64,000 bases of DNA from Coptis chinensis (lineage: Eukaryota > Streptophyta > Magnoliopsida > Ranunculales > Ranunculaceae): the NCBI GenBank assembly GCA_015680905.1, contig CM027378.1, forward strand, positions 56,011,501-56,075,500. The letters are read 5' to 3'. Position 1 is the first letter of the stretch. Each line of letters begins with the position of its first letter. Of the stretch, positions 1-64,000 are shown one piece after another. The notes below the pieces were generated by a model that was given only the letters and a program-made list of their open reading frames with translations, was not told where the DNA came from and did no database searches. Both the position numbers and the translations under genes were made by a program.

Positions 1-1430
1 GGCCAACCAAACCAGGGGAACTAATGCACTGACATCCCGAATCTCGAAAGTTTCCACACTTTTAATCATGTTAAGTCCAATTCCTGTAAAATCACCAAAA
101 ATATACTAACTATATCAAACAAATAAATTAAACGAACTAACTAATATAAAATTGAGCGTAAATATAAAGCATTTATGTGCTTATCAACAACCTCATCCCA
201 GCTCCCAGTTGCCCCTCACAAATAACTACCCCATAACCCCTCAGAACGAATTCTATACCATACACGCTCTCTACAACACTTAGGTTATGGATTTCTAGGT
301 CACTCACATGTATATCGTACGCTTCCTTCAAATCTACAAAGTTGTTTACAACACTTTTATCTACAATCCTAGGCGGAAAACCACTAGACGATGGAGCCGC
401 ACCAGAACTCGCGCTACTTATAGCAACAACAAAGTCAGATTTAACATCTTCCTCCACACTTTCAAACCCTAGCGACTCATCTCTCACCTCATCAGATCAG
501 GTATCATCCGAATCAGACATGGTGCTGTTTCTTTATCTTTCTTTTTACAAAACAAAATATGTACACAAACCTAGCTACTAGAGCAGATGAGAAATAAAAA
601 ATGGAAGAAACTAACATGACTCTCTAACTATTTTCCAATGCTGAAGAACTGAAGAAGCAATGACCGTTCTGATCTCCAAAATCATTTTATCCAAGCAAAA
701 CCTTTTTAGTTCCCAATGCACGCCATCATTATCCTAAGCCCTAGAATGACACGTACCCTTATGCATTGTCTTTTCAAATCTCCACAAAACGAGGCAGTTA
801 CTATTCCTAGTTAAAACCGCTCACATCGTCACATGTGCCATACACGTGCTATCGAACTCTCTTAGCAGCTCGCTCTGCTGAACATAACGACCTACTGAGA
901 TGGGGCTGTGTGAGGGACTAATATTCACATCCAATAAATATCAAACACGTGTCTAGTACAAGTGGACCTACCACGCACTCCTTCAGGTAGCCAAATTGCA
1001 CCCCGCACCCTCAGCTCATTTCATAGCAACTTGCACAAAGAGTACGATCTCTTCAGAGAGATCTACCTACCAGTTTGACTAATATAGCGATCTCCAGAAG
1101 ATCCACACTTGCTCATGCAATAACAGATAGTAATGTATGCCACAGCTATCACCATCGAGATCTCTAGTTGCGCACTCCATTACTCTACCACAACTTGTCA
1201 TCATGGCTCATTAAATGACATCAAGTCCAGAACTTGACCTGATGCGGGAGAGGAGGAAGCGCGGGCAACTTGCCTATATAAAGAGAAGAGGAACTACGTC
1301 TAACTTTATTTAAGTTTGGCTAAAGAACTTGATACGTAGGTAGCTCGCATCTATCGTGAACTCAGTCAACTCATACCAAATCCCCAATCTCCCTCCAATT
1401 CAAGACCTGTGAAGCCTACACCAATTTGAG
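1..1430 (+). mobile_element. Ty3/gypsy (Tat-like) LTR-retrotransposon fossil, 3' part
   Basis: This looks like the right-hand end of a Ty3/gypsy element on the + strand that enters from beyond the left edge. The right part (about 650-1420) has LTR character: a TATA box near 1276 (CTATATAAAG), then the motifs AACTACGT and GATACGTAGG, which I associate with Tat-lineage LTRs. Left of it, on the minus strand around 173-520, lies protein-like sequence resembling the antisense extra ORF known in Tat/Ogre elements. The order antisense ORF then 3' LTR fits that lineage. The element is incomplete and broken, with at least a couple of breaks. The LTR start is not resolved. Assignment rests on motifs and layout only. 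Confidence 0.45.
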
Positions 1431-1789
1431 CCTTTACACTACATTATATCCCTTTGAGTGGCATTTTAGGTACATTACTTGCTTTGTCAATTGAGGCATA
1501 TGCTATCGTTTACTTCATCAAATGGCGATAAATCACCTTGTCAAGATGAGATGTACTGTTCATTAACATTGTTACAAATTACATTCAAGATTCCTGATGT
1601 TCATGATAACATTGTTCTAAATCACATTCAAGTTTGATGTAAATGTGAGAGTGAGATAAGATATGGTCACATGGTTAGAAATCACTTTCAAGTTTAGTTC
1701 ATCATAATTACATACCATGATCTCAAAGAGAATCTATATAAAAAAAAAATGGAAATGTTTAGAGGTTAGGCCAACCTCAACCTGCATTA
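1431..1789. other. Intergenic, nothing recognised
   Basis: No gene, RNA or clear repeat terminus is visible. Near 1574-1700 the phrase 'aaat(c/t)acattcaagt' recurs about three times in degenerate form. A short A-run at 1741-1749 could be the poly-A of the LINE fragment that follows on the minus strand. Confidence 0.4.
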
Positions 1790-1992
1790 ATATCAGAATC
1801 TATTGTATACAGTACCATTAGCATCATCTACTAATATTACAGATAATCTCTTATCAAAAGGCCCTATACTATAGTTTACACTATGATTACTCATGTTACA
1901 AGTCTTTGCCATGAAGGCAGCAGCTCTATTAGTTTCCCTGAAGATGTGGTTGAATTCAATCCTCTCAAAGCATTGCATTGCGTAAAAAAAAA

Positions 1993-2101
1993 GGTGCCGA
2001 CTAGTAAAGTCGGTAAAACCTTTGGGTGATGATACCAGAGGTCTGGGGCTCGAACCCCACCAACATCAAAGATTTTTTGATCTCATTTAAAACAGGCTTT
2101 C

Positions 2102-2177
<76 letters not shown>

Positions 2178-2296
2178 TGTCGACCGCAAAGTCGGTAAAA
2201 CCTTTGGGTGATGATACCAGAGGTATGGGGCTCAAACCCTGCCAGCATCAAAGAGTTACTGATCACATTTAAAACAGGCTTACCAATAAAAAAAAA
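1993..2296 (+). mobile_element. Tandem pair of tRNA-derived SINE-like repeats
   Basis: Two head-to-tail copies (about 1993-2104 and 2176-2296) share GGTG(C/T)CGAC, AAAGTCGGTAAAACC, TTTGGGTGATGATACCAGAG and a B-box-like GGCTCGAACCCC or GGCTCAAACCCT, and both end in AAAACAGGCTT(T/A)CCAA. The B-box-like motif about 55-60 bases from the start and the simple-sequence or poly-A tail fit a Pol III SINE. An AT microsatellite separates them and a poly-A follows the second. They sit inside the LINE RNase H sequence. I could not name the SINE family, and no clear target duplication was seen. Confidence 0.5.
2105..2175. repeat. (AT)n microsatellite, about 71 bp
   Basis: Pure alternating AT between the two SINE-like copies. 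It probably grew from the A/T-rich tail of the first copy and is likely to vary in length between individuals. Confidence 0.95.
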
Positions 2297-3004
2297 CTAC
2301 ATTAAGACATAACCAAGGTGTTGGTTCTAGTCCCTTTAGTATGTTGATTGTTCTCTTGGAACCTGAGTTGATTTCCAATTACCTTATACCTATCATGCTT
2401 ACTGCCTTGATACCTTCCGTGATACCCAGTAGTTCCTGAAGCAAGGTTGACTTGTATTTGGAGCTATTGTTGTATGTTAGAAAAGCATTTCCATCTTTAT
2501 CTCTAATCATTCCTCCATATCCAACACACTACGGTTGCAGAGTTCCATCAGGGTTGAGCATGAAGGAGCTAGGTTTCTACCAAACACATTGATTCACCAT
2601 TCTAGAGATCCATACAGTTTGTAACCCCAACAAGCTCACCATTCTTCTAGTCTCGTCAGAATCTGAAATCTTCATGAGAACTTGTTGCAAGTAGTTTTTC
2701 ATCTTTTTCGAAGTGTCCCAGGCAACATGGAGAGCAGTGTGTTGTTTTCCTTTGAATCTTCTATTGTTCCTTTCGCTCCAGATATCATACACCATAGCGC
2801 ACACCATAACTCTAATAATCTTAACTACAGTAGTGTTGTTTCTTGTGATCCTTGATATCATACCGTTCATGATTAGATTCCATCACTGTAAGGTTTAAGC
2901 CTAGGTGTCTCTTTACCTCAGACCATATATCCTTTACATATAGACCTATATAGAACTTTGAATCCACTTTTGGCTTGGAATTGTGATATGGTGTGTTATG
3001 TACA

Positions 3005-3040
3005 CTAGCCAGAAAATGCACGTGCTTGCACGTGGGTGAC
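3005..3040 (-). mobile_element. Helitron 3' terminus (5' end not resolved)
   Basis: On the minus strand the sequence shows a hairpin CACGTGCAAGCACGTG, then about ten bases, then CTAG followed by T. This is the Helitron 3' layout (hairpin plus CTRR, inserted between A and T). The + strand base before CTAG is A at 3004, as required. The LINE homology stops right beside it, which supports an insertion there. I could not find the matching TC 5' end to the right, so the element's length and content, possibly including sequence up to the FRS pseudogene, are unknown. Confidence 0.45.
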
Positions 3041-4460
3041 AAAAAAACTTACTAAAAACGTAAAAAGTACATGTACACAGTTTCCCATCTACAATTTTTC
3101 ATGAATTATAACACCATCTCCATATATATCCTTTAAAACTGCATGTTAAAACTATATGAATTGTAAGACACTATCATCATGACAAAAAGAGGAGTAGGAA
3201 ATGCACAAATTGAACCTCAAATTAGCGATCATACCACTTTAGGGCGTTGAAAATGTTGACCCATGTTGTATTCAAAAATAGGACGTCAGACCCAGGACAC
3301 TTGCTGATGTCAGCGATAAAATGTGAATTTCCTACTATTCCCTTCTTCGTTTCTCCTATTAATACCATTTTACCTTGAGTTATGATAAAGACAAATCATT
3401 CTCTCCTTCAATTAGAGCGCTAATCTTACCAACCGTCAAAATAGAGAGTGTAGTATTTCAAAATTCCGCGTAGCTTAAAAAACTAAAAGAGTTTGACGAG
3501 GCTTTTGAATGCTGCCTTTTGAGTTTTGAATACACAGTAATTGAAAAAGAGAAAACGCCCGAAGTCTTCTCTCTTGTCTCTATTCCTTGGCTTTGTGAAC
3601 TCCTCTCTACTCTCTCCTCTCTCTATCTTTTCATGGCCAAACTGTAAATCATTTTCGTTGGTCAGAAATCTTGCTGTTGTGTATCACTGCAAATTACGAA
3701 GAAATCAAATGAAAAAAACACGACAAAATTTGCTTTGTCGTTAATTTGGCAAATTTAGATCAAATTTGAGAGTTAAAGTGGTATTGCAACATAGTTTCCA
3801 ACAATACTAACAATACTTCTTAAGAAAAAAAATAAATACCATGGATTGAGAATTGTATGGATATGTTCCCATCCTATGTATTTGTTTACACCATGTTCGC
3901 TATGTCTTTTGTACAAAAGCAAAAGCATCCAGAAAAGATATAGCAATGCCCACCTATACCCAACTATTGCTTCCATCACACACAAATAGGATTTGCACAA
4001 AAATATTGATAGCGATCCATGTACGAAAAATTGAAGACCATCATCTCGATAACTACTATAATCTTTAAAAAACCAAAAGAATTGAGTCCATACCATTTGC
4101 TTCCATATCCCTTCATATTCTATAAACCTGCAAAATGAAGTTGTTCTAAAACTAATAAGAAATATTAAGGGCAGTTGATTACATTTCCTGAAGGGGCTCA
4201 TTAAGATCAATGAATGTGTTCCCATAGGTTGTTGTTGATTCCTACAACATAAATAATAATAATAATAATAATAATAATTAAGACAACTTGAGTAATATTA
4301 ACAAAGCAAGACTTTTCGTACTTACCCGATTGAAAGTTTGAGTTGGATAGCTTTGGCCAACAATTGGTGATTGTTGCACATTACTTTCACCAAGACCCTA
4401 CACAATTTGGCTCAAAAAGCAAGAATAGTCTGTAAACATGAGTAAGATGAAGAGATCTTT
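3041..4460. other. Intergenic, no gene supported
   Basis: AT-rich sequence without a convincing gene. Open frames at 3541-3744 (+) and 3773-4225 (-) have hydrophobic, low-information translations and no recognisable domain. An (AAT)n tract lies at about 4252-4278. Part of this stretch may belong to the Helitron whose 3' end is at 3005. Confidence 0.4.
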
Positions 4461-4467
4461 TCATTAC

Positions 4468-7071
4468 CTAACTAGAATTATAGGGCTCAAGATTAGTCTT
4501 CGTAGCACAAGCTTCAACATTTTGGCCTGAAACAAGTAAATACCAATAACTGAACATGAGTTAAACATGAATGCACATGACGGTTTTACTTGATGTATTG
4601 AGTTGCTCATACCTCTTTTCCTTTTCCTTCCTTGGCTCATTTTAGACGTATCAGTGGATATTACAACTGAAGATTGTTGATTGCACAAGCTAACAACACA
4701 AGATTTATCATATAGGAATCAGTTCAACAAATACAAAGCTAAGAATGACTATAATTTACTATGATTTAGTGTCTGGCTTGGAGCTCTTTTTGTTCTTGTC
4801 TTGCCATATATGATGGTATTCTTTTTTGTCTCCCCTTGTGCTTCAAAATGGGTGGATCAACTAGTGGCTTAATTTGCTTTGTCCATATGGCTCCTTAAAC
4901 ATTTTTGGCTATCATTAAGTCCACTTTCAATATGATTTAGAGAACTGATTCTCATATTTTTCATTATAGACTCAACTTCTTTTAATACTTGATGGAAACC
5001 CGACATTGCTATCTTGTAAACTTTGATAGACGTAGCACCTTTAGTAGCGATATTAACAGCTTCAAAACAAAGGCTACTAAATCTGCTTGTATTAGCCCTA
5101 TGACAATCAGCTACTATCTCCCATCCCTCTTTGTTTGTAACTGATCCAGACTTTGCATCCCTAGTCCATCTCTTTAATATATATTGATGAGGAAGGTGCA
5201 AAACATCCATAACAACAAAAATCTTCAAACATGCCTATAGAAGTAACCGGCAAATTCATACAATAGACAACTACAAGTGGCACTATTGTCTTCACAGTCA
5301 AAACTTACTGTTGGAAAAGTGTTTTCATGGCCCAATCTCCACACACGAATGAAATGTGGACCTTGTCCCAACTTCCTCAACTTTTTTTTGACGATATGAA
5401 AAACTTTCATGTAACTGATCCCGAAACCTTGTAAATATTTCTCTTGTGTAAATTTCTACAACTTCCTTCTCAATTTCCATTGAAAATCTCAAAGCACACT
5501 TTATATAATTGGTTTCATAGGCCTCGTCACTTTCAGCCTCCCTTCTAACAATGACAGCCATTTGGTATTGTTTCATAAATGTCAACAAGGGCAAACTACT
5601 TTTCAAGTAACCATCGAAGTATGCATTTATACTTTCACTGAGTTGGGTTGTGTACATGGCTACAAAAAATATGTCACAAGCATAAATAGATGCCTACTTT
5701 TGTCTCTTTTCATAAAGCCTTGCTAACCACTTGTTCCCTTCTAAGTCATACATTTCAATCATCTCTTTCCAACTAAGCTCAAACTCTTCGATCATCGGTC
5801 TCGTTCCCATACAAACAATACATGAAGTCATCCCAAAAGCCTTTTTTTGAATTAATCACATGTGACAAATTTGTCTTTGTATTTCTAGTAATATGTCATG
5901 TACAAAAGCGATGGCGTGTACCTGGTAATACCTTTTCTATTGCTCCTCCAATCCTTAATTCTTGATCGGTAAGAATCACTCTTAACTTGGTTGCTTACCA
6001 TTCATTTACCTCATCCACATTTCATAACCCATTCAAATGACTCCTCGCATTCATTGTAAAGCATCGCACCTCCAAATATTATTGTTTGGAAATAATTATT
6101 GATGCCGACAATTGGTATAAATGGCATGCCATATCTATTTGTCCCATATGTAGGATCAAAACAAACAACATCCCCAAAATAATGATAATCCATCATTGAT
6201 TGCACATCAGCCCAAAAAAAATGCTCGGTATGTCTATCTGAATCAATTTGGATAGAGTGAAAGAATGATGGATTATCCACTTCTTGACGCTCGAAGAATT
6301 CAAGAACAGACTGTGCATCTCCCACTAAAAGCTCATGGATGTCTTCGAATTTTACCAAAAAGGTTTCTGGCATCTCTTTCATTGTAGCCAACATTGCAGC
6401 TTCCTCCAACTTCAGTTCCCATGTATCGCATCATAAGATTTGTTTTGATCCCAGCTAACTGCATGTTCTGAAACACACGTTCTTGCTCTTCCGCTATCTT
6501 CCTTGAAGACCTCAGTTTGTGCCTTTTAGTCGGAGTTACAAGTGGATGATTGTGTTCTTCGATAACTCGAGAGACAATCCAAGTTTTGTCATCTTTTGTT
6601 CGGGTGTACATTATCGCATTGCATCCTGCCTGTTCTTGAATTGGATCTATTTTTCTGCCTTTCTTCAAACGGTTTTGAAGAATTGCTAAAACCTTGGAGT
6701 GAACAACAGTACGAGCATGCATTAATTTCTTTTGTGCATTGAGATTTAGAAGTCGAGCACCTCCTAACGCTGAATCCAATCCACCTTGCATAATTTTTGT
6801 AATAATTATATGCCTCATCTGGTGAATCAAATTCAATGCCAACACATAGACATAATTTATCCGTTTTATCTTCATAATCTCCCTCTTCTATTTCAACAAT
6901 TTGAGACCCATTTATATTATTTTCAGCAACATCATCCTTGGCTTCATCAAAATCTTCAGAATTATAATTGCCATCCCCATAAATCTCTTCAAATTGATCT
7001 GGGTCAGTAAAAACTTCTTCATTCCCTTTAATGTTATCAAAACCAAAATCAATAGAAAAAATTATTGACAT
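4468..7071 (-). pseudogene. FAR1-RELATED SEQUENCE-like pseudogene (MULE-transposase-derived)
   Basis: Minus-strand pieces follow the FRS domain order. About 7054-6625 gives an acidic N-terminus and the FAR1 DNA-binding start (EFDSPDEAYNYYKNYAR). About 6625-6430 gives GCNAIMYTRTKDDKTW and EEHNHPLVTPTKRHKLRS. About 6345-6011 gives the MULE transposase core (FGDVVCFDPTYGTNRYGMPF). About 5960-5330 carries more of the transposase fold (TQLSESINAYFDGYLKS). About 5320-5225 holds a SWIM zinc finger with C-S-C...C/Y-R-H-V. C-terminal exon-like pieces follow at about 4860-4769, 4690-4608 and 4526-4468. Frameshifts near 6625 and 6340-6400 and a TGA in place of a conserved Trp codon near 5918 disable it. 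The 5' coding end is cut by the fold-back MITE at 7055. FRS proteins are nuclear transcription factors derived from Mutator transposase; this copy should make none. Confidence 0.8.
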
Positions 7072-7466
7072 GGGTACTGGACTATAGTGGATTTTACATT
7101 ATAGGTATTGTATTATATTTTTTGCAAAATAGGATTCCGTATATTTCAAATATTGCTAATATGGGTACTTGTTATGTACGTTGTTAAGTATTTATACGTA
7201 TTTGATGATTTGGCAAACGGAGTTAACTAATTTTTCAACGGTCAAAATTTGTTTGCTTCATAATTGTACAACAGTCAAAATTTGAAATTAGTTGACTCCG
7301 TTTGCCAAATCATCCAATACATATAAATACTTAACAGCGTACATAACGAGTACCCATATTAGCAATATTTGAAATATACGGTACCCTATTTTTCAAAAAA
7401 AAAAATACTACATTACCCATAATGTAAAATCCACTATAGTTCAGTACCCATGTTAATAATTTTTTC
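7055..7466. mobile_element. Fold-back Mutator-type MITE, 412 bp
   Basis: The two halves are near-perfect inverted copies, from GAAAAAATTATTGACATGG on the left to its complement on the right, meeting around 7250. It is flanked by a perfect 9-bp direct repeat AAATCAATA (7046-7054 and 7467-7475), the target-duplication length typical of Mutator-like elements. It lies at the 5' end of the FRS-like coding sequence, and the ATG at 7071 sits in its terminal repeat. No coding capacity. Confidence 0.85.
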
Positions 7467-7475
7467 AAATCAATA

Positions 7476-9049
7476 TTGTATTGGTTTGGCAGAAAAAATA
7501 TGAAGTTGGGAATGAGTTACTTGATAGAAAATCGAATTCCATAGAATGGCTAGTAAAGAAGGACACTAGCTAGAAAACATAAACTAAGGATTTCGGACGA
7601 TTGTTCAACAAATCAGGCGGTGGTCAGTTGCCAAAACTAAAAGAGGGAAGGCGGCAATTTTCTAACTGGGTTGGGTTTATGATTAGATCGTTTAAGCAGT
7701 TGACCCAATGCGGAACCGGTTAGTTCGGGAGGTTTTTTATTAAACCCGAATGAACCGGACGGTTAGCCAGTGGGCCGAGCCAATACCAGTCTGGCTAATT
7801 CTGCTATTCTTAGAAATCTAAAATATATTGTTTACAAGCTAGCAGACTCGAACCTTGGTTCCACTACTGACTTATCTTATTCTTCAACTGATGTGCCACA
7901 TTTTCCACAAAGTGTTGCTGATATATGTAGGTATATATATAAATTTACTACAAGTAGTGACCCATTGGTCCAACCACGTACTAACCTAGTGACCCATTCC
8001 CTTCACCCGGTTGACCACTGGGCTGGGTTTGATAACACTACTATTTTTTAGTTCTATATCCCATCTGGGTATGAGCTATCCATTTGGACGGCTTGGACGG
8101 CTATAAGCAAAGTGCACATTGATTCAAGGAGATCTCTCCTTATCAGTTCCCTTTTACCTATTTAAAATACGTGTAATTACTTTCTTACCCTTTTGTACTT
8201 AATTAACCTCTCTAAAACCTCTCTTTTTCAAAACCAATTTTTGTTCCTCTCGTCCTTTCCTTCTCTCTGCCATATCTCTTTATCGATTTTCTCTTCCATC
8301 CTCAAAATCCCTTCCTAAGCATTAGGAGGTTTCGCTTGTCTTGAAACTCACGGGAGAAAATTTGTGTTGCATGTTTGGAAGGAAACTTTGGTTTTTGCAT
8401 AACTTATGGTAAACAAGTGAGTACCTTTTTTTCGTTTTTATCATAAATAGTTAGTGATGGTGATGGCAATTCAAGTTGTTATGGAGGGTGGAGGTGGTGG
8501 TGGTGGTGGTGGTGGAGAAGTGTTCAATAAAAAAAAATATTAACTACCTAAGCTCCACCCTTGGATTAAATGAATGAGATGATGTCATGTGTAATTTTTA
8601 ATAATTGGTCCTACTCTTAATAGCAATATTTGCAGTTTGGTCCTCAAATAGGTCACGTGTACAATATGTGCAGGGTATTATGGGCATTTTCAAAAAAATA
8701 TGGATGGAATAGACGTGAGTCGTTCGGTCAACTCACAGTTAAGGCAAAGTCAACGCACTTTAACGGCAATTTTGGACCAAAGTGCAATAAACAATTAATT
8801 GTGGATCAAATCCTAATACCACTATTATCACTAGGACCAAAATGCAAAAACCCAAAAAAAAATAATACAATACTATAACTCAAAAACTATGATAGCATAT
8901 GGAGAAAAACAATATTAAAAAATTTCTATTATAGATCAATTTTGTTATAGTGATAAGCACGCACCGTCTACTCGTTTTTTTTCTATTTCACGCAGAAGGA
9001 ATGCTTCACCAATGGCCATTTCAGGCTAGTAGTAGTAGTAATTAATAGT
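7476..9049. other. Intergenic, no gene supported
   Basis: Only short frames without recognisable domains. A (GGT)n tract lies at about 8491-8514. The phrase 'ggaccaaa(g/a)tgcaa' recurs around 8772 and 8836 and resembles repeat-derived DNA, but no element boundary was found. Confidence 0.4.
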
Positions 9050-9560
9050 GTATGTAACGAACATCCTATCAAGTATGTGATGTGCACGCAGACACACAGT
9101 CCACACATAACGACTCTGCCAGCTCAACTCGACTCCAAGAACACAAGCACTCACTTACTCATCAAGATCAGTTCAGCATCAATGACTCGTCACTCAACTC
9201 ATGACATTATCATCTGCCACCCTCGTCATTGTTATCATTAGCATCAGACCTTTACCCATTGCAACACTCAAATCATGACCATCATATCATTACATCTTTA
9301 ACCACACTCTTTCTTTATCAACTCAAACAACATAATACCTGGAACCACCACACACGTGCAGCCTGTGGGACGTGTCGCTCATCCTAGCAGTACACATGTC
9401 CATACCACCACACATATCCTACCAAATATTGCTCATAACACCTATAAAAGTCAACCTCAGAACTACGTTGGCTTGATTCCAGTCTCACTCATAAAGTGTT
9501 GGATACGTAGGCATCTACAGGAACCATTTCCATCCACCAAAACCATTCCCTTTCTTCATG
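9050..9560 (+). mobile_element. LTR-like remnant of a Tat-type Ty3/gypsy element
   Basis: CACCTATAAAAG (TATA-like) near 9440 is followed by GAACTACGTTGGCTTGATTCC-like sequence and GGATACGTAGGCATCT near 9490-9515. The same ordered motifs occur in the fossil at 1270-1350. The upstream part is C/A-rich, as in U3 regions. No matching second LTR, target duplication or coding region was found, so this is a worn solo or truncated LTR. Ends are approximate. Confidence 0.35.
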
Positions 9561-10039
9561 TAGATTAGAACTAAGTCATAAACATTTGGTGTAATATCAT
9601 GTTAATCCCTTAGGATAAAAATAGGCATTTATAGTGTCGTTTGTCTTCAATTTTAGTGTGTGTTTATCACATCCCTGTGTTTTAAAAGCTGCAAAGTTAC
9701 TAACTAACACAAAGGTTGAAATATGTGTGTTTAGTTATGTGTTTTACATTATTATCGGCGGTGCTAATTTGAAATCATTATTGGTAGTACTCAATAGTTC
9801 CAAATTGCACAATCAAAGCTAGTTTTTGGCTTCTCCAATTTTAACACCAAAGTTCACTAATATATCATCGTTGTTGAAGTTTTTATTTAAGGTCCTTGCA
9901 ATGATGATAATAATATCGAAGTGTACAAATTTTCTTATTGTGATCATTTATCAGTAGGTCTCAATAGTGTCAATCTCCTGATATAGTTCGTTATAGTTGA
10001 TATTAAGAAGAAACTTTATTTCGAATTAGTTTGTTTTGC

Positions 10040-10465
10040 CTTCGTTATTGGAATATTTGTATAGTGTCGTATTAGTAGTAGTGTTGTTTGTCTTCATTTT
10101 TAGTGTTTAATTTGTTTCTCACTTATATAGTGTTCAGTGATAGCTTATAAAATATCTTAATTTGGAAGTGCATGCTGCATGCAATGAAACTTTTTTTTTA
10201 TCGCTTATATAATGTCTTGTAACGCTTTTATAGTATCGTCGAGAGCGCCAAGATACTATTTTTTTTTTAAGTCTTACATATTGTCGTGGAAAGCTTATAT
10301 AGTGTTTGTGAACTCTTATATAATATCTTTGGAAGCACAGTGAAAATGTTTTTTTTTATAGCTTATATAGTGTCTTGGGAAGCTTGTATAGTTGCTTGAA
10401 AAGATTATATAGTATTGTCGAAAGTGCCAAGATACTATTTTCGAAACTTATATAGTGTCACATAT
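10040..10465. repeat. Degenerate short repeat with core CTTATATAGTGTC
   Basis: About ten spaced copies of (G/C)CTTATATA(G/A)TGTC(T/G)T-like words, for example near 10124, 10205, 10287, 10312, 10362, 10403 and 10447. They are separated by 20-50 bases with partial longer-range similarity, including AGCGCCAAGATACTATTTT-like segments near 10244 and 10424. Function unknown; probably part of an unidentified transposable element. Confidence 0.45.
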
Positions 10466-11149
10466 ATGTAATTTTGGAGATCGCAACGCTTTGAATTGGC
10501 GTGACTATAGTTGAATCGAACTTGATCCTTAGTAAGGTATCAAGTTGATTGGTTGATAGCTAGCCTTTTGGGGGCATTACGTACTATGGTTGATAGTTAG
10601 CCTTTTGGGGATGTTACTATGTTTGCATTTGATTTGTATATACCAAATTGGTTGGCTGATATTAAGCCCCGATTTTCTGAGTTTAATTTACTTGCAAAAA
10701 TGTGAACTAGCACCAAAGAGTAAGTACAAACTAATGGTAGTAACTAAATTGAACATGTACAGTTGACAATAACTAGTTATGTGGTTTGGAGTTCGTAATT
10801 TGGAGATATTGATCCTAAGTAAGGTATCAATACGTTAGTATGGTACCCGTTGTGGGTGTTAATGTAGTTAGCCCCAGTTTTGGAGCTTGATTGACCTGCA
10901 CTAGATTGAGCTAGTTCCAAAAAAGAATTAGTGCAAATCAATAAGAATTTGGAGAAAATAGAGCATTGAGCTCAAATTATAACTGGCTTGTACTTGCGCT
11001 GATCGCTGCAGCTAGCCCCAGCTCGGAGTGTAATCGAATTGCAGTAGGTCAAGCTGTAGATATAGAAATTGGTAGTATAATCAAGGTTGTCGATAGTTTT
11101 AGTCGGAACACTTGCATATTGGGGAGGGGGTCAATATGTGGGCGCCATT

Positions 11150-12471
11150 TGATAATCACAAAAAGAGTTTAGATAACAATTAATGTATTTAGATCAATTT
11201 CCTACTCTTAAACATACCATACAATATAAAAAGTACGGATTCATTCTATACCTAATCAACAAGACGCATATGAATTCAACTAATTTAAACAAGAGAAACA
11301 ATGGTGAGAGTTTGAATAAGAATTTAACTATTGTGATGATACTATGAATTATACAATGAATTTAAACTTATACTAAACTTAAACTAAGCAATAGAATTAT
11401 GCGAATCAAATATAGAGAAAGTTAGAAAGAGATTGAAATCCACTTTTCAATTCCTTAACATACTAGCATAAATTGTTGAGAAAAGCCTAGTCTTTATATT
11501 CTCACACGAGGCTCAAATATAAATCCTAGACTTTTAATGATTCCTAATTACTTTATACTATCTCTTGTCATAAACTAATTAGCATGAGAGAAAGTTTGTT
11601 TTCCATTCTCATGACAAAACTCACAATTCTCTCAAGAAAAACCTAAACTAGTTTGAAGTTCTAACCAACAATTCTATACTAACGAATTAAGTTCTCTTAA
11701 AGCTTCATTCAAACTCCCTCTAATGAGAGTTTAGCTTTGATTCATTGGACTATCATAAGCAATATAATAAGAAGAAGACATAATAGAAATAGAAAATTAA
11801 TTAAAATAATAACTTGAAGGTATTTTAATGGAGTGGAGGCTACAATATAAACCCTAATTAAAACTAAACTATTGGGGAAGAAGATCTTAGACTTTTGCCT
11901 TAATTCTCTTTATAAACTAGAGGTTTAGGTTACAATTTTCGTGCATAAGCTTGGGAGCTGAGTTTTGGGCCACGAAATCAAGTCCAAAGGCAAAAGAATT
12001 AAATCCAAAAGGGTCCAAATTGTTAAACTTTGTTGTACTGCTCTTTTTGTCCACATTTACTACTCTAATTGGGTCGAGGCCTAAATCAGTAGGAAGCTCT
12101 CCTTGAGTCGGTCATCTTGATATATAATATGTCTAATTCTGAGTTCTTAGTCCAACGATACAGCTTATTGAAGTTTTGTTGACTTTCTGTTCTTTTTCTA
12201 TCCGAGTTGACTTTGACTTTTCAGGTTTGACTAGGCTTTATAAGGTTTTTTCTCCTTTAAACTTGGACTTTAAACCATAAAACTTCTTTAGTAATCATCT
12301 TAATTCCTTTTTCCATATAAAAGTAATGTCTTTATATACATATTTAGTTCCAGTATGTACTTGTAATACACAAAATGAAGTAGATAGTGATAAACTCACA
12401 TTATTATAAACATAATTGGCCTAAATGAAATACTATTAAGGGATTTAGACTACAGTTTTGAGTACTTATCA
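11150..12471 (-). mobile_element. LTR of an LTR-retrotransposon fossil, with adjoining leader
   Basis: On the minus strand the segment starts TGATAAGTAC and ends GTGATTATCA, so it is bounded by TG...CA with a longer inverted terminal match. Directly downstream on that strand, after two bases, lies TGGCGCCCACATATTGAC, a plausible primer-binding site. The leader-like sequence continues leftward to somewhere near 10500. The other LTR is not in the window and no protein domain is readable, so the element is truncated. Ty3/gypsy is likely but unproven. Together with the preceding repeat zone this fills the gap before NOB1. Confidence 0.45.
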
Positions 12472-13165
12472 ACCTGCAAGATGGCACTAAAAATGTCAAA
12501 TGTCAAATGCCAATATTAGTCATTCAAAATGCCAGTTATGTGAACGATTCAACTCAGAATGAATCATCTATTCAAATATTATATTTTTCAGAAAGTGGTC
12601 CATATTGTGCCAAATATAAGGACCAGCTATGGAGTTTCTCCTTCATAAGAAAACCATAGGTCGTTGCTATTAAAAACATATAGTTATTGTCTTCGAAAAG
12701 AACTCAAAGTCGCCATTAAGCTTTTGAGTTTTGGTGACGTCCTCATTATAAGAGCTGGTTATTCCTCCTGAAATTGACTTGGAGTAATAGTGTCCATTCA
12801 AGCTCCAGTGAACTATTGACCAATTACTAAAAAAACAGGGAATGAATTAGTAGAAAACAGTTTTAATATTTGAGGCATTGTGCTGAAATCATAGTTGTAT
12901 TGAGTATGCACAGAAACATGCTAGGGAACTAATATCCATATCCTTGCTAAGGTCAAGGTGGTGTAATGGTATAGCCCCCAGTTGGTAGTTTGAGTAACAA
13001 ACTATACTTGTACAAACTTGATGGCCCATATCCGATTGGTGATAACGGGCCATGTGGGCTGGAGTCACTTGGTAACCAGCCCTAATTTTTCCTATTGTAC
13101 AAATCACACCGTCGGTCAGTCGTATAGCCTTAAAACCTATCTTCGAAGCAGCCCAAAAACACATA
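12472..13165. other. Upstream region of the NOB1 gene
   Basis: No separate gene seen. It should hold the NOB1 promoter and 5' UTR. Several G/C-balanced words appear close to the start codon (12950-13165), unlike the AT-rich flank, but I see no well-placed TATA box. Confidence 0.35.
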
Positions 13166-16100
13166 ATGGAAGAAACAAAAGCGTCATCTTGTTGGAGTAG
13201 TATAGTGCAAAAACCACCCGTTCCGAAACAGCAAGACAACGATGGGAGAAATCGACTAGTTGAGGAGTGTAAATCCAGTCAAGGAATATCAATAGCTGTT
13301 ATTGATGCTAATGCGATCATACAAGGTGGAGACAAGTTAAAAGATTATGCTCATAAGTTTCTTTCCGTTTCGGAAGTCTTGGAAGAGATTAGAGATCCTG
13401 TTTCGAGGCATAAGCTCGCTTTTTTACCGTTTACTGTTGAGACTGTAGAGCCTTCTTCTCAAGCACTAAATGCAGGTATAACTATTTATTCATTAACGAA
13501 TCTATATTGCATTGTTTGCCTGCTTCAGGTATCATTAACTTTTTTTATTTTAATTTGCCAGTTGTCAACTTTGCAAGGGCAACTGGTGATTTACACACCC
13601 TCTCAGATGTTGATCTCAAACTTATTGCGCTGACTTATACATTGGAAGCTCAGATTCATGGGACCAAGCATCTAAGGGATACCCCTCCCCCAGTCCATCT
13701 AGTTAATGTCAGAAAGATGCCTGAGAAAGAGTTGCCTGGATGGGGTTCTAACGTCCCTAATTTGGAAGAATGGGAAGCTTTAGAACATGCCGCGGAGGCG
13801 GGTTCAAATTCTGAATCCAAAATCCTCCCCTTGAAGGACCTAAACTTGAATGTCATCTCCATTGATAGTCATACTGGTTCTGAAGATTGTTCTACAGGAA
13901 AAGCTGCTGGTGTTTGCGAGGAACATGAAGATATAAGTTGCAGTTTTAGGAAGCCTAGAAGATATAGGCATGTCAAGAAAGAGATAAACATTGAAGGTAA
14001 AAAGATGGTTGCTGATGGAATTGATGCTTCTCAGGGACAAGTTGATGAGAATGGGAGCGATTGGCTGCCCGCTGTAAGTCGAAGAACTCACAGAAGATTT
14101 CTGAGAAGAAAAGCTAGACGGGAACTGTCTGAAGCATCTTCTGACAAAGAGGATTTCCAAGTAGAAACTAGCATGGAAGCAGTTGATGATAGTGAATGCC
14201 CTGAGCTATTGCATGAGAGTTCTGATGTGACAGGAACTGTAAATGAAGTTCGTGGTGGAATTGTGGAAGAGAAATGTGTTGATGGTGATCTTTCATCTAT
14301 TTTGAAGCAAATGAGACTGGAAGAAGATTCATGTGATATGCAGCAAGATGAGACAGAAGTGAAATTGAGCTTTGAAGGGGCAGTTTGTATCTCAGGGGTG
14401 ACAGGGGATTTATCCACTGATGCTGAAGAAAATGCCACTGAGATCTGCAGTGAAGGATCTGATCTCCCAGAGATGATTAATCAGACCAACGAGATTGTTG
14501 ATGCATCATGTGCAGATGACATGAGTAGTGAGCAGAGCTGGATGTTGCGGTCCTTATCTGAATCTAGTGTTGCCTGTGTAACGAGTGACTTTGCGATGCA
14601 AAATGTAATTCTGCAGATTGGTCTGCGTCTTCTGGCACCTGGAGGGATGCAGATTCGTGAGCTACACAGGTTTAGTTCAGGACTTGTTTTGTTTATTCTT
14701 TCTTGCTTTTATTCTTTTTGTTTATGGTTTTACCGGTTGCATATTTTACAAGATTCCTTGATTATTTTTGTGGACTACTAGCCGTCAAGAAATATATGCA
14801 AATCTCTGCAACAAACATCATACTTAGTTGTTTGAATGGACATATGCAATCCTTTTTTGTTTGTCCCTTGGCCAATATGTATTTCTTATTGGCAGACGTA
14901 CTCCAAACTTACCCAAGGATAGTTCCAAGCCTTCAACATCTTTAGTCTTACTAGATAGTGGTGCTGTCTTAGAATTCAGTAGTTTGTTTCAATTGTGGAT
15001 ACGTTCCTGGAGTAAGAGTGGTGGGATGTGTCTTTTCTTAGTCGTTAAGCATCTGTTTGTACAGGTGGATACTTAAGTGTCATGCATGCAATAAGGTGAC
15101 AGCTGAGATTGGGAGGATATTCTGTCCAAAATGTGGAAATGGTGGTACTTTACGCAAGGTAGCAGTCACAGTTGGTGAAAATGGAATCGTTCTAGCAGCT
15201 CGTCGCCCACGCATTATTCTTCGGGGTACAAAAGTAAGTACATGAATTGTGAGCTTTTGCATAGTCCTTCTGTTAGATAATTCGGTACGAATATGAAACC
15301 ATCTGTCTGGTTGGAGAATAATGTTATTATCAAGCCGTCTTTCCATAGAATATGAAACAACAGTTAATGTAATTCTTTTTGGACCACTGCAATGGCAAGA
15401 TTTGTGGAATTAGGTAATTCTTTTTTGGTGCATATATGTCTGCCTGTCCATTGTAAAGACCTTTAGAATTTTCAAATTTGCATAGTGGGGGCAGAGAGTT
15501 TCTACCAAACAATTTTGTGTGTGTGTGGGGGATTATTGGTAATTTTTTAACATGAAGCTTTGTAACGATCAGAGATGCTATAGGCGCTTTTAAATTGTTC
15601 TAGATGCTATGTGATTAAGTATATATATACTGTAGGAACAATATGTTACAAAGTCATAGGCTCATAACATGCCTCTGTTTAAACTTGTGGATATTATATC
15701 CTTGGACTCTAGGAGTGCCCCTTCTGCCAATAAAACCATATATGCATTTTTGCTTTCTTGATTTGTTTGATAACTTAACATTACTATGTGTGCTTATTGT
15801 ATCTCTGTTTTCAGTGTCTAGATTTTCAAATAAAATGCTCATACTTATCCTTGGTTATTTCAGTTTTCACTGCCATCACCTCAAGGAGGAAGAGATGCCA
15901 TTGCCAAAAATCACATTCTACGCGAAGATCAACTTCCACACAAACTCCTGTACCCTAAGACAAAGAAGAAAGTGATTAAAGAGGTTAAGTTCTCGCTGCT
16001 TGTCTTTTAACCTTGTTTAAAAGCTTATTTTTATTTATATCTCGGTGGTTATGTGGAGTGGAATGTGATGGGTATGAACGTTGATTTGAAATTGTCTAAA

Positions 16101-16390
16101 GAGTGTAAACATTTAGCAGCAGTATTGATAATTTTGAATGCCTATTCCACTAAAGAAATACTGAGTAAATCAAAAGATTTTGTGATCTTCTTACGGTTAA
16201 CCGCTTTTTCTAATATTTACTTATTTACTTTATTTTTTTTCAGGGAGATGATGTATTTGTTTCAGATGACATCTTTGGCCATATGTCTGATAAAAGAGCT
16301 CCCTTGCAGCCTCCTGTAGGAAAAGCACTAGCGGCTTTCAGTGGGAGAAGGAACCCTAATGATAATCACTACTCTCGTGCCAAGCACTAG
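13166..16390 (+). CDS. NOB1: NOB1-like 20S pre-rRNA endonuclease
   Basis: Five exons by GT/AG sites: 13166-13475, 13562-14669, 15065-15233, 15864-15983 and 16244-16390. They sum to 1854 nt (617 aa) in frame. NOB1 is the PIN-domain nuclease that cuts 20S pre-rRNA at site D to make mature 18S rRNA in late cytoplasmic pre-40S particles. Residues about 41-150 form the PIN domain: Asp47 in AVIDANAII, acidic residues in SEVLEEIRDP (70-77), and Asp119 and Asp121 in LSDVDLKLIAL. A long acidic, Ser-rich, likely disordered middle follows (about 190-450), as in plant homologues. The zinc ribbon has Cys478, Cys481, Cys493 and Cys496. The basic tail includes GGRDAIAKNHILRE and ends RNPNDNHYSRAKH. No damage seen. 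The start is the first ATG that gives a full PIN domain. Exon edges were chosen by frame and homology and need transcript support. Confidence 0.93.
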
Positions 16391-17129
16391 ATGTTAGTCT
16401 AGATGTTTGTTATAGCTGCTTTCTTATTTTATTTATATTTGGTTGCTGGAGTTTTATTTAGCAGATTGTGTTTGAAAACTAATTTATGCACTATGAGTAT
16501 TTGCCTAATACTTTCTGAGGTTTAAACCATAACTGTTAAAGAGTTTTGGACAATGCGTGGTTGCCTTGTTTAAAGTAGAGAAAAAATCGTTTAAAGATTT
16601 ACTATAGTTGTGCATGTGAATCTCACAATAGTTGAATATACTAATATGGACTGTAATCTGCTGAAGTCTCGTGCAAAGACACTGATCATTAAGAGGTCTC
16701 TGTATGGCTTTATTGAGTTGTGGAAGGAATTGTAGTGTCGAGCAAGCCAACTTGAAGCTGGTATTACGCTCACTATGGGTTGTATTGCGCACAGCATTGA
16801 TCTAATTTGCTAAATCTGGTTGCCGAACAGGTTCTTCAAAAATCACTTTGCACGGTAGTTCAGACTTCAGAACTAATAAAAGATTTTATGTGTACTTGCG
16901 TACTTGTGTATACATCAGACTTCAGAAAATCAAAACTATACCGAAGTACATGTGTAGTTGTGTATGTTTGTACACTTACGTCACACGCTTATTTTTCATT
17001 CCATAGACAACGGAGTCGCAAGAAACGCAGAACGTAATAGACCATCACTACCAATTATCAATTAATAAAATTAGCACACATTCACTCGAAGTCTTGAACA
17101 TTACACAGGAACGTAGGAATAGATAATCA
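16391..17129. other. NOB1 3' flank, nothing else recognised
   Basis: Contains the NOB1 3' UTR in its first few hundred bases. Small frames here have no recognisable domains. The stretch ends at the Helitron insertion point. Confidence 0.4.
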
Positions 17130-18114
17130 CTAGATTTTGGACCGGGCATACGCTCGGGATCTATTAAATATTTTGTGTGTTGAAAAAGCTTTACAAAATG
17201 TCTCACACAAATTTTCGAATCAGAATATATTTTTATTAAAAATAAATAGAAATACGTTAATGACCAGCGATTATGGTGCATAAGTACTTGGAAACTAAGG
17301 GATCAAATTGAGATAGTCTCTTCACTTTGTGGTTTAGGATATTAATCCGTAATTTTCAAATAGAATTATCTTAAACTCTATCTAGCTTGTATAATAGTTT
17401 ACTTAGATTTATGGTGATTTAGTGGCACATTTTCGAATAAGAATATATTTTTATTGAAAATAAACCGAAATACGTTAATGAGCAACGATTATAGTGCATA
17501 AGTAATTAGAAACAAAGGGATCAAATTGAGATAGTCTCTTCATATTGTGGTTTAGAATATTAATCCGTAATTTTCAAATAAAATTATTTTAAACTCGATC
17601 TAGCTTGTATAATAATTTTATTAGATTTATGGTGATTTAGCGGTAAATCATCACCATTCGGCTTACGTAATGTGTACAAATCACTAAAACAGATTGATTG
17701 TTTCCATATCCTCAAAGAATATACTACTCCCACTTGAAAAGATTTTTCACATGAACGTGTCCTACGAATAGGTGTCATTATATTAAATTATTCTAAAAAA
17801 TATTAGCAATTATGCATAGCTATGAGATATGAAAATTATACTAATTACTCATTTAAATTTCTTGACCACTCTCTATAAAAAGGAAGCACCAAGCCTTGAT
17901 AAAACTCATCGATTTCTTTTTATTGTTAGGTTTAATAATAAAAGTTTGATTGAAGCTTTGTGAGAATGCCCAATATGACGAAGATAATATTGAAGTTACT
18001 TGAATAACAAGACATTCCCAATTACAATAAAAGAATTATAATAAACACTATTTAAAATGCAAAACTATATTTGTTGAGACATTTATTCCCCCTACATATA
18101 ATACAAATATGTTT

Positions 18115-19540
18115 TAGGATTATTAGTTCAATGCATTTGCATCAAGTTTTTTATTTTCCATTAATTATTCTTTGAAGTTAGTTTAATATAGTACATTGCA
18201 TCCAGTTTCCAATTTCTCATTAATTATTCTTTGAGGTTAGTTCAATGCAATTGCATCAAGTTTCCAATTTCCCGTTAATTATTATTTGAGGTTAGTTTAG
18301 TGTAATTGCATCTACTTATTTATGATTTCCCGTTCGTTATCCATTAAGGTTAATTCAGTACAGTTGCATCAAGTTTTCAATGTTTCGTTAATTAGTCTTT
18401 GAGATTAGTTCATTGCATTTGCATCCAGGTTCCAATCTCCCATTAATTACTCTTTGAGGTTAGTTCAATACATCTGCATCCAGTTTCTGATTTTCCGTTA
18501 ATTGCTTTTCTAGGTTAGTTCGATAGTTTATAATTTGTTTGCATACATGTAAGAGTCTGTTTTTATAAACTCACTTTTGTTTTGGGTTCCTAATTACTCG
18601 TAATTGCTAATGTGAGAAAGCTAAAAAAGTGGACATTTATGCTTTGAGGTCAGTGCGATGCAGTTATATCCGACTTCCGATTTCTAGTTAACTATTTTTT
18701 TAGATTATTTCAATGCATTTGCATTCAATTTCTGATTTTCCGTTAGTTAATTTCTGATTTTAGTTTAATGCAGTTGCATCCAGTTGTTGGTTTTCCGTTA
18801 ATTATTTTTTGAGGTTAGTTCAATGCAGTTGCATCCAATTTCCAATTTTATGTTAATTGTTCTTTGAGGTTAGTTCAATGCATTTGTATCAAGTTTTTGA
18901 TTTCTCGTTAATTATTTTTTGAGGTTAGTTCAATGCAGTTACATCAAATTTATAATTTACCGTTAATTATTCATTTAGGTTAGTTCAGTGCAATTTCATC
19001 TATTTTTCAATGTTTCATTAATTAGTCTTTGAGATTAGTTCATTGCATTTAGATCTAGTTTCCGATTTTCTGTTAATAACTCTTTAAAGTTAGTCCAATA
19101 TATCTGCATCTAGTTTCTAATTATTTGAGGTTAGTTCGATACAATTATATTCGGTTTCTAATTTCCCGCTAACTATTCTTTAAAGTTATTTCAATGCATT
19201 TGCATTTAGTTTCCGATTTCCCACCAATTATTCTATGAGGCTAGTTTAATGCAGTTGCATTCGGTTTTTGATTCTATGTTAATTATTTTTTGAGTTAAGT
19301 TCAATGCATTTGCATCCAGTTTTCGGTTTCCCATTAATTATTATTTGAGGTTTGTTTGATGTATTTGCATACCATTTCCGATTTTCCGTTAAATATTTTT
19401 CAAAGATTTGCATCCAATTTATAATTTTCCGTTAGTTATTCTCTGTCATTAGTTTAATGCAATTTGCATAAAGTTTCCGATTTCTCATTAATTACTCATT
19501 GAGCTCAGTTATGTATTTGAATCCAGTTTTCGATTTTCTT
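18115..19540 (-). repeat. 55-bp tandem array, left Helitron, block 1
   Basis: About 25 degenerate copies. The + strand unit has the order GGTTAGTTCAATGC, ATTTGCATCCAG, TTTCCGATTTCCCG, TTAATTATTCTTTGA; one unit near 18237 counts to 55 bp. Copies vary by substitutions and small indels, so the array is old. The core ATGCAnTTGCAT is nearly self-complementary. Confidence 0.85.
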
Positions 19541-20099
19541 ATAATTATCCAATGTGGTGTGTAATACAAACTTCTACTGATCCATCTGTAATGTCCTTAC
19601 AAACATGACATAAAAAATAAATTATGCTTAATTTACTATGTGGGATCATCGAAGATTATCCAGTTCCCGATTTCCCGTTAATTATTCTTTAAATTATGCA
19701 TGACTCATTATGTGAAATCTTCAAAGATTATCTACGAACGGGTGCTGTTATATTAATTATTCTGAAAAATATTTGCAAATATATAAAACTATTAGATATT
19801 GATATATATTATATTGATCACTCAACCAAATTTTTTATAACGTGAAAATCTCACTCTCCATTAAAAAAAACATAACTCGCCTTTGATAAAACCCTTCAAC
19901 TTCATTTTGTTGTTTAATAATAGAAGTTTGATTGAAATTTTATGAGATTGCCTAATAAGAAGAAGTTCATATATATTGAAGCTACTCGAATGGCAAGGAG
20001 TTCTCAATCATACGGAAAGACATAATATAAACATTATTTTAAATGTAAAACTATACTTATCGAGACATTCCCATAACATATAACCCAACTATATTTTGA

Positions 20100-21005
20100 G
20101 GTTAGTTCAATGCATTTGCATACAGTTTTTGATTTTCCGTTATTTATATTTTGAGGTTAGTCAAATGCGGTTGCATCCAATTTTCTATTCCGTTATTTAT
20201 TTTTTGAGATCGGTTCAATGTAGTTGCATCCGGTTTCGATTTTCGTTAATTATTCTTTTCGGTTAGTTCAATACATTTGCATCCAATTTCCTGTTAATTG
20301 TTCTTTGAGGTCAGTTCAATGCATTTGCATCCAGTTTCTGATTTTTCGTTAATTATTCTGTGAGATTAGTTTAATGCATTTGCATCCAGTTTCCAATTTT
20401 TCGTTTATTATTTGATAAAGTTGCATTTGCATATAGTTTTTGATTTCCCGTTAATTATTGTTTGAGGTTAGTTCAATGAATTTGCAACCAGTTTCCGATT
20501 TCCCGTTAATTACTTCTTGAGGTTTTGTATCCAGTGTATTTTTTGAGATTAGTTCAATGCAATTGTATCCGGTTTCCGATTTCTCGTTAATTATTTTTTA
20601 AGATTAGTTCCACGCATTTGCATTATGTTTCCAATTTATAATTAATTTTTCTTTGAGGTTAGTTTAATGCAGTTGCATCTAGTTTTCGATTTCTTGTTAA
20701 TTTAATCTTTGAGGGTTAACTCAATGCATTTGCATCCAGTTTCTGATTTTCCGACAATTATTTTTTTTATGTTAGTTTGATGTATTTACATCCAAGTTTT
20801 GATTTTTCATTAATTATTATTTATGGTTAGTTTAATGCAGTTGTATCCATATTTAGATTTTCTATTAATTACTTTTTAAGATTTGTTTAATGATTGCATT
20901 TGCATTCAGTTTTCGATTTTTCGTTAAATATTATTTGAAGTTAGTTCGATATATTTGCATCCAGTTTTCGGTTCCCCATTAATTGTTTTTTGACGTTAGT
21001 TTTAT
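20100..21005 (-). repeat. 55-bp tandem array, left Helitron, block 2
   Basis: About 16 copies of the same unit as block 1, in the same orientation. A roughly 380-bp non-array segment at about 19725-20105 separates the blocks, and that segment resembles the one at 17750-18125. Confidence 0.85.
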
Positions 21006-21589
21006 TCAGTATTATACATATTTTAAAATATTTGTCATTATTGTTTTGCCGTTATTATTAGTATTATTTTCATTTTCTATTATATATTTTGTGATGTTAT
21101 TTTTTGTATAATTGTTTTTAACTATGTTTTGATGCTGTGTTAAGGATATATTTGAAATAAGTCAGTGCTTTATCATAGACACTAAAATTGTATGATTTGT
21201 AATAGGGAATTAGTTTTTACAAATCACCTATTTTTTAGCAATTTTTTTTTATTTGATCAAATATATAAGAATTGGAACACTAAAAGTGTTTGATTCGTAA
21301 TAGGAAATTATTTTCTACAAATCATTTATTTTTTAGCAATTTTTTTTATTTGATCAAATATATAAGAATTGGAAATACACTCAAACTCTCTAAATATAAG
21401 AATTAGAAATACATTCAAACTCTCCAAAGAGGTTCCATGTACGTGGAATTGTAGGCTATTAGAAAATACTATCTTTCATATTGCCACATAGGATAGAGAA
21501 AAGGCTAACTCTCATATTAGAGTGCCACATAGGAGAGAGAAAATCCTCTTTTAAAGGTTTCTGCTTTAGTATATAGATAGTAGATTACA

Positions 21590-22470
21590 ATCAAGTTGGG
21601 ATCCAACAAATAGAAGGAAATGGACGTTGCTTGAGATTGTCTACCAATTGTCTTCTGCTGAACAGGCTTACCCAATCCATCACGAGAACGTAGGAATAGT
21701 CCCTTTCCCAACAATTCTGGAAACAGAGGAATTCCCAGACTCTCATCTCTCCACAGTATAGGTGGAGAAAACACTTTTAGTGCCACAAATATATTTGGTA
21801 GCTCCACTGTCTACCCACCAGTCTATCATATTGCTAACCAGGTTAACCTCGGTAACAACAGCAGAGAAGTTGCCATCTTGAACCATATTGGCATGTGCCT
21901 TATCCTTATTTTTGTTTCCATCATTTGGAAGTTTCTTGTGTTTACAGTCATCCACAGTATGACTACGAGTACCACATACATAACAATAAATATCATGATT
22001 ATATGGCTTCTTGAATTGAGGTTGGGACTGGCTGTTCTTGTTCCAAAGGGGTTCTTCTTATTGGTCTGGGTATAAGGGACTTTGTTCTTAGAAGAACTAG
22101 TACTACCAGGCTTTCCAGTAACAAGGTTAGCCTTAGACTTCAATTCATAAGTCTCTTCTTTTGTTACAGTAATACAGTTATCTTCCGCAATGCGAAGATT
22201 CACAGTGAGGTCTTCCATGATCATTTCTTTTTTCTTGTGTTTTAGGTTGTTCTTATATTCCTTCCAGGAAGAAGATAGTTTCTTAATAATAGTTGCAACC
22301 TTAAACCCCTTACAGATATTGTAACCCTCTTGTAGAATTTTATGAACAATAATCTGCTTAACAAGTTTCAAGGTATGTAGTCAAATAAAACTTCATATTC
22401 ATATGCCAACGCTTAAAATTCTTTCCATCAAAAAATTTAGGCTTGACAAACAACTTAACATGAACGAAGT
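21590..22470 (-). mobile_element. Ty1/copia fossil: gag and protease region
   Basis: Minus-strand translations resemble a plant Ty1/copia polyprotein start. A gag (UBN2-type) region runs from about 22465 to 22130, for example KPKFFDGKNFKRWHMNMKF and EGYNICKGFKVATIIKKL. The protease entry WWVDSGATKYIC lies near 21815-21850. The fragment ends abruptly at the Helitron 5' end (21584), and no integrase or RT is present. It is broken, with several breaks. Sequence at about 22500-22900 may be its leader or LTR, but I could not define LTR ends. Confidence 0.7.
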
Positions 22471-23234
22471 AAAAGAGTATACTATTTCACCTTCAGATTG
22501 TTGGAAAACGAATTAATACTGTGTTACCTGATGTCGAGTAGCAGTAATATATAAATAACCAATAAAATAGAGCAGTAAACAAACAATCGAGGCTTGTTAA
22601 ATCACAATGTCCTTAAGGTGAAATTGGCGCCGGTATTCACGCTGACGGTCTCTAGCACACACCCCGGCCAGGATTCAATGACCAATTATCCCACAAGACA
22701 GCACTCAAGCGAGCTCTAGGAACTCTCATACGCACTCCAACATAAGTAAAACCATAGTTTGTAAACATAGAAGAAAAGTAAGTATTTAGTTGTGTAGTTC
22801 GACGGTTGATCTTATAGAAGAAGATAAAGACGACGTTAGCCAGATGCACTAGTCACGCAGTGTGATTGAGGAGATCCTGCGTGGAGGAAAAACGTGGTTT
22901 GACTATTTTTCTAATGCAAGAAAGAAAAAGCCCAAAAACAAGCCCACGTGATGCCCAATTGGAATAGTATAATACATTGCTAAACATGAACTCGTGTATA
23001 ATACATTTTATAATTTTATTTTTTTTGCTTGGTTAATGCATTTTATAATTCATATTCCTAGAACCTAAAATGAACAAGCTAGCCACAAAAATTTGCATAG
23101 AAATAGTAGCTTCTGTAATAATGATTGGTGTTGACGAATACTGATCCCAGATCCCAATTATGATGAACTTAGCAGTAAGGAACCCTTAGGTAAAAAATAA
23201 AATTTGAGATACTTAACCACAACCGCTGCGGCAT
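22471..23234. other. Intergenic; possible copia leader, otherwise nothing recognised
   Basis: No gene. The part next to the copia fossil may be its 5' leader or LTR. Further right only AT-rich sequence is seen, including two TACATTTTATAATT-like words near 22998 and 23035. A T-run on the minus strand opposite 23191-23205 could end Pol III transcription of the tRNA gene. Confidence 0.3.
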
Positions 23235-23307
23235 TGGAGATGCGGGGTATCGATCCCCGTACCTCTCGCATGCTAAGCGAGCGCTCTACCATCTGAGCTA
23301 CATCCCC
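23235..23307 (-). tRNA. tRNA-Ala (AGC)
   Basis: The minus strand reads as a complete 73-nt tRNA. The acceptor starts GGGGATG and pairs with CATCTCC near the 3' end, leaving A as discriminator. The D arm is TAGCTCAGATGGTAGAGC. The anticodon loop is CTTAGCATG with anticodon AGC, and the T arm CGGGGATCGATACCCCG includes the B box. No intron and no encoded CCA, as expected for a nuclear tRNA gene. It carries alanine to GCU/GCC codons. Confidence 0.96.
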
Positions 23308-24199
23308 AATCAACTATATTCATGTATTTTAAATTAATTTATATTAAGGTGCCATAGACCATACCTCAAAGTTCCAGAAGAAGAGAACAAACATGGAAGC
23401 CTTCCCTGTATAATTGCAACAATGAATATGTAAATCTATAGTTACTCACTTACTCTACAAAAATCAACAATTTAAGGAACTTTTTCCTTTGTATATGAAG
23501 ACAAAGTATTGATCAAGATAAACCAATTCAAGCAGACAAACTTTTACATTTCTAGTACCAATCCAAAAACATAGTCAAAAGTCAAAACAAGTGTTTTGGT
23601 CGAACATCAAAACATAAAATTTTCATGGTTCAATAGTAATATAGAATTACTGTCATAATCAACCTATCATGGTATCTTTAAAAACTTAAAAGATTTTGAA
23701 TGTTGTCGGGTACTTAAGTGTTAAGTCCAAGATTAAGTAAGGCACTCCCAATCACCACGTATATGCTCTTGATTTAGTCAATGTCTTGATATTTTGGGTT
23801 TTAGTTTCACTTAAGTTAATTGATCTCCATATAAAAATTTAGACACCAACACTTGCATTCAGGAGGTGGGATCTACTCATTAACACATGATTCAAGGAGT
23901 AGGATTTCGTCCTTAGTTAGACTCTAAAGACCTGGATTCTTCCTGGTTTAGCTAACAGCATTACAGCATGTCAGTCTTCAGGATAATTTAATAACCAGAT
24001 CCAAACAAGGAATTAAAAAATGATTAACAGATTGTTTATTCTGCAATGCTTTTGTTTGCTAAAGGGTAACTTTAATTAGTAAGAGGAAAATTACATGGAA
24101 GTAAATTATTCTGCAATTCTACAGACAGAAACTAACAACAGTTTAAGACTGTTGTTGTTTTTCCTATTTAAGGATATCTAGAATTCTAGATCTCTCCGG
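23308..24199. other. Intergenic, nothing recognised
   Basis: AT-rich sequence without frames, RNA genes or clear repeats. It ends at the TATCGG-type MITE. Confidence 0.4.
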
Positions 24200-24486
24200 A
24201 GCAAGGACCAAAATATCAATATCGGTGAATATATCGGTGTACCCAAAAACCGATATATTTCGGATATATCTATTTTTTGTGTGACCAGTCTAAACTATTT
24301 AAAATATCATAAATATCGGATATATCGGAAATATATTGGAAATATCATATTTATACTAAAAAATAGTCAAAAAATCAAACGATATCTTTAGATATATATT
24401 ATAGCTATACGCCTATACCCTCTTGGCTCTATTTTTCAAGGCTTTACAGAGTCTCCAACTTTTTCTAAACTCTAATACTAATTACG

Positions 24487-24487
24487 G

Positions 24488-24521
<34 letters not shown>
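24487..24521. repeat. Poly-A tract, about 35 bp
   Basis: Pure A run at the junction between two tandem copies of the Helitron 5' end (24385 and 24528). Confidence 0.95.
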
Positions 24522-24524
<3 letters not shown>

Positions 24525-24708
24525 AAATCTTTAGATATATATTATAGTTATACCCTCACCAATCTATTTTTTTGGAGCACTCTAGAGACTTCAATTTTTT
24601 CTAAACTCTATTACTAATTATAAAAAAGTATGATATAAATAAATAATCTCATCTAAAGTTTCACAGAATATCAAACTTTTCTAAAACATATAACTAATTA
24701 TGGGAAAA

Positions 24709-25974
24709 AAAAACTAAATTACAAAAAATAATATTTTCAACCAAAAACGATTTTCCTAAAATCTTTACGCTACAAAGAATAGTTTCCACACTAATCTCAG
24801 ACGAAGTTTAACATAACAAAGTTTCTTTCTAGAAAATGATAATGAAACAATGAAAGAACAAAGGAAAAAATGAATTGAGTTGCTTGAACATTTACTTTAT
24901 GCATTTGTTAACCATACATGTAACTGGAAAAAAGGGAAAAAAAATAAACTAATCATAAAATAAGTAATAGTGTACACCAAAAACAAATAAAATTGTATTG
25001 TATGCAATATATATATGGGCATAACAAATAAAGTTGAATCAATTTGTGGTGTAAAATTTAGTCATAGTTAAAGATTTCAAAAACCACATGCCACAATAAT
25101 TACGATATATTTTAATTAAATTTATGAATTTTATAATTTTCAATTTTAGCGGAATAACGAGATTCAGTTAAAACGGACATTGGCTTAAATAAATTATATA
25201 ACTATTGATTTAGTTAAAATAGACGTTGGGCTTAAATAAATTATATACCAAACCAAACCAAACCAAACCAAAACAAATTACATGTGAAAAATTAAATTAT
25301 ATAAAAAAATAACATCACAAAATATATAATAGCAATTGGAAAAAAAAACCCCAATAATAACAAATATTTTCAAATATATATAATAATCGCATTTAAACTA
25401 ACGCCAAAAGAACAATTACCAGAAACAGAAAACTATATGCAAATGCATTGAACTAACCTCAAATAATATTTAACAGGAAATCAGAAATTGGATGCACATG
25501 CAAACATTAAACTAATAAACTAATCTTAAAAATTAATTAATGGACAATCAGAATATTGATATAACTGCATTAAACTAACCTCAAAAAATAATTAACGGAA
25601 AATCAAAACTTAGATGCAAATACATCAAACTAACACCAACAAATAATTGTCGGGAAATTGGGAACTGGATGCAAATGCATTGAACTAACCCTAAGAGATT
25701 AAATTACTAGGAAATCGGAAATTGGATGCAACTGTATTGAACTAACCTAAAAAAAATAACTAAATTGCAAAAAGTAATATTTTCAACCAAAAACGATTTT
25801 CCTAAAACTCTTACGCCACAAATAATAGTTTCCACACTAATCTCATGTGAAGTTTAACATAACAAAGTTTCTTTCTAGAAAATGATAATGAAACTATGAA
25901 AGAACAAATGAAAAAAATGAATTGAGTTGCTTGAAGATTTACTTTATGCATTTGTTAACCACACATGTTACTGG

Positions 25975-26022
<48 letters not shown>

Positions 26023-26805
26023 CTAATCATAAAATAAGTAATAGTGTACACCAAAAACAAATAAAATTGTATTGTATGCACTATATATATGGGTCTAACA
26101 AATAAAGTTGAATCAATTTGAGGTGTGAAATTTAGTCATAGTTAAGGATTTCAAAAACCACAGGCCACAATAATTACGACATATTCTAATTAAATTTATG
26201 AATTTTATAATTTCCAATTTTAGCGGAATAACGAGATTCAGTTAAAACGGACGTTGGCTTTAATAATTTATATAACTATTGATTTAGTTAAAGTAGACGT
26301 TGGGCTTAAATAAATTATATACCAAACCAAACCAAAACAAATTACATATGGAAAATTAAATTATACAAAAAATAACATCACAAAATATATAATAGCAACT
26401 GGAAAAAAAAACCCCCCCAATAATAACAAATATTTTCAAATATATATAATATTGCATGAAACTGACGTCAAAGAACAATTAATGAGAAACAGAAAACTAT
26501 ATGCAAATACATCGAACTAACCTCAAATAATATTTAACGGGAAATCGAAAATTGGATGCACATGCAAGCATTAAACTAATCTTAAAAATTAATTAATGGA
26601 CAATTAGAATATTGATACAACTGCATTAAACTAACCTCAAAGAATAAATAACGGGAAATCAAAACTTGAATGCACATACATCAAACTAACACCAACAAAT
26701 AATTATCTGGAAATCAAAAACTGGATGCAAATGCATTGAACTAACCCTCAGAGATTAAATTACCGGAAAATCGGAAACTGGATGCAACTGTATTGAACTA
26801 ACCTA
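24709..26805. repeat. Direct tandem duplication, unit about 1.05 kb
   Basis: The segment at 24709-25744 (starting ACTAAATTACAAAAAATAAT, with ACCAAAAACGATTTTCC) recurs at 25745-26805 with a few percent difference. It includes the AAACCAAACC tract, the CATCACAAAATATATAATAG segment and several 55-bp units. Both copies end with CTGTATTGAACTAACC followed by A-rich sequence. Confidence 0.85.
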
Positions 26806-27315
26806 AAAAAAATAACTATAAATTGGAAACAGGATGCAAATGTGTGAAACTAATCTTTACAAATAATTAACGGGAAATCGGAAACTGGATGCAACTACAC
26901 TAAACTAATTTCAAAAAATAAATTTGATGCAAATGCATTGAACTAACCTCAAGAAATAATTAACATAAAATCAGAAATTGGATGCAAATTCATTGAAATA
27001 ACCTCAAATAATAATTAACGGGAAATCAGAAACTAGATGCAAATACAACCTCATCGAATAATAAACGAGAAATCGAAAACTGGCCGGATGCAAATGTATT
27101 AAACTAATCTAAAAAAATGATTAACGGAAAATTGGAAACTAGATGCAAATGGATTTAACTGAGCTCGAAGAATAATTAGCAGTAAATTGGAAATTGGATG
27201 CAAATGCATTAAATTACAGCAAATAATAATTAACAAGAAATCGGAAACTGGATGTAACTGCATTGAACTAACCTCAAAAAATAAATAACAGAAAATCAGA
27301 AATTTGATGCAAATG
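25425..27315 (+). repeat. 55-bp tandem array, right Helitron, blocks 1a and 1b
   Basis: Copies at about 25425-25744 and 26480-27315 carry the complement of the left-Helitron unit: GGAAACTGGATGC, AAATGCATTGAACTAACC, TCAAAGAATAATTAACGGG. The blocks are separated by unique sequence of the 1.05-kb duplication. About 20 copies in total. Confidence 0.85.
25975..26017. repeat. Poly-A tract, about 43 bp
   Basis: Long A run in the second copy of the 1.05-kb duplication. The first copy has only short A runs at the same place (about 24930-24948), so this run expanded after the duplication. Confidence 0.95.
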
Positions 27316-27884
27316 CATTGAACTAACTTCAAAATATAGTTGTGTTATATGTTGTGGAAATGTCTCGATAAGTATAGTTTTGTATTTAAAACGGTGTTTA
27401 TCTAATCTTTTTTCGTATAATTGGGAACACTTTGCTATTCAAGTAGTTTCAATATGAACTTTATCTTATTAGACAATTTCATAAAACTTCAATCAAACTT
27501 TTATTATTAAACAACAAATGAAGTTGAAAGGTTTTATCAATGGCGAGTTATTTTTTTTTAATAGAGAGTACGTGAGATTTTCATGTTATAAGAAATTTGG
27601 ATGAATGAGTAATATAATATCTGTATATAATAGTTATGCATATATAGTTGAATATATTTTTCATAATAATTAATATGACAGGACCCGTTCGTAGATAATC
27701 TTTGAAGATCCCACATAGTAAGTCAGGTATATAATTTAAATAATAATTAACGGAAAATCGGAAACTGGATAATGTTTGATGATCCAATATAGTAAATCAA
27801 GCATAATTTATTTTTATATCATGTTTGCAAGGACATTACATATGGATAAGTAGAAAGTTGGTATTACACACCACATTGGATAAT

Positions 27885-29350
27885 TAAAAGAAAATCGAAA
27901 ATTGGATTCAAATAGATTGAACTGAGCTCAAAGAGTAATTAACGGGAAATTAAAATTTTTTATGCAAATGCAATAAACTAAACTCAAAAAGTAATTAATT
28001 AGAAATCGGAAACTGGATGCAACTGTATTAAACTAACGTCAGAGAATAACTAATGAGAAATTAGAAATTGGATGCAAATACTTGAAAAATATTTAACTGT
28101 AAATCGGAAACGGTATGCAAAAATGCATCAAACAAACCTCAAATAATAATTAACGATGAATCAGAAACTAGATGCAAATGTATTGAACTAACCTCAAAAT
28201 ATAATTAACAGGAAATCAAAAACCAAATGCAACTGCATTGAACTAATCTCATAGAATAATTGTCAGGAAATCAGAAACTACATGCAAATACATTAAAATA
28301 ACATCAAAGAATAGTTAACGAGAAATCATAAATCGGATGAAATTGCATTGAACTAATTAAAATCTCAAAACATAAATAATCATAAATCATAAACTAGATG
28401 CAGATGTATTAAACTAACCTTAAAGAGTTATAAATAAAAAATCGAAAGTTGTATGCAAGTATAATGAACTAATCTAAAGACTAATTAACGAATATAGAAA
28501 CATAAAAAAATGGATGTAAATGCACTAAACTAACCTCAATAAATAATTAACGGGAAATCATAAATTTGATGCAACTGCATTGAACAAATCTCAAAAAATA
28601 ATTAACGGGAAATCGAAAACTTGCTGCAAATACATTAAACTAACCTCGAAAAATAATTAATGGAAAATCAGAAATTGGATGCAACTGCATTGAACTAACC
28701 TTAAAGAATAATTAACGGAAAATAGAAAACTAGATGTAACTGCATTAAACTAAAATCATATATTAACTAATAGGTCGGGAAATCAGAAATTTGATGCAAT
28801 ATCCTTGATGAATATTTAATGGAAAATCAGAAACTGGATGCAAATGCATTAAAATAACCTTAAATAATAGTTAACTAGAAATCGAAAACCGGATGTAACT
28901 ACATCGAACTACCCTCAAAGCATAAATAACTGGAAATTGATTGGAAACTAGATGCGAACTAACTTCGAAAAGTAATTAACGGGAAATCAGAAACTGGATG
29001 CAAATGTATTAAACTAACATCAAAGAGTAATTAACGGAAAATTGGAACCTTAATGCAAATGCAATTAACTAATCTCAAATAGTCATTAACGAAACATTGA
29101 AAACTAGATGGAACTGCACTAAATTAATTTTAATGAATTACTAACGGAAAATCGTAAACTTGGTGCAACTGCACTAAAGTAACCTCAAATAATAATTAAC
29201 GGAAAATCAAAAACTTGATACAACTACATTGAATTAATCTCAAAGAATAATTAATGGAAAATCGGAAACTAGATCCAACTACATACATTGAACTAGCCTC
29301 AAAGAATAATTAACGTAAAATTAAAAACTTAATGTAAATGCATTGAACTA
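27885..29350 (+). repeat. 55-bp tandem array, right Helitron, block 2
   Basis: About 26 degenerate copies of the same unit. The block is preceded (about 27320-27720) and followed (about 29350-29729) by related 380-bp segments that both contain CCCGTTCGTAG near their right end. Confidence 0.85.
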
Positions 29351-29881
29351 ACCTCAAAATATAGTTGTATTATATATAGGGAGAATATAATATCTCGACA
29401 AGTATAGTTTTGCATTTTAAGTAGTACTTATTATAATTATTTTATTATGATTGAGAATGTATTGCTATTTAAGTAGCTTCAATATCATCTTCGCCACATT
29501 GAGCATTCTCACAAAATTTCAATCAAACTTCTATTATTAAACATAACAACTAAAATAAATCGACGGGTTTTACCAAGATTTGGTGCTTTCGTTTGATAGA
29601 GAGTGGTACAAAAAATTTAAACAAGTGATTAATATAATTTTCATATCTCATAGCTATGAATAGTTGCTAATATTTTTTAGAATAATTTAATATAACGACA
29701 CCCGTTCGTAGGACGGGTTCAAAAGGTAGTATATCGTATATATCGATTATATCGGCGATATAAAGTTTTATATTAAAAATTCCGATATAAATGGTTCAAT
29801 ATTCAGTAGATATATATCGGAAATATCGATATCGGTGTACCAAAAAATCGATATATATCGGAGATATTTTGGTCCTTGCTC

Positions 29882-31603
29882 GGAGTGACTGTATTAACTT
29901 TCAGTTCTTGTGAAATTGGCATGATGGAATTGTAGATAGCCCAAGACCTGTAGGTTCGAGTCCTATTTATAGGATTTCATTGACAACTTATTCGAGTAGG
30001 GTTTCGAACCTAGGATATTTTCCAATATACGAGCAATTTTGACCAATTTTACTAGTACCAATCAATTGAAATTATTATGATCCATTTTGGTGTTATCTTA
30101 CGAAACGGACCGGGCCCTCTATAAATGTAATAGAAATAGGGGCAATATAGAGGTATTGGAAATCCATTTATATATTGTTCTCTTAAATTTGAAGATAGGT
30201 GGCCATATCAAGGTCCATTGGTGATGCCCTCACTGTCGAGAAACAAAATGGCTTTCCTTAATTTTTATTTGTTCATTTCTTATAATACAGGCTTCAAGGT
30301 GATCCAGTGCACATTGTAGATTGTAATGGTTCGATCGAAATTAACAAAACCTTAGCACGGCCTTGGATGTGCTCACTAATAAAGCGATCAATACCAGATC
30401 TACGTTCAGAACAATTTTGTGAAGGGATTAACGTAGTACCATTTTATTGGACTTTGCACTACTTTGTTTGGTCACATTATTAACAGGCCCGATTATGGAC
30501 TCAAAAAGGTGGATGGTTCACCACTCCACCCGATCCAAAACTCATCTATCCAATAATCCAACCCACATTTCATTTAGTCGTAAAACTGCCAATGCCCAAA
30601 GTCAAAATCGCCGAATGGAGAGTTCCACATGAAGACGTAAGTAGACTCCAAATTTATTTCTTATACTCCACGTTTTGTCTTTAGTTGATCCAACCATACC
30701 ACGTGGTGATCTCCTAAGAAGTTAAATTGACTTGAAAGTGCTTGTGGTTCCATTTTCACATTTTTTGTATATGCCCAAAAAGATGCATTTGATGCATTGG
30801 ATGACATATTATGGCAGATTACAAATGGGAAAGGTTGATGAACTACTCGCTCAAGGGCATTAAACATTTAAACCATGATCAAACTACTCATACAATGGCA
30901 AATTTATGATTAAATTGTACTTAACTTATTCACACTCACACATGACCCAACCAGTCATCTTTTTTTTGTGGAATGCCTTATGGAACAAAATTTTGACCAC
31001 TAATAAGCCACGAAATGGTGGTCCGTCACCCCAATTATTTTCCAAACAGTCAAGTTGGTAACCAGTTTTTGTTACAATTATGATCAAAACACTAAAAGTG
31101 TGTATTTGGTTGGTGAGGATTTGAGGAATGAGCAATTGGATCTAACATGTGAGATTAGTCAGAATCAGACACCTTTTCAAACAAAGATAGTCTCATAGTC
31201 TCTCACTAACAAGTAACAACAGACATTTACCATTATTATTAATTTAAAATTTTCTTGCCATATTTATTGAAAAAAAAATTACCACTGTTAACTTGGCTTG
31301 GAAAACACCATAAAGTGTTTAAACAGATTTTAATTATTGCACTCTAAAATCATAATAACATTGCAATCATGGTCCGACTTATTGTCATGGGCTTGTGCTT
31401 ATTAACCGAGTAGGGAACTACAAAGAGTTGTGATTTCTCAGTGGCAACGTGTACGTGCCCTGTGCCCTGTGCCCAGTTGAACACCATGGTCGGCAAATAA
31501 ACATCAATTTAGAATTTTCAAAAATAACATAAAATAAATATACAAACTCAGACTCATCCATTCCAATGTTGTAACTTTGGGTTTCTCTTAAATGTGGTTC
31601 TAT
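29882..31603. other. Intergenic; one degenerate tRNA-like sequence
   Basis: No gene supported. Around 29905-29975 a tRNA-like stretch has TTGGCATGATGG and a perfect B box GGTTCGAGTCC, but it cannot be folded into a full cloverleaf by eye. Short frames at 30447-31135 have no recognisable domains. Confidence 0.35.
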
Positions 31604-31978
31604 CCAAGGCCCAAAATATCGATATCGATAAATATATCGGTGTACCCAAAAACCGATATATATCGGATATATCTATTTTTTTGGTAACCAGTCCAAACTA
31701 TTTAAAATATCGAAAATATCGGATATATCGGAAATATCATAAATATATTGGAAATATCGGATTTATATTTTAAAATGGTCAAAAAGTCAACTGATATATA
31801 TATCGATTATATCGGAAATATCGATTATATCGGTGATATAAAGTTTCATATCGGAAATTCCGATATATATCGGAAAAAAAAGAATTCTATATTCGGTGGA
31901 TATATGTCGGAAATATCGATGTCAGTGTACCAAAATACCGATATATATCGGATATATCTGCGATATTTTGGTCCATGG
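31604..31978. mobile_element. TATCGG-type MITE, compact copy A
   Basis: About 375 bp, rich in (G)ATATATCGG words. It begins CCAAGGCCCAAAATATC and ends GATATTTTGGTCCATGG, imperfect inverted repeats of each other. TTCTAT (TGGTTCTAT if the ambiguous TGG is counted) lies on both sides. A target duplication of 6-9 bp would suit a Mutator-like or hAT-like source. No meaningful coding capacity. Confidence 0.75.
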
Positions 31979-31984
31979 TTCTAT

Positions 31985-32383
31985 CCAAGACCCAAAATAT
32001 CGATATCGATAAATATATCGATGTATCCAAAAACCGATATATATATTGGATATATCAGATATATCTATTTTTTTTGGTGAATAGTCCAAACTATTTAAAA
32101 TATCGGAAATATTGAATATATCGAAAATATAATATCAAAAATATATTGAAAATATCATATTTATATTAAAAAATAGTAAAAAAGTCAACTGATATATATC
32201 ATAAATATCAGATATATTGATTATATCGGCGATATAAAGTTTTATATCAAAAAATTTGATATATATCGAGAAAAAAAATTCTATATTTGATAGATATATG
32301 TCAGAAATATCAATATCGGTGTACCAAAATACCGATATATATTAACTATATATCGAATATATCGGCGATATATTGGTCCTTGG
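31985..32383. mobile_element. TATCGG-type MITE, compact copy B
   Basis: A second copy of about 399 bp directly after copy A, in the same orientation, with CCAAGACCCAAAATATC at the left and TATTGGTCCTTGG at the right. It shares the TTCTAT between the copies and has another TTCTAT at 32384. The two copies differ by many substitutions, so this is not a very recent duplication. Confidence 0.75.
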
Positions 32384-32640
32384 TTCTATCTAGATAGTTA
32401 TTTGAATGAGGCCAATACATTTAAAAGTTCCAACCAAATATGGATGGCACCAAAATATCGTGATGGCTCAAAAAAATTCAAAGAATTGAAAATTGGTGCA
32501 CGATGTGGAGCCATGACAGAGTTGAACAGTTATGTCCATCACATTATTTCCAATTTTGTTGGGAAAGAAAAGAAATATTCCCCTACAGCCCGTTCCAACC
32601 CACCTTAAACTACACATAGAAACAGCTTTTCTGTTCCCCT

Positions 32641-32652
32641 CCTATAAAACTG
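32641..32652 (+). promoter_or_regulatory. Likely TATA box of the lipase gene
   Basis: CCTATAAAAC lies about 145 bases before the lipase ATG. The region after it is C/T-rich, then a GA-rich leader (AGAGAAAGAGAGAAAG) reaches the start codon. The position allows a 5' UTR of roughly 110 bases. Inference from position only. Confidence 0.45.
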
Positions 32653-32790
32653 GTCACCTTCTTTCTTAAAAAAAAACTCCGTACGCCTCTGAACAGCGCA
32701 CGTTAGAACTTGTCAACACCAGCCCATTCTTTTTCATCTCTGTATCAAAGAATACACCACTAGAAACAGAGAGAAAGAGAGAAAGAAGAC

Positions 32791-35700
32791 ATGGATGGTC
32801 TTTGTTTTCAAACAAAGATCAATGGGTACTCTTCAAAAATCACAAAGAATGGAGGTATGGATAGTTATAAGCAAAAGGCGCACGTTAGTGCTTTGGGTCG
32901 TTCTGGTTCAAATACAAATTTAGTTTCTTTAGAGACTTGTAGTAGTAGTAGTAGCAGTAATAGTAATAAGTTTTCGTTTACTAAACCATTGAGATCGTTT
33001 TGGCGTAAGGGGGCTGATAGAATTAGCCTTGGTGATGAACCTAGTATTGTTGTTGTTGTTCAAGGAGATAAAGAGGAAGGAGAAAGTGATGTAAGTGCAA
33101 AGGAAGTTATGATGATGAGATCTGAAGAGGAAGAGGAGGAGAAGAGTGAGAATTGGGTTTTGAAGATATTGAGAATTAGATCACTTTGGAAAGAAAAAGA
33201 TGGGAGCTCAAATGTAGAGGAGAAGAAAGAAGAAGGTGAGGAAAGTGGAGAATGTTCATGTTGTAATGAGGAACAATATGAAGCTCTGGGGGTAGATTGT
33301 GATGAAAAGGAGGTGATGCAATTCGATAGGGAATCGTTTTCGAGATTGCTTAGACGGGTGTCATTGCGCGAAGCCAGATTATATGCTCAGATGTCATATT
33401 TGGGGAGTTTAGCTTATAATATACCCAAGATCAAGGTACTGCATTTTACTTATTTTGAGTATCTTTGTGAAGTTTTTGAATACTGAATTATGTATAGGGA
33501 AAATTGCGGAACCCCTTATTTATTTAGTTTTGAATTGTTTTGTTTGGTAGAATAAGATTTAGAAATTTGAGATCAAGGTTTTAAACTTTTATGCAGATTT
33601 TGAGCTTTGTATTATTCATAACAAAGCTCAGTTATGAATTGAATTCATCTTATAGTTTCTTCATTCTGTAGAAACACTGTCAAAATAAGCTCCAGTTAAA
33701 TGTTTATATTTAGGACTCAGAATTAATGTATTCCTTGTGCTTAGAAATGTTGCAGCCTTAGGAATACTTCATATGGTAAATGAATGTGGGATCAAGTTAG
33801 AAATGTTAAGGAGGTTGATTTTGATTTCTTATTCTCTTTTTGACTCCAGCCTGGAAATCTTTTGAGATATGACGGCTTGCGCTATGTGACATCATCAGTT
33901 GATAAGAAAACCCAACCGTTAGAAGCAGAGAAAGAGAAGACGGTAAACCAAGTTGAAGTAGCAGAAGAGAAGCCAAAGCAAGTGAAGGAAATGATGGAGC
34001 ATCACAAAAAGAGTGTTCATAGTGTAAGTGCGTCTGCAGCTTATCAGATAGCTGCTTCAGCTGCTTCCTTTGTGCAGGCTCATACTAGAAGTATTCTTCC
34101 CTTCAGATCTTCAAAGAGTGAGAGAAAGGAGGATTCATCAGATGGGAGCATTGGACTCAATGGAAGTGTTGAGATAACAAGCTCAGAGATGGCCTCATTT
34201 GTGGCCACTACTAATTCTTTGACAGCAGTGGTTTCAGCGAAAGAGGAAATGAAGCAAACCGTTGCCAAGGACTTTAAATCGGTGCACTCTTCCCCATGCG
34301 AGTGGTTTGTATGTGATGATGATGAGAGCGGGACAAGATTTTTTGCAATTCAGGTGAAGAGAAATTATCCGGAAATAGTTTATATATATTGTGTCAAGTA
34401 CTAAAGGTTATAGCAACTCCTACACATCGAGACATGTTGCCATTCTGGAGCATCTATAGGTAGACTCCCTAATGGCTATCTAATAGCTACAGAAGAAATG
34501 TCATCTCCTACGTGGACCTTGTGATATTACAATGTAGAAAATTCATCTTGGTGCATCTATAACACCTCAACTCTTTGATCCGGCTAACTAGATTACGCTT
34601 GTTACTGTATGGTGTACAACTTCGAATATTACCCCATCTCCATGTAGTTATATCTCCTTATTCATTTTGTGACTGACTTAAAATGCAAGTGTCTTGTTTG
34701 TTGCAGGGGTCAGAAACGTTGGCTTCTTGGCAAGCAAATTTACTCTTTGAACCTATTCATTTTGAGGTAACTTATAATTCCGTCTCCAAATATCATCATT
34801 GTGATATGTACTGTCTCGAGAAACTAGTTGTCCTCAGCATAATCCCATTTCTCCATTCATTTATATGTTTAATAATATACTAGGTCACTAGCAATCAATT
34901 TGTTAATTATCTTTTTCTTGTATTCGAGAATTCTTCTGCCTTATGTCGCATTGTTCTTAATTCTTATGTAGTTCTTAAGTTTGTAATCGGTCATCTGCAT
35001 GAAACCAACTATTGTTCGATCCAGGGATTAGACGTGCTTGTACACAGAGGTATATATGAAGCTGCCAAAGGGATCTATGAGCAGATTTTGCCAGAAATCC
35101 GAAGTCACCTCAAGTCTACTGGTAGGTCTGCAACCTTCCGCTTCACGGGCCATTCTCTAGGGGGGAGCTTGTCGCTGCTCATAAATCTTATGTTGATAAT
35201 ACGTGGTGAAGTGCCACTCTCTTCCTTGCTTCCTGTTATAACGTTTGGTTCGCCAACCATCATGTGTGGAGGTGACCAGCTGCTCCGAAGGTTGGGGCTT
35301 CCACGGAATCATGTTCAATCTATTACCATGCACCGAGACATTGTACCAAGGGCCTTCTCTTGCAATTACCCAGATCGGGTGATTGATATACTCAGGACTG
35401 TCAATCGCAACTTCCGAAACCATCCATGTCTCAAGAATCAGGTACAATATCTATTTCATAATATGGCCTTCTTTGTTTTGTACTAATGTAGTTATCAATC
35501 AATGTATGCCTTTTGTTGTTAATTCTGATTCAAGTGTTTTTGGTCTTGGTTGAGGTAATCAGATTAAGCGAAGCGTCTAGGACCAACTCATAGAAGTGAA
35601 AAAACTTTTTTATATTATATGGTGGTTTAGTTGTCCCTTTCATAGTTGATCTGCTTGGCATAAGTTACTTACACAGAGGCTGTATTTGTATATTTCAACT

Positions 35701-36669
35701 CCAACTGCATTGACTACACACAGGACCTAAGATTGATCTGTAAACCTGTATATCACTATATTGTAGGCTTGGTAGCATAAGCATGCTCCTGTAGCTTAGT
35801 TAGTGGTCTACTGGAGTTGTTATCACTGGCTTCGTTTTAAAATCTGCCAGCACCCGGAGTCAACAATCTCGGAAAAAATTGATAATTGGTGGCAACACCA
35901 AATTCTCGTTTTCATATCAGAGTTTAAGTCATATGTTTTAGTCACTAGTATATATTCCTTGCGCAATTTTTTCTCTTCAGTAACTTGTCCTTCCTCTGTT
36001 TTTCTCCTTTTGTTAAACTTCGTAGAAGTGTGTAAAAGATGCTTAGAAATAGTAATGTATTTGTTTATTTATGTCTTTTCCCTATTACAGAAACTGCTAT
36101 ATGCTCCCTTGGGGGAGATTCTGATCCTACAGCCAGATGATCAAATATCTCCTCATCACCACCTCCTCCCATCTGGTAATGGCTTATACGTCCTAAGCTG
36201 TTCTATGTCAGACACAAACGATCCAGAAAAGCAACTTCAAGCCGCACAGACTGTGTTCTTGAATTCCCCTCACCCACTTGAGATCCTAAGTGATAAGTCT
36301 TCTTATGGATCTGGCGGAACAATTTACAGGGATCACGACGTGAAAGCTTACCTGAGATCAGTACGCGGTGTAATTCGTCATGAACTCAACCGCATTAGGA
36401 AGGCCAAGAGGGAGCACCGCCGCAGCGTTTGGTGGCCGCTCATTGTCCCACAAGGCATTCATAATGGTATTGATGTGGGCAGGCAGGTTGCAACAAGCAA
36501 TATAACTTTAAGCCAGTTAAGTTTCTCTGGCTTATTTCGAACTGGGGGAGAATCATTGAAGCGGTTTAGCAGACTTGTAGCATCACAGCATATGCATTTG
36601 CTCATCGTGCTCCTTTTTCCTGCACGGTTATTGCTTGTAGGGATTCACACTGTATTCGGTTTTCATTGA
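32791..36669 (+). CDS. PLIP-type plastid class-3 lipase
   Basis: Five exons by GT/AG sites, all in phase 0: 32791-33435, 33850-34353, 34707-34766, 35025-35441 and 36091-36669. They give 734 aa. The protein matches the Arabidopsis PLASTID LIPASE (PLIP1-3) type: an alpha/beta-hydrolase that releases sn-1 acyl groups from thylakoid lipids, feeding seed oil or jasmonate synthesis. The N-terminus is Ser-rich and may be a plastid transit peptide. Next come a conserved block ([20 protein letters not shown]), a low-complexity linker, [16 protein letters not shown]-type sequence across exons 2-3, and the nucleophile elbow GHSLG with Ser447. Likely partners are Asp508 (MHRDIVPR) and His624 ([10 protein letters not shown]). 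The C-terminus carries a hydrophobic stretch. No damage is visible. Which PLIP paralogue it is cannot be settled by eye. Confidence 0.93.
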
Positions 36670-38180
36670 TGTCACTAGTAGTGATTTTGTGATTAGTGCT
36701 GATAGTGATAAGCATCATTGTGTGTGTGACACTGGGTTAGAGGAGGGGTTAGTAATTCTTTTTAGAATAGTTATGCAAGTAATTGCTTTCTTGTATGTGA
36801 GATGGGAAAAATCCCAGGTTCGATATTTAAAGAAGAAACATTGTAGAGTACTAATGATTCAGAAGAGGTTATACTTTCAGTTTACAAAAAGCATGGCATT
36901 GCTTCCTTTCTTTTTCTGCCTCTCCTAAGTTATTTTAACTAATTATACGGAGCAAGTAGAACTCAGACGTGTGGCCTTTACAGGGTATATAAAATGCATA
37001 CAGATTCTACTTGCATAAATTGGAAAGGCCAAATAGCTGAAAATGATGGAACCATTTTTGTTTTCCTACACAAAAATATCTCAATCATCAAATTGTTCAT
37101 TTTTGTTCTCAATTTTGAGACGCAATGGTATGCAGAACAAGGAAGACATACAATTTCCTTACGCATTCTGCGAATTCTTCAAGCACATAAAGATTGTGAT
37201 TCTGAGCAGCCGTTGGGGTCATAAATCTATGTGTTCAATCAATGATAACAACTAGCATCTAAGGGTCTTGATGGCAACTTTTATTGGCCGCTATTAATTA
37301 TTTTTCTCCAGGCTTATGATTGCCATAAAGTTCTCAACTAATTTGACAACTTTTATTTCAGTTAATTTTTTCTTTTTTTTTTCAGTTAACTTTCTTTCTT
37401 GTTAATAATTTTTTTTTCTAATTTTTCTGTCAATATACAGTCTTTCTAGCTTTTCCCCAGCTTTAAACAATTCTTTGGACTCTTCTTCTCTCTTCAAATA
37501 GTTTTTCCCTTCCTATCTTTGTGCATGTCTTCACACTCCCAACCAATTTTCTCAACAAGATTTTGTGAAAGTGTCTCTTTCACAGTTGTATAGAGTTTAT
37601 TACAAGTAGCTAACATGTACTGGGCATGCACGTTAAGATTAGAAAATCAATCAAAGCATCAATACAGTAGTTCAGGGTTGGCAAGTAAGGAAAAGGTTCC
37701 CCCACCATGTGGATTATGGACTATACAGAGTCGACAAATTCCTGAGACTAGAACAAACATTGTGCCTACCACTTAATGACTTTGTACATATCCCACTAAT
37801 TGAGTAAGTATGAGATTATATTTCGTCTTTTGCGAAATGTTGATGTAGGCGTAGATAAAATAGGGGTACATCCGTACATAGACATATAGTCATGTCCTTG
37901 AGTTTGAGTTGGTACAATTCGAACAAATTTTGAGTTGTTATCAGACTCGATTAGTATCAGAAATGTAGTTGAAACTTAGATGGTATTTAAGAGTTAAAAG
38001 CGTGTGGGCAATCAGTTGATGTTGCTTTTGATAGCTCAAATTGAATGAGATTGTTATGTAGTTAATCAATGATTCATTCACCTATGAGTTAGAAATGAAG
38101 TTATACAACGTTGCAAGGAAAATCAAAACAAATTCTAATCAGTTGTCCCAATGTCTAGTATGTATTTGATTTTAAAACAA
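36670..38180. other. Intergenic, nothing recognised
   Basis: Starts with the lipase 3' UTR. The remainder is AT-rich with T-runs (37365-37420) and short frames lacking domains. Confidence 0.4.
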
Positions 38181-38400
38181 TGGTTAACTAGTATTACCCC
38201 CTACTGGATGAGCTAATTAGGATTTTCTCCAACTAGATGGAGAAATTAGGGTCTTTTCCCTGAGTACACACAAAAAAAATACGGTCAACCTAAGTTGACT
38301 TTTTTTTTTGTGTGTATTCAAAGGAAAGACCCTAATTTCCCCATCTAGTTGGGGTAAATCCTAATTGGCTCATCTAGTAGGGGGTAATACTAAAAGATCC
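38181..38400. mobile_element. GGGTTAACTAG-type MITE, copy 1
   Basis: A fold-back sequence of about 220 bp. The left arm GGTTAACTAGTATTACCCCC pairs with the right arm GGGGGTAATACTA, and inner arms carry AATTAGGGTCTTTTCC and its complement around a TGTGTGT centre. The core matches two further copies at 40978 and 50731. Outer ends are worn and the target duplication is unclear. Confidence 0.7.
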
Positions 38401-39496
38401 AAACAAGGGTTAACTAACAAATGTTAGATTAGAATGCTTGTGATTTTGGGAGTCTTCATCAATCTGTAATTCGTACAAGCTATCCGCCAATGTTGTTATA
38501 GAGAAACATACCCATATATTAAGAACATGAATGCACTTGTTGCACCTTGCATTGCTCTCTCCACACCGGTGCAATAAAATCTCTTCACGCCCCATTGCAA
38601 GTTGGTGGCACACCCCATTAGCCTTAATGTGTGTTAACTCTTGGCTCTAAGTAATCATGCTCATCTCTGCAAAATTATTTGGAATATTGTCACTAATCCT
38701 AAATCTTTTCTATCTCAACAGCTTAAAAGTAAGTATTTCCCCAAATATAATGTCTTACACTCTAAGAGTAATCAAGGGATTTTTTGTTTTTGGTTTGGCA
38801 TGCTACACATTATACAAAACATTAAAGATAACTCTATATGGCAAACTGGAACAAGTTGTAATTAGAATATCTCTAATAGTACGTATCTAATCTAACTGAT
38901 CAACACACTAGGACATGGGATGTAAATATTTTAAATATCTTGTTTGACAACAATACTAGTCTTGAGATCCAATTTTTTTTTTTTTTAAATAGCTTGTCTG
39001 AAATGGAACCTTGAAAAAACAAGACAATTCAGTATTAAATCTATGTCATTAGGCTTAGTGAAGTTACCCCCTATTATAAATAACAATAAATCTAATCTAG
39101 CTTTCTGGAAAAATAATCATAACCCGAGGGCCTCTTTATTTGTTTGGAAATGTTATTATGATATCATTCCTACTAGAGATCATCTTAGTCAATTCATGTA
39201 CATACCTGATAAATCATGCATGCTATGTGGCTTACATATAGAATATATTCATCATATCCTTCTGAAATGCACCTTTACAAGAGCCCTATAGTATGCCACT
39301 CTTTGGCTAGTCCCAATATCAAATTTTGATAATCTAGAGGTAAAGGAGTGGATGGATATGTGGTTTGCGCCACCTACAGGGTGGCCCATTGACAATGAAA
39401 CATGGACAAAATTCTGCCGGTGTTGTACTAGAACATTTGGCTAGAAAGATGTTTAATCTTCCACAATACGCATCCACCAAATATGTATAAACTATA

Positions 39497-39669
39497 CTAG
39501 TCACTGTGCACGTGGTACCTACGTAGGCTCCACTGAGTTTTTTTTAAAAAAATATAAACGTTAAATTAATATTTTATTTCTCAAAAAAAAACTGAGAATT
39601 ACCAAATTGCCCCTGAGACGTACACCAAAATACTGTTACTCAACCCCACGTTTTTCTATATATTAAAGA
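39497..39669 (-). mobile_element. Small non-autonomous Helitron, 173 bp
   Basis: Minus strand: starts TCTTTAATATATAG after A and ends with GC-rich dyad sequence (CCTACGTAGG, CACGTGCAC), then AGTGA and CTAG before T. LINE coding homology stops on the left and resumes on the right near 39740. Its 5' end resembles that of the 24385 Helitron. The 3' hairpin is weaker than in the larger elements, so this is a moderate-confidence call. Confidence 0.5.
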
Positions 39670-39962
39670 TAGTTTAGTTCAAAAATTATTTGCTACTAAC
39701 CATTCTCATGTGACCATTTCATGTGCCCAACAGATGTCAGAACAATTCAAGAAGTGGAAACCCCTTTTGGGGAATTACCTGAAACTCAATACATATTGAC
39801 GCAAATTTTAAAAAACCAGGAGACAAACCTACTTATAGCTATGTCTTAAGAGACTCTAATGGAATCTATATTGTTGTAGGAAGATAACAGGGATGGGACC
39901 AATGTTCTGAAGAGGTAGGATGCCAACCCTTACTCAAAGGAATCAACTGGTGTAGGAAGTTT

Positions 39963-40324
39963 TGTAGTGCTCTAAGAAATTTATCACTATTAACAGTAAT
40001 AAATTGCTAAGATGAAAGATCAAGATTGAAATCGAGTTGAAATAATATTTGTTCTTGAGTAATAATATCAGTTACAATAGTCTCTCTTTCTCTCTCTCTT
40101 ACTCTCAGTTTTCCATTTTGTTGTAATGATTTCCCATAAATCAATCTTTTCCTTGCTAGTCTATTTATAGTTCTTTTAGAATAGCTTGGACCAATCCCCT
40201 CTTGACATGTGTCCATCCTCTCCTTCTTCCTTCCTTTTCCCGCTTTCATGCAACATATCAATTGTAATACAAAATATCGATAATAACTGCCGAAATATCG
40301 AATTGACGATATTTGCCCACGACA
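39963..40324 (-). repeat. Left LTR (3' LTR in element orientation)
   Basis: 362 bp, bounded by TG...CA. Carries a CT-rich tract and a (TATCG/CGATA)-like end, and matches the right LTR nearly throughout. Confidence 0.9.
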
Positions 40325-40977
40325 TCGCTCCCTCTTGAAACTTTCAAATTTCAACCTGCAAAATTTGAATGCTTCGAGAATCTATCAGAATATGAACAGT
40401 TTCAAATTTTAAAAATTTTAAAAAATCAGACGGTTACACCTAGAAATCTGAACAGTTATCACGAAATATTTATTATAAAAAGAGTTTCACCGCTTTCTCT
40501 CTCTTCACCTTCTCCCAAAAAGCTTTATCTTTCCAAACCCCACCATCATTATCGTCTTCAGAAAAGCTTCATTTTGTCTGTACTTGTTGTTACTTTCAAC
40601 AAATTCTTCTGCACGTACAATATTAGGTTAGTACTACAAAGTAACTTAACATGTTATTGCTTATTCCGATTCCATAGTTTCTTGAAAATATTTTAACTAT
40701 TCTCACCATCTTCTTTTTTCTAGATTATGTTACTTAGCGTTTAGGCTTTGAATACTTGAATATTACCTGTGTACCCTTATACTAACTAGATTTTTAACAC
40801 CAATATCTTTGACAGTATGGCTAGGAGAAAAACTTGTGTTAACTTTATACGTACTCTCTCGAAACAATCCCGGCTTCGACATCAAGAACGTATGCATTTG
40901 AGACACACCTCTTCACCTCAAAACCCAACATTATCATCTCGAGACACCGACACATGCTTATTACATAATATATTATA

Positions 40978-41164
40978 GGGTTAACTAGTATTACCCACTA
41001 GATGAGAATTAGGGTCTCTCCCCTAAATACACACAAAAAAAAAGTCAAAGTGGGTTGACCGAATTTTTTTTTTGTGTATTTAGGGGGGAGACCCTAATTT
41101 CCCATCTAGTGGCCGGGGGAAATCCTAATTGGCTCATCTAGTGGGGGGTAATACTAGTTCACCC
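40978..41164. mobile_element. GGGTTAACTAG-type MITE, copy 2 (inside the LTR element)
   Basis: 187 bp fold-back sequence: left arm GGGTTAACTAGTATTACCC, right arm GGGTAATACTAGTTCACCC. A perfect 9-bp target duplication TATATTATA (40969-40977 and 41165-41173) marks it as Mutator-type. It is younger than the LTR element that hosts it. Confidence 0.88.
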
Positions 41165-41255
41165 TATATTATATTCTTATACTATATATAGCGATAGTAG
41201 CTCAGATAAATGATATAATTCTAATAAAAAATTTATTGTTTTTAGTGACACCACC

Positions 41256-43493
41256 ATGTCGAACGAAAGTACTGAGTCTGCAACTCGCATCAACTCGTCT
41301 GCTTCTGCTTCGTCATCCCAACAAACTGAGTCTGCCGAACCAGAATGGCATGCCTCGTATTTGGTTGATGGTTTACCCTGCCATCCATTCGAGACTGTTG
41401 ACTTTGACACCGATCGCGAGATTATTAATGACCAGAGTATTTGGAGTGGCGGCTTGAACCCTTGTTTTCTAGAAAGACGACCCAACTTACATCTAATTAG
41501 AGCTGCCTATCAAATTCCAGACTGCGTCCAACTTCGACACTATGCTGAAAGTAAAAAAGGAACTCAATGCCAAAATGGCGAGCTCAACACCACCATTATC
41601 ACTGTTGGACAATTGGCTGCCGGCTTACGCCTTCCCCATTCTACCCTCGACCGAGAAGTACTGAACTATCTTGCCATCTCTCCTGGTCAAGGCACAGGCA
41701 ACTTCCGGAGATTGTTGTACATTTGCAACTTCTACAATTCTCATCTTGAACCCGATGTCCGGTCTTCGAAGAGAATTCGTCTTATCGATATCCAAAAACA
41801 CTATTCTTTTCTTGAACGTTATGAGAAAATTAACCATGATACGAAAGTACCCAGTGGTTGTTTTTATCCTAAGAAATGAATTGGCCGTGCTGGTATTATA
41901 AGGATAAACCGAGATAATGACTTCCGATGGCCATTATACCCTATCATTGTTTCTGGTCGGTGGGAATCACTTGAACCGATAGCAGTTCCATCTTTGGCGC
42001 ACCCTGTTTTTAACCTCAATGGTATGTTATCTTTCGATATCCTCTCCTTCTTTATCTCGAGCCTTGTTTCTAACTTATACACTATTGTGAGCTTATTTAA
42101 GTTCCTAAACCATCTTTGATGAGAAGTCTTGAGGAATCTGCTAGAGTAACATATCTTCTAAAAGGCACTGATAAAGAGATCAATGTTCGAATTGGCGCTG
42201 ATATTTATGGCAACCCACAATTGACTGACGAACTCATTGATATCGCCAACTATGTTGCTCCTTTATACTGCTTAAAGAATTTCGTTCTTTGAGGTCAAGA
42301 TTCCTTACCTTCCAAACCTTGTCTCTTACAACCTTGTTCTTCTGAACAAACGCTACGAACGACTTTCAACTTTACTGAACTACCCGTTAATACTCCCCCA
42401 TGTTATTTTACATATTTGCAAACTGGTTTTAAAATTACTGCAGATCTTTTCCCTCAAATCAAATAAGAAATTCTTGACTTCTATAATTATCCTCTTTTGA
42501 ATGACGTATTTGATCAGCATTGTTTATGTTTCACAGATATGGCATCTCGTATTCTACAAGTCCCTGTCAAATCCTCAAAATTATTGGATAAGATTTTGAG
42601 CAAAAAGAAAACCACGGATGGCAGTTCTTCCCAAGCTCCTACTTCTTCCCTAGATAAAAATGTCGAGCCCATTCATCATTCGAAGAAAAGAAAAGAACCA
42701 ACCAATCCTTTGGCTCCCCCAGCCTCTAAAATAAGCAAACCCATCAGACCTACTGACACTGCATCTATTACTTTACCTTCGAAAACTTCCACCATTCCAC
42801 CTAACACAAACCCTATTGCGTCTACCTCTTCTTCGCCCTCCAGTGACTTTGAAGTTAAACTCGTTATGCGAGATCAAACCCACGTCCAAAACATTGCTTC
42901 TCTGTTATCTGAACCTGCAGTACCTGGTCTCGGGGAAGCTCTTGTGACAAATACTATACTTCCTCGAGATAGGCGAGCAATTGCTACAATCAGCTCCGAT
43001 GAACGATTTCAACTTCTGTGTTCTTCTATTGAAAAAGTAAGTTTCTATGATTTCCCTCATTCTTATCTACTTATTTATTATTCATAAATCATATATTCTC
43101 CTTCTCAGGTCAAAATTGCTGCGGTGGGGCAATTTGATTATGAAATGTCTTGCTTTCGTCCATAAAGAAGAAAATGCTCAACTGAAGAAAGATAAACATC
43201 ATCTTGAGCAAACTCTCGAGACCGAAAAGCAACATTCTGCCAAGATGAAGAAGTTTTTTGACGACACCTCAGCTATGAATGAGAAGTTGTCCGTATCTTA
43301 TCAGTCTATGGAGAAAGAACTTACTCAAACCAAAACCTCCTTTGCTACTGAACAAACTGCCTGGACGACTCGACAAAACAATCTCGAAGCTGAACTGGAA
43401 AAAGCCCATGCCCAAGTTGCTTCATATGCTGCCAACATGGAATATGTGGCCGAGACTATGAACTCGATTCTTCATCACCCTTCTCATACCTAG
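41256..43493 (+). other. Antisense gag/transposon-like ORF region within the LTR element
   Basis: Plus-strand protein-like sequence opposite to the element's own direction. The first part (41256-41879) reads like the 'putative gypsy type transposon' family (PF04195-like), with VGQLAAGLRLPHSTLDREVL. The middle (about 42540-43040) is basic and Ser/Pro/Thr-rich. The last part (about 43110-43490) is a strong coiled coil with heptad-like Glu/Lys runs. An intron-like GTAAGT...CAG lies at about 43036-43109. Antisense extra ORFs of this type are described for Tat-lineage elements. Parts are reported separately; the region looks broken, with a few breaks. Confidence 0.6.
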
Positions 43494-43861
43494 CGTCTTC
43501 AGCATGCTTCTCCTTCTCTTCCCTTATTAGTTTATTCTCAGCCATTAACATCTTATTCTGCTTTTTCTAAATCATTCATCCTTCTCAACAAATCTTTCAA
43601 TGACACTTCTTTCTCTTGTATCTCCTCTGCTTCTTCTATCATCCTACTAGTGGATCTTCGAGTTTTTCTCTCCTCATTCTTAGATATAGCCTGAGAAATG
43701 CTTCCCTCATTAACCATCATTGCCTTATTTGCTATAGCATGCTTTGGAGGCATTCTGATTACTCTTTCTAACCAAAAACTTCAATTAATGTATTCAACCA
43801 AAGAAAAAGACAACGAGAAATCACAGTCGCGATCTTTGTCTTTGAACCCAGACGGCGCCAA

Positions 43862-44227
43862 TGTAGTGCTCTAAGAAATTTATCACTATTAACAGTAATA
43901 AATTGCTAAGATGAAATATCAAGATTGAAATCGAGTTGAAATAACATTTGTTCTTGAGTAATAATATCGGTTACAATATTAATTCTCTCTTTTTCTCTCT
44001 CTTACTCTCAGTTTTCCATTTTGTTGTAATGATTTCCCATGAATCAATCTTTTCATTGCTAGTCTATTTATAGTTCTTTTAGAATAGCTTGGACCAATCC
44101 CCTCTTGACATGTGTCCATCCTCTCCTTCTTCCTTCTTTTTCCCGCTTTCCTACAACATATCAATTGTAATACAAAATATCGATAATAATCGCCGAAATA
44201 TCGAATTGACAATATTTGCCCACGACA
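43862..44227 (-). repeat. Right LTR (5' LTR in element orientation)
   Basis: 366 bp, bounded by TG...CA, followed inward by the primer-binding site. Differs from the left LTR by about a dozen positions by eye, including one small indel. Confidence 0.9.
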
Positions 44228-44657
44228 AGTTTATTTCTACCAATATAGAGGTGGAGACAAGTTTTCAAGCAGCAAAAAAAAGTTTGGAGCAGAAGAATAC
44301 AGTTGCACATAATGTCGGTACAAACTGGGTAGGATGTACTAGAAAGAAAGTTGCACGTATCCTACCAACTTATGACAGTCAGTATATAAATAATATCCAA
44401 CTTCCCTGTGAATGGTCCAGCTAACTTCCTTGTGAATGGGTCCGGCTACCACCTATACGGCTGATGAACTCGTTGGAAGAAGTATAGACTGAATGTAAAT
44501 TCTACTTCTTAATATATAAATAATATATGTTGATTACCAAAAGAAAAACTCTTGCACCAATCTCAACAGCGAAAAATTCTTAATTGGTTCTCTCCTCTTC
44601 TCCCACTGTAACTCCCTTTATGCTTAATGAATTTCAGTTTTCATCAAAAAATAATCA

Positions 44658-45752
44658 GGGGCTTTTGACTTAACCCCCCACGGATGTACCCCTTTTGTGG
44701 TAACCCCCCATTTTGAAAATCATTACTGATTGCCTCCTATTTCGTCTGTTTTGTGAGTACCGTTAATTGATATTTTTCATATTGGCCATTTTACCCCTAT
44801 TATAAAGCGGGAATATTTTGGGTTAATTTTGAGAGAGAAAAAAAACCCACAATACAAACTTTAATTTTGAGAGGTAGTCTCAAATTGTAAAATGTCAACA
44901 ACACCATCACCTGGAGCTTCACCAGCTCCAACAACACCACCATCACCACCAGCCCCATCTCCCAATGTAACCTCCTCACCACCAGCTACAACATCACCCT
45001 CCGCCTCTCCACCACCACCTACGGCAACACCACCGCCCACACCTCCTGCCACCTCTTACAATGCTGCGGGCTCTCTCGCGCCTTCCGACACACCCACCGA
45101 CCGACCATGCATGCCTTCGCAATCTCTACATACCGCCACCTCCTAGAAATACAAACAGTCCACAATCACCTCCCACGCCGATTTCTGGAAGACCACCACC
45201 CTCGCCACCATCGCCATTGTCGGGGCTATCACCGCCATCTCCATCTTCGAATGGGATATCGATTGGAACGGTGGTTAGGATTGTTATTGGTGGAGTAGTA
45301 GTGCTTGTTGTATTGAGTTTGTTGTTTGTTTGTTGTAAGAATAAGAGAAGAAGAGATAATGGACCATTGGATTATTATGGCGGTGCTTCTCCTCCTAGAC
45401 CTAAATGTTGGATTTTTTTTTTTAGATAGTTTGGGTCTTGATTGTTTTTTATTTTACTTCCTTTGATATATTAAGTTAATAGTGAATTCACAAACTTTAA
45501 CATAAATTTGCATTTTAAGCTTCATTAACTTTAGATTTTTTTTCCTAATTTTCTAATTTTTTGAGAAAGTTGGTTAATGATCAAAGACGTATGTTAAAAA
45601 TGGGAGATTTTTACAAATTTGAAGTAGAGGCAAAATTATCAATATGGAAAATATCAACGTACGTTACACACAAAACTGGGGCAATCTGTAATGACTTTTA
45701 AAATGAGGGGTTATCTTAAAAGGGGGTACATGGGTTAAGTCAAAAAAACCCC
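44658..45752 (+). mobile_element. Pack-MULE carrying a PERK gene fragment
   Basis: Terminal inverted repeats of roughly 145 bp (about 44658-44805 and 45605-45752) start GGGGCTTTTGACTTAACCC and GGGGTTTTTTTGACTTAACC and stay aligned through TGATATTTTTCATATTG-like sequence. 9-bp flanks AAATAATCA (44649-44657) and AAATAATAA (45753-45761) match at 8 of 9 positions. Long TIRs with 9-bp target duplication and a captured host gene piece instead of a transposase define a Pack-MULE. It sits directly at the poly-A end of the LINE. Confidence 0.82.
44892..45425 (+). pseudogene. 5' part of a proline-rich PERK-type receptor kinase gene
   Basis: The captured piece starts with ATG at 44892 and encodes a Pro/Ser/Thr-rich extracellular-type region (SPGASPAPTTPPSPPAPSP, PPPPTATPPPTPPATS). 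A shift to the next frame is needed around 45061-45130. Then come PPPSPPSPLSGLSPPSPSS, a membrane span (GTVVRIVIGGVVVLVVLSLL), the basic stop-transfer CCKNKRRR, and YYGGASPPRP, as in plant PERK proteins. The kinase domain is absent and the homology stops near 45405. PERKs are plasma-membrane kinases linked to the cell wall; this piece could at most give a truncated membrane peptide. Confidence 0.75.
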
Positions 45753-47339
45753 AAATAATAACTCCTAGTTTATGCTCTCTCTCTTCATCTCTCACAAATC
45801 TCTCTAAGGAACTTGGGTGCACATTTTCATCTGTACTAATTCGGTTCATTCAATGAGTGCATACTTTCATCTTATCATAGCGACCCAACCTTCTCTCGTA
45901 ATTTCATCTCGTCTTCATTTTTCATCAACTTGTTCAGTTGTATAGTAATTCCTGGTGTTGAGATATGACATAGATGACATAGTGGATATATTAACATTCA
46001 AAATGACATCGTTTGACATATGGTTGAGAACCATAATGTTGTCGTTAGCACCATTCTACTGTCATGTTTCTGGGCGTCAGTCCAGCAGGTCTACAAATGT
46101 TCAAGCTTTGTACAAAGAACCGCCTAAAACCAGAATGTAAGATGACCACCAGAAATTCAATCTTATGTCCAAGCAAGAGATCAACGAACATATGTAACTT
46201 GTGGGTGGCCTCTGGTAAGATGACCACCAGACCTTCAGTCTTACATCCAAGCAAGGGAACGACAAACATTTGTAACATGCGGGCGGCCCGGTCTGTAGAT
46301 TAAGCTCCTGCATTTACAGAGACACACCCACCATGAATCAGAGCAATGACAAGGAAATGTCTATCATTCTGCAATCTGCATTAATACCAAATTTGATCCA
46401 ACTGTGGAACAAGTAACGTCTGAGATGTAGACATGTAGTCCCCAAAAGAAAAATATCACCATGAAAATAGATGAAAACATGAACTATCATCTTTCAAGGA
46501 AAAAGATAAGTCAATCTCATCCTTACTCTCAGCCCCTCTGTCAACCATCTCCCATTCTCATAAACCCTCTTCGCAATCCGTTTTCATATGAATTAGCATT
46601 GTTTTTTACTATTTCAAAACTAAATAACTAAGCAAGATTCCCTCACTGGTATATAACGGCCTCTCAATCAAGCTGCTTTCACTGGTTATCTATTCTCAAA
46701 GTGATCCAGAAATTCTTTTTAGGGGTTCTGAATTTATTTATTTTTCCTTAAATTCATGTAATCATGTCTTCTATTTTATAACAACAATAAATCAGCTAAA
46801 AAGGGAAAATTTTATATTAAAGCATGGTGAAGTTTATAGAATACTCTTGAGGAGCTGAGTGCATATATCTAAAGTGGTATGTGATTCGAAGTTTCGAACA
46901 GAAGAGTGTGTCCCTTTGATTTATTCAGATTATGTAATACGGAGTTCGTCATGGGTATCTCATCTCATTCTTGTTTACTCAGTGATGACTTTTGGTTTTA
47001 CATTTTCTTTTGGCTTTGGTTTACTCAGTCTATATATCCCTGAATTATTGGTGAAATGTTCACTATATAAGTTGTGGTTTATGGTCCACCCAAATGAATA
47101 GTTGGACATTTCACCAATTTTACTGGTGATAGTTTGGATGTCAGACCGTGATTTCACTACATTGTGAACCACATAATACTGCCAAGTGTTCATCCAATTT
47201 AACCACCTATCCAGTACTTTCTAATAGGAGTTATATACAACAAAAAGTTGCATTTTATGAGTTTGATATCTATATTACGTTAACATATTCAAGATCGTGC
47301 AAAATAAGAAGTAAACAAACAGGACATGAACTCACCCCT
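45753..47339. repeat. Intergenic with an 85-bp direct duplication
   Basis: No gene. At 46133-46215 and 46216-46300 a unit of about 83-85 bp occurs twice: TAAGATGACCACCAGA, TTCA(A/G)TCTTA, TCCAAGCAAG, ACATTTGTAAC-like, GCGGGCGGCC-like. Part of a third copy may precede it (near 46073). The rest is featureless AT-rich DNA. Confidence 0.6.
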
Positions 47340-49670
47340 AAAAGTAACTAAACCAGGACCTCTACCATTTGCGCGCCATGCTCCAACACCATCATTTACT
47401 GTTGGGCCAGACCTATAAATCAAAAATTGTATATGTAGTAAGAGCCAGATCACAAAAATGTATGAATAATAGTGCCGACCTATAAAGTGAGGAATTCAAA
47501 ATGCACAGACAACAATATCTCTACAAGAACAATCAAACCTGCTTAGCTTGCGATTGGCCATTGTAGGTTCTCAATCTGCTCCTACATGATTTATTAACCA
47601 ACCAATGCCACCATGGATACATGCCAACTTCTTTTCAATTAGGGGTGCCAGAGGAAGCCAATAAAGTAATTGATTTATGCAATGCCAAGCCCAGCTTCCT
47701 TCTCTTTCACCCTGAAAGCAGATGATAGAGTTAGCGCCCACAGTATAACTATAGAGAATAAAATACAGGGTTACATGTCTATATTGACAAAACAATACCA
47801 TGCGCTCAATTGGAAGCCAAATAAAGCGCTGATATCTGCTGCCTCATGATTTCCAGAAATTAAATGCACATTATGTGGATACTCGACCCGGAATGAGAAA
47901 AATCGTCACAAACGAAAGGTGATGTACAAACAATGAACACTAAATGCAAGTATCAAAAATGGTAGTAAGAATTATGCAGTAAGGAGTAAGTGATACCTCT
48001 GGAGAATTCAGAAGAGTACTAATACTTTCAACAAGCGCTACCCCAAGATAATCCCCTTAGACGAGATGAAAGATATAACTGGGAATAGACAGACCAAATC
48101 AGTATGGCTGATTGTCAATATTAACTGAAAACATTGGAAGAGACGGTTATCTTCCACTCAGTACATCTAACAGGTTAAGACATTAAGAATTTGAAAATAA
48201 GAGGTACACATGTTTGGTTATAGTTTAAACGAATTAAGAGTTCCATAAAGATGAATGCCATGTCAAACTCTGTGTTTACTAGTAAATCTAGTGAAGTCAT
48301 ATGCCAACTGTTTGTACAATCAAGTCCCCCACCCCCTCCTCGAGGGTTTTGTGTTCTTTATTTCATCCTACAAATAGAAATATAGAATCAATAAAGTTGA
48401 CGTGTACTTAGTTTTTGAAAACTAAAAACTTAGATAGAGTTGAAACAGTACGACAAAAATTTTGTTTATCGTAAAGGTTTGTCAGGAAAAACCTACAATA
48501 TTAATGATGACAATAAGAAAAACTGCTTAAGATGACAACAAGAACACTAGCCACAGAGAGAATGCTCTGCCACAAAAAGAAGTTGACACGTATTATCAGG
48601 GAACGTGCCTGGAGGATGTGAAATCTTTGCAGTTTGAGCTGATGACCTAGAAACAGGTCAAACCACTGACCATATCACCTACCAAAAAGTACTAGACAAT
48701 TTCTTTCACTCAACAATGAATTTGTCAGTCTTATAGTATCTGACTGGTCTAACGAAAGGTGTAAGAATTAGAAATACCTCTTTTTATTTTTTTAGTTCAA
48801 TTCGCCCAAAACATGAACCTTCATCACATATAACACCTATGATCTGTGAATGTGACTGCATATTGATGTGGAAAACAATTCACAGAAAGTGATACTTTTG
48901 ATGTTTACAATTTGGATATTCTGGTGAAGAAAAATGGAGATGCCCTCAAGACTTTGGCCCTTTACGCTGTTATAATTACTGTCTTAAAAAATGTAAGCCA
49001 CAAATGCGCTAATGGTACTAACCTTTCTTACAAAAGAAAAATATATACTTATTTATTGATAGCTGACCAAACAGTTACGAATGTATCAGTCCCCAAGCTA
49101 CAGGAGACAACTAATTCTCAGGTTTCGTCTTTCACCAGTTAACAGGGTGATCAAGATGGTGAAACAATTAAAGCATATCAAGGGTGCTCACAGAACCAGA
49201 TCTAACATACAGCAGATATATCTAAGAAGACATGTATTGAGAACTAAAACTCATACAGGATAGCTAAACAAGTTTTGCATTGAAGAAAGGCTTACACTAT
49301 GTATCCAGGTGTTGAAGGAGATCCATATTCATCAACGTGGCGCATGAGATCTAAATTGCCCGTGCAAGTCACCAAATGTATTCATAGGAACCTTTATCTG
49401 CAGAGAAGTTGCTTCACTTGCAAATATGCTATCTACGCTATCACAAAGATTTGCTGTACAGTCAGTCTGAAAGCCTTCTTCTCATAGAGCAGGAAGCTCG
49501 GGATGCCCACTAGCATGGAAGTTCGCTCGAGTGAAGCTAAGGACACTCTTTTTAAAATAGTATAAGCTCTCCGCCGCCTGCTTTAAAAGAATTTCTTTGC
49601 AGTCTAAGAAAAATTGCCTGCAGACTGGAGGCTTCAAACCAGGAGGTTTCAGAAAATGAGCGTTCACCTG
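47340..49670 (-). pseudogene. BSL1-like (Kelch) Ser/Thr phosphatase pseudogene, phosphatase part
   Basis: Minus-strand exon-like pieces follow the phosphatase domain of plant BSL proteins in order. They are: about 49664-49590 (LKPPGLKPPVCRQFFLDCKE), 49463-49300 (SIFASEATSLQIKVP, FGDLHGQF), 48065-47990 (ESISTLLNSPE), 47895-47800 (VEYPHNVHLISGNHEAADIS), 47712-47575 (GEREGSWAWHCINQLLYWLP, LIEKKLACIHGGIGWLINHV) and 47415-47340 (GAWRANGRGPGLVTF). Intron spacing is kept, so it arose by DNA duplication, not retroposition. Frameshifts are visible after FGDLHGQF, after ISALFGF and after LINHV. The GDxVDRG motif is degraded and the RGNHE Arg is Ser. Kelch repeats and the C-terminal phosphatase exons were not found. 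BSL enzymes act in brassinosteroid signalling; this copy should be inactive. Confidence 0.8.
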
Positions 49671-50730
49671 CAAAAGAATCGATAGAACAGAGACTCGAGG
49701 CATTATAACATACAAATAGAGTAACTACATAATCCAAACATTTTAGTAAAGAAACTGTCTTTTTGAACTTTAAGATGTAGTCTATGTTACTGTATGTGTG
49801 TGTGTGTGGGTGGGGTGGTGTCAAACTGTACTGGTTGACTTTTGACAGGGGGCAACAAGGCGTTCTGAAATTGGTCTACCTCCCCGCCCCGTCTTACGCT
49901 TTTGACAGCATAGGTATGGAAACAGAATCAGAGAAAAAAACTAAAGTTTCATTAGCATAGTAAAAACATGGAAAAGCTCAAATCAGAAGAGAAGTAAATT
50001 CTATAGCAAAATTTGAAATTCGAACATGAGTGTACATTGACGCATATGAATCAATTGAGGAACTTGAGATGTTAGCTCGCTATTCTATGTGCTTCTGACC
50101 TGATGCTGATTTTAATAATTAGTGAGAAAGAGTATGGAAATGGATATTTCAAATTACAAAAACAATTAGGAGCCACAAGTGTTGACAATGGGTCACTCCT
50201 GCGTTGTGAAGTCCCGCTCTTGGCTTCTAAACCAATTCACTCTTATAGCACGCTTCCAATATGTTTCAAACACACTTTCCAGTATGATAGATCTGGTCCT
50301 GTGCATCTGTCAGGAAGCGACCAACTCAGCAAATAGAAGAATCACTGATATTGTGCTGGTGACTGTCTGACAGGAGTAGAAACATGTAACTTCTTTCTTT
50401 GGTTTTTTGACAGAAGCTAACTTTTTGACTTTATACTTTTCTAGAAGGTAGTGGATACTGTAGACTCTACATCGGAACCATGTCAACTGCATACATGTAG
50501 GCATTCTTAATTTGGGTCGTATGTGACATCACCGAGTACAAGACCACATATCTGTGTCGGCACTGAGGCTTGTAGTTGTAGTTTTGTTATTGTTACTTGA
50601 CCTAAATCAATGAAGGGGCAGGATAACTAGCCACCCTGACCCAAAAATGGACTTAGACAAAGTATGTCTAACCTTATCAAAAAAGTGTAGCAAAACTGAA
50701 AGAAATTGTGGACCGTTAGATAAATATTTA
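49671..50730. other. Intergenic; possible upstream remnants of the BSL pseudogene
   Basis: No gene is supported. A (GT)n tract at 49794-49808 and short frames only. Upstream exons of the phosphatase pseudogene would be expected here, but I found no Kelch-like sequence. Confidence 0.3.
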
Positions 50731-50873
50731 GGGTTAACTAGTATTAACACCCCAAGTACACACAAAACAAAAAGTCAACTTGGGTTGACCGTGGGGGAGA
50801 CCCTAATTGCCATCTAGTGGGGGGAAATCCTAATTGGGTCATCTAGCTTGGGGCGAGTAACACTAACTAACCC
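50731..50873. mobile_element. GGGTTAACTAG-type MITE, copy 3
   Basis: 143 bp, starting GGGTTAACTAGTATTA and ending AACACTAACTAACCC, with inner GGGGGAGACCCTAATT and CATCTAGTGGGGGG shared with copies 1 and 2. A perfect 9-bp target duplication AAATATTTA lies at 50722-50730 and 50874-50882. One inner arm is shortened compared with the other copies. Confidence 0.87.
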
Positions 50874-51039
50874 AAATATTTAAGCGAATTAATTAACAGC
50901 CAAATGGCTTGTTTTGGAACGCATTGACTAAAGAAAGAAAAACAGACTTACAACCATCACTGCGAGAGATAGAGATCTACATTCTATCACCAATGGATAG
51001 CCAAGAAATCAGCATCATGCTATCTAAAACCAATTTATA

Positions 51040-51278
51040 TAAGGGATTTTTAGACATGCCCCCAAAAAAATAAATAAATAATAATAATAATAATAATAAT
51101 AAAAAACCAAGATCCAACAGTAAATTAAGCTACTTCAAGTGAACGGAAAGCTTCATCTCGTAGCTGCTGGATCTTGGAATTGGGGGGTATGTCTACTTTC
51201 AATAATTTTGAGGAGGAAGGGGGTCATCCCTACTTCCACCAAAGTTGTGGGGTGGACATGTCTAAAAATCCCTTTACA
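51040..51278. mobile_element. MITE-like inverted-repeat element, about 240 bp
   Basis: The left end AAGGGATTTTTAGACATGCC and the right end GGACATGTCTAAAAATCCCTT are inverted copies with one mismatch. The interior has an (AAT)n tract (51069-51102) and C/A-rich words. Flanks TTTATATA and TTTACATAA only roughly match, so the target duplication is uncertain. Confidence 0.55.
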
Positions 51279-51719
51279 TAACTTGTAATTTGCTAATATT
51301 CAAAATTTGAGCGAACAATTGAAATTTACCAGGAAAAAAAACATTATCAGATAGCCAAAGAATGTACTACAAACAAACGGGGTAATTTTTTGTTATTAGC
51401 ACCAAAAAAAAAGTCCACTTTTTTCCCCAAGAAATTAAATATGCTGTGGTTTTGTCCAATGTCATATTAATCACAACATTAAAAATGGGGAAGGAATGTT
51501 CATCTTTACCTGTATAGGAGAAAAGCAGGCAGCAGCTGAGTGCATGATAGTGGAGTTGTCACTACTAAGATGAGCTTCCACAGAAGCAAGCAGGAGAAGT
51601 GAACCAACTTAACAAACTCATAAGAACCCTAATCATAGGAACTACAATTGAAACTCAAATTCGCCATGGAGTTCACATATTTTGTGCTCTACACTTTGTT
51701 ACTAAATCCCAAGCCTCCT

Positions 51720-53747
51720 TCAAGGGACCTGAGATAAAAAATCTACAATTAAGCTATATGCATAAGGATCAGGAGCGTGTCCATTGGCTTCCATTGTTAG
51801 AACCATCTTTTTGGCCTCATCAATTCTTCCTGATTCACACATTTTTTTGATAAAAGCATTACAGCTATAACTTTCAGGACTCAGGCCCAGTCTCAACATG
51901 GAATTAAAAAGCCTTTGTGCGCTCTCGATTTTATTCATCTTACAGAGGCTTACAATGAGAGCATTGAAAGAAAAAGTGTCTGGTGAAATGGCATTTGCTT
52001 TCATCTGTCTTAACAACTGCAATGACTTACCAACATTTCCAACAACACAAAGACAGCGAATCAAAATATTGTATGTGACAACATTTGGAATGACATTCCA
52101 TTCAACCATCTCACTGAAACAGTTAAAAGCATCTTCTAACCGGTTTGCCCTACAAAGACCGTCAATAATCGAACTAAACGTATATTTATCTGGTTTGAAC
52201 CCATGCTTCAAAAGCATCTTTAAAATCTCCTGCACCCTACTTATCTGCCCAGCCTTCGAATAACCATTGATAATAGTGTTATAAGTAACAAGGTTGGGAG
52301 CTACACCTCTTCGATGCATTTCCATTAAAGTTGTGAAGGCTTTTTCCATCATTTCAGCCTGGCAGAACATGTCAATCAGCATATTATATGAAACCACACT
52401 TGATACAAGTCCATCATGGACCATCTCATCCAAATACTGGTTACCCTCTTCAACCATTCCAGCTTTGAACAAAGCTTTGATCAAGGCGATATAAGTATTG
52501 AACCCCAGCATCCCACCTTGCTCAGTAAAACCATTAACTATATTGCATGTTTCATGGAGGTTTAAATCCTTTGTAAAACACACCATCAAGATGCTAAATG
52601 TTGCACTGTCGGGAATATAACCCTTTTTCCCCACCATCCTCAGTATATCCGCTGCCTCTCTTGATAATGAATTCTTTGCAAGACAAATTAGTATGGTATC
52701 ACAAGCATGTTTAGACATGATTGGCTCTCTTCCTACAAAACTCAAAAACAAGTCATAAGCCTCGCGTAGAGGCAAACATCGAAACACACCGTGAACCAAC
52801 GACCTATATGTCGCTTCACTGGGAGCCACATTCTTCTCCCTCATTGTTTCCAGTAGTTGAAATGCTTCATCCACTCTCTTTGCATTACAAAACCCATCAA
52901 TCAGTATCGTGTATGTGAAAACATTAGGGGAGTAACCAGAGCCCTCCATCTGCTTCAAAAGCCTAAGAGCTTCATCCACAATCCCAATCTTACAAACTCC
53001 ATGTATAAGAATATTATACGTAAACCTATCAGGGACACAGTTATCAGCCGGCATCTGTTGGAACTTAAAGTAAGCCAAATCAAGAGAATTGGATTTCACC
53101 AACGCATCAATAACAGCATTATACAATCGAGTAGTCGGACTAAGACCCAAATACGAAATCTGCCCAAAAACTTCAGTACAATACTTTGCCAATCCTAATC
53201 TTCCCCAACTACCAATCATCACACAAACAATCTCTTCCGTAATCCGACACTTAAATCCTACAACTTCTTTAATCAAATCAGCAGACAACACAATGGGTCC
53301 GTTACGATAAAGCCTATTACCTAAAATTCTATGAACTAATTGATCCTTGGCTAATCTGTCCTGGACATTCGAAACCCAGACATAAAATCTAACACAGCTC
53401 AATGCGTTTTCTTCATTTTGCAATACTCTAACTACATACTGTTGATTCAAACTAGTTCTCTTCGCTTCAAACTCGTGGTTTAACAAGTAAAACCAATCAT
53501 TTCTAGCTAGTATCTCGGATAAGTAACTATGCTCTATTACATTAACAGGTAATTTATGCACATTTGGTAAAATTCTGTTATTTGAGAGATTAAAAGGTGA
53601 CTTACCAGTTACTGGAGCTTTCAAGGAGGTGAGTTTTGAGGCGTCGTTGGAAATGGGTTTTTTTCTATTATAAGGGATGGAGATTTTTTGAGTAAGAGTT
53701 TTCGTAAAAGGAGAAGGTTTTGAGGATATGGATGAAAACCCTCTCAT
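51720..53747 (-). CDS. PPR40: PPR40-like P-class pentatricopeptide repeat protein
   Basis: Intronless frame of 675 aa from ATG at 53747. The start is the first Met and gives a basic, Ser-rich N-terminus (MRGFSSISSKPSPFTKTLTQ) suited to mitochondrial targeting. From about residue 185 there are twelve or more P-class PPR motifs of 35 aa, for example PDRFTYNILIHGVCKIGIVD, SPNVFTYTILIDGFCNAKRV, APNLVTYNTIINGYSKAGQI and IPNVVTYNILIRCLCVVGNV. From memory the pre-repeat part (SWGRLGLAKYC, TRLYNAVIDALVKSNSLDLA) closely matches Arabidopsis PPR40 (At3g16890), a mitochondrial protein tied to complex III and stress/ABA responses. No E, DYW or SMR domain is seen. No damage. The PPR family call is certain; the PPR40 name rests on recalled similarity and needs a reciprocal search. 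Confidence 0.9.
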   Translation of the reverse strand: MRGFSSISSKPSPFTKTLTQKISIPYNRKKPISNDASKLTSLKAPVTGKSPFNLSNNRILPNVHKLPVNVIEHSYLSEILARNDWFYLLNHEFEAKRTSLNQQYVVRVLQNEENALSCVRFYVWVSNVQDRLAKDQLVHRILGNRLYRNGPIVLSADLIKEVVGFKCRITEEIVCVMIGSWGRLGLAKYCTEVFGQISYLGLSPTTRLYNAVIDALVKSNSLDLAYFKFQQMPADNCVPDRFTYNILIHGVCKIGIVDEALRLLKQMEGSGYSPNVFTYTILIDGFCNAKRVDEAFQLLETMREKNVAPSEATYRSLVHGVFRCLPLREAYDLFLSFVGREPIMSKHACDTILICLAKNSLSREAADILRMVGKKGYIPDSATFSILMVCFTKDLNLHETCNIVNGFTEQGGMLGFNTYIALIKALFKAGMVEEGNQYLDEMVHDGLVSSVVSYNMLIDMFCQAEMMEKAFTTLMEMHRRGVAPNLVTYNTIINGYSKAGQISRVQEILKMLLKHGFKPDKYTFSSIIDGLCRANRLEDAFNCFSEMVEWNVIPNVVTYNILIRCLCVVGNVGKSLQLLRQMKANAISPDTFSFNALIVSLCKMNKIESAQRLFNSMLRLGLSPESYSCNAFIKKMCESGRIDEAKKMVLTMEANGHAPDPYAYSLIVDFLSQVP

Positions 53748-56686
53748 GGCTTCAGTGTGACGAGTGAGTCAGAAAACATGAGTGTTTGTTTGTTTATCTG
53801 TGTATTTTGATGGGCTTTAATTTCAGCCGGGCTACTCTCTTTTTCCTTCCTTCAACCCTCACTTTACTTCCACCCAAAACAAAAAACACTCATACTCACT
53901 TTCCTTCAACGCTATGTCGGGCCACTAACAGACCGGACGTAGGTGTGTCCAAAACTGGCCCATTAAGGCTATCGGGCCTAATTTTAAGTCTAAGTCCTTA
54001 TGTTATCGGTTCGGATCCAATAGGGCTTTGGGCCTAACCCGGCCCATTGACAACCCTACTCCAAATATGGATATAGGGGGTGCGTGTGGGAGCCGGTCGC
54101 ACCCCTTAAGATTAAAATAGAAAAATCTTCATACTATAAGGACTCACACCCCCACAATTATTTTAGCAACACCCCCAAAATTTTCACAACTATAATAAGA
54201 ATATAATTAACACAAAAAAATAGTATGAAAAAAAAAAAATTAATAAAAAAACATTCCAATAAACCAACGTTTTTTTTTACTTCTCTTTTTGCCCTTATAA
54301 AATTATCATTTATTATTTATTTTGAGTCCAAAATCACAAATGCGTCTTTGAATGTTTGATGGGTTAATGAGGCTAAAACAAATAGCCAAAGATCCAAAAC
54401 CCAACGGGTCAGTTTGTATAATTCTAACCAATCATAACAAACCCGTAAGCTCTCTCTCCTTTCTTTCACTCTCAATTATTAAACAAGCGTCAGACCTCAA
54501 CACAAAAAAAAAACAAAAAACAAATTCAAAAAGAATTTGCGGCGTAGCTTGTTGTACGTTTGTCCTAATTATTTGTAAAACTCGTTATCATTATCAATAA
54601 AATTTATACTTCAAAAAAAAAAAACAAAACAAACCAAGGTAATTTTTTACTTTCAATGTTAATATTTTATAATTTTCTCCACATGATAGTAGGGTTATAT
54701 AGACTTATATAACATTATAGGAAGTTAACAATTTGTTGAATTATTGTAAACTTGTGGACTAGATTATGTAGATATATATAGACATAGTAATATCAATTAA
54801 TGGTTTAAGTTCTTAAGTAGTTAACTTCATCAGCCCATATTAAATTTTTAGTAGTCAACGCACTCTAGTTTTATGAATTTAAATAAATACATAATTTTGT
54901 TAATTTTTATTGTTTGGACCTTCTGATAAAAAAAAATGCATACGTTTTTTTTTGTGGGGTGTCTCGGTAAAGCAACTTTTTGAGCATCTCGGTAAAACAA
55001 CTCGACTTTATCTTGTTCCACCAGTCGAACCAACCGAAGCGGTTGTTACTCGTGGCACGCCCTAAAGTGCTTTGTTATTATTCGGGGTCGATCTAAGCTC
55101 ATGTTCACCCAAGCATCTTTTTTGTTTGGCAACGCCTAGCCCTAAGCTGTTTGTTTTAAGGATCACCCAAGCTCCTGTTTTGGGCCAAGCTCTTCTTTAG
55201 GTAGTTGAGTTATTAGCTCATGTGATTAGGTAGAGTATATTTTCGAGTAATAAGTGGAGAATGAGTGTAATATGTTGAATTTTACTTTGTATTTCAGAAT
55301 CCACTTAAAACCTTTAGACGCCTTGATTCACCTGGTGATCAGTGCCACATCATTGTCACGTTTCTCGCACCTTCTCCATATTTATGATTTGTATATTCGC
55401 ACATGCAAACGAACCCAACATTACGCTAAATGCATAACAAATTGGCAAATAGCTAGCACATATTTATAATAGCAATGGGAGGTGGTTTCAAAACTCTACG
55501 CTAGAAAAATACTTTCATAACATGTACCGAGGCACCATATACATTGTGCCATTGTGGTACTAACAAAAGTCCAGAGAGAAGGTTAGCCCACAGTGCCATA
55601 GTATAAAAGGGTGCCATTTTATGAAAGTCTTATTTTTCATTTTTAATATCTACAAAAATAATGTCCTACTACGTGCCGTTATATGAAAGTGTTTTTCGAT
55701 AATTTGGGACAATTTTGCAATAATACATAGCTACTCGTGCCAAAACGAATATCATGTTGAAAGCTTATTTTAGTTAAGTAGGAGTAAGATATTCGTTGTT
55801 TGTTAAATAGAATAAGTTCAAATGCTTGTACGCTTGTAAGTGTTATTCTGAAACTTTAGAATTGTCAAAGTGTGAACGGTGAACCTATAAGACTTGCAAA
55901 AGCACCAACCTGTAATCAAGCATAATTATCATATCAAAGTATGTTTTGAAAAATTAATAGCAATGAATGCCACTTAGATGATAAAAAGACAAACACCATT
56001 CTAAATGCAAAACTATATTTGTCGAAATATAACCACCACATATCATCAGTATTCTCAACTTCCTATATGCTTTGAAGGTTATTTCCTCCTATGTGCTTTG
56101 AGGGTTATTTCAATTCTATTGCTTCGGTTCCAGGAGAGATCTCCTGTTAATAATTCACGGTGGTATATGATAGCCACTTATGTTTATCCTCCCGCAGTGT
56201 CCTTGTAAAAATTGGTGTTAAAAATTGAAACTCATCAAATATGCTTCTAGTAATTATCAAATGATAATTCCACAATTAAACATGATTGGTATGTGGGATC
56301 ATCAAAAAATTATGTACTAAGTTGAAATGACAACAAAATGTGAGAAGTATAGAATCATACACTAACTTTTGGTATAAAGTTACAATGACAGCCTTCATAG
56401 TTCCCTTAGATCTCTCATGTAAGTTGATCCAACTTGATGTGATTCACCCAGCTTCAAAAAATATCCAAGAGCATATTTCATACTACAAATGAACGTTAAT
56501 GCAATGTCCTTCCATTCATTTTTTTTCAAAACTTCAACCATGTTAAACACAGTTTCAGTTCCCGCAAACGCAGCCTTCCAAGTGAACACGAAGGTGATTG
56601 TTCCTGTTATGACATACACCAAAGGCTATTAGTTCATTTGCCCTAAACCCTAAAACAAATAAGGTGTTATTAATGGTGATCATATT
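53748..56686. other. Intergenic; one weak inverted-repeat element
   Basis: No gene supported. At about 55503-55699, ends GAAAAATACTTTCATA and the inverted GAAAAACACTTTCATA suggest a 197-bp MITE-like element without a clear target duplication. A stretch at 54950-55200 with repeated CTCGGTAAA(G/A)CAAC and GGATCACCCAAGCTC looks repeat-derived. A frame at 56395-56622 (-) has protein-like composition but no recognised domain. Confidence 0.35.
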
Positions 56687-59645
56687 TATAACACCCCGTG
56701 TTTTATTTCTTATATTTTCCTAATAATAATAATAATAAAGATAATAATAATAGATAATAGATAAAATAATATAAGATAACTATCAGCTTACGGATAAAAG
56801 CCCGTAAGTAATAGATAAGGGTTGTCCTTGTTTTTCGGGAGTTTTCTCACGTAGAGTTTTTGGGGAAAAAAAAACACAGCGAGGGTTTTAGAAAAAAAAT
56901 GGGAGTTTTACTGAAGGAAGGAAAGGAAGTTTTTCCTGGTAGCTGGTTGATAGTCGGAGCGCGCTAAAAGTGAGTAGTTTAGCTTTTCTATTATTTTACG
57001 TCTATACAGAGATAACTGTATGGTCTAAGATTTCCGCTCTTGTTTCCTTCTCATTCCCGGTTGTTATTCTGCGTATTGCCGTAGGGTTAAAAACTGGGAG
57101 TATTGTTAAAACCTGTTGTATATTGGTTGTTGTTCTTAATTACCAAGTTTTATTTGAACTGTTGGAACTGAGCTCGTTAATGGCGGCGAGCCACAACCAG
57201 CAGTTGTTCAGTGTTTGTAGTTTTTAACACTGTTGATACATTAAATCTTGTTTGGGGTCGTTGGTTGATGTCAGGCTTTCGAAGCTCTGTCGAAGTTTTC
57301 GACAGACGTTAATGGCGTCGCCAAAACGAAACAGAGAAAACGCCCCCATGGTTTGCTTGGAACTTGTTGTTGGGACGGTTAGGATGTTGTTGTTTGGGCG
57401 AGGTGGTTAACACTTGAAGGTGCTGCGAGAGCTTGGAGAAATCGTTAATGGCGTTACTGCCATTACTGTGTTACTGAAGGTTTTGAGATTTGTAGTTATT
57501 TTCGTGTTTGAACTGTTTAGGATTGAGTGTTGGGGTATTGGTTGAGTGATGAGGGCTGTCGAGTGGAGCTTGAAACAAGCTTTAATGGAGGTCGAAACCT
57601 TAGATCTAGTTGAAGAAGAGTATTGAATCACTGATATTAGAGTTATTGTCTTTATTAAAGTTGTATGGTTTGTGCATATGAGTCAAACCGATATGAGGGA
57701 GAAGGGATTAGTGGTGGCCGGCGTTTTGGTGGCTGGTGGTGGAGGATCAGTTGGAGAAAATGAACTGTGGTCGGTCTGGGCCTTGGGCCTTAGGTGAGTT
57801 TGGGCCGATCCAAATTTTTTAAGTTGGGCCGGTTCTATTTTTAGATGGGGCCAGTTCTAATTTTTAGTGGCTGGGCCGAAATTTCAAGGTTTGGTTGGGC
57901 CCGGATTGTGTTTAGTTTGGGCCGGTTTAAAATAAAGTTTGGACCCGTTTCATTTGTTTGCTTGGACCAGTTCTATTTTGTTTTGATTGGGCCGGTTTCA
58001 GTTAAATTTTCGGGCCGAACTTCGGTTAATGTTTTGGGGCGATTCGGCCTAAAGTTTTTTGGGCGGCCGATATTGCTTGGGGCCAGTCCATAGGACTTAA
58101 TATAGATCCCAATTGGGTATAATAAATAAGTTGGTTTGAGACTTCCGGGTTCTAAGGTTTGGGCTTGGCCAGTTGGGTCCGAACCATTACCTTGGTCATG
58201 AGCCCATGAGCCATACACATTGACCTTAGCCATGAACCATGGCTATGACCCTGAACCTGTCGAACATGGAAATGACAGTTTGACTTTGACCATGATATGT
58301 TGACTTTGAGGTTGATATGGCGTATTTTAGACACGTGACAAGATTTATATTTTAAGAGACATAGCCATAAAGACCTTTGACTTGGCTATGATTAAGTCTA
58401 TTGGGATAGGTGCTTGACTTTAGGCTAAGACCTGTATATATATACGTGTGTACGTGTATTAACTATTATGTGATATTTCAATCTTTTATGATATGCAACG
58501 TTATGACACTTATACATCTATGAAATTAATAACGCGTAAACCAAAAATACATGAATCAAGATACTCTTTCGTTCTCTGAAATAATATATGCAATAAAGTT
58601 CAATAATGTGTAAACAAATTTACCGCACTCTTTTAGAACTTTTCACGTCTCAAGTTTTGGAATTGAGTTTTATGACTGTTGATGTCATAGGTTAGGTGGG
58701 CATTTATTGAATGTGCCATAAATGGCCCGTTAGCGTTATATATGGGTATTCATTGAATGTGTCATGAATGACCAGATTGTTTGGACTACCCTAGAGAGGA
58801 ACTAAGGTATTCGCCTTGCGGGTTAGTTGTATTCTTTGATTATGCGAGTGTTTGGGTTTACTTTTGAATGCCTAATATAATATCTACAAAGGTTATATAG
58901 AAGTTCTAACTTTCTTTTGCAGGAGGGTAGGACTTAATAACATTTTGTCTTGAGGGGACTTGATCTACCCTTATACAAAGATGGATATTGGTAAGTTTTA
59001 ATTCAATGGTTTAGATATTAAAACGAGTTATTATAATGAGTTATATAATGGAAGTCTTGCTTGGGAAGAAATTATGCCGGTTAAAATGATGGAACTACCT
59101 GTCTTCCAAGCTGTGAATGATTAAGTTATAGGATAATATAAAGTGATTGTTTGAATAATTAAAGTATGATAATATGTATATGTGGTTAGTCTACTCATAC
59201 CAGCAAATTCCATTTTGCTGACCCATGTTTGCTTTGTTTTGGCAACGTGGGTGTGTTCTTGGGAACACAGGTGGAAGGCAGTGGAACCGCGGCATGTGAT
59301 TTGGATCCTCGCCTGGAGCAGTCTGGGAGTTTAGTTTATTAGGTCTGATCTTTTGGAACTATGTAATAACGTAGTTTTCTTTTCATATGACATGAGAATC
59401 CGATGTTGAAGACATGCTATTCTTAGAGTGGTTTGATATTTTATTGGGATGGAAGAAAGTCTTTTAATAAAGTGATGGTTGAGGAATTTTGGAGATTTGT
59501 GTTGTTAAGATTTTTTTATGATGTGGGTTTTAGGTTTTGACACGTGTTGTATCCACCCCGTCATAGCCTGGGTTTTTAGACAATTGATATATTTATATTT
59601 CAAATATTCATTTTTTTTTATTGTTTAGAAATTTGGGCTGTGACA
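56687..59645 (+). mobile_element. Solo LTR of a Ty3/gypsy element, 2.96 kb
   Basis: Starts TATAACACCCCGTG (worn from the usual TGTAACACCCCG) and ends TTTGGGCTGTGACA, terminal motifs known from plant chromovirus (Tekay/Del-like) LTRs. A perfect 5-bp target duplication ATATT flanks it (56682-56686 and 59646-59650). No internal coding region is present, so it is a solo LTR left by recombination. It contains a TGGGCCGG-rich stretch (57760-58090). The gypsy lineage is inferred from the ends only. Confidence 0.8.
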
Positions 59646-61309
59646 ATATTAGTTCCTCTTCATCAAATCAGGTTACATATTGCCCGTGTTTTCAGCTAGT
59701 TTGGTATGCTCACACTTATCTAATTCTAACCGAATACGTACAAGGTGTTATAGGCTCCATGGTTTTCTCCAAGCTTAGGTTTATCACATACAATTTTTCA
59801 AGAGAAGGACTTTACATGTTTGGATTATTAAGAAGCTTAAGTAACTACTATTATTTTTATCAAAGAGCACTCCCCATCAATTAGTTACATTTCAATCGAA
59901 ATTTAAAGGAGCTCCATATTGCTAAACACGGCAAATTTACATTATTAGAATATTAGAAAAAAATTTACTATGAAGGCATAACCTTTAGAGAATTTTCATA
60001 CTAAGGACGTTCTTTATGCGAATTATTTAGGGACATCACTGTCGAAGTCACTGCAAGTAATACAGGTTGAGTTGGGTCTTGATCCCATGAATCGTACTTT
60101 TGATACCATATAAAAATATATGCTCACTCAAATCGTTAAAATAACCATAAGCCAAACTAAGCTCAACACATAAATAAATAAATAATAATAAAAAAAAAAA
60201 TTGTAATAAATGTAAGCCAATTTAAAAGTTATACCTTGATCCAATCAATTGTTTATATAAAAAACGTCAAACTTGAATTTGCCCCTTCATTGCAACTACT
60301 TTTTGCCAATCTTAATTAGACAACAAATGTTGATATCCACTTTTGAAACATGGTACAACATTCTTCAAGCTTGTACTTTGGAGTTGTGTGCCTTTTTTGC
60401 TGCACAAACATACGTTATAAGACTTGATATTTCCATGTATTGTCCTGTCATTCTTCATCATTTTGTATGAGTACGAAAAAAATGGAGCTAGCAACTAAAA
60501 AAGGTGGATCGAGATTCATTGAGTACACAGAAGCGTATGTCTAACCATTTGAGAAATTCTTACGTACCTACGTAGAAATAGCATTTGTGCTAGGGACAAC
60601 ATGGAACAATACAAATAAGTTTGTGCTACACATGAGAACATATATCCTGCAAATAATTAATCAGACCCCTGCAATTTGGCCATGATTGGCGAACTACAGT
60701 GTGCCAATGACATTACTAGCTAATAAAAAAATTAAGCAAAACTTGTATCCATGCATGCTTCAGTTGAGGTATGTTAGAGAGGCTAATACATTCCATGTTG
60801 TCTAATTATACTATCTTACCTTTTTCATGATTGAAACAGGTAAGATACCTAAGTATTGTTCTATACCTAAATTAATATATTAGTTTGTGTTAATGAAACA
60901 GTTACACACTTATTTCCTCCGATAATATATTACAAACCTATAGTGTTTGTAAATCATATCAAATTGTCAAGGTTGGCATGTATTTGTTTGCACATGATTC
61001 GTTCTTCTACGTACGTGCCCTAATATCATCACAACCTTATATATTTTGGTTCAAAAGTTAAACTTGTCATATGAAGTTAATATTCCCACTAATATCTAAA
61101 AAAATATCACCTAAGTTTAATTCATATATATCCATGGAAAGAAATAGATATTCATAATATAAATGCAATAAGACAACCATAGAACAAAATAAATGAGAAT
61201 AAATTAGGAGTTTGATGAAAAGGTGTTTAGATCAAATCCAACTTAATGAAACAATTATTATAGAAAAAAATAAATACAAAAAGAAAAAAATAAATGCAAC
61301 AATAATACT
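59646..61309. other. Intergenic, nothing recognised
   Basis: AT-rich, with only short frames lacking domains. It begins right after the solo LTR target duplication and ends at the copia fossil. Confidence 0.4.
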
Positions 61310-64000
61310 TGCCTTGAAAAATCTCAAGGCAATTCTCATGGTTAGATACACATGCAACATAACATTCGTAAATCTATGTCCATTTTCAATAAATGATTAC
61401 ATAAATGATTTTTATTGACTTAAGAATGTTAGAATGATTACATCTTGTATTTATACTATACACTTTACAACTGAATTAGTTACAAAAAGCTGATGACGTG
61501 TCTTAATCTTGACTTGATTGATTCTCTTGACTGCCGACTTCATTTATCCTTGCCTGATTGGAATCATGTATATCCTTAATAGCCCCCTTCAAGCTGAAGG
61601 GAGAAGATTGAACTGAAAGCTTGGAAAGTAAGAGTTTGAACCTATGACATGATAATCCCTTGGTAAATATGTCTACAAGTTGGTCTTTGGTACATAAATA
61701 TCTAACATCCAAGAACTTTGAAGTAACCAGCTCTCTAACATAGTGATAATCAATTTCCACATGTTTTGTTCTTGCATGAAAAACATGGTTGTTTGCCAAG
61801 GAGATTGCACTTATATTATCACAATAAATGATTGGACTTCTGACAAGTGGAACCTTGAGGTTTTTAAACAGAGTACATAACCAAAACAATCCAGCAGTTG
61901 TATGTGCCAATGCCCTGTACTCAGCTTCAGTGGAAGATCTTGCTACTATGTGTTTTTTCTTGGCAGACCAAGAAATAGGATTTGATCCCAAAAATACACA
62001 AAAACCTATAATAGACCTCCTGTCCATAGGACAACCTGCCCAAATAGCATCAGTGAAGGCATTCAAATGTAATGAACCCTTTTCTAAACCACAGACCATG
62101 AGTAATAGTTCCTTTCAAATATCTTAAAATCTTTTTAACAACACTCGTGTGTCTGTCTAGTTTTATGCATGAATTGACACACTAAATTGACAGCAAAAGA
62201 AACATCAGGCCTAGTCCAGGTTAAATATTGAAGACCACCTACAAGTGACCTATAAGAAGTAGGATCTACAAGCAATTTTCCAGTATGACCATCCAATTTG
62301 CAACTACTAGATATTGGTGTTCGTGATGGTTTTGCATTAAGCATATTTGCTTTACTAAGTAAATCATAAATATACTTAGTTTGAGAGTTGAATAGACCTG
62401 AAGACTGCCTTTTTACTTCTAATCCTAGAAAAATGATGCACAAATCCTAAGTCCTTCATTGAAAAAATAGCACTCCACTGAGTAATAATCCTTTGATATG
62501 TGATGGAGCAGCTACTATACCTGTTACCAAGATGCTGATCAGACCCCAAATGTGCATTTTATTACTTTTACAATGCTTCAAATGTGCATTTTATTACTTT
62601 TACAATGCTTCAAATGTGTATTTTATTACTTTTACAATGCTTCAAATATGTCATTCTTATGCTTAATAAATAGACAACTTATAGCTTTTACTGCCATTTG
62701 CAGGTTATAGGCCTTTTCAAACCACTTATCGTAAAAGATGCATTTTAGTGCCAAAAGGAGCTCTATTAACGCTTATTATGAAGACTCTAGCTTACAGGAG
62801 AAAATGCTGAAAAGTTAAAGTCAACGGTCAATAACCCAAACCCAGAAGACTGAAGATTATGGTGCAGCCTTGTCTCAAAAGTAGCATTGCATAACCAAAA
62901 CTTGCTCAATAAGAAAACCAAAAGCAAAAGCATAAAGGAAAAAAGCAAACTCATGAGGTGTCTTGCATCTAGGAAAAAAACATAAAGCAAACTCATGAGG
63001 TGGCTTGAACCCAATGGATGAGGGCAAATATGTAACTTGTAAAAGGTGTAGTATATAAACCAAAAAGTAAGAGAAGAAAGAGCACATAGACTTAATCTAT
63101 GGTCATGTAGGAGTAGTGTAGAATTTCAATTCAAGTCCTTTATTTTTCCAAGCCTTTTATTTGCTTTATTTCCCTTTTGTTATTTATCAAGTTTTTCAAT
63201 TCAATTTGTTATTCAATCCAAGTTTTATATGTTTTGCAATCTCTACTCAATGTTTTCATTCAACCCAAGTTTTATTTCATTGCTTTTATTCAAGTCTTCA
63301 TTTTAATACAAGTCGATCATATTCTTTTTGCAAACCCAATCAAGTTAGAAACTTTAAAGGATCAAACCATTGAAACTACCTTTCCCCCTTCATCAAACTA
63401 TCATTCATTCATCTTGAACATTCCATGGTGAACCTCATCAAACTCCCCTATTTCTACATCAACAGATGTCATCCACATAAACTAACACATATGTTACTGA
63501 CTTTGAACTCTTTAAAACAAACAAAAAGTGATCTGCTTCAGATGTAACAAATCCAAAACCAAGGAGAGCTTGATATAGTTCTTCATACCAGGCCCTAGAG
63601 GCCTATTTTAGGCCATATAAGGACTTTGGTAATTTACAGACATATGTTGATCTTTGAGGATACACAAAACCTTGAGGCTAAGTCATGTAGACTTCTTCCT
63701 TGAGATAATGACCATGAAGGAAGGCATTTGAGACATCAAGTTGTCTTACATCCCAGTTGAAAGGAACAACTAAGGAAAGAATAATCTTGATGGTAGATGG
63801 CTTTGTAACTGGACTGAAGATTTCATCATAATCTAAACCACTTTTATGAAGATAACCTTTAGTAACCAATCTAACTTTAAACTTATCTATAGATCCATCC
63901 TCTTTTTTTTTTAGTCGAAAGACCCACTTGCATGTGCTTTAAAACATTTTGATGAGAGGAGTAGGGAACTAAGATCCAGGTACCAGTTTTAATTAATGCA
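61310..64000 (-). mobile_element. Ty1/copia fossil: RT and RNase H, possible 3' LTR
   Basis: Minus-strand translations match Ty1/copia. About 63869-63680 gives the RT start (GLDYDEIFSPVTKPSTIKII, DVSNAFLHGHYLKEEVYM). About 62443-62135 gives the RT end (PSRTPISSSCKLDG, LVGGLQYLTWTRPDVSFAVN). About 62099-61590 gives RNase H (HLNAFTDAIWAGCPMDRRS, ARSSTEAEYRALAHT, HVEIDYHYVRE). A purine tract GAAGGGGGC near 61585 is followed on that strand by LTR-like sequence with GTATAAATAC and CAATAAAAA, so the 3' LTR probably spans about 61310-61580. It continues beyond the right edge. Broken, with several breaks, and interrupted by a solo LTR. Confidence 0.8.
62536..63464. mobile_element. Solo LTR inserted in the copia fossil, 929 bp
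   Basis: Bounded by TG (TGATCAGACCCCAAATG) and CA (TTTCTACATCAACA). Flanking 5-bp sequences GATGC (62531-62535) and GATGT (63465-63469) match at 4 of 5. Copia RT sequence stops and resumes exactly at these points. It contains about three 35-bp tandem units (CAAATGTGCATTTTATTACT and relatives, 62543-62650). No internal genes. A Ty3/gypsy origin is likely from the start motif, but unproven. Confidence 0.75.

Follow-up and report, generated by a model that had tools for sequence, protein, structure and literature searches.

The locus studied here lies in a window of 64,000 nucleotides from Coptis chinensis (assembly GCA_015680905.1, contig CM027378.1, positions 56,011,501 to 56,075,500), by which we mean the whole stretch of DNA that was analysed. 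The window contains two non-autonomous Helitrons, L and R, whose 5' ends face each other across 2.8 kb and whose 3' ends point outward (Table 1). The intervals and strands of both elements, and the 55-bp period of the unit repeated within them, are as the initial annotation gave them. The tRNA-Ala gene that it placed between the arms (23234-23308, minus strand) is called by both ARAGORN and Rfam, and is the only RNA found by Rfam at gathering scores in 16500-30500. The same interval holds an open reading frame (21826-22371, minus strand) that resembles a copia-type gag, under the Pfam cut-off (16.6 versus 27 bits).

Table 1. Features of the two Helitrons and of the host element of R, in window coordinates.
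Feature	Position	Strand	Description
Helitron L	17130-21584	-	4455 bp, non-autonomous; 5' TC end at 21584, 3' CTAG end at 17130
L-specific 5' region	21114-21584	-	L 1-471; 98-bp tandem duplication inside (TRF)
L array 1 of 55-bp units	20087-21009	-	profile matches at L 576-1498
Broken internal terminator 1 in L	19717-19742	-	left arm and loop mostly kept, right arm lost
L array 2 of 55-bp units	18108-19523	-	profile matches at L 2062-3477
Broken internal terminator 2 in L	17741-17774	-	homologue of the working 3' end of R, right arm damaged
218-bp tandem duplication	17208-17643	-	L-specific 3' region (TRF, BLAST)
L 3' terminator	17130-17158	-	hairpin and CTAG; one stem G missing relative to the family form
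TIR-like element, host of the R insertion	left 24194-24384, right 29730-29885	+ (left)	ATATCGG repeats
Helitron R	24385-29729	+	5345 bp, non-autonomous; ends A|TCTTTAG...GTAG|T
Doubled R 5' terminus	24385-24640	+	TCTTTAGATATATATTATAG at 24385, again at 24528
Higher-order block, ~1045 bp, two copies	24705-26832	+	R 321-1390 and R 1367-2448, 88.6% identical
55-bp units of first block copy	25393-25762	+	profile
R array of 55-bp units, from second block copy on	26452-27341	+	profile
Broken internal terminator 1 in R	27684-27709	+	homologue of terminator 1 in L
R distal array of 55-bp units	27905-29366	+	profile
R 3' terminator	29698-29729	+	hairpin ACCCGT...ACGGGT, 11 nt, ends GTAG (family CTAG)

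L and R represent two Helitron families, not two copies of one: their ends are unrelated, and what they have in common is an internal module (L 472-3833, R 1975-5337). The proposal that interior sequence is shared in inverted orientation is supported by a BLAST alignment of L 472-3422 with R 1975-4982, at 76% identity and inverted on the chromosome, and by an exact run of 37 nt, the longest between the two elements, which contains the word CATCACAAAATATATAATA. The L-specific 5' region has no R match among the BLAST matches listed, and it is kept in the relatives of L at loci L037-L043. The repeated segments previously described as 380 bp long are real, and can be refined to repeats of a ~362-bp 3'-terminal region, of which the two copies within R are 69% identical.

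That the two elements are related Helitrons, as had been claimed, is borne out by this common module and by ends that recur throughout the genome. The genome-wide search with the termini that the initial annotation had proposed returns many other copies with these same ends: 706 matches to the R 3' terminus (≤2 mismatches) and 932 to the family form of the L 3' terminus (≤3 mismatches), with none for the reversed-pattern control in either case. The L pattern in its window variant finds 36 matches because one stem G is missing, a base that is present in most of the L relatives fetched. Full-length scored matches to the L end regions are 92-98% identical.

The junctions of these copies can be read base by base. 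The survey of R ends comprises the window element and 20 other fetched copies. At the 5' end, TC stands exactly at the start in 16 of the 19 junctions printed, preceded by A in 14 of those 16; the two remaining copies, which align from base 29-30 onward, were left out. At the 3' end, T follows in all 15 junctions printed, and 14 of the 15 end in CTAG, the window element having GTAG; the other six of the 21 ends, with the last base unaligned or the end missing, were omitted. Among eight copies of L, CTAG|T is found in every one, and the start is an exact TC in five (with A before it in four), the other three being unaligned at their first bases. Where whole copies were compared, three of 14 R ends (L009, L013, L021) and three of eight L starts (L039, L040, L042) were extrapolated 4-40 bases past the alignment.

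A 5' TC, a 3' CTRR and a hairpin about 10-12 nt before the 3' end, which together characterise canonical Helitrons (Helitron1), are all found here. So is insertion between A and T without target duplication, as read from the flanks and, for R, from two related unoccupied sites within the window (31605-31957 and 31986-32342); the joined flanks of L match their own locus alone. The ends and the A|T target fit Helitron1.

Within R there is no open reading frame of 80 or more amino acids, and the sole one overlapping L (96 aa, 21517-21807) covers 68 bp of its 5' end. Both elements are hence non-autonomous. The Helitron Rep domain (PF14214) has 157 genomic matches (150 of 2000 candidates scored). 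Neither an R nor an L terminus is present in eight Rep loci of 3.5 kb, extending 1.5 kb beyond the Rep match, and a by-eye comparison of 100 listed R ends with the listed Rep matches finds none within 20 kb of each other among them.

The 55-bp arrays are detected by TRF at 18123-21001 and 25393-29358. An iterated profile counts 44 units in L and 51-52 in R, partial units included; the pair was initially thought to hold 85-90 units, a figure that the profile search raises to 96 when partial units are counted. The core of the unit has 23,857 matches in the genome, and none for the reversed-pattern control. This abundance could suggest that the arrays represent a minisatellite or satellite in its own right, captured repeatedly by Helitrons and still expanding by slippage or unequal exchange. 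Under that hypothesis one would point also to the variable copy number of the ~1-kb block, present one to three times among R relatives, and of the 218-bp repeat, for which the distances from fossil terminator to end seen elsewhere fit one to four copies.

The arrays themselves, however, are frozen in register. Among the copies compared, unit number is constant within each family except for the ~1-kb block (45, 51-52 or 59 units in 14 copies of R; 42-44 in eight of L), and unit order is conserved as well: in three within-family pairs, best-matching units are collinear over 33 of 40, 31 of 38 and 32 of 34 steps. Units within one element average 0.79-0.80 identity, with neighbours no more alike than the rest, whereas best-matching units in different copies of a family reach 0.96-0.97. 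As for genomic context, we considered 100 listed unit matches, all exact and all on C1. At least 23 of these are followed, on the strand of the unit, by a 3' end from the R or L list; the corresponding rate for random positions is 0.28 per 100, and flipping the strands leaves 2. The other 77, which lack such a listed end, might be taken to favour a free satellite, but the two loci fetched from among them both lie in Helitrons. The arrays that we read are short, degenerate, in register and inside Helitrons. Because of this register, we regard a captured and still expanding satellite as highly unlikely; the arrays appear instead to be old cargo, copied as fixed blocks in the copies compared. Between L and R, unit order is only weakly collinear (in the two pairs compared, 5 and 7 steps out of 34), and the shared module could therefore also stem from later recombination.

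The unit might, alternatively, be an iteron-like or folded recruitment signal, with core ATGCANNTGCAT, selected to aid transposition. The rice Mothra paper did propose that tandem blocks improve transposition (PMC4683698), and the core consensus frequency is 0.88 against 0.83 for the rest of the unit. This difference is small, however; the full palindrome is kept in just 23 of 96 units, compensatory double changes over the five pairs number 0, 0, 0, 2 and 0, and the core pairs no better than shuffled sequence. We therefore consider selection for such a signal unlikely, and a folded or iteron-like role was rejected for a core that lacks covariation.

The broken internal terminators bear on the history of the elements. 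The first is common to both families: it is present in all 14 R copies (≤5 substitutions) and all eight L copies aligned, has 1660 genomic matches (≤2 mismatches), and lacks a hairpin resembling those of the true ends. The second is seen in L, with its damaged right arm in all eight copies aligned (the left arm is mutated too in the window copy), and has 682 genomic matches (≤3 mismatches). In their family forms the fossils fold at -0.6 to -1.5 kcal/mol, compared with -5.9 kcal/mol (z -2.0) for the R end and -4.9 kcal/mol (z -2.6) for the L end. In the window copy of L this contrast fails, as its own terminator folds more weakly (-2.8 kcal/mol, z -1.4) and its mutated second fossil folds at -3.3 kcal/mol. 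In addition, both junctions could be read for two nested insertions, one of L into L and one of L into R.

We think it very probable that L and R are non-autonomous canonical Helitrons, mobilised in trans by RepHel proteins, that they are independent and since mutated insertions whose arrays are old cargo, and that they probably grew stepwise. This reading draws on the ends, the copy number, the empty sites of R, the register of the arrays, the fossils and the nested insertions; the RepHel partner, read-through as a cause and the order of events we infer. RepHel would act on both elements by rolling-circle transposition. Two modules would come into line when one Helitron inserted into or beside another's end, or through rolling-circle tandem copying; the inner 3' terminator would then decay, and transposition would consequently read through to the next one. 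R would thereby retain one fossil terminator, and the L family two, ending at a new terminator. Read-through after hairpin loss, with the creation of new 3' ends, has been shown for Helraiser/Helibat in the results cited (PMC4778049). The anatomy of L and R fits growth by terminator loss, although the unrelated 5' 471 bp of L is unexplained by simple 3' read-through. With one broken terminator in both families, a second in L only, and hundreds of copies of each, the two families document unusually clearly how 3' ends may change in Helitrons.

The main ingredients of this history have precedents in rice, oyster, maize and Fusarium. DHH_Mothra, a high-copy non-autonomous rice Helitron (PMC4683698), likewise has TC...CTAG ends, a 3' hairpin and no RepHel, and consists mostly of two direct-repeat blocks. 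Its sub-types are 1.3-2.7 kb long, the consensus has six repeats in each block, and the blocks vary in number, order and orientation; L and R differ in having ~45-60 units of 55 bp that stay in register among the copies compared, and broken terminators between modules. The Cg_HINE elements of the Pacific oyster (PMC7492417) are comparable in the rolling-circle spread of satellite-like arrays and in the sharing of modules among related elements with no partner identified in that account, but they are non-autonomous Helentrons with subterminal inverted repeats, unlike the canonical TC/CTAG ends seen here. Maize Helitrons resemble L and R in having internal pseudo 3' termini whose CTAG is damaged, a state ascribed to nesting and decay, and in inserting near or inside other helitrons; 55-bp arrays such as ours are absent from the excerpted description. 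The FoHelis of Fusarium oxysporum with multiple 5' termini (PMC5148889) have a duplicated 5' terminus of <200 bp, which was explained by self-insertion, much like the doubled 5' end of R, and opposite-orientation composites have been proposed for them, but these fungal elements are non-canonical and Helitron2-like. As for Helibat/Helraiser, loss of the 3' hairpin likewise leads to read-through and new 3' ends; bypass of the 3' end is experimental in that system and deduced from fossils in ours (PMC4778049).

The nested insertion at locus L044, the only one of its kind with both junctions read, prompted a genome-wide search for its L-into-R junction, covering one A|T site in one orientation. 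The search yields 19 matches, of which 12 have at most one mismatch, and none for the control. Thus, in 12-19 places, an inverted L occupies the identical A|T, 14 bp inside an R-type 5' end; two of the 12 lie 17.7 kb from each other on C5 and could reflect a local duplication. If L took random A|T sites, 0.003-0.05 such cases would be expected (for 706 to 10,000 R-type 5' sites). All seven flanks that were read match the R 5' region past the letters searched, five of them from the first base, starting at R 15 or at R 125, the equivalent site of the doubled terminus. The aligned flanks are 69-89% identical to one another, and so are not copies of one event. This recurrence raises the possibility, which we advance tentatively, that Helitron 5' ends are preferred landing sites, the incoming strand being guided by the transposition machinery or by the unwound 5' end of the resident element. 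A plain preference of L for TATATA|TTATA could also explain the recurrent junction. If end-targeting does occur, it would create inverted 5'-5' pairs of repeats and, combined with terminator decay, would drive the stepwise growth of composites. The recurrent junction takes a general statement, that one Helitron tends to insert near another, and makes of it a base-exact question, countable in any plant assembly.

It remains to ask whether the inverted layout of L and R matters. The initial annotation suggested that the pair might be a source of small RNA or a nucleation point for rearrangement; it would then be a functional unit, producing a long hairpin RNA diced into small RNAs or seeding rearrangements. 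The pair does present inverted arms of ~3 kb at ~76% identity, and elsewhere L and R repeatedly abut in inverted orientation at the precise junction described above. The pair in the window does not belong to that type. The arms are diverged, however, sharing no exact run longer than 37 nt, and both families have hundreds of further copies, placed on both strands. Moreover, chance alone would give ~0.98 5'-5' L-R pairs with a gap of ≤2.8 kb across the genome, by strict counts. Of six close pairs in a sub-sample that is complete at ≤1 mismatch and does not include the window L, none is inverted. No function is required to account for the inverted layout, and a functional pair seems to us very unlikely; the arrangement of these two neighbours is probably accidental.

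The initial annotation had described two related Helitrons, L and R, built of 55-bp arrays. The arrays are real: TRF finds degenerate 55-bp repeats in both intervals, and a profile iterated on both elements counts 44 units in L and 52 in R, partial units included. The relationship rests on a common module. Identity is 76% between L 472-3422 and R 1975-4982, 85% between L 3063-3833 and R 4571-5337, and 84% in the unique spacer separating the arrays; among the matches listed, L has no R counterpart over its opening 471 bp or its closing ~620 bp. We therefore refine the description to two families having one module in common. The 5' ends of the two elements are turned towards one another, and the 2.8 kb between them contain a tRNA-Ala and a decayed copia-type gag ORF. 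Two other tandem repeats in the window are unrelated.

Features in the window (plain coordinates) and in fetched or genomic loci (prefixed)
Feature	Position	Strand	Remark
L, Helitron	17130-21584	-	
gag remnant, copia-type	21826-22371	-	between L and R; below Pfam's cut-off
Host of R, left part	24194-24384		TIR-like
R, Helitron	24385-29729	+	
Host of R, right part	29730-29885		TIR-like
Unoccupied relatives of host	31605-31957; 31986-32342		tandem pair
78-bp tandem repeat	46137-46288		
32-bp tandem repeat	62547-62660		
L inverted within R-type 5' end	L044:1400-5950		both junctions read
L inside L	L043:1-60; 4440-4601		
Two R, tail to head	L018:5860-6170		reverse complement
Third, more diverged family	L045:558-4004		54 units, R-type 3' end
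Rep-domain match	G000:C2:56133598-56134140	+	open frame 533 aa

L and R are Helitrons. The comparison for R drew on 20 more copies, fetched from matches 89-93% identical to its 5' kilobase. Of 19 5' junctions compared, the window's included (L015 and L027, whose alignments start only at base 29-30, were left out), 16 start exactly with TC, preceded by A in 14, and the first bases are altered in the other 3. At the 3' junctions, which exclude six copies whose end is missing or whose alignment stops short of the last base, T follows in 15/15 and the end is CTAG in 14/15; the window copy ends in GTAG. Flanks are shared between L012 and L026 and again between L014 and L016; some R copies are therefore not independent insertions. 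For L (seven fetched copies and the window's, n=8), all eight 3' junctions read CTAG followed by T, and five 5' junctions start exactly with TC, four of them after A. R has inserted into a TIR-like element rich in ATATCGG repeats; two unoccupied relatives of this host, starting 1.7 kb downstream of it, are both continuous across the R insertion point, without target duplication. A search with the joined flanks of L found no related empty site.

An ORF search of both elements found no protein of 80 aa or more encoded wholly inside either. The Helitron Rep domain has 157 matches in the genome, with 150 of 2000 candidates scored, and eight Rep-domain loci of 3.5 kb yielded no partner carrying R or L ends. 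The match nearest the window, among those listed, lies ~58 kb to the right. L and R show no departure from the Helitron kind; in design, the nearest plant relative found is Mothra of rice (PMC4683698), and in outcome the nearest found are the Cg_HINEs of oyster (PMC7492417).

The genome-wide search for other copies with the same termini, which the initial annotation had proposed, returned 706 matches to the R 3' terminus (at most 2 mismatches) and 932 to that of L (at most 3), together with 23,857 to the unit core (at most 2); reversed-pattern controls gave 0. Whether arrays also occur without Helitron ends could be answered in part. Among 100 unit places listed, all exact and all on C1, at least 23 have an R or L 3' end within 7 kb downstream on the same strand, among the ends listed, as against 0.28 per 100 for random positions and 2 for flipped strands. 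Two of the other 77 were fetched, and both lie inside Helitrons: L044 is a copy of L, and L045 carries 54 units and, before a T, a diverged 3' end of R type; no 5' end was found for it.

In the copies compared, the 55-bp arrays are frozen cargo. Within one element, units are on average 0.79-0.80 identical, and adjacent units are no more alike (four elements examined). Between copies of the same family, best-matching units have a mean identity of 0.96-0.97 and are collinear in 33/40, 31/38 and 32/34 steps (three pairs); L and R units, by comparison, are weakly collinear (5/34 and 7/34 steps; best matches 0.90-0.91, two pairs). Unit number is 51-52 in 12/14 R copies and 42-44 in 8/8 L copies, the exceptions L014 (45) and L022 (59) reflecting gain or loss of a ~1045-bp block of ~7 units. 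The core shows slightly higher conservation than the remainder of the unit, and no compensatory changes apart from two double changes at one of five pairs. In the 3' region, mean pairwise divergence is 4.4% for the 14 R copies, of which three have extrapolated ends, and 3.5% for the 8 L copies. Transitions make up about 73-75% of these differences, a share that would fit old, methylated repeats.

Both families also contain broken 3' terminators. The working R terminator consists of a hairpin, ACCCGT...ACGGGT, 11 nt and CTAG. A broken terminator in mid-element, fossil 1, has lost the right arm and largely kept the left arm and loop in 14/14 R and 8/8 L copies (5-6 substitutions allowed), with single changes in some copies and more in L040; it ends a ~362-bp stretch 69% identical to the terminal 362 bp of R. 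Fossil 2, the L homolog of the true R end, has a damaged right arm in 8/8 L copies and an intact left arm, ACCCGT, in 5/8, and L runs ~600 bp beyond it to an unrelated hairpin and CTAG. Folded as DNA, working family-form ends give -5.9 (R) and -4.9 kcal/mol (L), and family-form fossils -0.6 to -1.5; the window L lacks this contrast (own end -2.8, further-mutated fossil 2 -3.3 kcal/mol). Fossil 1 has 1660 genomic matches, close to 706 + 932, and fossil 2 has 682; the mismatch limits differ among these counts, which are compatible with the fossil reading. Among the ends listed, an L end was found for at least 14/25 fossil-2 places in the region covered, at distances clustering near 400, 615, 835 and 1055 (one to four 218-bp repeats), with three between clusters (675, 678, 861); of the exact fossil-1 places on C1, at least 14/39 lie within 4 kb of a listed L (13) or R (1) end. 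The most economical reading is two rounds in which the inner 3' terminator would be lost and transposition would then read on to the next. Such read-through has been demonstrated experimentally for Helraiser (PMC4778049). Among the precedents, pseudo 3' termini from nesting are known in maize helitrons (PMC3288121), and doubled 5' termini, which R has too, are explained by self-insertion in Fusarium elements (PMC5148889).

As for the inverted layout, strict counts predict, by chance, 0.98 L-R pairs in the whole genome whose 5' ends face each other at most 2.8 kb apart. Both lists are complete at up to 1 mismatch over C1 and C2 to 73.4 Mb, a region with 59 L and 32 R ends. Of its six close pairs, four are L-L, against 0.21 expected, and two are L-R, against 0.23; none is inverted, the members of each pair having the same orientation. 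The window L is absent from this list because its 3' end is altered, and the L of L044 because its end has 3 mismatches. The spacing of 4.2-4.6 kb between 3' ends in the four L-L pairs suggests nested insertion or tandem copies joined tail to head. In locus L043 an L has inserted 7 bp into the 5' end of a second L, in the same orientation, making a tail-to-head pair, and the second R of the L018 pair lacks its first 8 nt.

An unexpected lead came from L044, where the L lies inverted, 14 bp into the R-type 5' end. This junction, at the same A/T, occurs at 19 places genome-wide, 12 of them at up to 1 mismatch (control 0), two of these 12 being 17.7 kb apart on C5; random choice of A/T by L would give 0.003-0.05. 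The L and R of the window do not form such a junction. We read the flanks of six of the 18 other junctions, all at up to 1 mismatch, and of L044. All seven resemble the R 5' region well past the searched letters; in five the match begins without offset, either at R 15 or, in the doubled terminus, at R 125, and in the remaining two the best match begins 18 bases in, at R 165, in a shortened variant. The aligned flanks are 69-89% identical to one another and are therefore not duplicates of one event. In the literature text consulted, insertion of one Helitron into another is described in general terms and for individual cases, with no report of a recurrent base-exact junction. L may target Helitron ends, or these may merely offer a favoured AT-rich site.
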